From NCBI RefSeq assembly GCF_029960785.1, contig NZ_JASBQE010000101.1, positions 1 through 43,042 of the forward strand: a stretch of 43,042 nt of DNA, written 5' to 3'. The stretch's first letter is position 1. Each line of letters begins with the position of its first letter. Shown here piece after piece: positions 1 through 43,042 of this stretch. The position numbers and the translations under genes were made by a program. Source of the stretch: Polyangium sp. 15x6 (GTDB lineage: Bacteria; Myxococcota_A; Polyangia; Polyangiales; Polyangiaceae). The notes beneath the pieces were generated by a model. It made no database searches. It was given only the letters and a program-made list of their open reading frames with translations, and was not told the origin of the DNA.

Positions 1-390
1 GACCGTGGTCGCGCGACGCGGCGGCGCTGGACGTCCGGGGACCGGCGGCGGCGACATCGGCGGCAGCGGCGGCGGCGACATCGGCGGCAGTGGCGCGAGC
101 GAGGCGGCGGCGGGCTCCGGCGTCGCTGCGCGCACCACGGTCGTCGTGGGCTTCGGTGGCAGCGGCCCGCCGGCGGGCACGATCTTGCCGGGCGGCGCGG
201 GCTTCAGCGCGGCCGCGCCTTGAGGCGGCTGCGCGGCTTGCGCGGGCGGGGCGGGCTTCGGGGGCGCTGCGGGCTTGCCCTTGTCTGCCACGTCCCAGCC
301 CGCGTCCACGGACATCATGGCGGGCCTTGCCTGCGGGGCGGGTTTGTCCTCGGCCTTCGGCTCGTCGGGGCGCTCGTCGTTCTCGGCCAC
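1..390 (-). CDS. Pro-rich protein, C-terminus cut by window edge
   Basis: An open minus-strand frame runs 130 codons from a GTG at 390 to the window edge with no stop. The N-terminus is charged (AENDERPDEPKAEDK), followed by SVDAGWDVADKGK and then a long Pro/Ala-rich stretch with two copies of LPPMSPPP. Such stretches often link a short N-terminal motif to a later domain, but that domain would lie outside the window. No signal peptide or Shine-Dalgarno sequence is evident, so the ATG pair at about codon 25 is an alternative start. Function unknown; the reading frame is favoured because its composition (D/E/K then P/A) is protein-like. Confidence 0.5.
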   Translation of the reverse strand, partial: MAENDERPDEPKAEDKPAPQARPAMMSVDAGWDVADKGKPAAPPKPAPPAQAAQPPQGAAALKPAPPGKIVPAGGPLPPKPTTTVVRAATPEPAAASLAPLPPMSPPPLPPMSPPPVPGRPAPPRRATTV

Positions 391-469
391 GCGTCGATGC
401 TACACGGCTTGCCCGTCGATCGAGCAAGCCCCGGGCAGCGGAGGACCGTCGTTCACCCGGGGACGGGCG

Positions 470-1510
470 TCAGTTGCATTGCGCGCCGATGCAGGCCGCG
501 AACTCCGCGCCGCACTCGGTCTGGATGCACCCGAAATCTCCCCCGCAGACGGGAAGCACCTCGACGGCGCACGAGAGCACTTGATCCACGAAGAATTGCA
601 CGTCGGCGCAGCCCTGGGCCACGCAGTTCGCCACGCACGTCACGCTGAATTTCGGGGGATTCGCGCCGAGATCGATGCATCCGAGGGCGCACGTGACCAC
701 CTCGAGGCACCCCTTTGCCTCGCAGGTCCCGCAGTCCTGGGGGCAGATCGAGCACGTCTCGAACGCCTCGCACTTGCCGTTCGGGCACACCGAGCAGACG
801 CCGCAGTCCGTCTGGCACGAAGCACACGTCTCGGTCCCGGTGCAGATCCCGTCGCCGCAGCCTGGGCATTTTCCGCAGTCGCCGGGGCATGTGAAGCAGC
901 TCTCGGTGCCCGCGTCGCAGTCGCCGTCGCCGCAGCTCGGGCACGCGTCGCAGTCGGGCGCGCAGGAGAGGCAGTCCTCCGGCGCCGTGCAGAACCCGTC
1001 GCCGCAAGCCGAACACGCGCCGCAGTCGCCGGGGCACGACGCGCACGTCTCGCTCGGGTCACACGCGCCGTTGCCGCACGTCTGGCAGAGGCCGCAATCG
1101 AGGGGGCACGTCGCGCAGCTCTCGCTCGGATCACACGTCTTGTTGCCGCAGCTCTGGCACGCCCCGCAGTCGAGCACGCACGTGGCGCAGCTCTCTCCGT
1201 CGCCGCACGTCCCGTCGCCGCAGCTCGCGCACACGCCGCAGTCGACGGGGCAGTTCTCGCAGGCCTCGATCCCGGTGCACGTGCCGTCGCCGCACCCCGC
1301 GCAGAACCCGCAGTCCTCGGCGCAGCTCGCGCACGTCTCCTCGGGATCACACGTCCCGTCGCCGCACGCGCCGTCGCCGCCGATGCTCTGCCCCTCCGCG
1401 GGCGTGATGCTCGTGCGGCCGCATCCGGCGAAGGGGAACAACGCGCCGAGCGCGCCGAGCAACATCACCCCGACGAACGACCTCTGCACGAAGCGCCGCG
1501 AGCTCTGCAT
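470..1510 (-). CDS. Lipoprotein with nine six-cysteine repeats
   Basis: 346 aa. The ATG at 1510 has a good ribosome-binding site (AGGTGGG, 4-5 nt upstream). The signal peptide ends in the lipobox FAGC, so the mature protein should be lipid-anchored. The body is nine tandem repeats of 22-24 residues, consensus CGDGxC..xExCxxCxxDCGxC, six Cys each, probably a chain of disulfide-bonded knots. The last ~85 residues form a different Cys-rich domain with CALGC and CVANC (CX3C) pairs plus five or more further Cys. Repeats of the CGDGxC type occur in secreted proteins of bacteria and archaea without an assigned activity. Likely surface or periplasmic; binding or adhesion is only a guess. Confidence 0.85.
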   Translation of the reverse strand: MQSSRRFVQRSFVGVMLLGALGALFPFAGCGRTSITPAEGQSIGGDGACGDGTCDPEETCASCAEDCGFCAGCGDGTCTGIEACENCPVDCGVCASCGDGTCGDGESCATCVLDCGACQSCGNKTCDPSESCATCPLDCGLCQTCGNGACDPSETCASCPGDCGACSACGDGFCTAPEDCLSCAPDCDACPSCGDGDCDAGTESCFTCPGDCGKCPGCGDGICTGTETCASCQTDCGVCSVCPNGKCEAFETCSICPQDCGTCEAKGCLEVVTCALGCIDLGANPPKFSVTCVANCVAQGCADVQFFVDQVLSCAVEVLPVCGGDFGCIQTECGAEFAACIGAQCN

Positions 1511-1607
1511 GGACCCACCTGTCGAAGAAAACCGAAGCAAGCGAGCTTCGATCCTACCCGACCAGGCTTCCCCGCGCTGCGTCCACGCGGCCGTCTTTCA
1601 GGCACAC

Positions 1608-1654
1608 AAAAAAGGACACCCCGGCGACCCGCGAGAAGCGGATCGCCGGGGTGT
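1608..1654 (-). terminator. Intrinsic terminator of the small lipoprotein gene
   Basis: A perfect 12-bp inverted repeat (ACACCCCGGCGA at 1616-1627 and its complement at 1643-1654) encloses a 15-nt loop. Read on the minus strand it is followed after two bases by six T (AAAAAA at 1608-1613 on the plus strand). It lies 9 nt past the stop of the gene at 1663-1881, as expected of a Rho-independent terminator. Confidence 0.88.
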
Positions 1655-1662
1655 AAGTCGTT

Positions 1663-1881
1663 TCACTTCGGGGCGGCCTGGTCGCCGGCGGGCGGCGGGG
1701 CAGCCTGGTCACCCGCCGGAGCAGCGCCCTCGGCCGGCTTCGCCGCGTCCGCCGGAGCACCCTCGGCCGGCTTCGCATCGCCCGCGGGGGCACCCTCGGG
1801 CGCCGCCGCCTCCGGCGTGCCGCCGCCGCAAGCGACCGCGAGGAGGGAGACCGAGAGGGCGAGGATGATGTGCTTGATCAT
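1663..1881 (-). CDS. Small Ala/Pro-rich lipoprotein
   Basis: 72 aa from an ATG at 1881, with GGAGGA about 7 nt upstream; a longer in-frame start at 1983 lacks a ribosome-binding site and would bury the signal peptide. A typical lipoprotein leader (MIKHIILALSVSLLAVAC) is followed by GGG and a low-complexity tail of A, P, E, G and K with repeated AKPAEGA and GDQAAP. Nothing resembles a catalytic domain. Such short tails are usually disordered spacers; the role is unknown. It is monocistronic, with a strong terminator immediately downstream. Confidence 0.8.
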   Translation of the reverse strand: MIKHIILALSVSLLAVACGGGTPEAAAPEGAPAGDAKPAEGAPADAAKPAEGAAPAGDQAAPPPAGDQAAPK

Positions 1882-2054
1882 GTTGTGATCCTCCGTACTA
1901 GCTAAAGAGCTCCCGCAGACGTCCGACCTGCGGCACTTCCCTCGACGCCTGAGGTCACCGGAACGGCTCACGTGAGCTCCCAAAAAAATCTTTGTGGCCG
2001 CCGTGAGCCACCTGCCACACCCTGAGCGTCCTTAGACACGCAGGATTATCGAAA

Positions 2055-2804
2055 ATGGCGCCCAGGCTTCAGCGCGGTCGTTTGCGGCTCGTCGAGCCAT
2101 CACCCCGCCCCACGAACGAGGGCGGCGAGGTGGCCGCGACGCCGACGCCCGACGATCGCGCCGAGGCCAAGCGCCCGCCCGAGACCTCGCGTGTCCCCAA
2201 AGGCAGCCGCTCCGCGCTCGCCGACCTGCCCGACGCGCAGCTCGTCGGGCTCGGCGCGGAGGGCGACGTGCAAGCCCTCGAGATCCTCTACCGGCGTCAC
2301 GCGGCCTTCGCGATCAACCTCGCCACGCGGATCGAGGGCTCGCCGCGCGACGTGGAGGACATCGTCCACGACGCGTTCCTCCGCGCCTTCGAGCGCCTGC
2401 GAGATCTCACGGATCGCGCGGCGTTCCGCGGCTGGCTCGGATCGATCGTCGTGCACGCGGTGCGCTCGCGCATGCGCCGCGGCAAGCTCCTGAACCTCCT
2501 CGGGCTCGGTCGCGCGAGCGAGCCCGTGGACCTCGACGCGATCGCGAGCCCCGAGGCCTCGCCGCACGTGCGCGCGCAGCTCGCCCAGATCTACGCGCTC
2601 CTGCGGACGCTCCCCTCGGACGAGCGCATCGCCTGGACGCTCCGCTGCATCGACGGGCACGAGCTCGAAGCGGTCGCGGGGCTCACGCGGTGCTCGCTCG
2701 CCACCGTGAAACGTCGTATCACGCGCGCGCAGCGTTTCCTCGACGAACACTTCGTCGACCCGACCGGCAAGGAAGAACCGGTGAGCAAAGAGGTTGACCA
2801 ATGA
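2055..2804 (+). CDS. ECF-type RNA polymerase sigma factor
   Basis: 249 aa. The N-terminal ~55 residues are a variable extension. Region 2 follows (ALEILYRRHAAFAINLATRI, then VEDIVHDAFLRAFERL and FRGWLGSIV), which binds core polymerase and the -10 element. Region 4 is at the C-terminus (LRTLPSDERIAWTLRCIDGH, then the helix-turn-helix TRCSLATVKRRITRAQRFLDEHF) for the -35 element. There is no region 3, as in extracytoplasmic-function sigma factors. Its stop codon overlaps the next start (ATGA), coupling it to the membrane protein downstream, which probably acts as its regulator. The start at 2055 lacks a strong ribosome-binding site and could lie further in. Confidence 0.93.
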   Translation: MAPRLQRGRLRLVEPSPRPTNEGGEVAATPTPDDRAEAKRPPETSRVPKGSRSALADLPDAQLVGLGAEGDVQALEILYRRHAAFAINLATRIEGSPRDVEDIVHDAFLRAFERLRDLTDRAAFRGWLGSIVVHAVRSRMRRGKLLNLLGLGRASEPVDLDAIASPEASPHVRAQLAQIYALLRTLPSDERIAWTLRCIDGHELEAVAGLTRCSLATVKRRITRAQRFLDEHFVDPTGKEEPVSKEVDQ

Positions 2805-4114
2805 CCCGCCGCGTGGTGCCTCCCCTGCGCCCGCAAGACCTGCGGGACCACGCGGATCCGGCGCGGATCGATCGCGTCTGGGAGCGGCTCGAGCACGATC
2901 TGCCCGGGCGCCGCGAACCCGATCGCTCCCGCATGACGGGCACGCTGCTCGCCGTCGCCGCCGCTGCGGTCGCCGCCTTCTGCACGGGTCTCTACGTCGG
3001 GACGAGCACGAGCAAGGACGGTGATCCGACGGAGGTCCGCACGATCGCGGCCGAGAACAACACGTCGCCGAGCGTGCTCGCCGCGGGCACCCGGCAGGCG
3101 AGTTATCCGCTGCCCGGCGGCGGCACGTTGACCCTCTCGCCCGGCGCCACCGTGGAGGTCGAGCGCGGCGAGGGCGAGGCCGTCACGCTGCGCCTGCTGC
3201 GCGGCGAGGCCTCGATGGACACGGCCGGCGCGCCCAAGGCCTCGGAGATCGCGCTCGTCGCCGAGAGCGCGACCCTCTTCGCCCGCGCGGGCAGCGTGGT
3301 GTTCGTCCGGCGAAACGAGGCGGACATCGACGTGCGCGTCGCGAGCGGATCGGCGCGCGTCTCCTGGCCCGCCGGCTCGCGCGAGCTCTCGGGCGGCGAC
3401 GGCCTCGAAGCCGTGCCGATGATCGCGCTCGCCGAGGCCCCGCACGACGACGATCCGACGAACCCCGTCCGGCGCCAGCGCCGCGCGATCGCGCCGATGC
3501 CGCGCGACATCGACATCTCTTCGCGTCCGCTCGCGCTGCCGCTGCCGCTCCGCGCCGAGACGGAGGCGGTCGCGATCACCGCGCCCGACTGGCGCGCCAA
3601 GTACAACGCGGGGGAGCTCGCCCAGGCCCTCGAGCTCTTGCGCCAGCAGCCCGGCGGCATCGAAGGCGCCATCGCGTCGTCGAGGAGCGCCGCCGAGCTC
3701 GTGGTGATCGGCGACGTCGCCCGCGCCAAAGGCGGTGATCCTTCCGCCGCGCTGCTCGCGCTCCAGCGCGTCGTCGAGCACTTCCCGAACGATCCTTATG
3801 CGGAGATCGCGGCCTACACGCTCGGCGGCATGTACGAGAAGATGGGGCAGGCCGATCAAGCACAAAAGTACTTCGAGCGTGCGCGGAGCCTCAAAGGTGT
3901 TCTCGCCGAGGATGCCCTCTGCAAGCAGATGCGCGCCGAGCACCGCGCCGGTCGGAAGGATGAGGCGCAGCGCATGGGCACGGAGTATTTGAACAAGTAC
4001 CCCGATGGCCGGTGCAAGGAGGACGTGGAGCGAATTCTCTCGGGCGAGGAGCCCGCGCAGGAGGAGCCCCAAGCTGCACCGGACGCGGGAGCAGGCGACG
4101 CAAGCGCGCCCTGA
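2801..4114 (+). CDS. Membrane-anchored FecR-like/TPR protein, probable sigma regulator
   Basis: 437 aa. Residues 1-45 are cytoplasmic and charged. Residues 46-66 form one membrane helix (GTLLAVAAAAVAAFCTGLYV). Residues ~95-200 have the FecR-like pattern (LPGGGTLTLSPGATVEVERG, then LLRGEASM and VRVASGSARVSW). Residues ~265-410 contain TPR-like helices (KYNAGELAQALELL, SAALLALQRVVEHFPNDPYAEIA, MGQADQAQKYFERA). FecR-type proteins transmit an envelope signal to an ECF sigma factor; the TPRs could bind a partner. The gene overlaps the sigma gene by 4 nt and the next gene by about 40-110 nt, so the three are one operon. Sigma control is inferred from context. Confidence 0.85.
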   Translation: MTRRVVPPLRPQDLRDHADPARIDRVWERLEHDLPGRREPDRSRMTGTLLAVAAAAVAAFCTGLYVGTSTSKDGDPTEVRTIAAENNTSPSVLAAGTRQASYPLPGGGTLTLSPGATVEVERGEGEAVTLRLLRGEASMDTAGAPKASEIALVAESATLFARAGSVVFVRRNEADIDVRVASGSARVSWPAGSRELSGGDGLEAVPMIALAEAPHDDDPTNPVRRQRRAIAPMPRDIDISSRPLALPLPLRAETEAVAITAPDWRAKYNAGELAQALELLRQQPGGIEGAIASSRSAAELVVIGDVARAKGGDPSAALLALQRVVEHFPNDPYAEIAAYTLGGMYEKMGQADQAQKYFERARSLKGVLAEDALCKQMRAEHRAGRKDEAQRMGTEYLNKYPDGRCKEDVERILSGEEPAQEEPQAAPDAGAGDASAP

Positions 4115-5177
4115 AGCACGTCGCGCGCGGCGCTCGCCGGTCGCGTACGCCGCCCTCGCCGCCCTCGTGACGTTCGCCCTCGGCCCGAGCGCCGCGCGCG
4201 CCGAAGGGCCTGCGCCCGCCACGACCGCGCCCGCCACGACCACGCCCGCCACCGCAGCCCCGCGCCGCGTCGAGGTACGCCTCTCGATCTCGCGCGCCGC
4301 CGCCGAGGCGCTCGGCGGTGAGCCCCGCGTGCGACGCTTGCTCGAGATCGAGCTCGACGACACGGGCACGCTCGCGCCCGGTCCGAGCGGCCCGCTCGGC
4401 GATGACGTGGCGCACGTCTGGATCGATCTCCCGAGCCCGTCCGAGGTCCTCATCGAAGCGAGGCTCGCCGAGCGCGCCGCCGGGCGACGTTTCATCCTGA
4501 TCGGCGGCCTCAACCCCGACGTCGCCGCGCGCCTCGTGGCCATCGCCGCGAACGAGCTCGTCCGCGCGCAGGCGCGCCCCATCCGTCCGCGCAAGGCCCC
4601 GGCCCCGCGCACGCCCACGCCGAAGGAGCTCGAGCTCGCGGCGCGGCGCGCGCCTGCGATTGTCTGGTCGGTCGCGCCGAGCTTCGCCTTCTTGCCCGGT
4701 TCGTCCGGCACCTTGTGGGGCGCGGGCGCCTCGCTCGGCTTCCGCGGCGCGGGCGTGAGCGAACGCGCGACCGCCCGCTGGCTCACGGGCCCCACGAGCG
4801 CCGGCGCGACGCGCTGGTTCGAGGTCGGGCTCGCGGTCGACTACCGCGTCTACCTCGCTTCGTCGGTCCGCCTCATGCTCGGCGCCGATGCCGCGCTCGG
4901 CTTCTTGCACCTCAGCGACGTGCGCGCGACGGACGGCATCCTCCACGCGCGTGACGCGTGGTCCGGACGCGCGGGCGGCCTGCTCGGCGTCGACGTACGC
5001 GCGTTCGGCCCGGCTTGGCTCGGCCTCCACCTGAGCCCGGGCGCCATCCTCCGGCCCGCGCGCTTCGAGACTTCGGGCGGCCTCGACGGCGCCGTCCGTG
5101 GACTCTGGCTCGGCGTGGACCTCGCCCTGCAGCTCGAGCACCCGCTCGCCCGATCTGCTCCGACGAACCCTCGTTGA
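4005..5177 (+). CDS. Predicted outer-membrane beta-barrel protein of the ECF operon
   Basis: 390 aa if read from the ATG at 4005, which overlaps the preceding gene by 110 nt. A CTG at 4074 has a much better ribosome-binding site (AGGAGG, 9 nt upstream) and would still include the signal peptide (VAYAALAALVTFALGPSAARAEG). After a Pro/Thr linker, residues ~90-190 form an alpha/beta region (RVEVRLSIS, then FILIGGLNPDVAARLVAIAAN). From ~215 to the end there are alternating amphipathic strands (IVWSVAPSFAFLPG, WFEVGLAVDYRVYLASSVRL, LWLGVDLALQLEHPL) typical of a small outer-membrane barrel. It probably works with the sigma/FecR pair at the envelope. No family name is recognised. Confidence 0.75.
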   Translation: MAGARRTWSEFSRARSPRRRSPKLHRTREQATQARPEARRARRSPVAYAALAALVTFALGPSAARAEGPAPATTAPATTTPATAAPRRVEVRLSISRAAAEALGGEPRVRRLLEIELDDTGTLAPGPSGPLGDDVAHVWIDLPSPSEVLIEARLAERAAGRRFILIGGLNPDVAARLVAIAANELVRAQARPIRPRKAPAPRTPTPKELELAARRAPAIVWSVAPSFAFLPGSSGTLWGAGASLGFRGAGVSERATARWLTGPTSAGATRWFEVGLAVDYRVYLASSVRLMLGADAALGFLHLSDVRATDGILHARDAWSGRAGGLLGVDVRAFGPAWLGLHLSPGAILRPARFETSGGLDGAVRGLWLGVDLALQLEHPLARSAPTNPR

Positions 5178-5244
5178 TCGCTCGCGCGGGAGGGGGCCTT
5201 GTGCCTCGGCAGCGCGTCCCCATGAACCCGGGGGGAGCCTTTCG

Positions 5245-5520
5245 ATGCGACACCAGGAAGAGCCCGAGGAGACCTTCGTGCTCGGGCCTGCGAGCGCGGG
5301 GCGAGCGCTGCGCGCGCGCTTCGGCACGTTCGTCGGCGCCGACTACCTTCCCGGCAAGACGGCGATGCGCGACGCCCTTTGCGAGCGGTTCGGCGTCTCG
5401 CAACTCGAAGCCGAGGAGCTTTGTGACGCGCTCGAAGCATCGGGCGCGCTGCGCTTCATCAGCACGCCCGACGGCGAAGGCTTCCACATCGACAGCGACG
5501 TGGTCGACGAGGCCGCGTAA
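5245..5520 (+). CDS. Small hypothetical protein
   Basis: 91 aa from an ATG at 5245, with GGGGGAG about 8 nt upstream; the longer open frame from 5098 lies inside the preceding gene. It is acidic and soluble with no signal or membrane segment. The centre (TAMRDALCERFGVSQLEAEELCDALEASGAL) looks like two or three helices with a winged-helix flavour, followed by a short strand pair (RFISTPDGEGFHI). It might be a small DNA-binding or adaptor protein, but no family is recognised. It is co-directional with the flanking genes, with gaps of 67 and 107 nt. Confidence 0.7.
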   Translation: MRHQEEPEETFVLGPASAGRALRARFGTFVGADYLPGKTAMRDALCERFGVSQLEAEELCDALEASGALRFISTPDGEGFHIDSDVVDEAA

Positions 5521-5627
5521 CGCGCCCCGAAGCTCGCCGCGTGTCGAGCGACCTCGGGGCACGCGTGTTGCCCCTGTCGGGGCGAGCAGCTCGGCCCGGC
5601 GCGCGCGCTGCCACCGGAGGAAGCACC

Positions 5628-6761
5628 ATGTTGGACCGAGGCTGGACCATCTTCCGCATTCGCGGCATCCCGGTGAAGCTGCACATCACGCTCGTCCTGT
5701 TTCTCCCGTACGTCGCGTTCGTCACGTCTTCCCAGTTCAGGGCGATCGCCGAGGCCGTCGGCCTCCCGCGGAGCGAGCTGCACCTGCCGCCGCTCGTGTG
5801 GGGCGTGATCCTCGCGATCGGGCTCTTCGTCTCCATCCTGCTGCACGAGCTCGCGCACTGCCTCGTCGCGCTCTCGAACGGCGTCCGCGTCCGATCGATC
5901 ACGCTCATGATGCTCGGCGGCGTCTCGCGGATGGAGCGCGACGTGCGGCCCGAGCGCGAGGCGTGGATGGCCTTCGCCGGCCCGCTGTCGAGCTTCGGCA
6001 TCGCGGTCGTCTGCTGGCTCGTCTCGCTCTTGCCGCTGCTCGCCGAAGTGCGCGTCGCCTTCCTCGCGCTCGCGCTCGCGAACCTGGTGCTCGGCGCGTT
6101 CAACCTCCTGCCGGCCTTCCCGATGGACGGCGGCCGCGTGCTCCGCGGCCTCCTGTCCACGCGGCTCGGCCCCCGGCGCGCGACGAGCGTGGCCGCGACG
6201 ATCGGCAAGGGCATGGCCGTGCTCTTCGGCCTCTTCGGCCTGCTCTCGTTCAACGTGCTGCTCGTGCTCATCGCGGTGTTCGTGTACATGGGCGCGGCGG
6301 GCGAGCAGGGGCGCAGCCAGTGGAGGCAGGTCCTCGAAGGTTTGCCCGTGGCCGAGGTGATGAACGATCGGCTCGGCGAGGCGCACGCGGACGAACGCGC
6401 GGGCGAGGTCGCGCGGCGGCTCTTCCGGCAGAACCTCGCGGGCGCGCTCGTGGTCGACGGCGAGCACGAGCACGCCGAGCTCGATCCGGATCACGTGCTC
6501 GGCGTGGTGACGGCGTGGGACCTCGCGCGGCCCGAGCTCCACCGCGCGCCCGACGCGACCGTCGGCAAGGCCATGCGGACGGACGTGCCACGTGTGCACA
6601 CGCGCGACGACGCCGCGGCCACGCTCGACGCGTTGGTGAACGGAGACGCGGAAGCGGTGCTCGTACTCGACGAGGGCGAGCACGTCGTCGGCCTCGTGAC
6701 GCCGGCCGACCTCCAGCGCGCGCTCGCGCTCCTCGGCGCAGCCGGCGGACGAGGTCGTTAG
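5628..6761 (+). CDS. M50 (site-2-type) membrane metallopeptidase with CBS pair
   Basis: 377 aa. The ATG at 5628 has GGAGG 7 nt upstream. Membrane segments begin near residues 18, 55, 112 and 145. The zinc site is HELAH at 73-77 in a membrane helix, and the second motif NLLPAFPMDGGR at 159-170 supplies Asp167, both as in site-2 proteases and SpoIVFB. The C-terminal ~130 residues form two CBS domains (VLGVVTAWDLARPEL and VVGLVTPADLQRAL), which in this subfamily bind nucleotides and tune activity. Likely role: intramembrane cleavage of a regulator such as an anti-sigma factor. The sigma/FecR operon just upstream is an attractive but unproven target. Confidence 0.93.
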   Translation: MLDRGWTIFRIRGIPVKLHITLVLFLPYVAFVTSSQFRAIAEAVGLPRSELHLPPLVWGVILAIGLFVSILLHELAHCLVALSNGVRVRSITLMMLGGVSRMERDVRPEREAWMAFAGPLSSFGIAVVCWLVSLLPLLAEVRVAFLALALANLVLGAFNLLPAFPMDGGRVLRGLLSTRLGPRRATSVAATIGKGMAVLFGLFGLLSFNVLLVLIAVFVYMGAAGEQGRSQWRQVLEGLPVAEVMNDRLGEAHADERAGEVARRLFRQNLAGALVVDGEHEHAELDPDHVLGVVTAWDLARPELHRAPDATVGKAMRTDVPRVHTRDDAAATLDALVNGDAEAVLVLDEGEHVVGLVTPADLQRALALLGAAGGRGR

Positions 6762-6765
6762 TCCC

Positions 6766-6790
6766 GAGGGGGACGCCTCGCGTCCCCCTC
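6766..6790 (+). terminator. Strong hairpin after the M50 peptidase gene
   Basis: A perfect 11-bp stem (GAGGGGGACGC at 6766-6776, complement at 6780-6790) with a 3-nt loop begins 4 nt after the stop codon. There is no T-tract, so it may stabilise the mRNA end or act with Rho. Confidence 0.55.
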
Positions 6791-6818
6791 TCGGCCAGGC
6801 AAAGCCCGGCCGATTCAC

Positions 6819-6875
6819 CCCCCGAGGCGAGCTCCCTTCGGGACCTCGCGGAGCAGCGAACGAGTCGCTGCTCTA
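6819..6875 (-). repeat. Stop-codon two-hairpin element, copy A
   Basis: In the minus-strand sense this begins inside the stop codon of the gene at 6873-8270. Hairpin 1 (9 bp, 6851-6859 with 6865-6873) shares base 6873 with the TAG stop. Hairpin 2 (6827-6831, 6833-6836, loop TTC, 6840-6843, 6845-6849) follows, then a run of G. Copy B is at 11101-11158 with paired bases changed on both sides. Probably a transcription-termination or mRNA 3'-end element; there is no U-tract. Confidence 0.65.
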
Positions 6876-8270
6876 GGCGCTCATCTTGGGAATGATCAGG
6901 CGCACGCGCGCGCCGCCGCTCGGAGCATCTTCGATCTCGAGCTGCATGCGCACGTGCGCCGCGATCGCCGTCGCCGCGATGAGCGAGATTCCCGCCGGAC
7001 GACCTGCCGCGAGCACCTCGAAATCACGGCTCAGCACGCCGGTCCTCGCCGCCTCGGGCAGCGGATGCCCGGCGTCGTCGACCGTCAGCGCATACCCGCC
7101 GCTCGTATGCTCCGACAGCGTCAGCACCACCTCCGTGCCCGGCGGCGACGCGCTGATCGCATGATCGAGCAGCGCGTGCATCAGCACCGTCAGCGCCCCG
7201 ATCTGCGCCACCTCGTACGCGCTCTGCGGCGCGTTCAGCTTCACGCGCACGTCGTGCCGTGCCGCGCGCCCCACGTCGTCGCGCACCACGTCCCGCAGCG
7301 CCTCCGCGATGTCCACGTGCCGCGGCAGCTCGCCGATCGGGCACGCGCCGAGCCGCGCGAGGTCCGCCATCGTCTCCGACGCCGCCGTCACGTGCCGCAT
7401 CGCGCTCGCCACGATGTCGCCGACCTCGCCCTGCCGATCACGCAGCGGCAAGAGGTCTCGCGTGATCGCCGAGAAGATGCCGCGCAGCTCCGACACGAGC
7501 CCTCGCATGCCGGCCACGAGCACCGCGAGCCCCTCGCTGCTCACAGGCTCGATCGACGCGCTCGCCGGCGGCGGGCTCGACTTCGCGCCGCCGCTCGCGA
7601 ACACCGCCGCGAGCTCTTTCGCGTACGCCTCGCCTTGCTCCTGCGCGGCCTTCAGCTCGCGCTTCAGGTTCTCGAGCTCCTGCCGCTGCATGTCCACGTC
7701 GGCCGGCAAGACCAGCGTCTGCATCGAGCCGTCGAGCTCGAGCCGCCCTCCGTGCCGGATCGCCATGCGCGACAGCCACGCGCGCTCCGACTCGAACGTC
7801 GCGGGCTGGTCTGGACCGAGCACCACGCTGACCTTCACCTCTTCGCCTTCGCGGCGCACGCTCACCTCGGAGGTGCCCTTCGCGTTCGCCGGATCGCCTG
7901 CTTGACCGACGAGCAAGAGCAGCATGCGACGCAGCTCGGCCTCGTCGCCGAACACCGTCGTGCCCTCGCCCATCTCGATCTGCACGCGCGCCTCGGGCGC
8001 GACCTCCCACATGAGCTGCGCGAGATCGATCTTGCCTCGCCGCCCTCGGCTCGCGGGATGCCCGTGGAGCGAAGCCAGCATGCCGACGGCCTCGTCGAGC
8101 TGGTTCAGCGTCGTCTCCACCGCGACCGTGCTCTCGCCGTCGGGCACGCGAACGGAGCCCGGGGGCCCGTCCTGGATGATCACTCCCTGGCGGAGCTTCT
8201 GCGCTGCAGTGCGGGCTTCCTGCGCGAGCAGCCACGTCAGCTCGTTGCGCGTCAATCGATCGCTCGTCAC
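6873..8270 (-). CDS. Degenerate double histidine-kinase-like protein
   Basis: 465 aa from a GTG at 8270 with GGAG about 5 nt upstream; the same frame stays open to 10301, but there it lies antisense to a clear lipoprotein gene. Two kinase-like halves are visible. Half 1 (~5-200) has a helical pair (LTRNELTWLLAQEARTAAQ) and an ATPase-like fold ending GSMQTLVLP. A coiled coil (~208-245, QRQELENLKRELKAAQEQGE) joins it to half 2 (~265-465), with GLVSELRGIFSAI, the N-box-like LLDHAISASPPGTEV, the G1-like VDDAGHPLPE, and GISLIAATAIAA. No SHELR-type phospho-acceptor His is seen, and the N-box Asn is His. Likely a scaffold or sensor without autokinase activity; soluble, with no membrane helix. Confidence 0.75.
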   Translation of the reverse strand: MTSDRLTRNELTWLLAQEARTAAQKLRQGVIIQDGPPGSVRVPDGESTVAVETTLNQLDEAVGMLASLHGHPASRGRRGKIDLAQLMWEVAPEARVQIEMGEGTTVFGDEAELRRMLLLLVGQAGDPANAKGTSEVSVRREGEEVKVSVVLGPDQPATFESERAWLSRMAIRHGGRLELDGSMQTLVLPADVDMQRQELENLKRELKAAQEQGEAYAKELAAVFASGGAKSSPPPASASIEPVSSEGLAVLVAGMRGLVSELRGIFSAITRDLLPLRDRQGEVGDIVASAMRHVTAASETMADLARLGACPIGELPRHVDIAEALRDVVRDDVGRAARHDVRVKLNAPQSAYEVAQIGALTVLMHALLDHAISASPPGTEVVLTLSEHTSGGYALTVDDAGHPLPEAARTGVLSRDFEVLAAGRPAGISLIAATAIAAHVRMQLEIEDAPSGGARVRLIIPKMSA

Positions 8271-8378
8271 CCGATCTCCGTCCTCTGCGCTTTCTTCGAG
8301 AAATCGCGCCGACGCATGATGCCAGAACCCGTCCTGCCCTGCTACGCTGAAGGCGGACCTCGCCCCTCCTTCCTTGCC

Positions 8379-10592
8379 ATGACGAGCGCCGAGACGAAGG
8401 ACCCGCGGCCGCGGCTCTCGCGACATCTCCGCTGGATCGTGCCCCTCCTCCCCGCGGCCGCGCTCGCGAGCGCCTGTGGGCCATCCACCGCGCCGAACCC
8501 CTTCACCGTCGACGCCGGCCCCGACGCGGCGGACGAGCCCGACGGCGGTGGCGCCGGCGGCGGTAATCCCGACGACGGAGGCAAGCCCGACGACACCCTC
8601 GGCGGCCCTTGCAACGACGACGCCCAGTGTGACGACGCCCTCCCCTGCACCGTCGACACCTGCGACGTCTCGATCGCGCGGTGCCGCCACAGCCCCGACG
8701 ACGCGGCTTGCCAGAACGGCGTCTACTGCGACGGCGTCGAGCGCTGCGAACCCAAGCTCGGCTGCCTCCCCGGCGCCCCCGTCGCTTGCTCCGACGGTGA
8801 CGTCTGCACCATCGACACCTGCGTCGAGTCCACGGGCGCCTGCACCCACGCCTTGCGCGACGCCGACGGCGACGGCGCGCCCGACGGCCACTGCGTCGCG
8901 AAGGGTGACTGCGACGACGCCGATCCCAAGGTCTCCCCCGCGCTGCCCGAGGTCTGCGCGAACGGCACCGATGACGACTGCGACGGCGCCGTCGACGAGG
9001 CCGGCTGCGCCTCGCCCGAGCACGACGCTTGCGGCGATCCGCTCGTCATCGACGCGCCCGGCGCCTACACGATCGACACCACCGCCGCCGCCTCGAACTT
9101 CGCCGCCTCCTGCAACGTCGACAACCAGCCCGCCGCGCGGGACGTCGTCGCCGCGATCGTCCTCCCTGCGGGCCCGCCCCTCGACGTCGAGATCACCGCC
9201 CGGACGAACGGCCCCGACGTCGCCCTCGCGCTCCTCGGCCAGTGCGGCGATCCCTCCACCGAGATCACCTGCGGCAAGTCGTTCTTCCACCTCCAGGGCG
9301 GCCGCTTCGCCAAGATTCGCGGCCGTGGCCTCGGCGATCCGGCGAAGGCCCTCGCGCTCCCGCTCTACGTCTTCGCCGACGCGGACACGCCCGTCATCCT
9401 CGACGTCGCCTTCCTCCCGCCCGAGCCCGTTCCCACGAACGAGACCTGCGCCCTCGCCGAGCCCGTCAACTTCGGCGTCCCCTTCTTCTCCACCTTGATC
9501 GACGCCGCCACGGACGTCGGCATCGCCTGCACCCCGCTCACCGGCGAGCTCCTCTACAGCTTCGAGCTCGCCTCCCCTGCGAACGTCCACGTCTACGCGA
9601 GCTCCGTCGACGTCGACGGCTTCCCCGTGATCTCCCTCCGCGACGCGGCCTGCGCGCTGCCCGAAAATGAGATCACCTGCAAGAACGCGCCGATCGTCGA
9701 CGTCTTCCGCCACGCGCTCCCGGCGGGCACGTATCACGTCGCCGTTGGGGCTTCCGCGCCCACGGTCGTCTCCACGACCGTCGTGATCGAGCCGCCCACC
9801 GAGCCTCTCCCGGACGAGACGTGCGAAGGCGCTCCCGTCCTCACGCCGAGCGTCACGCGTGACGTCGACCTCCTCGAGCGACAGGACGACGTCAAGCTCG
9901 GCTGCCTGCCGGGCGCCGTCGACGCCGCCTACACGCTCGCCTTGCCCGTCGCCTCCGACGTCCTCCTCGTCCAGCGAATCTCCCAGGGCGACACCGGCGC
10001 CGTCTCGCTCGCCCTCCCGCTTTGCGCGGACCCTTCCGACCAGCTCGTCTGCGATATGGGCGCGCAATCGCCGCTTCGCGTGGGCAAGCGCAACGTCCCG
10101 GCTGGCGATTACCGGGTCATCGCCGAATCTCTCCTCGGCCAGCCCGTACAGGTCACGGCGTTCGTCCGCAAGACCGCGCCGCCTTTGATCGTACCTTTCG
10201 CCGACGCTTGCGCCGACGTGCTCATGATCCCCGAGACGGGCGGTTTTTTCCAGGGCAACACCGCGAATGCCGCGGCGAGCTTCAATGCGGGCTGTGATCA
10301 AGGTGGAGGGCCCGAAGGCGGGGCACGTGACCAGCTCCTCGGGCTCTCGCTGTCTGATAAAAAACGCGTCGTGCTCGACATGGGCGGATCGGGCTACACG
10401 ACGCTACTCGACGTCCGCAAAGGGCCCGATTGCCCCGGCGTCGAGGTCCCCAAGGCTTGCGCCGTCGGTTACGGCCAAAACAAGAGCTTCCTCGACCTCA
10501 CCCTCGATCCGGGCATGTACTTCATCCAGATCGATGGGCTCGGCCAGGATAGCGGCCCCTGGTTCCTCGACGTCCGCGTGGTGGATCCGTAA
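8379..10592 (+). CDS. Large Cys-rich lipoprotein with MopE-like metal-binding motif
   Basis: 737 aa from the ATG at 8379; the frame is open upstream only as a shadow of the divergent gene. The leader ends in lipobox ASAC. A Gly/Asp-rich linker follows, then Cys-rich modules (CNDDAQCDDALPCTVDTC, CQNGVYCDGVERC, CSDGDVCTIDTC). Next comes the motif CDDADPKVSPALPEVC..GTDDDCDGAVDE, the Asp-rich repeat found in MopE-like and many myxobacterial secreted proteins and presumed to bind calcium or another metal. The remaining ~540 residues hold about four repeats of a beta-sandwich-like domain, each opening near (D)xCxxAxxx with one or two Cys pairs (DACGDPLVID, NETCALAEPV, DETCEGAPVL, DACADVLMIP). Exported and surface-anchored; the specific role is unknown. 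Confidence 0.85.
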   Translation: MTSAETKDPRPRLSRHLRWIVPLLPAAALASACGPSTAPNPFTVDAGPDAADEPDGGGAGGGNPDDGGKPDDTLGGPCNDDAQCDDALPCTVDTCDVSIARCRHSPDDAACQNGVYCDGVERCEPKLGCLPGAPVACSDGDVCTIDTCVESTGACTHALRDADGDGAPDGHCVAKGDCDDADPKVSPALPEVCANGTDDDCDGAVDEAGCASPEHDACGDPLVIDAPGAYTIDTTAAASNFAASCNVDNQPAARDVVAAIVLPAGPPLDVEITARTNGPDVALALLGQCGDPSTEITCGKSFFHLQGGRFAKIRGRGLGDPAKALALPLYVFADADTPVILDVAFLPPEPVPTNETCALAEPVNFGVPFFSTLIDAATDVGIACTPLTGELLYSFELASPANVHVYASSVDVDGFPVISLRDAACALPENEITCKNAPIVDVFRHALPAGTYHVAVGASAPTVVSTTVVIEPPTEPLPDETCEGAPVLTPSVTRDVDLLERQDDVKLGCLPGAVDAAYTLALPVASDVLLVQRISQGDTGAVSLALPLCADPSDQLVCDMGAQSPLRVGKRNVPAGDYRVIAESLLGQPVQVTAFVRKTAPPLIVPFADACADVLMIPETGGFFQGNTANAAASFNAGCDQGGGPEGGARDQLLGLSLSDKKRVVLDMGGSGYTTLLDVRKGPDCPGVEVPKACAVGYGQNKSFLDLTLDPGMYFIQIDGLGQDSGPWFLDVRVVDP

Positions 10593-10598
10593 TCGCGC

Positions 10599-10940
10599 TC
10601 AAGACCCTCCTTTCTTTGGTTTCGACCTCGGCTTCCCAGCCTGCACGCTGACGGTCACGTTGAAGGCGAGCCGATGGATCTCCTCCACGGCTCGTTCTGC
10701 CTCCTCCGGTGTCATCGCGAATCCCGTGAACATCTTGCGCCCGGCATACCGCGCCGGATCGACGCCCTCGGCATTCACGTAGATCAGACCGTCACTGCCA
10801 AGCGCGAGCTCCGTCGGAAGATCCTGCGGAGCCTCGTCCTCGTCCGTACGTACGTTTTTCTTTTTTCGATTCGTCGCCACCGCCGTAGCGTTCCTGCTGG
10901 TGCTCGTTTTCGTCCGCGGTCGGATCGATTCCTTACGCAT
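10599..10940 (-). CDS. Small basic hypothetical protein
   Basis: 113 aa from the ATG at 10940 (AGGAC about 7 nt upstream); a longer frame to 11144 would run through an intergenic repeat and is rejected. The first ~40 residues are very basic and Ser/Thr-rich (RPRTKTSTSRNATAVATNRKK). The core (LPTELALGSDGLIYVNAEGV, RKMFTGFAMTPEEAERAVEEI) looks like a small alpha/beta domain, and the tail is again basic (GKPRSKPKKGGS). The basic ends suggest contact with nucleic acid, but this is inference. Convergent with the lipoprotein gene at 8379-10592, 6 nt apart. Confidence 0.65.
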   Translation of the reverse strand: MRKESIRPRTKTSTSRNATAVATNRKKKNVRTDEDEAPQDLPTELALGSDGLIYVNAEGVDPARYAGRKMFTGFAMTPEEAERAVEEIHRLAFNVTVSVQAGKPRSKPKKGGS

Positions 10941-11059
10941 GTACGCGTCCTCATGGGGAAGACGCCAGCTGCGCACCTGACCAAGGCTCTTTCCATGCTC
11001 GGTTTTTCCCCGAACGTCAAGCATGGTTTTACCGGGGACTTCGGTTTGTCCGCGACCCG

Positions 11060-11098
11060 GTTTGTCCCAGGCCGTCCCGGCCGGCCTGGACCGGGCTT
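11060..11098. other. GC-rich hairpin in the 215-nt gap before the next gene
   Basis: CCAGGCCG and CGGCCTGG form an 8-bp stem around a 7-nt loop just before copy B of the two-hairpin element. The rest of 10941-11100 shows no convincing reading frame. It probably holds the promoter of the gene at 10599-10940, but no clear -35/-10 pair was identified. Confidence 0.35.
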
Positions 11099-11100
11099 TC

Positions 11101-11158
11101 CACCCCCGAGGCGAGCTCGCTTCGCGATCTCGCAGAGCGCCCACAGTTCGGCGCTCTA
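11101..11158 (-). repeat. Stop-codon two-hairpin element, copy B
   Basis: Same architecture as the copy at 6819-6875. Hairpin 1 (7 bp, 11135-11141 with 11150-11156) again ends on the first plus-strand base of the stop codon (CTA at 11156-11158). Hairpin 2 is 11111-11115, 11117-11120, loop TTC, 11124-11127, 11129-11133. The outer stem GCGAG/CTCGC and loop are identical to copy A; the inner stem is TCGC/GCGA here and TCCC/GGGA in copy A, a compensatory change. Sixteen flanking bases (CCCCCGAGGCGAGCTC) are identical. Confidence 0.65.
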
Positions 11159-12205
11159 GCCCTTCGCCTTCGCCTGCTCTGCGGCGAGCGCTGCGACGAA
11201 CGCCCCGCGCAGCGCTTCGAAATCCTCGACCGAGAGCGTGTGGCTATCCTGGACGAACCCATTGAACCAGTGCTTCGGCGCGCCTGGCCGCAAGGACTCC
11301 AGGATCGGCCGCGTCCGGATCTCCTTGCCGAGCTCTCCCAGCACCACGAATTTTTTTCGAAATGGCTGCGCCCCGCCGTCCATCCCCCGGAACGTCGGCG
11401 CCTCGTCCCGATACGTCTCCCCCACGAACATCCCCATCGCCCGCAGCCCCCGACCGCGCCCGGTCACGTGGAAAAAAAACGGGTCGCCCTTGGTGTACCT
11501 TTCGAGCTCCCCTTGCCTGCGCCGGCCGAAGCTCTTCGTTTGCATACAAAGCGTGTAGTTCTTCGCCGTCACCACGAGCAAGTGCCGCCGCGCTGCGGCC
11601 TTGGCCCGCTGCTCGCCGAGCTTCTGCGCCACCGAGAAGTCGAGCCGCGCCTCGGCCGTAGGATCCGGCGCGCGCTCCATCGCCGCCCGGCGCACCACGC
11701 GCAGCGCCTCGTACTCGGCCTCGAATGCGTCCGACAAGGGCCACGAGAGCTCCGACCAGAAGAGCTCCTCGAAAAGCCGCATCGGCCGTTCGAGCTCCGG
11801 CTCCGATGCGCTCCCCTCGATCCGCACGTTCACCGCGAGGTCCCGCGCGAGCCCCGACGCCGCGAGGTCCGACGAGCCCACGTAGACCACGCGCCGCGCG
11901 CCGCTGTCGAGCACGTAGAGCCGCGGCAAGAACGCCGTCCCGCCCCAGGCATGGTAGATGCGGCACCGCGCGCCCGGCATCCGCTCGAAGCGGCGCAGCA
12001 TCGCCGTCTCCGTCCCGTATCCGTCGAGCCCCGCGAGCAGCAAGAGCTCGCCGCCGCGCTCGACGAACCCCACGAGATCGACCACCGCGAGCGCGCTCGC
12101 CTCCGCGCGGCTCACCGCGATGCAGACCCGCGTCGCCTCGCCGAGGTCCGCGGCGAGCCGGGCCCCCATCTCTCGGCCGTGACGCAGGAGCTCGATGGTC
12201 GCCAT
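11156..12205 (-). CDS. PLD-like domain fused to EVE-like (PUA-fold) domain
   Basis: 349 aa. Residues ~1-160 resemble the phospholipase-D-like module of HKD nucleases: alternating strands and helices, FLPRLYVLDSG where FHPKLYLF is typical, then VVYVGSSDLAASGLARDLAV for the VGSSNLT..GL strand. The HxK His is absent (Leu) and Lys is Arg, so this half is probably catalytically weak or dead. Residues ~205-345 fit an EVE domain: HLLVVTAKNYTLCM, the basic GDPFFFHVTGRGRGLRAMG, a central VGETYRDEAP, KKFVVLGEL and a final HTLSVEDFEALRGAF. EVE domains read modified bases in DNA or RNA and are often coupled to nucleases in defence. The gene is isolated, with a divergent GST gene. The fusion reading is by eye. 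Confidence 0.7.
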   Translation of the reverse strand: MATIELLRHGREMGARLAADLGEATRVCIAVSRAEASALAVVDLVGFVERGGELLLLAGLDGYGTETAMLRRFERMPGARCRIYHAWGGTAFLPRLYVLDSGARRVVYVGSSDLAASGLARDLAVNVRIEGSASEPELERPMRLFEELFWSELSWPLSDAFEAEYEALRVVRRAAMERAPDPTAEARLDFSVAQKLGEQRAKAAARRHLLVVTAKNYTLCMQTKSFGRRRQGELERYTKGDPFFFHVTGRGRGLRAMGMFVGETYRDEAPTFRGMDGGAQPFRKKFVVLGELGKEIRTRPILESLRPGAPKHWFNGFVQDSHTLSVEDFEALRGAFVAALAAEQAKAKG

Positions 12206-12330
12206 GCTCCCCGCGTTTCTAGCAAGGGACCCCGCGCCGCGTCGAGCCTCTTTCTCGCGCGATCACGTTCCTGGGCAAACGGACCCCCGTCCGATTGACG
12301 CCCCTCTCCGGCTCGGGTCTCCTCGATGTC

Positions 12331-12984
12331 ATGAGCCAAGATCCCGAACGCGAGCTCGTCTACTTCGACATCCGCGGCCGAGCCGAGTCGATCCGCCTCC
12401 TCCTCGCTTACGCGCGCGCCCCTTACGTCGATCGGGGCATCCCGCGCGCCGACTGGCCGAGCCTCAAAAAGACCGTCCCCCTCGGCCAGGTCCCCGTCCT
12501 CCTCGAGCGCTCGTCCGGGGGCGAACGCGTCATCCCCCAGAGCCAGGCCATCCTCCGCCACCTCGCACGCGTCTTCGGCCTCGACGGGACGAGCGAGGAC
12601 GAGCGCGTCCGCGCCGACATCGTCGCCGAGACCGTCGTCGAGCTCCGCGCCGCGTGGAACCGCGTCGCCTACAACCCGGGTTGGCTCAACGATCAAGCCG
12701 CGACCGACGCGCATTTCCGCGACGTCTTCCCTCGCTTCCGCGCGCTCCTCGAAGGTTTGCTCGAACAATCCGAAGAGCGCGGCGCCCTCTACTTCGCCGG
12801 CCCCACGCCCACGCACGCCGACTTCCTCGCCTTCGACACCCTCGAATCGCACCGCGAGGTCGTCCCCTCCTGCCTCGACGGCCACGGCTCGCTCCAGCGC
12901 TTCCTCGACGACGTCCGCGCCCTGCCCCCGATCGCCGACTACCTCGCCCGCCGCCGCCCCTCGGATTTTCCGCAGCGGTCCTGA
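12331..12984 (+). CDS. Glutathione S-transferase
   Basis: 217 aa from ATG 12331; an in-frame upstream start at 12295 is less likely. The N-terminal thioredoxin-like half reads ELVYFDIRGRAESIRLLLAY (the Tyr and RGRAE pattern of sigma/mu-like GSTs), LGQVPVLLE with the cis-Pro, and PQSQAILRHLAR, where the Gln-Ser binds the glutathione gamma-glutamyl group. The all-helical C-terminal half includes YFAGPTPTHADFLAFDTLE, the usual N-capping box with a conserved Asp. It conjugates glutathione to electrophiles or reduces peroxides in the cytoplasm. Divergent from the PLD/EVE gene; no operon partner. Confidence 0.9.
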   Translation: MSQDPERELVYFDIRGRAESIRLLLAYARAPYVDRGIPRADWPSLKKTVPLGQVPVLLERSSGGERVIPQSQAILRHLARVFGLDGTSEDERVRADIVAETVVELRAAWNRVAYNPGWLNDQAATDAHFRDVFPRFRALLEGLLEQSEERGALYFAGPTPTHADFLAFDTLESHREVVPSCLDGHGSLQRFLDDVRALPPIADYLARRRPSDFPQRS

Positions 12985-13014
12985 TCCCCTTTCCTGGTAG
13001 TTTCGTATCACAAA

Positions 13015-13085
13015 AGGTCTAAAATAGATCTTGCCAGGGTCTCGTGTGTCTGCGACCGTGTACGCACCTTTCACAAAGGGTGTAC
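13015..13085 (+). promoter_or_regulatory. Two imperfect dyads upstream of the cytochrome lipoprotein gene
   Basis: AGGTCTA (13015-13021) and TAGATCT (13025-13031) form a near-perfect 7-bp dyad that covers TAAAAT (13020-13025), a plausible -10 box. A second imperfect dyad, GTAC..CACC..TTT (13060-13071) with AAAGGGTGTAC (13075-13085), overlaps the ribosome-binding region just before the ATG at 13090. The first could be an operator and the second an RNA hairpin; neither matches a motif known to me. Confidence 0.35.
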
Positions 13086-13089
13086 AAAC

Positions 13090-15960
13090 ATGAGATCCTT
13101 GCGCCTATCTCAGCTCCTCGTGATCCTCGTTGGCTGCGCGCCTTTTGCCGCGGTTGCCTGCAGTGACGACCCGTCGAACCCCGGCACGAGCACGAGCTCG
13201 AGCAGCGCCTCCGGCAGCGGGGGCAGCGGCGGCGTCGGCGGCGCCGGCGGGACGGGCGGCGGAAGCTCGAGCACCGGCACCCCCGCGCTCGCCTGCGCCG
13301 ACGCGCTCCTCCCCCTCCAGAACCCGCGCGCCCACACCCTCGGCGAGACGTTTTACCTGCCGCGCTTCCTCACGGACCCCGGCTGCCCCGCCGAGCTCGC
13401 GTGGCAGGTCGTCTCGGCCCCGCCGGACAGCAAAAACGCCGTCTACAACACCGGCGCCCCCGAACCGCGCTTCACGCCCGACGTCCCCGGCGATTACACC
13501 TTCCGCCTCGACGACCCCGCGCAAACCGAACTCACGCTCCGCGCCGTCGCGCGCACCTCGCAGGCGCGATTCCGCAACCACCACCTCACGCCGCTCCACG
13601 GCGCGACCGCGGTCGACGGCGAGCTCTGGACGGCGAACGGCGCCTCCTACACCGTCACGCGCCTCGTCGCCGACAACGGCCAGTGGAAGAAGGCCGGCGA
13701 AATCACGGTTGGCGCCTGGCCCGCCGCGATCGCGCATCAGCCTGGCAGCAAGAAGGTCTACGTCGCGCAGCGCGGCAGCGACACGGTCGGCATCGTCGAT
13801 CGCGACCGCAACATCCTCGAAGACGCGCTCTGGGTCGGCGACGAGCCGAGCGGCCTCGCCATCTCGCCCGACGGAACGACGCTCTACGTCTCGCTCGCCA
13901 CGATGCGCAAGGTCGCCGTGGTCGACCTCGACAAACGCGAGATCAAGGGCACGATCGCCGTCGGCTTCGACCCGCGCGCCCTCGCGCTCTCGGCCGACGG
14001 AAAGCGCCTCTTCGTCGCCTCGTATCGATCGGGCAACAAGGTCAAGGACACGCGCGGCACCTACGGCCCCGGCGACGACGAGGACATCTGGATCGTCGAC
14101 ACCGAGACGCAAGAGGTCTCGCTCGCGATCTCCGGCGTCGCCGCGGATCTCCGGTCGATCTCGCTCTCGGAGGACGGCAGCGAGCTCTACGTCGCCGCGA
14201 CCGACGGCGACCCCGAGCCCTCGCAATCGGCGCCGAACGCCATGCCGTTCTTCCACGAGGTCGTCGTGCTCGGGGCCGACCCGGCCAAACCCGACTACGG
14301 CACCGTCCTTCGCCGCGCCGATCTCACGCGGCAATCGGGCTCCGGCGGCGCGGTCGTCAACCCCTCGGGCGTGCTCGGCGTGGGGGACACGATCTGGGTC
14401 TCGTCCGAATCCTCGGACGTCGTCGTGGCCCTCGACCGCGCCACGCTCGCCGAAAAAGGCCGCACCACCGTCGGCCCCGGCGCGCGCGCGCTCGTCAAGA
14501 TCGGAAACGAGGTCGCCGTCCACAGCTACCAGAGCTTCGAGGCGAGCTTCCTCGACGCGGCCGGCGCCGTCGTGCAAACCGTCGCGCTCGCCGAGGATCC
14601 GCGCCCCGCGAACGTCGCCCTCGGCGAGCGCGTCTTCACGCGCCCCGGCGGCGGTTTTGCCGCGAACCATGCCTGCTCGAGTTGCCACGTCGAAACCCAG
14701 AACGACGGCATGGTCTGGCGCTTCGGCCCGCAGATCTGGCACAACGTCCGGCCGCTCCAGCTCCTCGACGCGACGACCCCGCTCGAATGGGGCGCGTACG
14801 TATCGAACGCAGACAATTTCGGCTATCAGGGCCCGAGCTCGATCGTCGGCCGCCCGGCGACGCCCGAGGAGGCGCTCGGCCTGCAGGCGTTCCTCGGCTC
14901 GCTCCTCGGCGCCCCGCGCGAGACGGGCCATACCCGCGTCGACGGCAGCTTCACGGAGGCGGCCCTCCGCGGCAAGGACATCTTCGAGGGCAAAGCCGCT
15001 TGTTATGGCTGCCACGCGCCGCCTCTCTACACGTCGCGCGAATACATCCCCGTCGGCAAATCGGGCGAGCCGGCCGACATCCCCTCGCTGCTCGGCGTCT
15101 ACCGCCACGGCGTCTATTTCGTGAAGGGACAGGGGCGGAGCCTCGAAGCGGCGCTCGACGTGGCCATCCATTACGTACAGGCCGACCTCACGCCCGACGA
15201 GAAGGCCGATCTGCTCCAGTTCTTGCGCGAGCTCACGCCGAAGGGCGCGCACCCGCTCGCCATCTGGCCCGACATCGACAGCGACGACGCGGTGTACCCC
15301 GACATCCGCCCGAGCATCGCGTTCGCCGATCCGATCGACGACTCGCAGCCCGGGAAAACCGCGGCCGACGTCGCCGCGGACTACGTCATCCTCGAAACCG
15401 AGGCCGGCGAGAAGGTCGCCGGCTCGATCGTGGTGACCGGCGGCCGCGCCGAGTTCGTCCCGGCGGCGCCGCTCACGGCGGGCGCCAAGTATCGATTCCG
15501 CGTCTTGCCGGGCCTGCCGTTCCTCTCGGGCGGCGCGACCTCGGGCGAGCGGAGCACGGAGTTCGTCGTGGCGAACCCCCCGATCGGCACGTGGCCCAAG
15601 ATCATGAAGATGACCGTCACGGTCCCTGGCCCGGGCGGCGTGATGACCCCGCTCGATTACGTGCTCGAAGCGAGCGACACCCCGCGCCCGGGCGGCATGA
15701 CCTTGATGGTGAAACCCCAGCTCTTCGGCAACCAGCAGCGACAGGAGGTGTGGGCGCGGCTCGACGGCGACAAACTCTACATGCAGCCCGTCGCCCTGCC
15801 GATCAACCCCACCGGCGTGGCCGACGCCGCGATGATCGTGGGCACCGTGAAGACCGTGAACCAGGCCGATCAGAGCATCTCGCTCGTCGAGGGCACGCTC
15901 CGGCTCGGCGGCCCGGGCATCAACCTCCCGGGCGTCGCGTTCGCCATCGTCCCGAACTGA
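13090..15960 (+). CDS. Lipoprotein with YVTN beta-propeller and di-haem cytochrome c domain
   Basis: 956 aa. The leader ends in lipobox AVAC, followed by a Ser/Gly linker to ~residue 60. Residues ~150-520 hold a beta-propeller of YVTN/YncE type (KVYVAQRGSDTVGIVDRD, GLAISPDGTTLYVSLAT, ALALSADGKRLFVAS). Two haem-binding CXXCH sites follow: CSSCH at 529-533 and CYGCH at 638-642, as in the cytochrome c peroxidase/MauG superfamily; a Met axial ligand was not assigned. The C-terminal ~270 residues contain Ig-like beta domains (PDIRPSIAFADPIDD, then AEFVPAAPLTAGAKYRFRV). Likely an outer-membrane or periplasmic redox protein. Monocistronic and convergent with the next operon, 3 nt apart. Confidence 0.88.
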   Translation: MRSLRLSQLLVILVGCAPFAAVACSDDPSNPGTSTSSSSASGSGGSGGVGGAGGTGGGSSSTGTPALACADALLPLQNPRAHTLGETFYLPRFLTDPGCPAELAWQVVSAPPDSKNAVYNTGAPEPRFTPDVPGDYTFRLDDPAQTELTLRAVARTSQARFRNHHLTPLHGATAVDGELWTANGASYTVTRLVADNGQWKKAGEITVGAWPAAIAHQPGSKKVYVAQRGSDTVGIVDRDRNILEDALWVGDEPSGLAISPDGTTLYVSLATMRKVAVVDLDKREIKGTIAVGFDPRALALSADGKRLFVASYRSGNKVKDTRGTYGPGDDEDIWIVDTETQEVSLAISGVAADLRSISLSEDGSELYVAATDGDPEPSQSAPNAMPFFHEVVVLGADPAKPDYGTVLRRADLTRQSGSGGAVVNPSGVLGVGDTIWVSSESSDVVVALDRATLAEKGRTTVGPGARALVKIGNEVAVHSYQSFEASFLDAAGAVVQTVALAEDPRPANVALGERVFTRPGGGFAANHACSSCHVETQNDGMVWRFGPQIWHNVRPLQLLDATTPLEWGAYVSNADNFGYQGPSSIVGRPATPEEALGLQAFLGSLLGAPRETGHTRVDGSFTEAALRGKDIFEGKAACYGCHAPPLYTSREYIPVGKSGEPADIPSLLGVYRHGVYFVKGQGRSLEAALDVAIHYVQADLTPDEKADLLQFLRELTPKGAHPLAIWPDIDSDDAVYPDIRPSIAFADPIDDSQPGKTAADVAADYVILETEAGEKVAGSIVVTGGRAEFVPAAPLTAGAKYRFRVLPGLPFLSGGATSGERSTEFVVANPPIGTWPKIMKMTVTVPGPGGVMTPLDYVLEASDTPRPGGMTLMVKPQLFGNQQRQEVWARLDGDKLYMQPVALPINPTGVADAAMIVGTVKTVNQADQSISLVEGTLRLGGPGINLPGVAFAIVPN

Positions 15961-15963
15961 TCC

Positions 15964-16608
15964 TCAAGGCGCCTTCGTATTCGCCTCGCCGGGTGTCGGC
16001 TCGCAGGCCTCGAAATCACCGATGCCGTTCGGCACCCGGCCGTACGTCTGCCCATCCGCCACGGCGGCCGGCGGATACTCCGCCTCCGCGACGATCGCGT
16101 CGCTCGGCGACAGGAAAAAGATCTTGTCGCCGTTCTTCGCGCTGATCCCGAATCCAGCGTGATAACAGGTCGCCGGACCGCCGCTCGACAGGCACTCCGA
16201 TTGGGGTCCGGACCCGGGCGCGTCGAGGCCCGCGACGATGACGAGGTACGCGCCCGGCGAGAGCTTCGTCCCGGCCACGAAACGCACGGCCTCCGCGACC
16301 TTCGGCACATCGCCGTCCTGATCGGCGATCCCGTACCCGTCGAGATCCATCACTGCGTCGCCCACGTTGACGATCTCGATCCACTCCTCCGCGCCCGTCG
16401 CCGCGATCTCGTTGATCACGATTTTCGCCGCGCCGGAACCGCCCGCGCCCGCGCCGCCCTGCCCGCCTCCGCCGCTCCCGCCGCCGCCCTGCCCCGCAGA
16501 GCTGCTCGCGCTCCCCGTGGGAGGCGGATCCTCCGTCGCCTCCGAGCAGCCGAGCACGGCAGTTGCCGCGACGAACACACTTGCCAGGAAAAACTCCATT
16601 CTCGCCAT
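15964..16608 (-). CDS. Lamin-tail-domain lipoprotein
   Basis: 214 aa from ATG 16608 with GGAG 8 nt upstream. The leader ends in AVLGC. The linker (~25-60) is Ser/Gly/Gln. Residues ~62-210 match a lamin-tail (LTD) fold: KIVINEIAATGAEEWIEIVN, VMDLDGYGIADQDGD, FVAGTKLSPGAYLVIVAG, FGISAKNGDKIFFL, then TYGRVPNGIGDFEACEPTPGEAN, the usual TPGxxN ending. Bacterial LTDs occur on secreted proteins and are thought to mediate binding. Last gene of a three-gene operon (14 nt after the barrel gene). Two Cys (in SECLSS and ATCYH) may form a disulfide. Confidence 0.88.
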   Translation of the reverse strand: MARMEFFLASVFVAATAVLGCSEATEDPPPTGSASSSAGQGGGGSGGGGQGGAGAGGSGAAKIVINEIAATGAEEWIEIVNVGDAVMDLDGYGIADQDGDVPKVAEAVRFVAGTKLSPGAYLVIVAGLDAPGSGPQSECLSSGGPATCYHAGFGISAKNGDKIFFLSPSDAIVAEAEYPPAAVADGQTYGRVPNGIGDFEACEPTPGEANTKAP

Positions 16609-16622
16609 CTCGTGGTCTCCTC

Positions 16623-17756
16623 TCAGAAAACGACCCGGCTCGCGAGCCGGAGCTCCCAAAAATCCGAGCCGGGCAACGCCGCCTGCGCGACCTCCCCCGG
16701 CACCTGCCGCGTCACGGCGACATGCCCTTCGAGCGGCTGCGCCACGCGATATCCGACCGAACCCGTCACCGTCGCGACCGTGTCCCCCGCCGCGCCGAGA
16801 TCCCGGTTCCAGTAAGCGCCGCGCAGGCCGAACATCAGCCGATCCACGGGCTCGACCCGCACGAATCCATCGACGAGGAGCGACCTTCGCGCGCCGTCGT
16901 CCGCGAGCCCCCACGCATGCGTGACGGACGCGCCCGCGCGCACACGCGTGCCTTGCCACAGCACCGATCCGGTCAGCCTGTCCGCGCGGGAAAGCCCCGT
17001 GCCCGACGAGCCGATCACGTACGACCCGAAAATCGCGAGCGGCCGCGCAGCCCCGCCGGGCGCGGGATGCACGGACGCCGCGATTTCAATGTTTTTCCCG
17101 CGATTCAGCTCTCGATTCGTGTATCCCTCGCCGTTGTACGCACCGACGGCGACGAACCCATATTTCCGCGGCAGATTCACGCGTGCCGTCGCGCCGAGGT
17201 CCGCGGGCGAGAGCATCCCGGTTTGCTCGATCGGCGCGGGCCCGACGACCCTGAGCCTCCACGTCCCTTCCAGCTCGGGCACGGTGAGCGTCGGGACGAC
17301 GCCGGCCGCGAATACGAACCACGACGAATACTTGACCCCGGCCCACGCCTCGCGGAGTCGCAGCACGATGCTATCGCCGGCCACGCCGATCAGCGCCCCC
17401 TCGCTCGCCGAGCGCACGCCTTCGACGACCACGCGCCCCACGGCCGGGCCGAACTCCCCCGTGATCGCGCCGTGCACGCGCGGCACCTCGAACAGGTGAA
17501 ACCACGATCGTTGCCCCGGCTCGGTCGCGGTCCATCGAACCGCGTATTGCGCGAACATCTCGAGCCCCGGCGTCACCTTGAGCCCCGTGGTTCCCGCTGC
17601 GGTCGGAGGCGCCGCGGTGCCATTGAAATCGGGCGGGGGGGCGGAGGCGGACGCAGGGGCGCGCGCGGTCGCGGGGGCGGCCGCTTCCTGCGCCGCGGAA
17701 GGCGCCGCGGAGGCAATCGTCGCGGCCAGAATCGTCGTCAGGACCAAAATACGCAT
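16623..17756 (-). CDS. Outer-membrane porin-like beta-barrel
   Basis: 377 aa. The signal peptide (MRILVLTTILAATIASAAPSA) is cleaved near AQEA, with an Ala/Pro spacer to ~50. The rest is built of alternating amphipathic strands with aromatic girdles (LEMFAQYAVRWTATEP, SWFVFAAGVVPTLTVPEL, GFVAVGAYNGEGYTNREL, VRAGASVTHAWGLADD, LMFGLRGAYWNRDLG) and ends in RLASRVVF, the terminal aromatic typical of BAM-inserted barrels. It resembles phosphate-selective-porin-like proteins in layout, but the substrate cannot be read. Middle gene of the operon: 12 nt after the DUF2252 gene and 14 nt before the lamin-tail gene. Confidence 0.82.
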   Translation of the reverse strand: MRILVLTTILAATIASAAPSAAQEAAAPATARAPASASAPPPDFNGTAAPPTAAGTTGLKVTPGLEMFAQYAVRWTATEPGQRSWFHLFEVPRVHGAITGEFGPAVGRVVVEGVRSASEGALIGVAGDSIVLRLREAWAGVKYSSWFVFAAGVVPTLTVPELEGTWRLRVVGPAPIEQTGMLSPADLGATARVNLPRKYGFVAVGAYNGEGYTNRELNRGKNIEIAASVHPAPGGAARPLAIFGSYVIGSSGTGLSRADRLTGSVLWQGTRVRAGASVTHAWGLADDGARRSLLVDGFVRVEPVDRLMFGLRGAYWNRDLGAAGDTVATVTGSVGYRVAQPLEGHVAVTRQVPGEVAQAALPGSDFWELRLASRVVF

Positions 17757-17768
17757 GCGGGCTCCGTG

Positions 17769-19316
17769 TCAGGGCACCTGGGCGTCGCCAAAAAGCGCGC
17801 GCAAATCGGGCGGCGGGGTATCCGCCGGATCCATCGGAATCCCCAGCCGCGGTCCGCGCTCCGCGAGCGCCTCCCGGAAGAGCCCCCAATCGACGAGCAC
17901 CTGCGCCGCATATCGATCCCCGACCTCGACTTGCTCCGCGACGAACCCCGCCGGATCATGCCCGATCACCTCGGCCACGTCCCCCACCGCCCACGACGTC
18001 CCCAGGGGATTCGCCGCATGCGCGCGGGCCACCACGCCGCCGAGCCGGCGCCCGAGGCTCGCGAGCGCCGCCGGGCTGCCTCGCTCTTCGACCATGCGGC
18101 TCGTCCGCAGCGTCTTTTGCCCCTCGCTCTCGCGCTTGATCTGACAGACGAACCCCATCCAATCCGTCGTACCCCAGAGCGGCTCCGCGTCGGGCCGGGC
18201 CCAGGCCGCGCGCGACGCGCGGCGCACGCGCTCGGCGACGTCGTCGTAAAACACGCCCGGCGGATAAAGGCCCGCGAGCCCGCTGTCGGCGAGCTCCTTC
18301 AATTCGAGCACGACGTCGTCGTCCGGAGCGTCCGTCGGCCCGCGAACGAGCAAGATGACGCGCACCCGGGCCCAGCTCGCGACCCCCGAGCCGAGCTCGC
18401 GCGCGGCGTCGAGCAGCGTGAAGAATGCCGGCGGCGGCGGATCGAGGAGCGTTTTTCGATATCGCTCGATTGCCGCGGGAAGCTCCGCGTACGCCGCCAG
18501 CGGTACGTCGAGATAAACCCCCGTCGGCTCCTCCGGATCGAGCACACCACGACGAAGACGACGCTCCGGGCCTTCGAACATCGAAAGCTCGTCGAGCTCT
18601 GCGCGGGCATCCCGATCCTCGATCGAACGCTCGAACAGATCGTCGAGGTTCGGATCTCCCCCGCCCTCCGTGATCCGCTCGCGCGGCGCGCCTTTCGCGA
18701 GGGCGGCGATCGTCTCCGCATACCCTTCCGCCGCGGCGCGGGCAATCTCGCGCGACGCCGCAGCCGTCGCCGCCTGCGCGTTCGGATCGTCGGCGTTCGC
18801 GAGACGCGCGGCGAGCGCCATTCCTGCGACGAGGCGGCGGACGTCCCAGAGATACGGAGCAAAATCCGCGCTGTCGAAATCGTTCGGCTCCAGCGCGAGC
18901 GTGCCGTCGGCCGCGAGCAAGGCCCCGAAGTTCTCCGGGTGCGGGTCCCCGAGCGCGGGCACGAGTGGCCCGGCGAGCGCGAACGCGGACGCGCCGAAGC
19001 CGAAGTTGTTCCCTCGATAATCGTGGAGCGAGAGCGGCACGGTGCCTCGATAAAAATCGTACGCGCTCGCGGCCATCCGCGCGTATTTGCCCTCGCAGAG
19101 GCGCGGCCTCGCGCGGAGGAGCGGCTCGTCGGCCCGTGCCATCACGCTCGTGATCTCGGCTTTGCGCGCCTCTTCCTCGCTCCTCTCGCCGCACGCCGCG
19201 AGCCCGAGCCCGAGCCCGAGGCAAAGACGAAGACATCTCGAAGGCGGCGGCCCGTTCACGCGGGCGATGCCTAATCGAGCGGAAACGTCGAGGCAATCGC
19301 GCGGCGCACGCGACAC
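17769..19316 (-). CDS. DUF2252-family lipoprotein
   Basis: 515 aa from GTG 19316; a GTG at 19259 would give a shorter leader. The N-terminus (CLRLCLGLGLGLAACGE) carries a lipobox, so it should be lipid-anchored outside the cytoplasm. The DUF2252 core shows YDFYRGT, the motif GDPHPENFG, EPNDFDSADFAPYLWDVRRL and a later VLELKELADSG and TDWMGFVCQIKRESEGQKTL. GDxHxxNF and DFD resemble the catalytic and metal-binding loops of the aminoglycoside-phosphotransferase kinase fold to which DUF2252 is thought to be related. A kinase-like fold on the periplasmic side is odd, because ATP is absent there. First gene of the operon with a porin and a lamin-tail lipoprotein. Confidence 0.88.
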   Translation of the reverse strand: MSRAPRDCLDVSARLGIARVNGPPPSRCLRLCLGLGLGLAACGERSEEEARKAEITSVMARADEPLLRARPRLCEGKYARMAASAYDFYRGTVPLSLHDYRGNNFGFGASAFALAGPLVPALGDPHPENFGALLAADGTLALEPNDFDSADFAPYLWDVRRLVAGMALAARLANADDPNAQAATAAASREIARAAAEGYAETIAALAKGAPRERITEGGGDPNLDDLFERSIEDRDARAELDELSMFEGPERRLRRGVLDPEEPTGVYLDVPLAAYAELPAAIERYRKTLLDPPPPAFFTLLDAARELGSGVASWARVRVILLVRGPTDAPDDDVVLELKELADSGLAGLYPPGVFYDDVAERVRRASRAAWARPDAEPLWGTTDWMGFVCQIKRESEGQKTLRTSRMVEERGSPAALASLGRRLGGVVARAHAANPLGTSWAVGDVAEVIGHDPAGFVAEQVEVGDRYAAQVLVDWGLFREALAERGPRLGIPMDPADTPPPDLRALFGDAQVP

Positions 19317-19333
19317 CCTTCCGTCACGCCGCT

Positions 19334-19352
19334 GCCACGTCGTCTACGTGGC
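19334..19352 (-). terminator. Short hairpin after the kinase gene
   Basis: GCCACGT and ACGTGGC pair around a 5-nt loop in the 62-nt gap between the kinase stop (19379) and the DUF2252 start. It is weak and has no T-run, so it may only partly separate the two transcription units. Confidence 0.3.
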
Positions 19353-19378
19353 TGCCATCGACCCGTCACCGGGAATCA

Positions 19379-22300
19379 TTACGCCGTCCCGAGCCACACA
19401 CCCGAAAGCCTTCGAATCCGCACGTTCCCGGGGACACGCTCCACGAAGTGCCGCCGGTAGCTGGGATCCCCGATCGCCGCCTCGCGCGCGCCGAGCTCGT
19501 CCATCGCCTCGCGCAGCGTCACCTTCGCCGCCTCCACGTCCCCCGCCGCCATGAGAGCCTCGGCCAGCGTGAGCAGCACGCGCTCCACCCCGCGCGGCCC
19601 GATTTGCCGGTGCAGCACGAGCGCCTCGCGACAAACGTTCACCGCCTCGGCGGGGCGCCCCCGCGCGAGCAGCGCCCTCGATCGGAGCCACGCGCACGAG
19701 GCGGCGACGAGCTGGTTTCCGCGGCTGCTCGTGGCGTCGATCAGCGACTCTGCCGCCCCCAGGTCGCCGCGCTCGATATGGGCCTCGATCAGCGTGACGG
19801 AACCGAGCGCGCTGACGACGTTGCCGTCCCTGCCGTGCACCCGCTCCGCCACGGAGCGTGACATCGTGATGGCCTCCTCGAACCGGCCTTGCGCGAGCCG
19901 GAGCTGCGCGAGATACGCCGCGACCACGTTCGCCGCCATGCTCGGCGGCCGCGCCTCCGTGCGATCGAGCCAAACTTCGGCCTCCTCGAACGCGCCGAGG
20001 TCCGTGCAAATGCCGACGAGCACCGCCGTGACGATCGGCACCACGTGCCGCTCCCCGCCCTGCTCCAGACACCGCACGGCGTCGAGCGCGTGCTGCCGCG
20101 CGACCCACGGATTGCGGCCGAGGTTCTTCTCCACGATCGCCGACGCATACGCGAGCGCCCCGGCCCGCGACGGCTCCACCTCGATTCCAGCCCCCATGAT
20201 CGCGCGCATTTTTTCGAGAAACAGGAACGCGTCCCCGTTCCCGCTGGCCGCCAGCGCCGCGATGAGCGGGGCGAGCGCCCGCGCCAGCGCGGAGAGCGCA
20301 TTCGGAGCGGGCTCCGTCTGCAGCACCCGGCGGCTCAGATCCTGCAACGTGTCGTGCCGGCCGAGCAGCATCGCGCCCCCGATCGCGCCCTCCAGCGCGA
20401 TGCAATGCGCCACGGACCCGGGCGTCGTGCGACGCAGCGCCTCTTCCGCCGCGGCGAGCGAGGCCTCGTAATCGCCCGAGGCCGAGGCGATGCGCGCCCT
20501 GAGCGCCCAGAGATCCGTCGCGACCTCGTCCGTCGGCCCCGCCGCGAGCCCCCGCTCGACCGCCCGCACGCCCGCTTGCAGGTCATTGCCACGCATCGCC
20601 GTCTGCGCCGCCCGCGCGTGCCAGTACGCGGCCCGCGGGCCCTGCCCGTCGCGCTCGAAATGCATCGCCAGCACCGACGGATCCGGCTCGCCCACGCGCT
20701 CGAGCCACGCCCCCGCGAGCCCATGCCCGAGCGCGCGATCCCGCTCCGTCAACATCGCATACGCCCCCTCCCGCAGGAGCGCGTGCCGAAATGCATACTC
20801 TTCCTCGCCGACGAACCGCCGCGAATTGCGGCGCGTCACGAACTCGCGCGCGACGGCATAATCGAGGGCCGCGTCCACGTTCACCGGCCTGCGACCGCCG
20901 AGCAGCCGCCTCACCCCGTTCGGCCAGAACACCTCCCCGTACACGCTGGCCGCGCGCAAGAAGTGCCGCACGTCCGGCGGGAGCGCGGCGAGCCGGGCCT
21001 CGACCATCCCGAGCACCGTCTCCGGCAATCCGCCGCGGCTGCGCCCCTCCGTGAATGCCCGGACCAGCTCTTCCAGGTAAAACGCATTTCCCTCCGACCG
21101 CGCCACGAGCCCCGCGACGAGCACGTCGTCGACCTCGGGCCCGAGCGCGGCGCGCACGAGCGCGGACGCAGCCCGGCGCGGCAGCGGACCGAGCCGGACC
21201 TCGTGCGTCCGCTCCGCCCAGATGCGCGGGAACAGGTCGTGGATCTCGGGCCGGGCAAACGCGACCACCGCGAAGGGCTCGTCCCGAAGCTCGCGCAGCG
21301 TCGTGTCCACGAGCTTCACGGACGAACCATCGCCCCAGTGCAAATCCTCCAGCACGAGCAGCGTCGGCCCCTTCCGGGCCGCGGCGCGCATGAACTCGAC
21401 CCAGGCCGACTCGATCCGACCCGCCATGAGCGGCGCATTCTCGCGGGCCGACCGGAGCAGCGCATTGCGTTCGTCCGGGAACGACGCGCCCACGAGCTCG
21501 CCCAGAAACGGCGCCGTCCGCTCCGCCGCCTCTCCCGACAGGAGCGCGCGCACCGCCGACGACACCTTTTCCTGCTGCACCTCGCGCCGCTCGCCGACCT
21601 CGATCTCCATGAGCATCCGCAGCGCCGACGCGATCACCGAAAACGCCGCGCCCGAGCGCATCGCGTCGGCGCGACCGACCGCGAGGCAGAGATCCGGCAG
21701 CTTGACTTGCAGCTTCGCGATGAGCTCCTGACGCAATCGTGATTTCCCCATCCCCGCCGGCGCCGTGACGAGCACGGACTGCGCGCGCTGCTCGTCGAAC
21801 TCCTGCTGCAGGAGATCGAGCATCGTGTTGAGCTCGCGCTCGCGCCCGACGAACGGGCTCGGATTGCCGAGCAGCGTGCGCGTCTCCTCGCCGCGCGCGT
21901 GCTCGTGCAGCAGCCACGCATGGCCCGCGTGCTCCTGCACCTCGAATCGCGGATCGAGCAGCGCGCGCGTGACCTCGTCGACGATCACCCCGGGCCGGCC
22001 GTCCTCGCGAGCGCGATCGACGAGCAGCGCCACGAGCTCGACGAGGTCCCCGACGGGGAGCCGATCCGCGAGGTCGCTCCGGCCCGTCACGAGCGCGATG
22101 GTCCTGTCGGGCGATGCCCCCTGGATCGCCAGCGCGGCGCGCGCCGCCCGCACCGCCTGATCGGCCGGGCTCCCGACGCCGGGCAGCACCATCAGGATCG
22201 TCCCGCCGGCGAGCATATCCACGAACGCGCCGAGCGGCTCCGCGATGCGGCGGACCTCCTCGAGCCCGCCGCGCGCCGTGCCGGCGATCGCCACGATCGA

Positions 22301-23188
22301 GAGCAGCCGCCGCTCCCGCTCGCTGAGCCGCGACGGCGTCATGCTGCGAACGGACGGCGAGCTCGACGAGGTCCCGCTGATGGCGGAGAGCTCGGCCACG
22401 AGCGCCGCGCCGTCGGCCGGCCGCTGGCTCGGATCCTTCGAGAGCATGCGCGAGCAGAGGGCCGACACGGACGCGGACACCTCCGGCCGCACGACCGCGA
22501 GCTCGGGCGGCTCTTCGAGCAGGAGCTTCGCGAGCAGCGCCATCGGGTGCGAGCCCTGGAAGGCCGGTCGTCCTGCCAAACACTCGAAGAGCACGCAGCC
22601 GAGCGAGAACACGTCGGCGCGCGGGCCCACGACCTCGTCGCCGCGCGCTTGCTCCGGCGCCATGTACCCGGGCGTGCCGAGCACGGAGCTCGACCGCGTG
22701 AGCACGGTCGATCCCGTCGATGCGCGCGCGATCCCGAAATCGAGCAGCTTGATGCGATCGACGCGCCGACCGACGAGGAAGATGTTGCTCGGCTTGATGT
22801 CGCGATGCACGATGCCCCGCGCGTGCGCCGCGGTGAGCCCTTCGGCGGCGTTCCGCACGAGCGCGAGGCCCGCGTCGATTTCGAGCGGCGCGCGCGAGAG
22901 GCGCGTGGCGAGGTCCTCGCCGGAGAGCCACTCCATGACGAGGTATGGCTCGCCGATGGCCGTGAGCCCGTGCCCGACGTGCCGCACGATGCACGGGTGT
23001 TCGAGCCGCGCGAGGATCCGCGCCTCGGACAGGAATCGCTCGGCGCCGTGCTCGGGATCGCGCAGGAGCTTGAGCGCCACGGTCTCGCTCGTCGCGAGAT
23101 CTTTCGCGCGCCAGATGGTCCCCATGCCGCCGGAGTTCGCCTTCGACTCCAGCTCGAACCGCCCGTCCACGATCTCGCCGCTCCGCAT
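19379..23188 (-). CDS. Ser/Thr protein kinase fused to AAA-type ATPase and TPR region
   Basis: 1269 aa. Hanks-type kinase at ~10-270: NSGGMG loop, catalytic Lys40, HRDIKPSN with Asp130, DFG at 150-152, and APE in GYMAPEQ, so it looks active. Residues ~290-430 (RRLLSIVAIAGTARGG, TILMVLPG, RAALAIQGASP) resemble a degenerate nucleotidyl-cyclase-like module. A predicted STAND-type ATPase follows: PFVGRERELN at 445-454, Walker A APAGMGKS at 476-483, Walker B TLLVLEDLHWGD near 615. From ~830 there are many TPR-like helices. Similar architectures occur in myxobacteria and regulate stress and development. It sits 7 nt after the oxygenase gene and is probably co-transcribed with it. Soluble; no membrane helix seen. 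Confidence 0.93.
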   Translation of the reverse strand: MRSGEIVDGRFELESKANSGGMGTIWRAKDLATSETVALKLLRDPEHGAERFLSEARILARLEHPCIVRHVGHGLTAIGEPYLVMEWLSGEDLATRLSRAPLEIDAGLALVRNAAEGLTAAHARGIVHRDIKPSNIFLVGRRVDRIKLLDFGIARASTGSTVLTRSSSVLGTPGYMAPEQARGDEVVGPRADVFSLGCVLFECLAGRPAFQGSHPMALLAKLLLEEPPELAVVRPEVSASVSALCSRMLSKDPSQRPADGAALVAELSAISGTSSSSPSVRSMTPSRLSERERRLLSIVAIAGTARGGLEEVRRIAEPLGAFVDMLAGGTILMVLPGVGSPADQAVRAARAALAIQGASPDRTIALVTGRSDLADRLPVGDLVELVALLVDRAREDGRPGVIVDEVTRALLDPRFEVQEHAGHAWLLHEHARGEETRTLLGNPSPFVGRERELNTMLDLLQQEFDEQRAQSVLVTAPAGMGKSRLRQELIAKLQVKLPDLCLAVGRADAMRSGAAFSVIASALRMLMEIEVGERREVQQEKVSSAVRALLSGEAAERTAPFLGELVGASFPDERNALLRSARENAPLMAGRIESAWVEFMRAAARKGPTLLVLEDLHWGDGSSVKLVDTTLRELRDEPFAVVAFARPEIHDLFPRIWAERTHEVRLGPLPRRAASALVRAALGPEVDDVLVAGLVARSEGNAFYLEELVRAFTEGRSRGGLPETVLGMVEARLAALPPDVRHFLRAASVYGEVFWPNGVRRLLGGRRPVNVDAALDYAVAREFVTRRNSRRFVGEEEYAFRHALLREGAYAMLTERDRALGHGLAGAWLERVGEPDPSVLAMHFERDGQGPRAAYWHARAAQTAMRGNDLQAGVRAVERGLAAGPTDEVATDLWALRARIASASGDYEASLAAAEEALRRTTPGSVAHCIALEGAIGGAMLLGRHDTLQDLSRRVLQTEPAPNALSALARALAPLIAALAASGNGDAFLFLEKMRAIMGAGIEVEPSRAGALAYASAIVEKNLGRNPWVARQHALDAVRCLEQGGERHVVPIVTAVLVGICTDLGAFEEAEVWLDRTEARPPSMAANVVAAYLAQLRLAQGRFEEAITMSRSVAERVHGRDGNVVSALGSVTLIEAHIERGDLGAAESLIDATSSRGNQLVAASCAWLRSRALLARGRPAEAVNVCREALVLHRQIGPRGVERVLLTLAEALMAAGDVEAAKVTLREAMDELGAREAAIGDPSYRRHFVERVPGNVRIRRLSGVWLGTA

Positions 23189-23195
23189 GCGCGCC

Positions 23196-23759
23196 TCAGA
23201 CCGGACTGTAAAGGATATCCGTGCGCAGGACGAACTTCTCGCCCCGCGCGACCTCGGTCGCGATATGAAGAATCCGGTGCTGGAACATCAATGCGCGCCC
23301 TCGCCGCGGGGTGATGCGCCGCTCGAGCTCCGGAAAATCGGTCTCACCGCCCTCGAAGTCGTCGTTCAGGTAAAAGACCAGCGTGACCAGGCTCTGCACG
23401 CCGCCGTCGAGGTGCACGACCGTGTCCCAGTGCGCCCCGTGCTGCTCGCCGGGCCCGTATCGATACAGGCGGATGCGCGGGTTGCCGCCCGCGAGCTTCA
23501 TGCCCATCAGGAGCTTCGGCACGTCTCGCTCGACCCGCGCGACGAGGCCATCGGCCTCGACCGCGTCGTCCCACATCACGCGCGTGTTGTTCCGGACCGC
23601 GAGATCGACCTCCGGCTCGCCGTCCTCGCCCACGATCGGCGCGACCTCCTGATGGCCCGCGCGGATGCGCTCGATGTACGCGTCGCAGTCGGCGGGCGAG
23701 AGCGCGTCGTCCACGGTCCAGACGAGAGGCTGCGTCAAATCGAGGTGACCGGCGTACAT
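23196..23759 (-). CDS. 2-oxoglutarate/Fe(II) oxygenase, prolyl-4-hydroxylase-like
   Basis: 187 aa from ATG 23759. The double-stranded beta-helix motifs are clear: RLYRYGPGEQHGAHWDTVVH contains the metal-binding HxD (HWD), TLVFYLNDDFEGGETDFPE is the typical P4H strand, RGRALMFQHRILHIATEV supplies the distal His, and KFVLRTDILY supplies the basic 2OG-binding residue. It would hydroxylate a protein side chain or small molecule using O2 and 2-oxoglutarate. The gap to the kinase gene is 7 nt, so the kinase could be a substrate or partner (inference). No obvious ribosome-binding site. Confidence 0.88.
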   Translation of the reverse strand: MYAGHLDLTQPLVWTVDDALSPADCDAYIERIRAGHQEVAPIVGEDGEPEVDLAVRNNTRVMWDDAVEADGLVARVERDVPKLLMGMKLAGGNPRIRLYRYGPGEQHGAHWDTVVHLDGGVQSLVTLVFYLNDDFEGGETDFPELERRITPRRGRALMFQHRILHIATEVARGEKFVLRTDILYSPV

Positions 23760-23847
23760 GGCGGGGGGAGTATACGCGCGCGCTGGGCCGAAGGGGCCCT
23801 CGTCGTCGGGGCTTGCGTCCGGACCGACGCGACACCACCGTGTGGTC

Positions 23848-24459
23848 ATGGCGCGCCGCTTCCTCGCCCTCCTCGCGGTCCTCGGCGCCCTCGTCCTCGC
23901 GTGTCCGGGCCACGCGCGCGCCGGCGCCCTCACCGCGGACGAAAAAACCCGCCTCGCGCGGGGGGAGGTCGTCAAGCGGACCTTCGACGTCGAGCTCTCC
24001 GAGGGCGATTTCATCGGCGGCCTCGGGTACGTCCTGATTGCCGCGCCGCCCGCCGAGGTCATGGCCGTGCTGCTCGACCCTGGCTCGTACCGGTATATTT
24101 TCCCGCTCACGCAGGAAGCGCGCCTCGTCGGCCGGAAGGGCGACGATTTTTTCCTGACGCTCCGCCAGGGCGGCGCCACGGTCTCGGGCGAATACACCGT
24201 CCGCGCGCGCCGGGAAACCCCGTCGCTCGTCCGATTCTGGATGGACCCGACGCGGCCCCACGACATCGGCGATTGCTGGGGGTTTTTCCGGGTCGACCCC
24301 GCCGACGACGGAAAAACCCTGCTCACCTACGGCGCGCTGCTCCACCTCGAATTCGGCGTGATCAAGCTCCTCTTCCAGGAGAAAATCCGCTCGTACGCCT
24401 TGCAGACGCCGGAGCTCTTGCGCCGCTACGTGGAGGATCGGCGGGGGCCGAGGCCCTGA
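23848..24459 (+). CDS. Secreted START/SRPBCC-like protein
   Basis: 203 aa from ATG 23848. The signal peptide (FLALLAVLGALVLACPGHARA) is cleaved near ARAG; a Cys in LACPG could make it a lipoprotein. The mature part has the helix-grip pattern of polyketide-cyclase/START proteins: VKRTFDVELSEGDF, a long helix with APPAEVMAVLLDPGSYRYIFP, then strands TVSGEYTVRARRE, SLVRFWMD, WGFFRVDP, LLTYGALLHL and a C-terminal helix. These bind a hydrophobic ligand such as lipid or polyketide. Divergent from the oxygenase gene, convergent with the chimeric ArsR/TauD gene. Confidence 0.8.
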   Translation: MARRFLALLAVLGALVLACPGHARAGALTADEKTRLARGEVVKRTFDVELSEGDFIGGLGYVLIAAPPAEVMAVLLDPGSYRYIFPLTQEARLVGRKGDDFFLTLRQGGATVSGEYTVRARRETPSLVRFWMDPTRPHDIGDCWGFFRVDPADDGKTLLTYGALLHLEFGVIKLLFQEKIRSYALQTPELLRRYVEDRRGPRP

Positions 24460-24468
24460 GCAAGCGGT

Positions 24469-24837
24469 TCACCGCTTATCCGCGTCCTCCTTCACAACGC
24501 CGCGACGCAGCCTCGCATCCCCATCCTCGAAATCCGGCGCCGCGAGCCAGAGACGGAGCAGGTGGCGCTTGCGTTCGTCCTCGGGCCAATCCTCGTATTC
24601 CGTGCGCTTGTGCAGCACGACCGAGTTCTTCAGCCATTGCACGTCGCCGGGCTTGCGACGGGAGACGACCGACCGTTCTTGCGGGACGCGCTCGGCGATG
24701 GCGCCGACGTCGAGCGGTCCCTGGACGAGGAGCACACGGACGATCTGGATCCGTGCGGGCTCGGTCATCGCACGCAGGAACGGCGTGTGGAAGACTTCGA
24801 GGAGCGCCTGCGCCGCGCGCTCGCGCACGTTCGCCAT
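24469..24837 (-). pseudogene. Chimera: ArsR-family head joined to TauD/TfdA dioxygenase tail
   Basis: 122 codons, open and in frame. Residues 1-~58 are the start of an ArsR-type winged helix (MTEPARIQIVRVLLVQGPLD, VGAIAERVPQERSVVSR), stopping inside the recognition helix where SRHLxxL is expected. From ~60 on the sequence is the end of a TauD/TfdA 2OG dioxygenase: KPGDVQWLKNSVVLHKRTEY, YEDWPEDERKRHLLRLWLA, with the distal His (LHKRT) and the Arg of RHLLRLWL. The two families are unrelated, and the dioxygenase lacks its first metal site (HxD). This looks like a deletion that fused two genes. It may still be transcribed but should bind neither DNA nor substrate normally. Divergent from arsA. 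Confidence 0.75.
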
Positions 24838-25028
24838 GGCACGCGAGTCCAGTGGAGCCGCGTGGCCTCCGCCATTTCCTCGTCGAGGTGCGTGTCGCGT
24901 GTGCCTTCGAAAGCCGCCGCGCGCACGGGCCGGAGGGGTTGGAAGCAGTTGACGGAGCAGCCGGCATCCTGCACGTATCCAAGGCCAGCCGAGACGTACA
25001 ACGTGAGAAACCGGAAGGAGACGGAGTC
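24838..25028. promoter_or_regulatory. 191-nt divergent gap before arsA
   Basis: This lies between the chimera start (24837) and the TTG start of arsA. Only the GGAG elements just upstream of the TTG are clear. No copy of the CCTACTTC operator half-site found at arsR was seen, so arsA may not be under the same control. No arsD-like frame was recognised. Confidence 0.4.
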
Positions 25029-26801
25029 TTGACGCGCTTCCTGGAACAGCCGAGCCGTTTTCTGTTCTTCACGGGGAAGGGCGGCGTGGGCAAGACCGCG
25101 CTCGCGTGCGCGACTGCGATCCGACTCGCGGACGCCGGGAAACGTATCCTCCTCGTCAGCACCGATCCGGCGTCGAACCTGGACGAGATGCTCGGCGTGC
25201 CGCTGTCGCAACGGCCCACGCCGATCCCCGGCGTCGACCGGCTCTTCGCGCTCGACATCGACCCGGAGAAGGCGGCCGATGATTACCGAAAGCGCGTGGT
25301 CGCGCCCTATCTCGCGATCTGGTCGGAGACGCAGATCGCCGAGCTACGCGAGCAGCTCGCCGGAGCATGCACCGTGGAGATCGCCGCGTTCGACGAGTTC
25401 GCCGAGCTCCTCGCCGGGGACGAACAGAGCGTGCCGTTCGATCACGTGCTCTTCGACACGGCGCCCACAGGGCACACGTTGCGGCTCCTCAGCCTGCCGC
25501 GCGCATGGTCAGGCTTCCTCCAATCGACCCCGTCCGGGGCCTCGTGTCTGGGCCCCCATTCAGGGCTGAAAATGCAGGAGGCGCGCTTCGTCGCCGCGGT
25601 GGATGCTCTGGCCGACGCCGCGCGCACGACCATCGTGCTCGTCACGCGGGCGGACCACGCAGCCCTGCGGGAAGCGGATCGGACGTCGGGCGAGCTCGAA
25701 GCGCTGGGCCTGAAGAACCAGCGACTCGTCGTCAACGCCGTATTCGAGGCGACAAACCGTGCAGATTCAATGGCCCTTGCGCTCGAAGAGCGGGGGCGCG
25801 AGGCGCTGCGCGACATGCCTCCTCGGCTGCAAGGACTGCCCACGACGCGCGTCCCTTTGCGCGCTTTCAACATGGTCGGTCTTCCGGCGCTCCGTGCATT
25901 GCTGGACGATCGCGCGTCCGCAGCCCTCGCGCGTGCAGTCCCTCCGCTCGCGACGCCTTCGCTGCCGCCCCTCCAGTCCCTCATCGACGAGATCGCGGCG
26001 CCCGGGCGTGGGCTCGTGATGGTGATGGGCAAAGGCGGCGTAGGGAAAACGACGATTGCCGCGTCGATCGCCGCCGAGCTCGCGTCGCGAGGTCACGATG
26101 TCCACCTGAGCACCACCGACCCCGCGGCGCACGTCGCTGCGACGCTCGCGGGCGAACTTCCGCACCTACGGATCAGCCGCATCGATCCCGCCGTCGAGAC
26201 GAAGGCGTACGTGGACCGCGTGATGGCGACGCGCGGGGCCAAGCTCGACGAAGCGGGACGAGCATTGCTGGCCGAAGACCTGCGATCCCCCTGCTACGAG
26301 GAGGTGGCCGTCTTCGCAGCCTTTTCGAGGACCGTCTCACAAGCGCGATCGAGCTTCGTCGTCCTCGACACGGCGCCCACGGGACACACGCTGCTCCTGC
26401 TCGACGCCACGGGCTCGTATCACCGGCAGACAGTCGTCGGAGACGTCGACGCGCAGCATGCGTCCGGCCGCATCGTGACCCCCCTCATGAAGCTGCGCGA
26501 TCCGCAGTACACGAAGGTCCTGGTCGTGACGCTCGCGGAGACGACGCCCGTCTCCGAAGCGGCGCGATTGCAGGCGGATCTCAGGCGCGCCGGGATCGAG
26601 CCCTTCGGCTGGGTGATCAACAGCAGCCTCGCAGCCGCCGGCTCGACGGACCCCTGCCTCGCGCAGCGCATCGCGGCCGAGCTTGAGCAGATACACGTGG
26701 TGCGCGAACAGCACGCGCAGAGGCTCGCCATCGTCCCTTGGATGACCGAGGAGCCCGTCGGCCCCACGCGCCTGCTGGCGCTGGCGCGTCCCTCCGAATA
26801 G
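25029..26801 (+). CDS. arsA: Arsenite efflux pump ATPase ArsA
   Basis: 590 aa, near the 583 aa of the E. coli plasmid protein. The start is a TTG at 25029 with GGAGACGGAG upstream; the frame is open far upstream only as noise. Two homologous halves each carry a P-loop GKGGVGKT (residues ~16 and ~335) and the signature DTAPTGHTL. The three As(III)-binding cysteines are conserved by position: Cys114 (GACTVE), Cys173 (ASCLGP) and Cys422 (SPCYEE), against 113, 172 and 422 in E. coli. It energises arsenite export with a membrane pump, here presumably the ACR3 protein encoded convergently. It is flanked on both sides by broken regulator genes. Confidence 0.95.
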   Translation: MTRFLEQPSRFLFFTGKGGVGKTALACATAIRLADAGKRILLVSTDPASNLDEMLGVPLSQRPTPIPGVDRLFALDIDPEKAADDYRKRVVAPYLAIWSETQIAELREQLAGACTVEIAAFDEFAELLAGDEQSVPFDHVLFDTAPTGHTLRLLSLPRAWSGFLQSTPSGASCLGPHSGLKMQEARFVAAVDALADAARTTIVLVTRADHAALREADRTSGELEALGLKNQRLVVNAVFEATNRADSMALALEERGREALRDMPPRLQGLPTTRVPLRAFNMVGLPALRALLDDRASAALARAVPPLATPSLPPLQSLIDEIAAPGRGLVMVMGKGGVGKTTIAASIAAELASRGHDVHLSTTDPAAHVAATLAGELPHLRISRIDPAVETKAYVDRVMATRGAKLDEAGRALLAEDLRSPCYEEVAVFAAFSRTVSQARSSFVVLDTAPTGHTLLLLDATGSYHRQTVVGDVDAQHASGRIVTPLMKLRDPQYTKVLVVTLAETTPVSEAARLQADLRRAGIEPFGWVINSSLAAAGSTDPCLAQRIAAELEQIHVVREQHAQRLAIVPWMTEEPVGPTRLLALARPSE

Positions 26802-26979
26802 CTACCGCTGCGCGCCTTCGTTGAAGCTCGCGAGCGCTTCCGAGAGCACTCGCAGTGCTTCAAGCACCCCGTCGCGCTTCTCGGCCGGGATGCGTTCGGA
26901 GACCCGTCGTGGAGAGCGTCCCGGCGTCCTGCACCGCGCGCAGGGTGGCGAACTGCGTTGCCCGCGGTATCAGCCGCAT
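26802..26979 (-). pseudogene. Remnant of a MarR-family regulator
   Basis: Two fragments in different minus-strand frames. Upstream, RATQFATLRAVQDAGTLSTTG (residues of a TPxQFxxLRxLxxxGPL helix) resembles the start of a MarR winged helix. About 30 nt later, in the frame shifted by one, RVSERIPAEKRDGVLEALRV continues LSEALASF to a stop at 26802-26804, like the dimerisation helix at the end of MarR proteins. About 85 residues including the DNA-binding helix are missing. The stop abuts the arsA stop. The rest of the 368-nt gap (26980-27169) shows nothing convincing. Confidence 0.5.
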
Positions 26980-27169
26980 CGAGCGCGAGGAAGTGTGCTG
27001 CGGGACGGTGAGTCGGTGGCGAAGTTGGGGACTTGGTCGTCCACGATGCTTGCACCATGCAGCAAGTATTGTGGTGATCCCGTCAAGCAACGGCGCCGGG
27101 ATTGTCGCGGCACAACTCCTCGGGGCCGCGATACTCCTCATTTGGCTCTCGGGGCGCCCTCGTCCGCCG

Positions 27170-27613
27170 CTACGGTGAAGTGGTAGCGAGCGAGGCCGCG
27201 AGTTCCTCCAGACGAGCCTGGATCTGTCCGCGGGCCATGCGGAAACGCTCGAGCATCCGCTCGCGTGACAGCGAGGGATCGTCGCTCGCGGGATCGGGGA
27301 TGGGCCAGTGGAGCCGCCGAACCTTGCCGAGAAAAACGGGACAAACCTCCTCGGCGCAAAGCGTGATGACCATGTCGACCGACGCAGGGTCGATCGTGTC
27401 CACCGACTTCGATGTGTGCGTGGTCAAATCGATGCCGATCTCCCGCGTCACTTCGATGGCGAAGGCATTGACGCGGGATGGGCAGCTGCCAGCGCTCTGA
27501 ACCCGCACGCGATCTCCAAAGAGCTTCCGCGCGAGGCCTTCCGCCATCTGACTGCGGGCCGAGTTCGCGACGCAGAGGAAGAGAATGCTCTCGGGGGTGG
27601 ACAACAGAGTCAT
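27170..27613 (-). CDS. arsC: Arsenate reductase, low-MW phosphatase type
   Basis: 147 aa. The P-loop CX5R is at Cys14-Arg20 ([14 protein letters not shown]), the second and third redox cysteines at 86 and 91 ([10 protein letters not shown]), and the general-acid Asp lies in [10 protein letters not shown], so this is the thioredoxin- or mycoredoxin-linked class that reduces arsenate to arsenite. The start ATG overlaps the ACR3 stop by 4 nt (ATGA), so the two are translationally coupled: reduction feeds the exporter. Last gene of the arsR-arsI-acr3-arsC operon. Confidence 0.94.
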
Positions 27614-28713
27614 CCGTGGACCTCCGATTCCCTGGCAGGCACTGCGCAGGGCGCCGGTACGACATCGACGCCGCCGGGGAAGAACCGCTTGCCGAGCCGG
27701 AGCGCGACGTTGACGAGCCCGATCAGGACGGGCACCTCGACGAGCGGACCGATGACGGCCGCGAATGCCGCCCCGCTATGGATGCCGAACGTCGCGATGG
27801 CGACGGCGATGGCGAGCTCGAAATTGTTCGACGACGCCGTGAAGGACAGCGTGGTGGCCTGCTTGTAGTCCGCGCCGACGCGCTTGCTCAGGAAAAACGA
27901 GACGAAGAACATCACGACGAAGTAAACGAGGAGCGGCACCGCGATCCGCAGCGCATCGAGCGGGAGCTCCACGAGGGTCTCGCCCTTCAGGGAGAACATC
28001 ACCACGATGGTGAAGAGCAGCGCCACGAGCGTGATCGGCCCGATGCGCGGGACGAAGCGCGTTTGATACCAGTCCGCTCCCCTGGACGACACGAGCACCC
28101 GGCGCGTGAGAAACCCGGCCGCGAACGGGATTCCCAGGTAGATGGCGACGCTCTTCGCGATCTCGGGGATGGTGATGTTCACGACGGCACCTTCCAGCCC
28201 GAGCCAGGAGGGCAGGAGCGTCGCGAAAAAATACGCGTACACCGAGAAAAACAGCACCTGGAAGATCGAGTTCACCGCGACGAGCCCCGCGCAATACTCG
28301 GTATCCCCCTTCGCGAGGTCGTTCCAGACGATGACCATCGCGATACATCGCGCCAGCCCGATGAGGATGAGCCCGAGCATGTATTCGGGTTCGTCGCGGA
28401 GAAACAAGAGGGCGAGGCCGAACATCAGCGCCGGGCCGATGATCCAGTTCTGCACGAGCGACAGCGCGAGCACGCGCTTATCGCGAAAGACCTTCCCGAG
28501 CTCCTCGTAGCGGACCTTCGCGAGCGGGGGGTACATCATCACGACGAGCCCGATGGCGATCGGGATCGACGTCGTGCCCACCTGCAGGCGGTGCAAGAAC
28601 GCCGCGAAGCCAGGCGCCGCGAAGCCGAGGACCACGCCGAGCCCCATGGCGAGGAAGATCCACAACGTCAGCCAACGATCGAGGAACGATAACTTGCGGG
28701 CGATGCTGTCCAT
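27610..28713 (-). CDS. acr3: ACR3-type arsenite efflux permease
   Basis: 367 aa with about ten membrane helices. It carries ACR3 hallmarks: an N-terminal [40 protein letters not shown], the Cys-bearing helix [20 protein letters not shown] (the conserved Cys in TM4 needed for As(III) transport), and [20 protein letters not shown] near the end, with the conserved Glu. It extrudes As(III) using the proton gradient, and in some bacteria works with ArsA. It follows arsI after a 71-nt gap containing a strong hairpin and overlaps arsC by 4 nt. Confidence 0.95.
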
Positions 28714-28735
28714 GGGTTTCCAGCGCTGGAGAGGG

Positions 28736-28773
28736 CCACGGCGGCGGCGTGCGATCGGTCGCCGCCGCCGTGG
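28736..28773 (-). other. 14-bp hairpin between arsI and acr3
   Basis: CCACGGCGGCGGCG (28736-28749) and its perfect complement (28760-28773) enclose a 10-nt loop. No U-tract follows in the direction of transcription, so it is more likely an mRNA-stabilising or processing hairpin, or a partial attenuator, that sets the ratio of ArsI to ACR3. Confidence 0.6.
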
Positions 28774-28784
28774 GTTTCACCGAA

Positions 28785-29282
28785 TCACTCCGCCGTTTTC
28801 GGACCGCAGCACGACGAGGCCGAAGGCTTGACCTCCGGCTTTCGCGAGAGGCCGACGGGCGTGCAGCACGCGCTCTCGTCCTTTTTCAGCGCCGCGGAAT
28901 CCCCCATGATGTCTGCGTCCGCCTTCACGACGAACACCTCCCAGGAGTTCCCGTCCGGATCCTCGATCCACACCTTGTCCTGCACCGCATAACAGCAGGA
29001 CGTATCTTCCTCCGTCATCGTCGTGAGCCCCGCGGCCTCGAAGCGGGCCTTCGCCTCGACGACATCGTCCGTCGTCGCGACCTGGACCCCGAAATGGCTG
29101 GCATTGACGCCCGTGCGAGGCGCCTCCTGCATCGTCAGGTTGAGCGAGGGAACCTCGAGGTCGAATTTCGCATATCCGGGGCGCCGCTTCGTCGCCGCGA
29201 CGCCGAACGCCTTCTCGTAGAACGCGACGGATTGCTCGATGTTCGTGACGTTCAGGGACACGTGAGGCTTGAGGACGTTCAT
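28785..29282 (-). CDS. arsI: ArsI-type C-As lyase (VOC-fold dioxygenase)
   Basis: 165 aa from ATG 29282 with AAAGGAG about 7 nt upstream. Type I extradiol-dioxygenase (vicinal oxygen chelate) fold. Fe(II) ligands fit His7 (KPHVSLNV), His63 (ASHFGVQ) and Glu115 (SWEVFVV). The vicinal pair Cys96-Cys97 (TSCCYAV) binds trivalent organoarsenicals, as in characterised ArsI. It cleaves the carbon-arsenic bond of methylarsenite and aromatic arsenicals to release As(III). Two further CC pairs (ACCTP, SCCGP) lie in a ~45-residue C-terminal tail and may hold or hand over arsenite. Second gene of the ars operon. Confidence 0.92.
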   Translation of the reverse strand: MNVLKPHVSLNVTNIEQSVAFYEKAFGVAATKRRPGYAKFDLEVPSLNLTMQEAPRTGVNASHFGVQVATTDDVVEAKARFEAAGLTTMTEEDTSCCYAVQDKVWIEDPDGNSWEVFVVKADADIMGDSAALKKDESACCTPVGLSRKPEVKPSASSCCGPKTAE

Positions 29283-29340
29283 GCGGAGTCTCCTTTCTTC
29301 CAAAAAACTCGAACCAAGGCGCAAAAAAAGGGCGACATCA

Positions 29341-29658
29341 TCAGCAGCAGCCGCCCTTTCCGCCTTTGCCACGCTTGCAGCAGTCCTCCCAGAGGTATTC
29401 GGTGAGGACGCGCAGCGCCGCGTAATCGGCCGCGTAGTAGTGGAACGTGCCTTCGAGGCGGGTCGTGAACAGGCCCGCCTCGACGAGCCGCTTCAGGTGG
29501 TGGCTCAGGGTCGACGGGGGCAGATCGACATGTGCCTGGATCTCCCCGGCGGACACCCCCTCGTCCCCACCCTGCACGACGAAGCGCAGGATCTGAAGGC
29601 GAACGGGATGGCCGAGCGCGCTGAGCTGCTGGGCGTGACGATCCAGCTTCGAGGTCAC
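29341..29658 (-). CDS. arsR: ArsR-family As(III)-responsive repressor
   Basis: 105 aa from GTG 29658; a longer frame to a TTG at 29733 would put the operator inside the gene. The winged helix is LSALGHPVRLQILRFVV, VSAGEIQAHVDLPPSTLSHH (recognition helix PSTLSHHLKRL) and the wing FTTRLEGTFHYYAA. The As(III) site is not the classic CVC in the DNA-binding helix but a C-terminal cluster: Cys93, Cys94, Cys104 and Cys105, like the C-terminal site of the Acidithiobacillus-type ArsR. It would repress its own operon (arsR, arsI, acr3, arsC) until arsenite binds. The operator lies directly upstream. Confidence 0.92.
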   Translation of the reverse strand: MTSKLDRHAQQLSALGHPVRLQILRFVVQGGDEGVSAGEIQAHVDLPPSTLSHHLKRLVEAGLFTTRLEGTFHYYAADYAALRVLTEYLWEDCCKRGKGGKGGCC

Positions 29659-29694
29659 GGGCCTACTTCTAACATCCTCGAAGTAGGCCCGCAA
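29659..29694 (-). promoter_or_regulatory. ars operon promoter and perfect palindromic ArsR operator
   Basis: GGGCCTACTTC (29659-29669) and its exact complement (29680-29690) form an 11-bp inverted repeat with a 10-nt spacer. On the minus strand a -35-like TTGCGG (29694-29689), a 17-nt spacer and a -10-like TAGAAG (29671-29666) overlap both half-sites. That places the expected transcript start at or next to the GTG codon at 29658, so repressor binding would block polymerase and the arsR mRNA would be nearly leaderless. Confidence 0.7.
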
Positions 29695-29739
29695 GGGGAA
29701 GCTTCCAGAAAAGTGGAAGTTGTCCCGTGACAACCGGCA

Positions 29740-30336
29740 TCAGTCGATGCCGAGGGCCGTCACGTCCATGATCGGCGTGGACGAGGCGATCGTGCGGATC
29801 TTGCCTTTCTTCGTGGTCACGATCCAGCCCGAGCCGCCGGGGATGCGCGTCTTCGTGCCCGGGCGCATGCGGCGCGCCCCGCCCTTCGGGGGATAAAGGA
29901 TCTCGACCGACCGATCGTCCGCGGCGATCTGCACGACGTACACGTACGCGAGCCGATCGAGCTCGCCCTCGATCGCCACCTTCGTGCCCGCCTCGACGTT
30001 GAACTCGTTCATCGCCTCGTCACGCATCTCGCTGAGGAGCGCGTAGCCCCACGCGAGGCGCCGGAACGGTCGCCCCGTGAGGCTCGGCGGCGGCTCGTCG
30101 ATGATCTCCACCGGCGCCGCGGCCGCGGCCCTCACCGCGGCCTTCGCCCTCGCCTCGACCTTCGCCGTCGCGCTACCCTTCGTCGCCCTCGCCGAGGCCT
30201 TCGCCTTCTTTCCCGCGCCGAGCACCTTCGCCTTCGTGGTTCCCTTCGTCGCCTTCTTTGCCGCGCCCTTGACCCCGCCCTGCGTCTTCCCCTTGGTCTT
30301 CATCGTGCCGCCCTTCGCGCTGCTCCTGGTCACCAT
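29740..30336 (-). CDS. Lys/Ala-rich tail plus DUF4384-like domain protein
   Basis: 198 aa. Residues 1-~75 are almost only K, A, T, G and R (GAAKKATKGTTKAKV, GAGKKAKASARATKGS), like bacterial histone-H1-type tails. Residues ~85-195 form a compact beta domain: RRLAWGYALLSEMRDEAMNE, LAYVYVVQIAADDRSVEILY, PPKGGARRMRPGTKTRIPGG, the pattern of DUF4384 (a domain often found with caspase-like or kinase partners, role unknown). No signal peptide, so probably cytoplasmic and possibly DNA-associated. The ATG at codon 12 is an alternative start. Divergent from pcm, with a 173-nt gap. Confidence 0.72.
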   Translation of the reverse strand: MVTRSSAKGGTMKTKGKTQGGVKGAAKKATKGTTKAKVLGAGKKAKASARATKGSATAKVEARAKAAVRAAAAAPVEIIDEPPPSLTGRPFRRLAWGYALLSEMRDEAMNEFNVEAGTKVAIEGELDRLAYVYVVQIAADDRSVEILYPPKGGARRMRPGTKTRIPGGSGWIVTTKKGKIRTIASSTPIMDVTALGID

Positions 30337-30509
30337 CGCCGCCGCATTCTATGGCGGAGCGTCGAAAAACCCTAGCGCGACGAACATCCCCCCTGCGTGA
30401 GCGAGACCGCCCCGGCCAAGGGGGTGGCAGTGCCGGTTCCAGCGTGCTCTTCTTGACGCTCCCCACGAAAGGAGCTCGGCACGACGATTGCGTCGAGCAC
30501 GTCCGCGCC

Positions 30510-31175
30510 ATGGATCCGATGGAGCAAGCGCGCCACCGCATGGTGGACGAACAACTCGCACGCCGCGACATCCAGGATGCGCGGGTGCTCGATGCGATGC
30601 GTCGCGTCCCACGGCACGCCTTCGTGCCCGCCGGGCGCGAGCACGAGGCGTATCTCGACAGACCGCTGCCGATCGCAGAAGGGCAGACGATCTCGCAGCC
30701 ATACATCGTCGCGCTCACCGCGCAAGCCCTACGGATCGGGCCGGACGCGCGGCTCCTCGAGATCGGCGCGGGCTCGGGGTACGCGGCGGCGGTGCTCGCC
30801 GAGATCGCGCGTGAGGTCGTCACCGTCGAGCGCCACCCGCTCCTCGCCGCCGAGGCCGCCGCGCGGCTCGCGTCGCTACGTTACGGGAACATCCGGGTGG
30901 TCACTGGAGATGGCACCCGTGGTTATCCCGAGCGCGCCCCTTATGAGGCCATCGCGGTGACGGCGAGCGGGCCGCGCGTGCCGAAGGCGCTTTTGGATCA
31001 GCTCGCGCCGGGCGGCCGCATGGTGATTCCGGTCGGGCCGGACGAACACCAGCAAGAGCTCGTCCTCGTGACACGGGGCCCGGAAGACGGTCGGTTCTCG
31101 GAGAAAAGGCTCGGCGCCGTGCGGTTCGTCCCGCTCGTCGGCGAGGACGGCTGGGCCTGCGCGGACGGCGGTTAG
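30510..31175 (+). CDS. pcm: Protein-L-isoaspartate O-methyltransferase
   Basis: 221 aa from ATG 30510 (MDPMEQARHRMVDEQLARR), the usual start of this family; the open frame further upstream is noise. Motifs: VPRHAFVPAGREHEAYLDRP, LPIAEGQTISQPYIVA, the SAM-binding motif I LEIGAGSGYAAAVLAEI, VTVERHPLLA, GDGTRGYPERAPYEAIAVTA and LLDQLAPGGRMVIPVG. It repairs age-damaged proteins by methylating isoaspartyl residues with SAM. Length is close to the family's 210-220. Confidence 0.95.
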   Translation: MDPMEQARHRMVDEQLARRDIQDARVLDAMRRVPRHAFVPAGREHEAYLDRPLPIAEGQTISQPYIVALTAQALRIGPDARLLEIGAGSGYAAAVLAEIAREVVTVERHPLLAAEAAARLASLRYGNIRVVTGDGTRGYPERAPYEAIAVTASGPRVPKALLDQLAPGGRMVIPVGPDEHQQELVLVTRGPEDGRFSEKRLGAVRFVPLVGEDGWACADGG

Positions 31176-31199
31176 GATTGAGTGGATCTCTGTTGACGC

Positions 31200-31236
31200 T
31201 TGGGGCGTAACGCGGACGAGCCGCGTTACGCCCCAA
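31200..31236. terminator. Perfect 16-bp hairpin after pcm
   Basis: TTGGGGCGTAACGCGG (31200-31215) and its exact complement (31221-31236) around a 5-nt loop, 24 nt after the pcm stop. Symmetric enough to work in either direction; only a short A/C run follows. It probably ends the pcm transcript. Confidence 0.6.
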
Positions 31237-31277
31237 ACCCCATACCCTTCGCCCCTCCGTCCTGGTACGATGAACGC

Positions 31278-31508
31278 ATGGCGCATCCGTACCGCACGAG
31301 GCCCACGGTGCCCCCAGACGGCTCGCCCGAGGACGGGCGGCTCGCCGGTCCGACGCTCGCGTTTGGTTTGGCCTGCGTCATCTCGGGCCTCGCGCTCGCG
31401 GACTCGTCGCGCCCGGGCGCGCTCTTGCTCGCGGGCGGCGCCGGGACGGTCGCGCTCGCGGCGCGCAAAGGCCCGCGCGGAGGGACGTACCCCCGTGACA
31501 AGGATTGA
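31278..31508 (+). CDS. Small predicted membrane protein
   Basis: 76 aa from ATG 31278. Polar N-terminus (MAHPYRTRPTVPPDGSPEDG), then a hydrophobic stretch with two short segments (LAFGLACVISGLALADSS and ALLLAGGAGTVALAARK) that could form a helical hairpin in the membrane, then a basic tail. Unrecognised. Its last 14 nt overlap the start of alkB, which suggests co-translation. Alternative: a leader-type ORF for alkB. Confidence 0.5.
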   Translation: MAHPYRTRPTVPPDGSPEDGRLAGPTLAFGLACVISGLALADSSRPGALLLAGGAGTVALAARKGPRGGTYPRDKD

Positions 31509-32085
31509 GCTCCTGCACGGAGGTTTCCTTCTCTTCCACGACCCGTTTCTCACGCCGGACGAGGCCCGCGGCTCGTTCACCGCGCTTCTCGCGGAGGTCC
31601 CGTTCCGGCAGGAGACGATCCGGCTCTTCGGCAAATCGATCCTGCAGCCGCGCCTCACGGCCTGGCACGGTGATCCGGGCGCGTCGTACACGTATTCGGG
31701 TTTATCGCTCACGCCGAACCCGTGGACACCCGCGCTCGCGGCGCTCCGCGCGCGGGTCGAGGCGGCGGCCGGCAGCACGTTCAACAGCGTGCTCGTGAAC
31801 CATTACCGAGACGGCGACGATTCGATGGGCAAACACGCCGACGACGAGCCCGAGCTCGGCGAAAACCCGGTGATCGCATCGCTCTCGCTCGGGGTTCGGC
31901 GAAGGTTCGTCCTGGAACCGAAGAAGAAGGGCGGGGAGAAGGTGACGCTGGAGCTCGGCGAGGGGAATTTGCTCGTGATGGCCGGGACGACGCAGCACCA
32001 TTATCGGCACGGGGTGCCGAAGCAGGCGGGGCGCGGGGCGAGGATGAATTTGACGTTCCGGCGGATCCTGCCCGCGCGGATCTGA
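31495..32085 (+). CDS. alkB: AlkB-type DNA/RNA dealkylation dioxygenase
   Basis: 196 aa from a GTG at 31495 (GGAGGGACG upstream), overlapping the small membrane protein gene. Fe(II)/2OG motifs: His114-x-Asp116 (GKHADDEPELG), distal His172 (YRHGVPK), and Arg183/Arg189 in the canonical RxNxTxR (RMNLTFR). PRLTAWHGDPGASYTYSG and NSVLVNHYRDGDDSMG match the nucleotide-recognition lid and core. It oxidatively removes alkyl groups such as 1-methyladenine and 3-methylcytosine. Its last ~90 nt are duplicated at 33261-33349. Confidence 0.94.
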   Translation: MTRIELLHGGFLLFHDPFLTPDEARGSFTALLAEVPFRQETIRLFGKSILQPRLTAWHGDPGASYTYSGLSLTPNPWTPALAALRARVEAAAGSTFNSVLVNHYRDGDDSMGKHADDEPELGENPVIASLSLGVRRRFVLEPKKKGGEKVTLELGEGNLLVMAGTTQHHYRHGVPKQAGRGARMNLTFRRILPARI

Positions 32086-32170
32086 AGGCGCTCCTCCTTC
32101 CCGGTTGGTCCGGGACGAACCAGCGGTTTGCCCGCGAACACGTAGGGTTCGTCCGGGGAGAAGGTTCGTC

Positions 32171-32200
32171 TTGACCGGCCAATGCTTCAGGGGGTAGGCT
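32171..32200 (+). promoter_or_regulatory. Candidate promoter of the TPR/PEGA gene
   Basis: TTGACC (32171-32176), an 18-nt spacer and TAGGCT (32195-32200) give a reasonable sigma-70-type pair. The predicted start would fall at about the ATG (32208), so the mRNA might be leaderless, although AGGGGG lies further upstream. Confidence 0.4.
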
Positions 32201-32207
32201 CGTTCTC

Positions 32208-33209
32208 ATGAAGCACCTACACCTCGCAAGCATCGTTCTTTTCGCGGTCTCGGTCTCGTCGGGGGCTCTGGCTGCGGATCCTCCCGCTCCAGCTCCCGAG
32301 CCGATCAAGATCCCGTACACGTCGTACACGTCCGCTCGATCTCTCGCGATGTTCCCGCCGACGTCGCAGAAGCACCTGCGGGAAGCTCAGAGGCTCGAAA
32401 AGGAAGGGAAGATGCAGGAGGCGCTCGATGCGTACCAGACCGCCTACGACTATCAGCCCCTCTCGGACGTTCAAGCGGAGCTGGGGTTTGCACAGGCTCG
32501 AATGGGGCTCTTCTTGCCGGCAGCTCGGAACCTGGGCGAGGTCCTGATGTTCAGCCACGTGCGAGACAGGACCGTGCATACAGACGAGGAAGTGCGCGCC
32601 GTCTTCATGGCGGTAAAAGCTCGGGTCGGGGCGATCCTCCCGCGCGTCAACATCCCCGGCGCTCGCATCACCGTGGATGGTGAGCAAGTACGCGATTGGC
32701 CCTCTTCCGAGATCATTTACGTCGAGCCCGGAAAGCACCATGTCAAAGCGATTGCCGACGATTACTATTTTTATGAAACGAGCGTGGAGGTCAAGGCGGG
32801 CGAGGAGAAGACACTCAGTATCGCGATGCAGCGGCGGATCCAAAGTCACTATGTCGCGTTCCCGGCAACCCCGATGAACATTTCAATCCACGCGAATATA
32901 TCGAAAGCGTCGACGGACGACCCGCCCACGTGGCCCAAGAACCTCATGATCGTCAGCGGCATTGGGATGGGGATAGGCGCTGGTGCTCTCGCTTTGGGCC
33001 TTGTCCTGCGAAGCGATGAGTCCCAACTACAATCCTCGGGGCTTTGGACGGGAGTTGCCGCCGGGGGTGGTGTTCTCGCTGGGCTCTCCCTGACGGGCTT
33101 GATTATCGGGCTCGCCAACCGTCCCGAGCCGCCTCCCCCGAACGTCATCATCACGCCCCAGTTCGCCAAGGGCGCGGGCGGCGTGCAGGTCACCGGCACG
33201 CTGCCCTGA
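32208..33209 (+). CDS. Secreted TPR/PEGA-domain protein with two membrane helices
   Basis: 333 aa. Signal peptide (MKHLHLASIVLFAVSVSSGA) cleaved near ALAAD. A TPR-like unit (KHLREAQRLEKEGKMQEALD, AYQTAYDYQPLSDVQAELGF) at ~55-110. A PEGA-like domain (VNIPGARITVDGEQV..VEPGKHHVKAIADDYYFYETSV) at ~145-205. Two hydrophobic helices at ~245-270 (LMIVSGIGMGIGAGALALGL) and ~280-305, then a Pro-rich end. This layout is common in myxobacterial envelope proteins of unknown function. Base composition looks lower in GC than its neighbours, and it is bracketed by direct repeats from alkB. Confidence 0.8.
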   Translation: MKHLHLASIVLFAVSVSSGALAADPPAPAPEPIKIPYTSYTSARSLAMFPPTSQKHLREAQRLEKEGKMQEALDAYQTAYDYQPLSDVQAELGFAQARMGLFLPAARNLGEVLMFSHVRDRTVHTDEEVRAVFMAVKARVGAILPRVNIPGARITVDGEQVRDWPSSEIIYVEPGKHHVKAIADDYYFYETSVEVKAGEEKTLSIAMQRRIQSHYVAFPATPMNISIHANISKASTDDPPTWPKNLMIVSGIGMGIGAGALALGLVLRSDESQLQSSGLWTGVAAGGGVLAGLSLTGLIIGLANRPEPPPPNVIITPQFAKGAGGVQVTGTLP

Positions 33210-33260
33210 GTGCTCGATGGGCGAGTCCCGGACGGGCATCTCGACGGCAAAGTCCTCGGC

Positions 33261-33364
33261 CCGGGACGACGCAGCACCATGATCGGCACGGGGTGCCGAA
33301 GCAGGCGGGGCGGGCGGCGAGGATGAATTTGACGTTCCGGCGGATTCTCGACTCACGCCACTGA
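33261..33364 (+). pseudogene. Duplicated 3' fragment of alkB
   Basis: About 89 nt (33261-33349) match 31982-32070 inside alkB at roughly 94% (five differences counted by eye). Translated in the same frame it keeps GTTQHH, RHGVPKQAG and RMNLTFRRIL, then ends in four new residues and a stop at 33364. The N-terminal 85% of AlkB, including the HxD, is missing, so it cannot be active. Its end overlaps the 3' end of the opposing gene at 33353. Confidence 0.8.
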
Positions 33365-34075
33365 AAAATCAGGCATGCCGATGTCCCTGCTCGGCTCCAT
33401 CCCGTAGGATCGGCCCACCTTGTAGGGCAAGGACGTGGGCCCCAAGAGCTCATCCGACAGCGGCGCTTCCCAGCCTTCCGGGACCATGGCTTCGTAGGTC
33501 GCGCGCGCCAAGGCGAAGCCGTCCAGAAGTGCCTCGATGAAGTCCTCACCCGTGCCATGACGAACAGGCTCGTCGAGGGGCGAACCAAGGACGAACGCGC
33601 ATTTCCACGTTCCGTCGTCGGCTCGAAAGGGCTTGTAAACCGTGAGGTCGAGTTCTCGCGAGCGACCCGTCTCATCGGGGCAGTCGAGGGTACCGACGGC
33701 GAGAGGTTCGAGTCCCCCGGGATTCTCCTCGGGCGGGGGGACGCTGGGGCGCTGGTAGGCCGCAGGCTTCTCGGCGAATCGCGGCAGGCCCGCGTGGACC
33801 ATCCCTCGCCAGCTCGACCGTTCCTCCGTAGGATGCTCGATGTAGCTACGGGCGATCGTGAGGCAACTCAGGAGCGCCTGGATGGCGTCGACGCCCCTCA
33901 CGTGGATCGTCCTCTGGTTGGGCGGCGGGCTGAACTGGAATCCGCACTCCCAGTCGTCCTGGTCCGTCTTGCGTGGGGCAAAGACCGTGAGGGTAACGTC
34001 CTTCACGGCGCCGCTGTCGCTGCGGTACTGGAGCACGCGTGTGGCGAGAACGTCCATCTCGTCCTCAATCTGCAT
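33353..34075 (-). CDS. Protein with two copies of a DUF6968-like domain
   Basis: 240 aa from ATG 34075. Two copies of one ~60-residue unit can be aligned: DVTLTVFAPRKTDQDDWECG, then FQFSPP..HVRGVDAIQALL..LTIARSYIE (residues ~25-80), and ELDLTVYKPFRADDGTWKCA, then FVLGSP..HGTGEDFIEALL..FALARATYE (~140-195). Each has LTV-x-x-P, a D-W/T-W-x-C strand and a final helix. The pattern looks like DUF6968, a small family of unknown function, possibly immunity-related. No signal peptide; presumably cytoplasmic. Overlaps the upstream Cys-rich gene by 11 nt, so the two form an operon. Confidence 0.72.
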   Translation of the reverse strand: MQIEDEMDVLATRVLQYRSDSGAVKDVTLTVFAPRKTDQDDWECGFQFSPPPNQRTIHVRGVDAIQALLSCLTIARSYIEHPTEERSSWRGMVHAGLPRFAEKPAAYQRPSVPPPEENPGGLEPLAVGTLDCPDETGRSRELDLTVYKPFRADDGTWKCAFVLGSPLDEPVRHGTGEDFIEALLDGFALARATYEAMVPEGWEAPLSDELLGPTSLPYKVGRSYGMEPSRDIGMPDFSVA

Positions 34076-34394
34076 AGGGAATCTTCTTCATGCAAGCTGC
34101 GAGCTTTTCGCTGCACTCCGCGTAGCAATTGCGGCCGAGCTTTCCTCTCGTGCACCAATCGCGGCAGGCCTCGAACAATGTCTCGCATTCCTGCACACGG
34201 CGCTCGCGCTCCTCCTCGCTGATCCCTCCCGTCGGTACCGCGGCCCCTCCACGAAGCCCTGGTTCTCTCGTGTCGGTCCTTGTCGACGTCAACGAGGATC
34301 CGGGCGATTCCGGTCGGACGTCAGCGACACCTGGCGCCATACCGAGCGACCCGTACAGAAAAAGCGCCCCGAGCCCCAAGACGAGCTTCGCCAT
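34065..34394 (-). CDS. Small secreted protein with symmetric twin-CX3C motif
   Basis: 109 aa. Signal peptide MAKLVLGLGALFLYGSLGMA, cleaved near GVADV. A Ser/Thr/Arg linker follows, then a helical domain with six Cys spaced C-x6-C-x3-C-x8-C-x3-C-x6-C (ECETLFEACRDWCTRGK..LGRNCYAECSEKLAACMKK). The spacing is a mirror image, as in two antiparallel helices clamped by disulfides, resembling the twin-CX3C/CHCH helical hairpin of mitochondrial intermembrane-space proteins. Function unknown. First gene of a two-gene operon with the duplicated-domain protein; a secreted/cytoplasmic pair like this could be an effector and its partner (inference). Confidence 0.75.
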   Translation of the reverse strand: MAKLVLGLGALFLYGSLGMAPGVADVRPESPGSSLTSTRTDTREPGLRGGAAVPTGGISEEERERRVQECETLFEACRDWCTRGKLGRNCYAECSEKLAACMKKIPYAD

Positions 34395-34486
34395 GATCTC
34401 CCTCCGCTTCGTTATCCGAGATGCATCGGAGGCAGGTTATACGTAACCCAAGGTGGCTGATGCCCAAATTCCTGTCCCCCCGGCTC

Positions 34487-34765
34487 CGCCGAGCCGTCCG
34501 GGGGTCGCACGACGACCGCCGCGGGCTCGCGGGAGCCTCCGGGCGGTCACCCACCGACCTCCGAAGGTTGGCTTCATCTCAATTGAGGTCACCCATCGAC
34601 CTCCCCGAGGCTCGGCGGAGCCTCCCGGCGGTCACCCACCGACCTCCGGAGGTTGGCTTCATCTCAAATGGGGTCGCCTACCGACCCTCCCGCGGCTCGG
34701 ACGAGCCTCCCGGCGGTCGGTGGGTGATCGCCGCGGGCTCGCGGGAGCCTCCGGGCGGTCGACGG
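34487..34765. repeat. Intergenic 42/85-bp tandem repeat array
   Basis: The octamer GAGCCTCC or a close variant recurs at 34491 (as GAGCCGTCC), 34533, 34618, 34703 and 34745: spacings 42, 85, 85 and 42. The two 85-nt units (34533-34617, 34618-34702) share GGCGGTCACCCACCGACCTC, AGGTTGGCTTCATCTCAA and CGAC..CTC..GGCTCGG. The ends of the array share an identical 32-nt GC-rich segment (34518-34549, 34729-34760). Units contain self-complementary GGAGG/CCTCC and GAGCC/GGCTC parts. No credible gene lies in the 447-nt gap 34395-34841; the downstream promoter is probably near 34790-34840. Confidence 0.75.
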
Positions 34766-34841
34766 GGGCGTGGGCTTGCGACGTATGGTCGCTTTCTTGC
34801 CTAGTTTACCACCCGCCCGTCCCCATGATAGCGTCCCGCCC

Positions 34842-35648
34842 ATGAGCTCTCCCCAAAAGAAAAAAACCCCGGTCGACCACGACGCCGCCAAGGCCGCATT
34901 CGAAAAGCTCCTCCCGCTCCTCGACCAGATCCCCAGAGACAGCCTTCAATCACCGAATACCAGCGTCGACGCCGCGGCCATCGTCGCGCTCGGCGTCGCC
35001 CGCGAGCTCACCGCGCCGGAGGCGCGCGCCCGCTTCGAGCTCTTGCCCAAGGAGCTCTTCGATATCGCCGCCTTGGACGACCTCGAACCCGCCGCCCTCG
35101 CGGCCTGGTATGCGGCGACCTCGCTCCTCTCCGCCAATGCCCAGGGCACCGAGGCCAAGCTCCCCGTCGAGCTTTCGGACGATGCGACCCGGCTCAAGGC
35201 GCGTATGCTCAAGGTCGGTGATTACCATTTCGACCCGGCCACGCCCACCGGTCGCGAGATCGCCGATATTCGCATCGGCACGGGATACCGCGACCTCGCC
35301 CAGGACCTCGCCCGGCTCGCCAGGATGTACCGTACCGAAAAGAAGCATCTCGAAAACGACAAGGTCCATTACAACGTCGAGGACGCCGCGCGCGCGGACG
35401 AGCTGTCTCACCGGATCCTGGAGGAGCTCTCGGCGTCCCGCAGCGCGGAGCAAGCGCTCTGGACCGAGCGTGTCCAGCGAGCCTGGGCGCTGCTCCTCGG
35501 CGTGTATGGAGAAGTGACGACCACAGCCGCATGGCTCTGGCGGAAGGAAGGCGGCGCGGCGTCGTATCCGTCGCTCGTCACGGCGGGGCGCGCGGCCCGA
35601 AAGGCGAGGAGCGAGGGCGCGGCCGAGGAGCCGCCGCCGGGCGGTTGA
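34842..35648 (+). CDS. Hypothetical cytoplasmic helical protein
   Basis: 268 aa from ATG 34842. No signal or membrane segment. Mostly helical by composition: AKAAFEKLLPLLDQIPRDSL, AAAIVALGVARELTAPEARA, RFELLPKELFDIAALDDLEP, then a charged central helix (DLAQDLARLARMYRTEKKHL) and QALWTERVQRAWALLLGVYG near the end; Ala/Glu/Pro-rich tail. No family recognised. The middle helix with alternating charges could mediate coiled-coil contacts. Preceded by the repeat array. Confidence 0.7.
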   Translation: MSSPQKKKTPVDHDAAKAAFEKLLPLLDQIPRDSLQSPNTSVDAAAIVALGVARELTAPEARARFELLPKELFDIAALDDLEPAALAAWYAATSLLSANAQGTEAKLPVELSDDATRLKARMLKVGDYHFDPATPTGREIADIRIGTGYRDLAQDLARLARMYRTEKKHLENDKVHYNVEDAARADELSHRILEELSASRSAEQALWTERVQRAWALLLGVYGEVTTTAAWLWRKEGGAASYPSLVTAGRAARKARSEGAAEEPPPGG

Positions 35649-35755
35649 CGCATTCGACCCCGAAGCCCCCGGACCCCGAAGGCTCCATCTCGCGCCCCGA
35701 TTTCCATATTCACGCCCTGCATGGGTGACATCGCTCACGCCAATACATTCCGCGT

Positions 35756-35784
35756 TTGACAGTCGCGCGCCCGCCCCTTAGCTT
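35756..35784 (+). promoter_or_regulatory. Sigma-70-type promoter of the metallo-beta-lactamase gene
   Basis: Consensus -35 TTGACA (35756-35761), 17-nt spacer, -10-like TAGCTT (35779-35784). The expected start near 35791 leaves a ~30-nt leader with a strong AAGGAG ribosome-binding site before the ATG at 35822. This is the best promoter seen in the window. Confidence 0.7.
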
Positions 35785-35821
35785 CGCGTTGCTTTCATCC
35801 TTCGCAAGGAGCGAATTCATC

Positions 35822-36784
35822 ATGAAGCAGGGTCTTTGGCTCGCGCTCGGCCTCGGCGCGGCGCTCGCGGTCGTGGCTTGCAGCGACGATACGAACAATA
35901 ACAACAATTCGACGTCCTCCTCGTCGTCGGGCTCGGGCGGCAGCGGCGGCGCCGGGGGGAGCGGCGGCGCCGGTGGCAATGGCGGCAGCGGCGGCGGCTC
36001 GGAGATCGAGGTGCAGACGCACATCTCGCCCGATGGATTCGGCGTCGATTCGCACCTCATCGTGGGCCCGACCGAGGTCGTCCTCGTCGATGGTCAATTC
36101 TTCACCGCGGAGGCGCAGAAGGTCGTCGATCTCGTCAAGGGCACGAACAAGAAGCTCACGACCGTCTTCCTCACGCACGCCCACCCCGACCATTACCTCG
36201 GGATGGAGGTCATTCGCTCCGCGTTCCCGGACGCGCAGTTCGTGACGACGGCCGCGGTCCTCGCCGATTACGACGCGAAGAAAGACGGCACGCTCGCGTT
36301 CGCCCAGCAGAACTTCCCCGGCCAGGTGCCGGACAAGGTCGTGGCCTTCAACGCGCTCGCCGGGACCACGATCACGGTCGACGGGCATACGCTCGACGTC
36401 GTCGAGATCGGCGACGCGGGCGAGAGCGTGGAGGCCGCGGGCCTCGCGCTGAACGAGCAGAAGGCCTTTTTCGCGGGCGATCTCCTTTACAACAAGGAGC
36501 ACCTCTGGCTCGCCGAGTGCAACTTCGACGGCTGGATCAAGAACCTCGACGCCCTCGCCACGAAGGGCTTCACGACGTTCTATCCGGGCCACGGCGAGAA
36601 GGCCACGGTGACGGTGATCGACGAGGACAAGAAGTACCTGAACGACGCGAAGCCCATCCTCGAGGCCGCGGCGACCGCCGACGAGGCCGTGACGCAGCTC
36701 AAGGCGGCTTACCCCACCTGGGGCGGCGAGGGCCTGCTCTCGTTCGGGCTCGCGAATTACTTCATGGCCTGCAAGATGCCCTGA
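35822..36784 (+). CDS. Metallo-beta-lactamase-fold lipoprotein
   Basis: 320 aa from ATG 35822 (AAGGAG upstream). Lipobox at Cys20 (AVVACSD), then an Asn/Ser/Gly linker to ~59. MBL fold: GVDSHLIVGPTEVVLVDG, the zinc motif HAHPDH at 119-124 (LTHAHPDHYLGMEV), FFAGDLLYN with the bridging Asp, and TTFYPGHGEKA with a further His. It resembles the hydroxyacylglutathione-hydrolase-like branch of single-domain MBL hydrolases rather than true beta-lactamases; the substrate is unknown. Anchored outside the cytoplasm. Followed 49 nt later by a co-directional hydrolase lipoprotein. Confidence 0.92.
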   Translation: MKQGLWLALGLGAALAVVACSDDTNNNNNSTSSSSSGSGGSGGAGGSGGAGGNGGSGGGSEIEVQTHISPDGFGVDSHLIVGPTEVVLVDGQFFTAEAQKVVDLVKGTNKKLTTVFLTHAHPDHYLGMEVIRSAFPDAQFVTTAAVLADYDAKKDGTLAFAQQNFPGQVPDKVVAFNALAGTTITVDGHTLDVVEIGDAGESVEAAGLALNEQKAFFAGDLLYNKEHLWLAECNFDGWIKNLDALATKGFTTFYPGHGEKATVTVIDEDKKYLNDAKPILEAAATADEAVTQLKAAYPTWGGEGLLSFGLANYFMACKMP

Positions 36785-36833
36785 GACGATCAAGGATCTA
36801 GAGGCGCGGCGCATCTCTCGGTATGCTGCCGCC

Positions 36834-38816
36834 ATGCGCCGCGCCCTTGCCTTCCTCTTTCCCCTCGCCGCCCTGCTCCTCGCCGCCTGCAGCGACCCGG
36901 CGGAGCTGCCCGTGCCGCCGGAGACCGGCGTCGTCGCGCTCTACGGCAAGACCGCGGAGACGGTCCTCTCGCCCTATCCGTCCGATCGATACACGACGGC
37001 CGACACGGCCGCGGCCACGGGCCGGCGCGTGCGGATCGGGCCCGAGACGGCGGCCGATCCGCTGATCACGGGCTACCCGGGCACGGTCTCCCTGCTGAAC
37101 GAAATGGACGGCTTCTCTACGATGGGCGGGGTCGTGGTGAATTTCAGCGGACCCATCGACGCGCGTTCGCTCGTGCTCGCGCCGGACGCGGAGCCGCCGC
37201 TCGTCGGGCCCATCCTCGACGCGGAAGAATACAAACAACCCGGCGCGCCGCTCTATCTCGTCGACGTGGACCCGGACTCACCCGAGCGCGGAAAACCCGT
37301 GGGGTTGATTCCCCGCTGGTTCCCGCAGCCCGACGACGGGTTTTACCCGGACGATTTCACCTTGGTCGCAGAGCCCGCCGTGCCGCTCCGGCCCGGGACG
37401 CGGTATCTGTTCGTCGCGACGAACGTTCTCCACGGGGACGACGGCGCCCCCGTGCGGCGATCGCCGGACATGCAGGCGCTGCTCGAAGGCGGCGCCGAGG
37501 GCGAATACGGCGACGAGGTGCGAAAGGCGATCGCCGAAGTCGAGCCGAGCGGCCTTTTCCGCGCCGACGACGTGGTGCTCGCCACCGCCTTCACCACGGC
37601 CACGGTGCGCGCGGGGATCGAGGCGATGGGCGTCGCCGCGCGAAAATCTCCGCCGCCCGCGCTGCTCACGCCGTTCGAGGTCGAGACGCCGGCCGAGCCG
37701 GGCGGGCGCGTGCGATTCCGCGGCGTGTACGAGGCGCCCGAGTACCGCGGCGAGGCGGGGAAATGGTCCTTCGAGGGAGGGACGCCGGTCGCGAGCAAAA
37801 AGGTCGGGCTCGAGGTGTTCCTGGCGTTCTCGAAGGCCGAGGTGAGCGGAAAACGTCCGGTGGTCATTTACGGGCACGGGCTCGGCGGCGACAAGGACGG
37901 CACGTGGGGCACGGCCCAGCGGCTCGCGGCGATTCACCCGAACGGCGCGGCCGTCTTCGGGATCGACTCGCCCGAGCACGGCTCGCGCGCGAAAAATCCC
38001 GACCAGAATGCCCTGATCGCCGCGTTCGGCTTCTTCGGCATCGATAACGCGACGGGCGACTTCGACATCGGCAAGGCGCGGGACAACTTCCGGCAGATGG
38101 CCTCGGATCAGCTCGAGCTCGTGCGGCTCCTCGGGACGCTCGGATCGCTCGACCTCTTGCCCGCGGGCGCCCCGGATGGTGTGCCCGACCTCGATACCTC
38201 GCGGATCCTTTACATCGGTCATTCGTTCGGATCCGTGCAGGGGCCGACGATCCTCGCGCTCGCGCCCGAGATCCGGCAAGCCGTCTGGAACGTGGGCGGC
38301 GATGGGCTCATGATGCTGCTCCGCGACTCCGGCACGTTCGGCCTGCTCGTCGACGCGATGCGTCCGCCCAAGACGCCGGACGGCGCGCTCGCTCGCTTTT
38401 TCGCCGTGACGCAGGCGATCGTGGACCCGGGCGACCCGATCAACTACGCTCGGTTCGCGTCGGGCGAGCCGTTGCCCGGCGCCCCCGAATCGAAGCCGCG
38501 CGACGTGCTCTTGCAGGTGGTCATGAACGACACCATCGTCCCGAACTCGACCAGCGAGGCGCTCGCGCGCGCGTCGGGGATGACGCTCATGAATGCCATC
38601 CGCCCGGTGAGCGGCCTGCCCGTCGCGGAGGGGCCGCTTTCGGGCAACGGCGAAACGGGGTCGACGCTGGTGATGTCGCAGTTCGACCGGATCGAGGGGA
38701 CGAAGCTCGCCGTGCACGGCGAGCTCATCTTCTCGCCGGAGGGACAGGCGCAGTACGTGGAGTTTTTCCAGACGGGGCTCGCCGAGCCGTACGCGACGGC
38801 GAAGCCGCCCTATTGA
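36834..38816 (+). CDS. Alpha/beta-hydrolase lipoprotein (lipase-like)
   Basis: 660 aa. Leader with lipobox LAAC. The N-terminal ~300 residues are beta-rich with Ig-like features (VVVNFSGPIDARSLVLAP, VPLRPGTRYLFVATNVLHGD). The hydrolase part starts near KRPVVIYGHGLGG, the oxyanion-loop HG. The nucleophile elbow GHSFGS follows (ILYIGHSFGSVQGPTILALA). Candidate acid and base are Asp in QVVMNDTIVPNSTS and His in KLAVHGELIF. The layout matches large myxobacterial surface hydrolases with lipase or esterase activity. Gaps to neighbours are 49 and 33 nt on the same strand. Confidence 0.85.
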   Translation: MRRALAFLFPLAALLLAACSDPAELPVPPETGVVALYGKTAETVLSPYPSDRYTTADTAAATGRRVRIGPETAADPLITGYPGTVSLLNEMDGFSTMGGVVVNFSGPIDARSLVLAPDAEPPLVGPILDAEEYKQPGAPLYLVDVDPDSPERGKPVGLIPRWFPQPDDGFYPDDFTLVAEPAVPLRPGTRYLFVATNVLHGDDGAPVRRSPDMQALLEGGAEGEYGDEVRKAIAEVEPSGLFRADDVVLATAFTTATVRAGIEAMGVAARKSPPPALLTPFEVETPAEPGGRVRFRGVYEAPEYRGEAGKWSFEGGTPVASKKVGLEVFLAFSKAEVSGKRPVVIYGHGLGGDKDGTWGTAQRLAAIHPNGAAVFGIDSPEHGSRAKNPDQNALIAAFGFFGIDNATGDFDIGKARDNFRQMASDQLELVRLLGTLGSLDLLPAGAPDGVPDLDTSRILYIGHSFGSVQGPTILALAPEIRQAVWNVGGDGLMMLLRDSGTFGLLVDAMRPPKTPDGALARFFAVTQAIVDPGDPINYARFASGEPLPGAPESKPRDVLLQVVMNDTIVPNSTSEALARASGMTLMNAIRPVSGLPVAEGPLSGNGETGSTLVMSQFDRIEGTKLAVHGELIFSPEGQAQYVEFFQTGLAEPYATAKPPY

Positions 38817-38849
38817 AACGAATTGCAGGGGTCGAGGAGAGTTCGAGGA

Positions 38850-40319
38850 ATGTCGCATTTCGACGGGCTGCCGGGCAAACCGCCGCGCGAGCGGGGCATC
38901 TTTTGCAACCGGACCATGAACATGCGGTCGATCAAGGCGATCGGCTACGACATGGACTACACGCTCATCCATTACCAGGTGAAGGAGTGGGAGCGCCTGG
39001 CGTACGAGCACCTCCGGACGCGGCTGCTCGCGCGCGGCTATCCGGTCGAGGGGCTCCACTTCGACCCGGAGCTCGTGATCCGCGGGCTCATCATCGACAC
39101 CGAGCTCGGGAACCTGCTCAAGGTGAATCGCTTCGGGTACGTGAAGCGCGCGATGCACGGGACGTCGATGCTCGATTTCGAGCCGATGCGCGCGGCCTAC
39201 GCACGGACGATCATCGACCTCGCCGAGCCGCGGTTCGTCTTTCTGAACACGCTCTTTTCGCTCTCCGAGGCGTGCATGTACGCGCAGCTCGTCGACCTCG
39301 CGGACGCCGGAAAAATGCCGGCCGGGACGGGCTACGAGCAGCTTTATCGGCTCGTGAAGAGCGGCCTCGACGAGGCGCACATGGAGGGCCGCCTGAAGGC
39401 CGAGATCATCGCGGATCCGGATCGGTTCGTGGTGCTCGACCCGGAGGCGCCGCTCGCGCTGCTCGATCAGCAGCGCGCGGGCAAGAAGCTCTTGCTCATC
39501 ACGAACTCGGAGTGGGGATACACGGACGCGATGATGCGTTATGCATTCGAGCGTTTCCTGCCGAAAGGGATGCGGTGGCGTGATCTCTTCGACGTGGTGA
39601 TCGTGCAGGCGCGGAAGCCCGATTTCTTCATGCAGAAATCGCCGCTGTTCGAGGTCGTGAGCGAGGACGGGCTGCTCCGGCCCTGGATCGGGCCGCTCAA
39701 GGAAGGTGGCTCGTACCTCGGCGGCGACGCGACGCAGGTGGAGCGCTCGCTCGGGATCTCGGGTGACGAGATCCTTTACGTGGGCGACCACATCTGGGGC
39801 GACGTGCGGGTGTCGAAGAGCGTCCTGCGCTGGCGAACGGCGCTCATCCTGTGGGAGCTCGAAGAGGAGGTGCGGTCGGCGTACGCGTCGCGCGTGGACG
39901 AGGCGCGGCTCGGTGCCCTGATGGAGGAAAAAGAGGCGCTCGAGCTCGCCTCCTGCCAGCTCCGGCTCCTTGCCCAGCGGCACAAAGAAGGGTATGGTTT
40001 GCCCGAGGACGCGCCGTCGTGCGACGAGGTCCTCGCGCGGCTCGGCGCGATCAAGGTGGCGATCGCCGAGCTCGATGATCGAATCGCCCCGCTCGCGAAG
40101 GCCGCGGCCGAGGTGTCGAACCCGCGCTGGGGCCTGCTCCTGCGCACGGGCAACGACAAGAGCCATCTGGCGCGGCAGATCGAGCGTTCGGCGGACATCT
40201 ACACGTCGCGCGTGTCGAACTTCCTACGCTACACCCCTTATTCGTACTTCCGCTCCCGCCGCGGAAGCCTGCCGCACGATCCGTCCGGAGAAGCGCCGAG
40301 CCCGAATCCAGGGCCTTGA
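38850..40319 (+). CDS. HAD-superfamily 5'-nucleotidase
   Basis: 489 aa from ATG 38850 (GAGG nearby). The HAD motif I is DMDYT (AIGYDMDYTLIHYQVKEWE), the form typical of the HAD-IG (cytosolic purine 5'-nucleotidase-like) family. Further motifs: RGLIIDTELGNLLKVNRFGY, motif II LLLITNSEWGYTD, the Lys of KPDFF and motif IV YVGDHIWGDV. A long C-terminal helical extension (~340-430) follows, as in eukaryotic NT5C2. It dephosphorylates IMP/GMP-type nucleotides in the family; no regulatory effector site can be read here. Ends in a clear hairpin. Confidence 0.92.
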   Translation: MSHFDGLPGKPPRERGIFCNRTMNMRSIKAIGYDMDYTLIHYQVKEWERLAYEHLRTRLLARGYPVEGLHFDPELVIRGLIIDTELGNLLKVNRFGYVKRAMHGTSMLDFEPMRAAYARTIIDLAEPRFVFLNTLFSLSEACMYAQLVDLADAGKMPAGTGYEQLYRLVKSGLDEAHMEGRLKAEIIADPDRFVVLDPEAPLALLDQQRAGKKLLLITNSEWGYTDAMMRYAFERFLPKGMRWRDLFDVVIVQARKPDFFMQKSPLFEVVSEDGLLRPWIGPLKEGGSYLGGDATQVERSLGISGDEILYVGDHIWGDVRVSKSVLRWRTALILWELEEEVRSAYASRVDEARLGALMEEKEALELASCQLRLLAQRHKEGYGLPEDAPSCDEVLARLGAIKVAIAELDDRIAPLAKAAAEVSNPRWGLLLRTGNDKSHLARQIERSADIYTSRVSNFLRYTPYSYFRSRRGSLPHDPSGEAPSPNPGP

Positions 40320-40324
40320 TGAAG

Positions 40325-40358
40325 ACCTCGGCGTCGTGGTTTGGCCCGACGCCGAGGT
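40325..40358 (+). terminator. 12-bp hairpin after the 5'-nucleotidase gene
   Basis: ACCTCGGCGTCG (40325-40336) pairs perfectly with 40347-40358 across a 10-nt loop, 6 nt past the stop. Only scattered T follow. Likely the 3' end of the 36834-40319 transcripts. The remaining ~145 nt up to 40502 contain no clear gene. Confidence 0.6.
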
Positions 40359-40502
40359 GTTCGTCCTGCTGGAACCCGGCACGGCTCGCGTCCGTGGACG
40401 GTCAGGGAGGGTTCGCGTGGTCCCGCAGGCGGATCTTCGAGCAAGACTGAGCCACCCCGGGGCCTTGACCGGCCACTCCCTTGGCGAGAGAGTGTCCGGG
40501 AC

Positions 40503-41408
40503 ATGGCGAAGCAAGACGATTCCCCGAGCGAGCTCGCGAGCGAGCTTGCCCGTGCCAAACAACGCATCGCGGAACTCGAAGCCCAGCTCGCCGCCGAAGA
40601 AGCGGAGCGCGCGAAGCAATCCCCCTGGATCTACGACGCGCTGGCGAGCGCGGGGATCGGCGTGTGGACCTGGGACATCCCGCGCGACGTCATCACGTGG
40701 ACCGACACCGTCCTCGCCATCTACGGCCTCACGCGCGAGACGTTCGGGAACAACATGACCGATTTCATCTCGCGCGTGCACCCGGACGATCAGCATATCG
40801 TCGAGGCGGCCGTGGCGCGCGTGTTCACGGAGAGAAAGACATCGTATCGCGTCGAGCACCGCGTCATCCGTCCCGACGGGGAGCTGCGCTGGGTGCGAGG
40901 CACCGGCTACGCCTATCACGACGCGAACGGCAAGCCCTATCGCCTCGCAGGCGTGACCGAGGACATCACGGAGCGGATCCGCGAGCAGGACGAGCGCTGT
41001 GCGATGCAGCAGCAGGTGATCGACGCGCAACGCGAGTCGCTGCGTCAGCTCGGGGCGCCGATCATCCCGCTCACGAAAAACGCGCTCGCCATGCCGCTCG
41101 TCGGGACGCTGACGGCCGAGCGGGCGACGCTCGTCACCGAGACCTTGCTGCACGCCGTGACGGAGCGCGCCGCCGAGCACGTGATCCTCGACGTGACGGG
41201 CGTGCCGTCGGTCGACAACGAGGTCGCCGACGGGCTCTTGCGCGTGGCCCAGGCGGTGCGGTTGCTCGGCGCGGAGGTGGCGCTCACGGGTATGCAGCCG
41301 GCCGTGGCGCAGGCCCTCGTGGAGCTCGGCGTCGACATGAGCACGTTCGTGACGAAGGCGGATCTGCAATCGGGGATCCGCTGGGCGTCGAAGCGCGCGC
41401 AGCGCTAG
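40503..41408 (+). CDS. PAS-STAS (RsbR-like) stressosome-type protein
   Basis: 301 aa from ATG 40503. Coiled coil at ~10-40 (ELARAKQRIAELEAQLAAEE). PAS domain at ~45-155 (GVWTWDIPRDVITWTD, ISRVHPDDQHIVEAAVARVF, YRVEHRVIRPDGELRWVRGT, with the PAC end GVTEDITERI). STAS domain at ~185-295 (PIIPLTKNALAMPLVGTLTA, HVILDVTGVPSVDNEVADGL, LGAEVALTGMQPAVAQALV). RsbR paralogs sense stress and are phosphorylated on Thr/Ser in the VDT/VDS turn; here it is VDN. It may be a constitutively unphosphorylated scaffold. Cytoplasmic; the ligand of the PAS domain is unknown. Confidence 0.9.
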   Translation: MAKQDDSPSELASELARAKQRIAELEAQLAAEEAERAKQSPWIYDALASAGIGVWTWDIPRDVITWTDTVLAIYGLTRETFGNNMTDFISRVHPDDQHIVEAAVARVFTERKTSYRVEHRVIRPDGELRWVRGTGYAYHDANGKPYRLAGVTEDITERIREQDERCAMQQQVIDAQRESLRQLGAPIIPLTKNALAMPLVGTLTAERATLVTETLLHAVTERAAEHVILDVTGVPSVDNEVADGLLRVAQAVRLLGAEVALTGMQPAVAQALVELGVDMSTFVTKADLQSGIRWASKRAQR

Positions 41409-41438
41409 GGTTTTTCGCGGCCGCGCGCGCCTCGGGTT

Positions 41439-42572
41439 TTACTTGGCCACCTCGGTCTTGCAGCCGAGGCCGATCTGCACCTTCGCGCCGAAGTCCTTGC
41501 GGACGGCGTCGCAGGTGGCCGAGCAAAACGAGATCTTCGAGGGGACGACGGGATTGTCGTAATACCAGCCGAGGCCGTTCGTGCAATCCTTGTCCTGGAG
41601 GATCGTCTCCGGCTCGCCGCCGCCCGACGGCGTGAAGAGCACGTTCACGAACCCGGGATCGACCTCGCCGCCCGAGACCTTCGTCGGAATCTCGTAATCG
41701 CAAGGCAGCGCCTTTCCGCGGGCCTTCGCGAGCGCATTCTGGAACTCGACCTGGACGTTCACGCTGCCGACGAGGATGGCCGAATCGGTGCCGCCCGCCT
41801 TCGCGATGAGGTTCGCCGTGTCCTGCGGGACGCCCTGGAGTCCGATCACGAACGTGCGGACCTTGAATTGCGAGAGGCCCGTCGCGGCGAGGTTCGCGAT
41901 GACCTGCGGGTCCTCCGGATTGACGCCGCTGCACACGGGCGCGGGCCCGACGGGCGCGCCGTCCGTGACGAGGAGCACGGCGCAGCCCGTGCCCGGCTTT
42001 TGCTGCAATGCGTCGGCGCAGGCGAGGATGGCGCCGCCGAGCGCGGGGTAGATCGGGGTCTTGAAGCCGTTCGGGTCCTCGGCGGCGATGGCCTGAATGA
42101 TCGGCTCGGCGTTCGTCGGCAGCTCGCCGAAGGGCACGACGGGCGGCTTGTAGAGCATCTGGTCACAGGTGGACTCGGCCGGCAGGGGGAAAAAATTGAG
42201 CGCGACCGAGGTGCCCGCCGAGTTCGGATCGTTGACGAACGCCGCGAGCCCCGCCTCGCCGCTGTTCCACTTCGTTCCGACCATCGAGCTCGACTTGTCG
42301 AACGCGATGTAGAGCGCGAGCGGCACGGATTTTCCCTGCTCGGTGAGGAGGCCACATCCGGGGTCCACGATGCCGCTCGAGCTCGAGCCGCCGCCGCTGC
42401 CGACGAAGATATCTCCGCCCGAGCCCATGCCGCCCGTGCCACTTGCCCCCCCCGCGTTCCCCGCGCCGGCGCCGCCGGGATTGCCCCCGGGAGGCAGGTT
42501 CGAGTCGGGCGCACAGGCAACGCCGAGGGCGCATGCCGATAGAACAAGCAAAGCGGCGTGGATACGGTTCAT
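41439..42572 (-). CDS. VWA-domain lipoprotein
   Basis: 377 aa from ATG 42572. Leader with lipobox GVAC (ALLVLSACALGVACAPD), then a Gly/Ser/Asn linker to ~65. VWA fold at ~80-260: MIDAS motif DxSxS (LYIAFDKSSSMVGTKW), ALNFFPLPAESTCDQML, the Thr position near TPIYPALGGAILACAD, and CAVLLVTDGAPVG for the DG strand. A C-terminal region with four or more Cys (ALPCDYEIP, DKDCTNGLGWYYDN, ISFCSATCDAV) follows. VWA domains bind proteins through a divalent metal; here at the cell surface or periplasm. Convergent with the PAS-STAS gene. Confidence 0.9.
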   Translation of the reverse strand: MNRIHAALLVLSACALGVACAPDSNLPPGGNPGGAGAGNAGGASGTGGMGSGGDIFVGSGGGSSSSGIVDPGCGLLTEQGKSVPLALYIAFDKSSSMVGTKWNSGEAGLAAFVNDPNSAGTSVALNFFPLPAESTCDQMLYKPPVVPFGELPTNAEPIIQAIAAEDPNGFKTPIYPALGGAILACADALQQKPGTGCAVLLVTDGAPVGPAPVCSGVNPEDPQVIANLAATGLSQFKVRTFVIGLQGVPQDTANLIAKAGGTDSAILVGSVNVQVEFQNALAKARGKALPCDYEIPTKVSGGEVDPGFVNVLFTPSGGGEPETILQDKDCTNGLGWYYDNPVVPSKISFCSATCDAVRKDFGAKVQIGLGCKTEVAK

Positions 42573-42753
42573 GTCTCGATGGTGCACGATCGGGGGGAGA
42601 GACGTCAACCAGGCCGGGGCGCTCGCGCCGGCGTTGCATTCTGCAACGGACCGGGACGACTCAGGTCGGACGATCACATTCGGGCTGTACGGCGTTCGTC
42701 GAAATGGAAAAAATTCCTTGCCAAGGGTAGCTGCGGGAGAGAAAGATCCCCGC

Positions 42754-43042
42754 ATGCGCGCTCGTCTTCTTCTTGGTACGACACTGGGTTTGATCGGGTT
42801 GGTAGGAGCCGTTTCCATCACCGGCTGCGCCGAAGGCGGGTCGGTGACGTCCGGAGGCGGCATCACCGGCGGCACCGGCGGATCCGGCAACGCAGGCGGC
42901 TCGGGCGGCTCGGGCGGCGAGGCCGGCGCGGGCGGTTCGGGCGGCGACTCGGGCGCGAGCTCCAGCGCGAGCGCGTCGAGCGGCTCGGGCGGAGCGGGCG
43001 GCGAGGCCGGCACGGGCGGCACCGGGGGGACGGGCGGCGCAG
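42754..43042 (+). CDS. Gly/Ser-rich lipoprotein, cut by window edge
   Basis: 96 codons visible from ATG 42754 (GGGAGAG about 10 nt upstream). Leader MRARLLLGTTLGLIGLVGAV ends in lipobox ITGC. Everything visible after it is a Gly/Ser/Ala linker (GGSGGSGGEAGAGGSGG, SGGAGGEAGTGGTGGTGG), longer than in the other lipoproteins here. The functional domain lies beyond the window. Confidence 0.8.
   Translation, partial: MRARLLLGTTLGLIGLVGAVSITGCAEGGSVTSGGGITGGTGGSGNAGGSGGSGGEAGAGGSGGDSGASSSASASSGSGGAGGEAGTGGTGGTGGA

Follow-up and report, generated by a model that had tools for sequence, protein, structure and literature searches.

A conserved Polyangium protein with predicted PLD and EVE folds and a degenerate nuclease motif

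A gene on the minus strand of the window, as we call the whole stretch of 43,042 nucleotides of Polyangium sp. 15x6 DNA analysed here, raises the question of what a protein can do when it appears to join a nuclease-like half without its catalytic histidine to a putative reader of modified bases. The gene (11156..12205) encodes 349 aa, with an ATG start and a TAG stop. The initial annotation had proposed a degenerate PLD-like domain fused to an EVE-like domain, acting as a sensor or adaptor rather than as a restriction enzyme.

Predicted folds and motif residues of the PLD-EVE protein

Besides the window's own gene, five orthologues with 86–95% identity were found (six Polyangium genomes in all), and the reading frame is full length and stop-free in every one of the six. 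Pairwise dN/dS ranged from 0.032 to 0.136 for the full length (14 of the 15 Polyangium pairs giving a value), from 0.036 to 0.228 for the N-terminal half (15/15 pairs) and from 0.014 to 0.077 for the C-terminal half (13/15 pairs), the values being rough for some pairs, those with dS > 1. The gene is under purifying selection in Polyangium and, since dN/dS is 0.03–0.14, it is not decaying. The window protein and its counterpart in the most distant Polyangium species (G001) are 83% identical in the N-terminal and 93% in the C-terminal half, and in the comparisons with the other four species the identities of the two halves are alike. The product of a neighbouring HATPase gene is 95–98% identical within the genus; therefore, the PLD-EVE gene evolves somewhat faster than this neighbour.

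Searched alone against Pfam, NCBIfam and PADLOC, the window protein matched no family of PLD, EVE or defence type, and its PLD and EVE assignment rests on homologues, profiles and models. A match to Pfam Intu_longin_2 (0.042), below the family cut-off, was set aside as chance. The AF2 model of the full-length protein, built from 5 rows, is usable in the N-terminal half only (pLDDT under 50 in the C-terminal half) and is poor (pLDDT under 50) at residues 85–94 and 111–124, which touch the catalytic motifs. In the VIA fold search, whose matches cover about residues 1–165, the N-terminal model resembled NucT (Z 15.3, 2.7 A, 139 residues), SauUSI (Z 14.8, 3.0 A, 152 residues), Nuc (Z 14.1, 2.9 A, 141 residues), the pseudo-PLD FAM83B (Z 13.8 for 5qhm and 13.3 for 5lzk) and the archaeal chromatin protein TrmBL2 (Z 13.4), and its top Foldseek match was SauUSI (5.5e-7). 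Pfam PLDc_2 (cut-off 27) was matched above its cut-off by two homologues, a paralogue in P. fumosum (39.1 bits) and the protein of genome G294 (32.8 bits); both also matched the PADLOC ZacB model at 1e-9 and, far below its cut-off, the DISARM DrmC model. At the level of the model, a PLD fold is confirmed for residues 1–180 (11666..12205, minus strand).

For the C-terminal half, a profile of 5 rows was compared with the PDB and matched PH1033 (8.8e-7) and MJECL36 (3.8e-5), both UPF0310. The half was also predicted alone, which gave a modest model (mean pLDDT 64.5), and VIA placed this model closest to the same two proteins, PH1033 (Z 11.8, 3.1 A, 127 residues) and MJECL36 (Z 11.7, 3.2 A, 132 residues). 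Next came YTH and ASCH domains, at about Z 10, and then the EVE-HNH protein VcaM4I (6yex; Z 9.6). PH1033 and MJECL36, the closest solved sequences and structures, are short (145 and 147 aa) and carry a Trp in the WG motif. Among the family models, NCBIfam PRK00809, which we take to be an EVE family, matched the P. fumosum paralogue (1.2e-6) and Pfam EVE matched the G294 homologue (0.1), each below its cut-off. Run across the whole own genome, the Pfam EVE model found two other places and missed the PLD-EVE gene, and the EVE half as the sole query was found in its own genome only among 144 genomes of the class. EVE, YTH and ASCH are described as PUA-like domains (PMC7641849), and an EVE fold is confirmed, as modelled, for about residues 205–340 (11186..11593, minus strand). 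Both halves of the protein are thus of the kind that the initial annotation had supposed, and the fold comparison, set beforehand as the result that could overturn it, returned PLD and EVE folds.

The pocket of the EVE domain appears less faithful to its relatives than the fold. W26 and Y82 of the P. syringae EVE protein (2eve) are cited from earlier work as pocket residues in the account of VcaM4I, in which one of them is given as not conserved; VcaM4I, which shares the EVE fold, is described there as an active enzyme with HNH instead of PLD and a base pocket of P24, W82 and Y130 (PMC7897488). Counted from the first printed residue, W26 is the Trp of the W.GVR motif. Its position corresponds by motif to F226 (codon 11528..11530, minus strand), and F272 (codon 11390..11392, minus strand) lies in the loop that probably matches Y82, both equivalences being drawn from sequence and the loop alignment being uncertain. 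In the three homologues whose PLD motifs are intact, the WG motif reads VWG or TWG, but in 6/6 Polyangium sequences it reads SFG; residue 272 is Phe in four of the six and Ile in two, versus Trp in those homologues; and residue 282 differs too (PFR in Polyangium versus PWR). The probable pocket positions seem, therefore, to be altered in the Polyangium clade. Given that the presumed pocket aromatics have changed, the ligand of the EVE domain might not be a modified base, and the Polyangium protein may have a new specificity. Of the modification reader claimed in the initial annotation, the EVE fold stood, but the reader itself cannot be taken as unchanged.

The catalytic motif of the PLD half is degenerate. 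HxKx4D reads FLPRLYVLD (11906..11932, minus strand, residues 92–100), as expected from the earlier reading of LPRLY without His, and GSxN reads GSSD (11867..11878, minus strand, residues 110–113), which adds K to R and N to D to the missing His. Five of the six Polyangium sequences have FLPRLYVLD or FLPRLYVID with GSSD, and the sixth (G001) has FVPRLWVLD with GGSD; the changes of H to L or V, K to R and N to D are accordingly present in 6/6, the window included. Three of four signature residues are gone and D100 is kept, so that D100, G110 and, in 5/6, S111 are what is left of the PLD signature, and none of the six sequences carries the HxK(x4)D...GSxN nuclease signature. By comparison, the motifs are FHPKLYVLD...GSSN in the P. 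fumosum paralogue, FHPKLYVLD...TSAN (T for G) in the G294 homologue and FHPKLYLIE...GSSN in the homologue from G585, a broken gene. Of the PLD stretches taken from Myxococcota loci, 37 of 38 had HxK, that of G294 included; the stretches came from hits with fetched loci (L021–L027, L035–L073), and duplicates and stretches missing the motif region were dropped. The sole stretch without HxK was an insignificant second stretch (E 23) of a protein whose main stretch has HxK. Since the search profile held six dead sequences and one intact sequence, it was not biased towards intact ones. The nucleophile of PLD enzymes is reported to be His (PMC6008594). From its sequence, the window protein is best read as catalytically dead as a PLD nuclease, the direction from intact to dead being taken from the superfamily motif.

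Homologues, locus and distribution

The P. fumosum paralogue (genome G003) is 45% identical to the window protein. Two of the three homologues with intact motifs, those of G294 and G585, adjoin defence-type genes, so that, in line with the initial annotation, homologues do not always sit in housekeeping settings. In G294 (L061), an opposite-strand protein cut by the contig end matches NF045808, a phosphorothioated DNA-binding restriction endonuclease, at 3.5e-52, its 177.3 bits falling slightly short of the cut-off of 180. Directly downstream of the G294 gene, with a one-base overlap, L061:1766-2617 encodes a second single-motif PLD-type protein with HPK and GSCN, matched by PADLOC mREase_IV at 1.2e-6 and by Pfam PLDc_2 at only 0.34; the PLD-EVE protein and this second protein could form a mixed nuclease. 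A tyrosine recombinase lies at 5115 of the same locus. In G585 (L091), a DUF5131 protein that matches PDC-M41B (1.4e-104) and PDC-M30B (4.3e-103) and its partner, matching PDC-M30A (6.1e-46), are convergent with the broken gene, the PADLOC PDC families being candidate families only. Recombinase-like frames were seen by eye near the G585 gene, and a Pfam search of one of them gave no match; the broken state of this copy is possibly a sequencing error. The P. fumosum paralogue (L020) lies near a histidyl-tRNA-synthetase-like gene and a DUF6882 gene, with no recognised defence gene adjoining and no PADLOC match in the one neighbour tested. Just upstream of it, at about 9160–9750 of L020, are long heptad-type repeats (VHEVREG-like or DAFPDLV-like, depending on the frame).

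At the window locus, a glutathione S-transferase (GST) gene (12331-12984, start chosen by eye) lies upstream and is divergent, and a small ORF on the same strand, with its frame open over 10599-11144, lies downstream. Farther out, one flank carries genes for a MopE metal-binding motif protein, the HATPase protein and an M50 peptidase, and the opposite flank genes for a beta-propeller protein and for a protein with a lamin-tail domain. None of the 10 flanking window proteins (2801-19316) matched PADLOC at 0.001, and the defence or mobile neighbourhood that marks EVE-PLDc restriction enzymes was not seen here; the solitary setting noted in the initial annotation was borne out. The order HATPase, MopE-like, small ORF and PLD-EVE is common to 6/6 Polyangium loci, whereas the GST gene is missing in G002 and the gene order in G001 breaks beyond GST. 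In two sister genera (G023 and G008), HATPase and MopE are kept at about 60% identity in stretches of 17–18 kb, from which the small ORF, PLD-EVE and GST are absent (tblastn, 1e-6). We infer that the PLD-EVE gene was acquired on the Polyangium stem, because acquisition is simpler than two losses. Given that the small ORF was likewise not found in the matching block of the two sister genera, it and the PLD-EVE gene may have been gained together. The small ORF is 72–74% conserved across the genus and, over 10602-11000, has no Pfam or PADLOC match.

Full-length relatives among 317 genomes of the class were the six Polyangium proteins, with the broken copy in G585; among 71 genomes of G294's class, G294 alone had a relative; and in a 377-genome phylum sample, relatives were found in the included members of the genus and in G294, the class and phylum searches having been limited, for most genomes, to about five or six scored candidates. 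Further PLD-EVE relatives may thus exist. A scan of genome contigs found four loci, all Polyangium, with three named Polyangium records at 90–95% identity; it used two short peptide patterns and exact matches, which relatives outside Myxococcota may escape. With the G294 protein as query, two plasmid records gave a PLD-only match (34% of the query) and phages gave no match, and with the alignment as query, none of 42 pattern matches in viral contigs was confirmed. In an eight-row tree without an outgroup, the six Polyangium sequences cluster together, and about 1.4 changes per column (0.41 + 0.96, divided by the midpoint root) lie between them and the paralogue and G294.

Bell, Wolf and Koonin (2020, PMC7641849) described numerous EVE-PLDc fusions, which they list alongside predicted modification-dependent restriction enzymes. 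These fusions hold the same two modules in one chain, with EVE as the specificity domain, but are described there as nucleases, whereas the Polyangium protein is without H, K and N and sits at a fixed non-defence locus. The EVE-PLDc architecture is already known; the genus-wide catalytic loss with retention of the gene is added here, and searches of open-licence PMC papers gave no description of a genus-wide dead PLD-EVE protein. The intact PLD-EVE genes near defence genes and the dead copy conserved through one genus form a natural series in which one could test how a defence nuclease becomes a cellular reader.

Candidate functions

Considering the domains, the motif residues and the locus together, we think it on balance probable that the Polyangium PLD-EVE protein is an acquired restriction-type nuclease, now dead, that is kept as a non-cutting nucleic-acid binder. 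On this view, a restriction-type PLD-EVE nuclease would have entered the Polyangium lineage on its stem, become fixed at a single site in the chromosome and lost its catalytic function. The comparison with SauUSI (7clg) bears on what such a protein could do. SauUSI is described as a type IV, modification-dependent restriction enzyme composed of PLD, SF2 helicase and SRA, which dimerises via its PLD domains, the catalytic site appearing to be built from the HxK motifs of both protomers (PMC7913695). The window protein shares with it the PLD half and a putative base reader at the C terminus, but it lacks the helicase and the HxK motif and carries EVE in place of SRA. By analogy with SauUSI and BfiI, it would most likely form a dimer via the PLD domains that presents two EVE domains, and this dimer would bind nucleic acid with a modified or flipped base without cutting it. 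Expecting dimerisation like that of SauUSI, without the usual attack on a phosphodiester, we favour a non-cutting dimeric binder. The ligand may be a modified base in DNA, and RNA or an unmodified flipped base are also possible. The role would be that of a sensor, roadblock or adaptor, presumably outside defence; the sensor or adaptor role put forward in the initial annotation is, from this analysis, plausible.

A more specific form of the non-cutting binder is offered tentatively: a horizontally acquired, modification-dependent restriction enzyme may have been domesticated in the Polyangium ancestor to read the cell's own nucleic acid without cutting it, the PLD half serving as a platform for dimerisation or partners and the pocket being retuned from Trp to Phe. 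Two known cases are relevant. The FAM83 DUF1669 pseudo-PLDs are reported to have the PLD fold, to have lost the His and to anchor CK1 (PMC6008594); like the window protein they are a PLD fold minus His, but they are described as a vertebrate family and have no EVE domain. PcdA of Staphylococcus aureus is described as an EVE-bearing McrB relative turned cell-division factor (PMC10602043), a precedent for the co-option of an EVE-bearing restriction-system protein to a cell role, although it belongs to the McrB AAA+ family and has NTPase activity. Pseudo-PLDs being known in animals, the dead PLD-EVE protein would be a second route, independent of the co-option of PcdA.

An anti-phage function, in which the protein would still bind modified phage DNA without cutting and block it or recruit another nuclease, is less easily reconciled with the locus. 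The retained EVE fold and the defence-type surroundings of two of three homologues speak for it, but defence genes are usually gained and lost, whereas this gene keeps one fixed locus in 6/6 species; moreover, 0/10 flanking proteins match PADLOC and the probable pocket residues are changed. We regard this function as unlikely. It is more doubtful still that the protein remains an enzyme whose PLD site uses other residues or cleaves another phosphodiester. Strong selection on the N-terminal half, the retention of D100 and the PLD fold, and H85, conserved in 6/6 Polyangium and the paralogue though not in G294, would be consistent with such activity; against it, the nucleophilic His is replaced by Leu or Val, Lys and Asn have gone too, and no other HxK was seen by eye in the window protein. 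That the dead protein regulates an intact PLD-EVE enzyme of the same cell, or pairs with it as an inactive partner, could be imagined for P. fumosum, which has both genes, but is highly improbable, as the paralogue occurs in only 1/6 Polyangium genomes and the other five retain the dead gene in its absence. Lastly, a decaying remnant without function, as the lost catalytic residues and the broken copy in G585 might suggest, is hardly credible, being largely contradicted by the selection estimate (dN/dS mostly near 0.05) and by frames that are full length and stop-free in six genomes.

Sequences downstream of the gene

The two-hairpin element at 11103-11155 (about 53 bp) had been taken in the initial annotation as the marker of the gene end, and this claim did not hold. 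An alignment of the six downstream regions showed the element at the PLD-EVE gene in the window's species only (1/6), and it had at least 17 further matches in the own genome (E <= 0.001); of the places listed for G003 (41) and G005 (40), nearly all match as well, these counts being lower bounds, with about 40 of 95–122 candidates scored per genome. It was accordingly rejected as a part of the gene and is a dispersed repeat, which we label REPIN-like; a partial copy lies at 6819-6854.

Between the PLD-EVE gene and the small ORF, a stretch at about 10970-11070 (minus strand) with GG[AT][AC]AAACC-like units is conserved in the genus. The sequence GGACAAACC occurs 4 times in the window versus 0.16 expected, two of them within 10970-11070, and GGAAAAACC occurs 3 times versus 0.08 expected, one of them within the same stretch.
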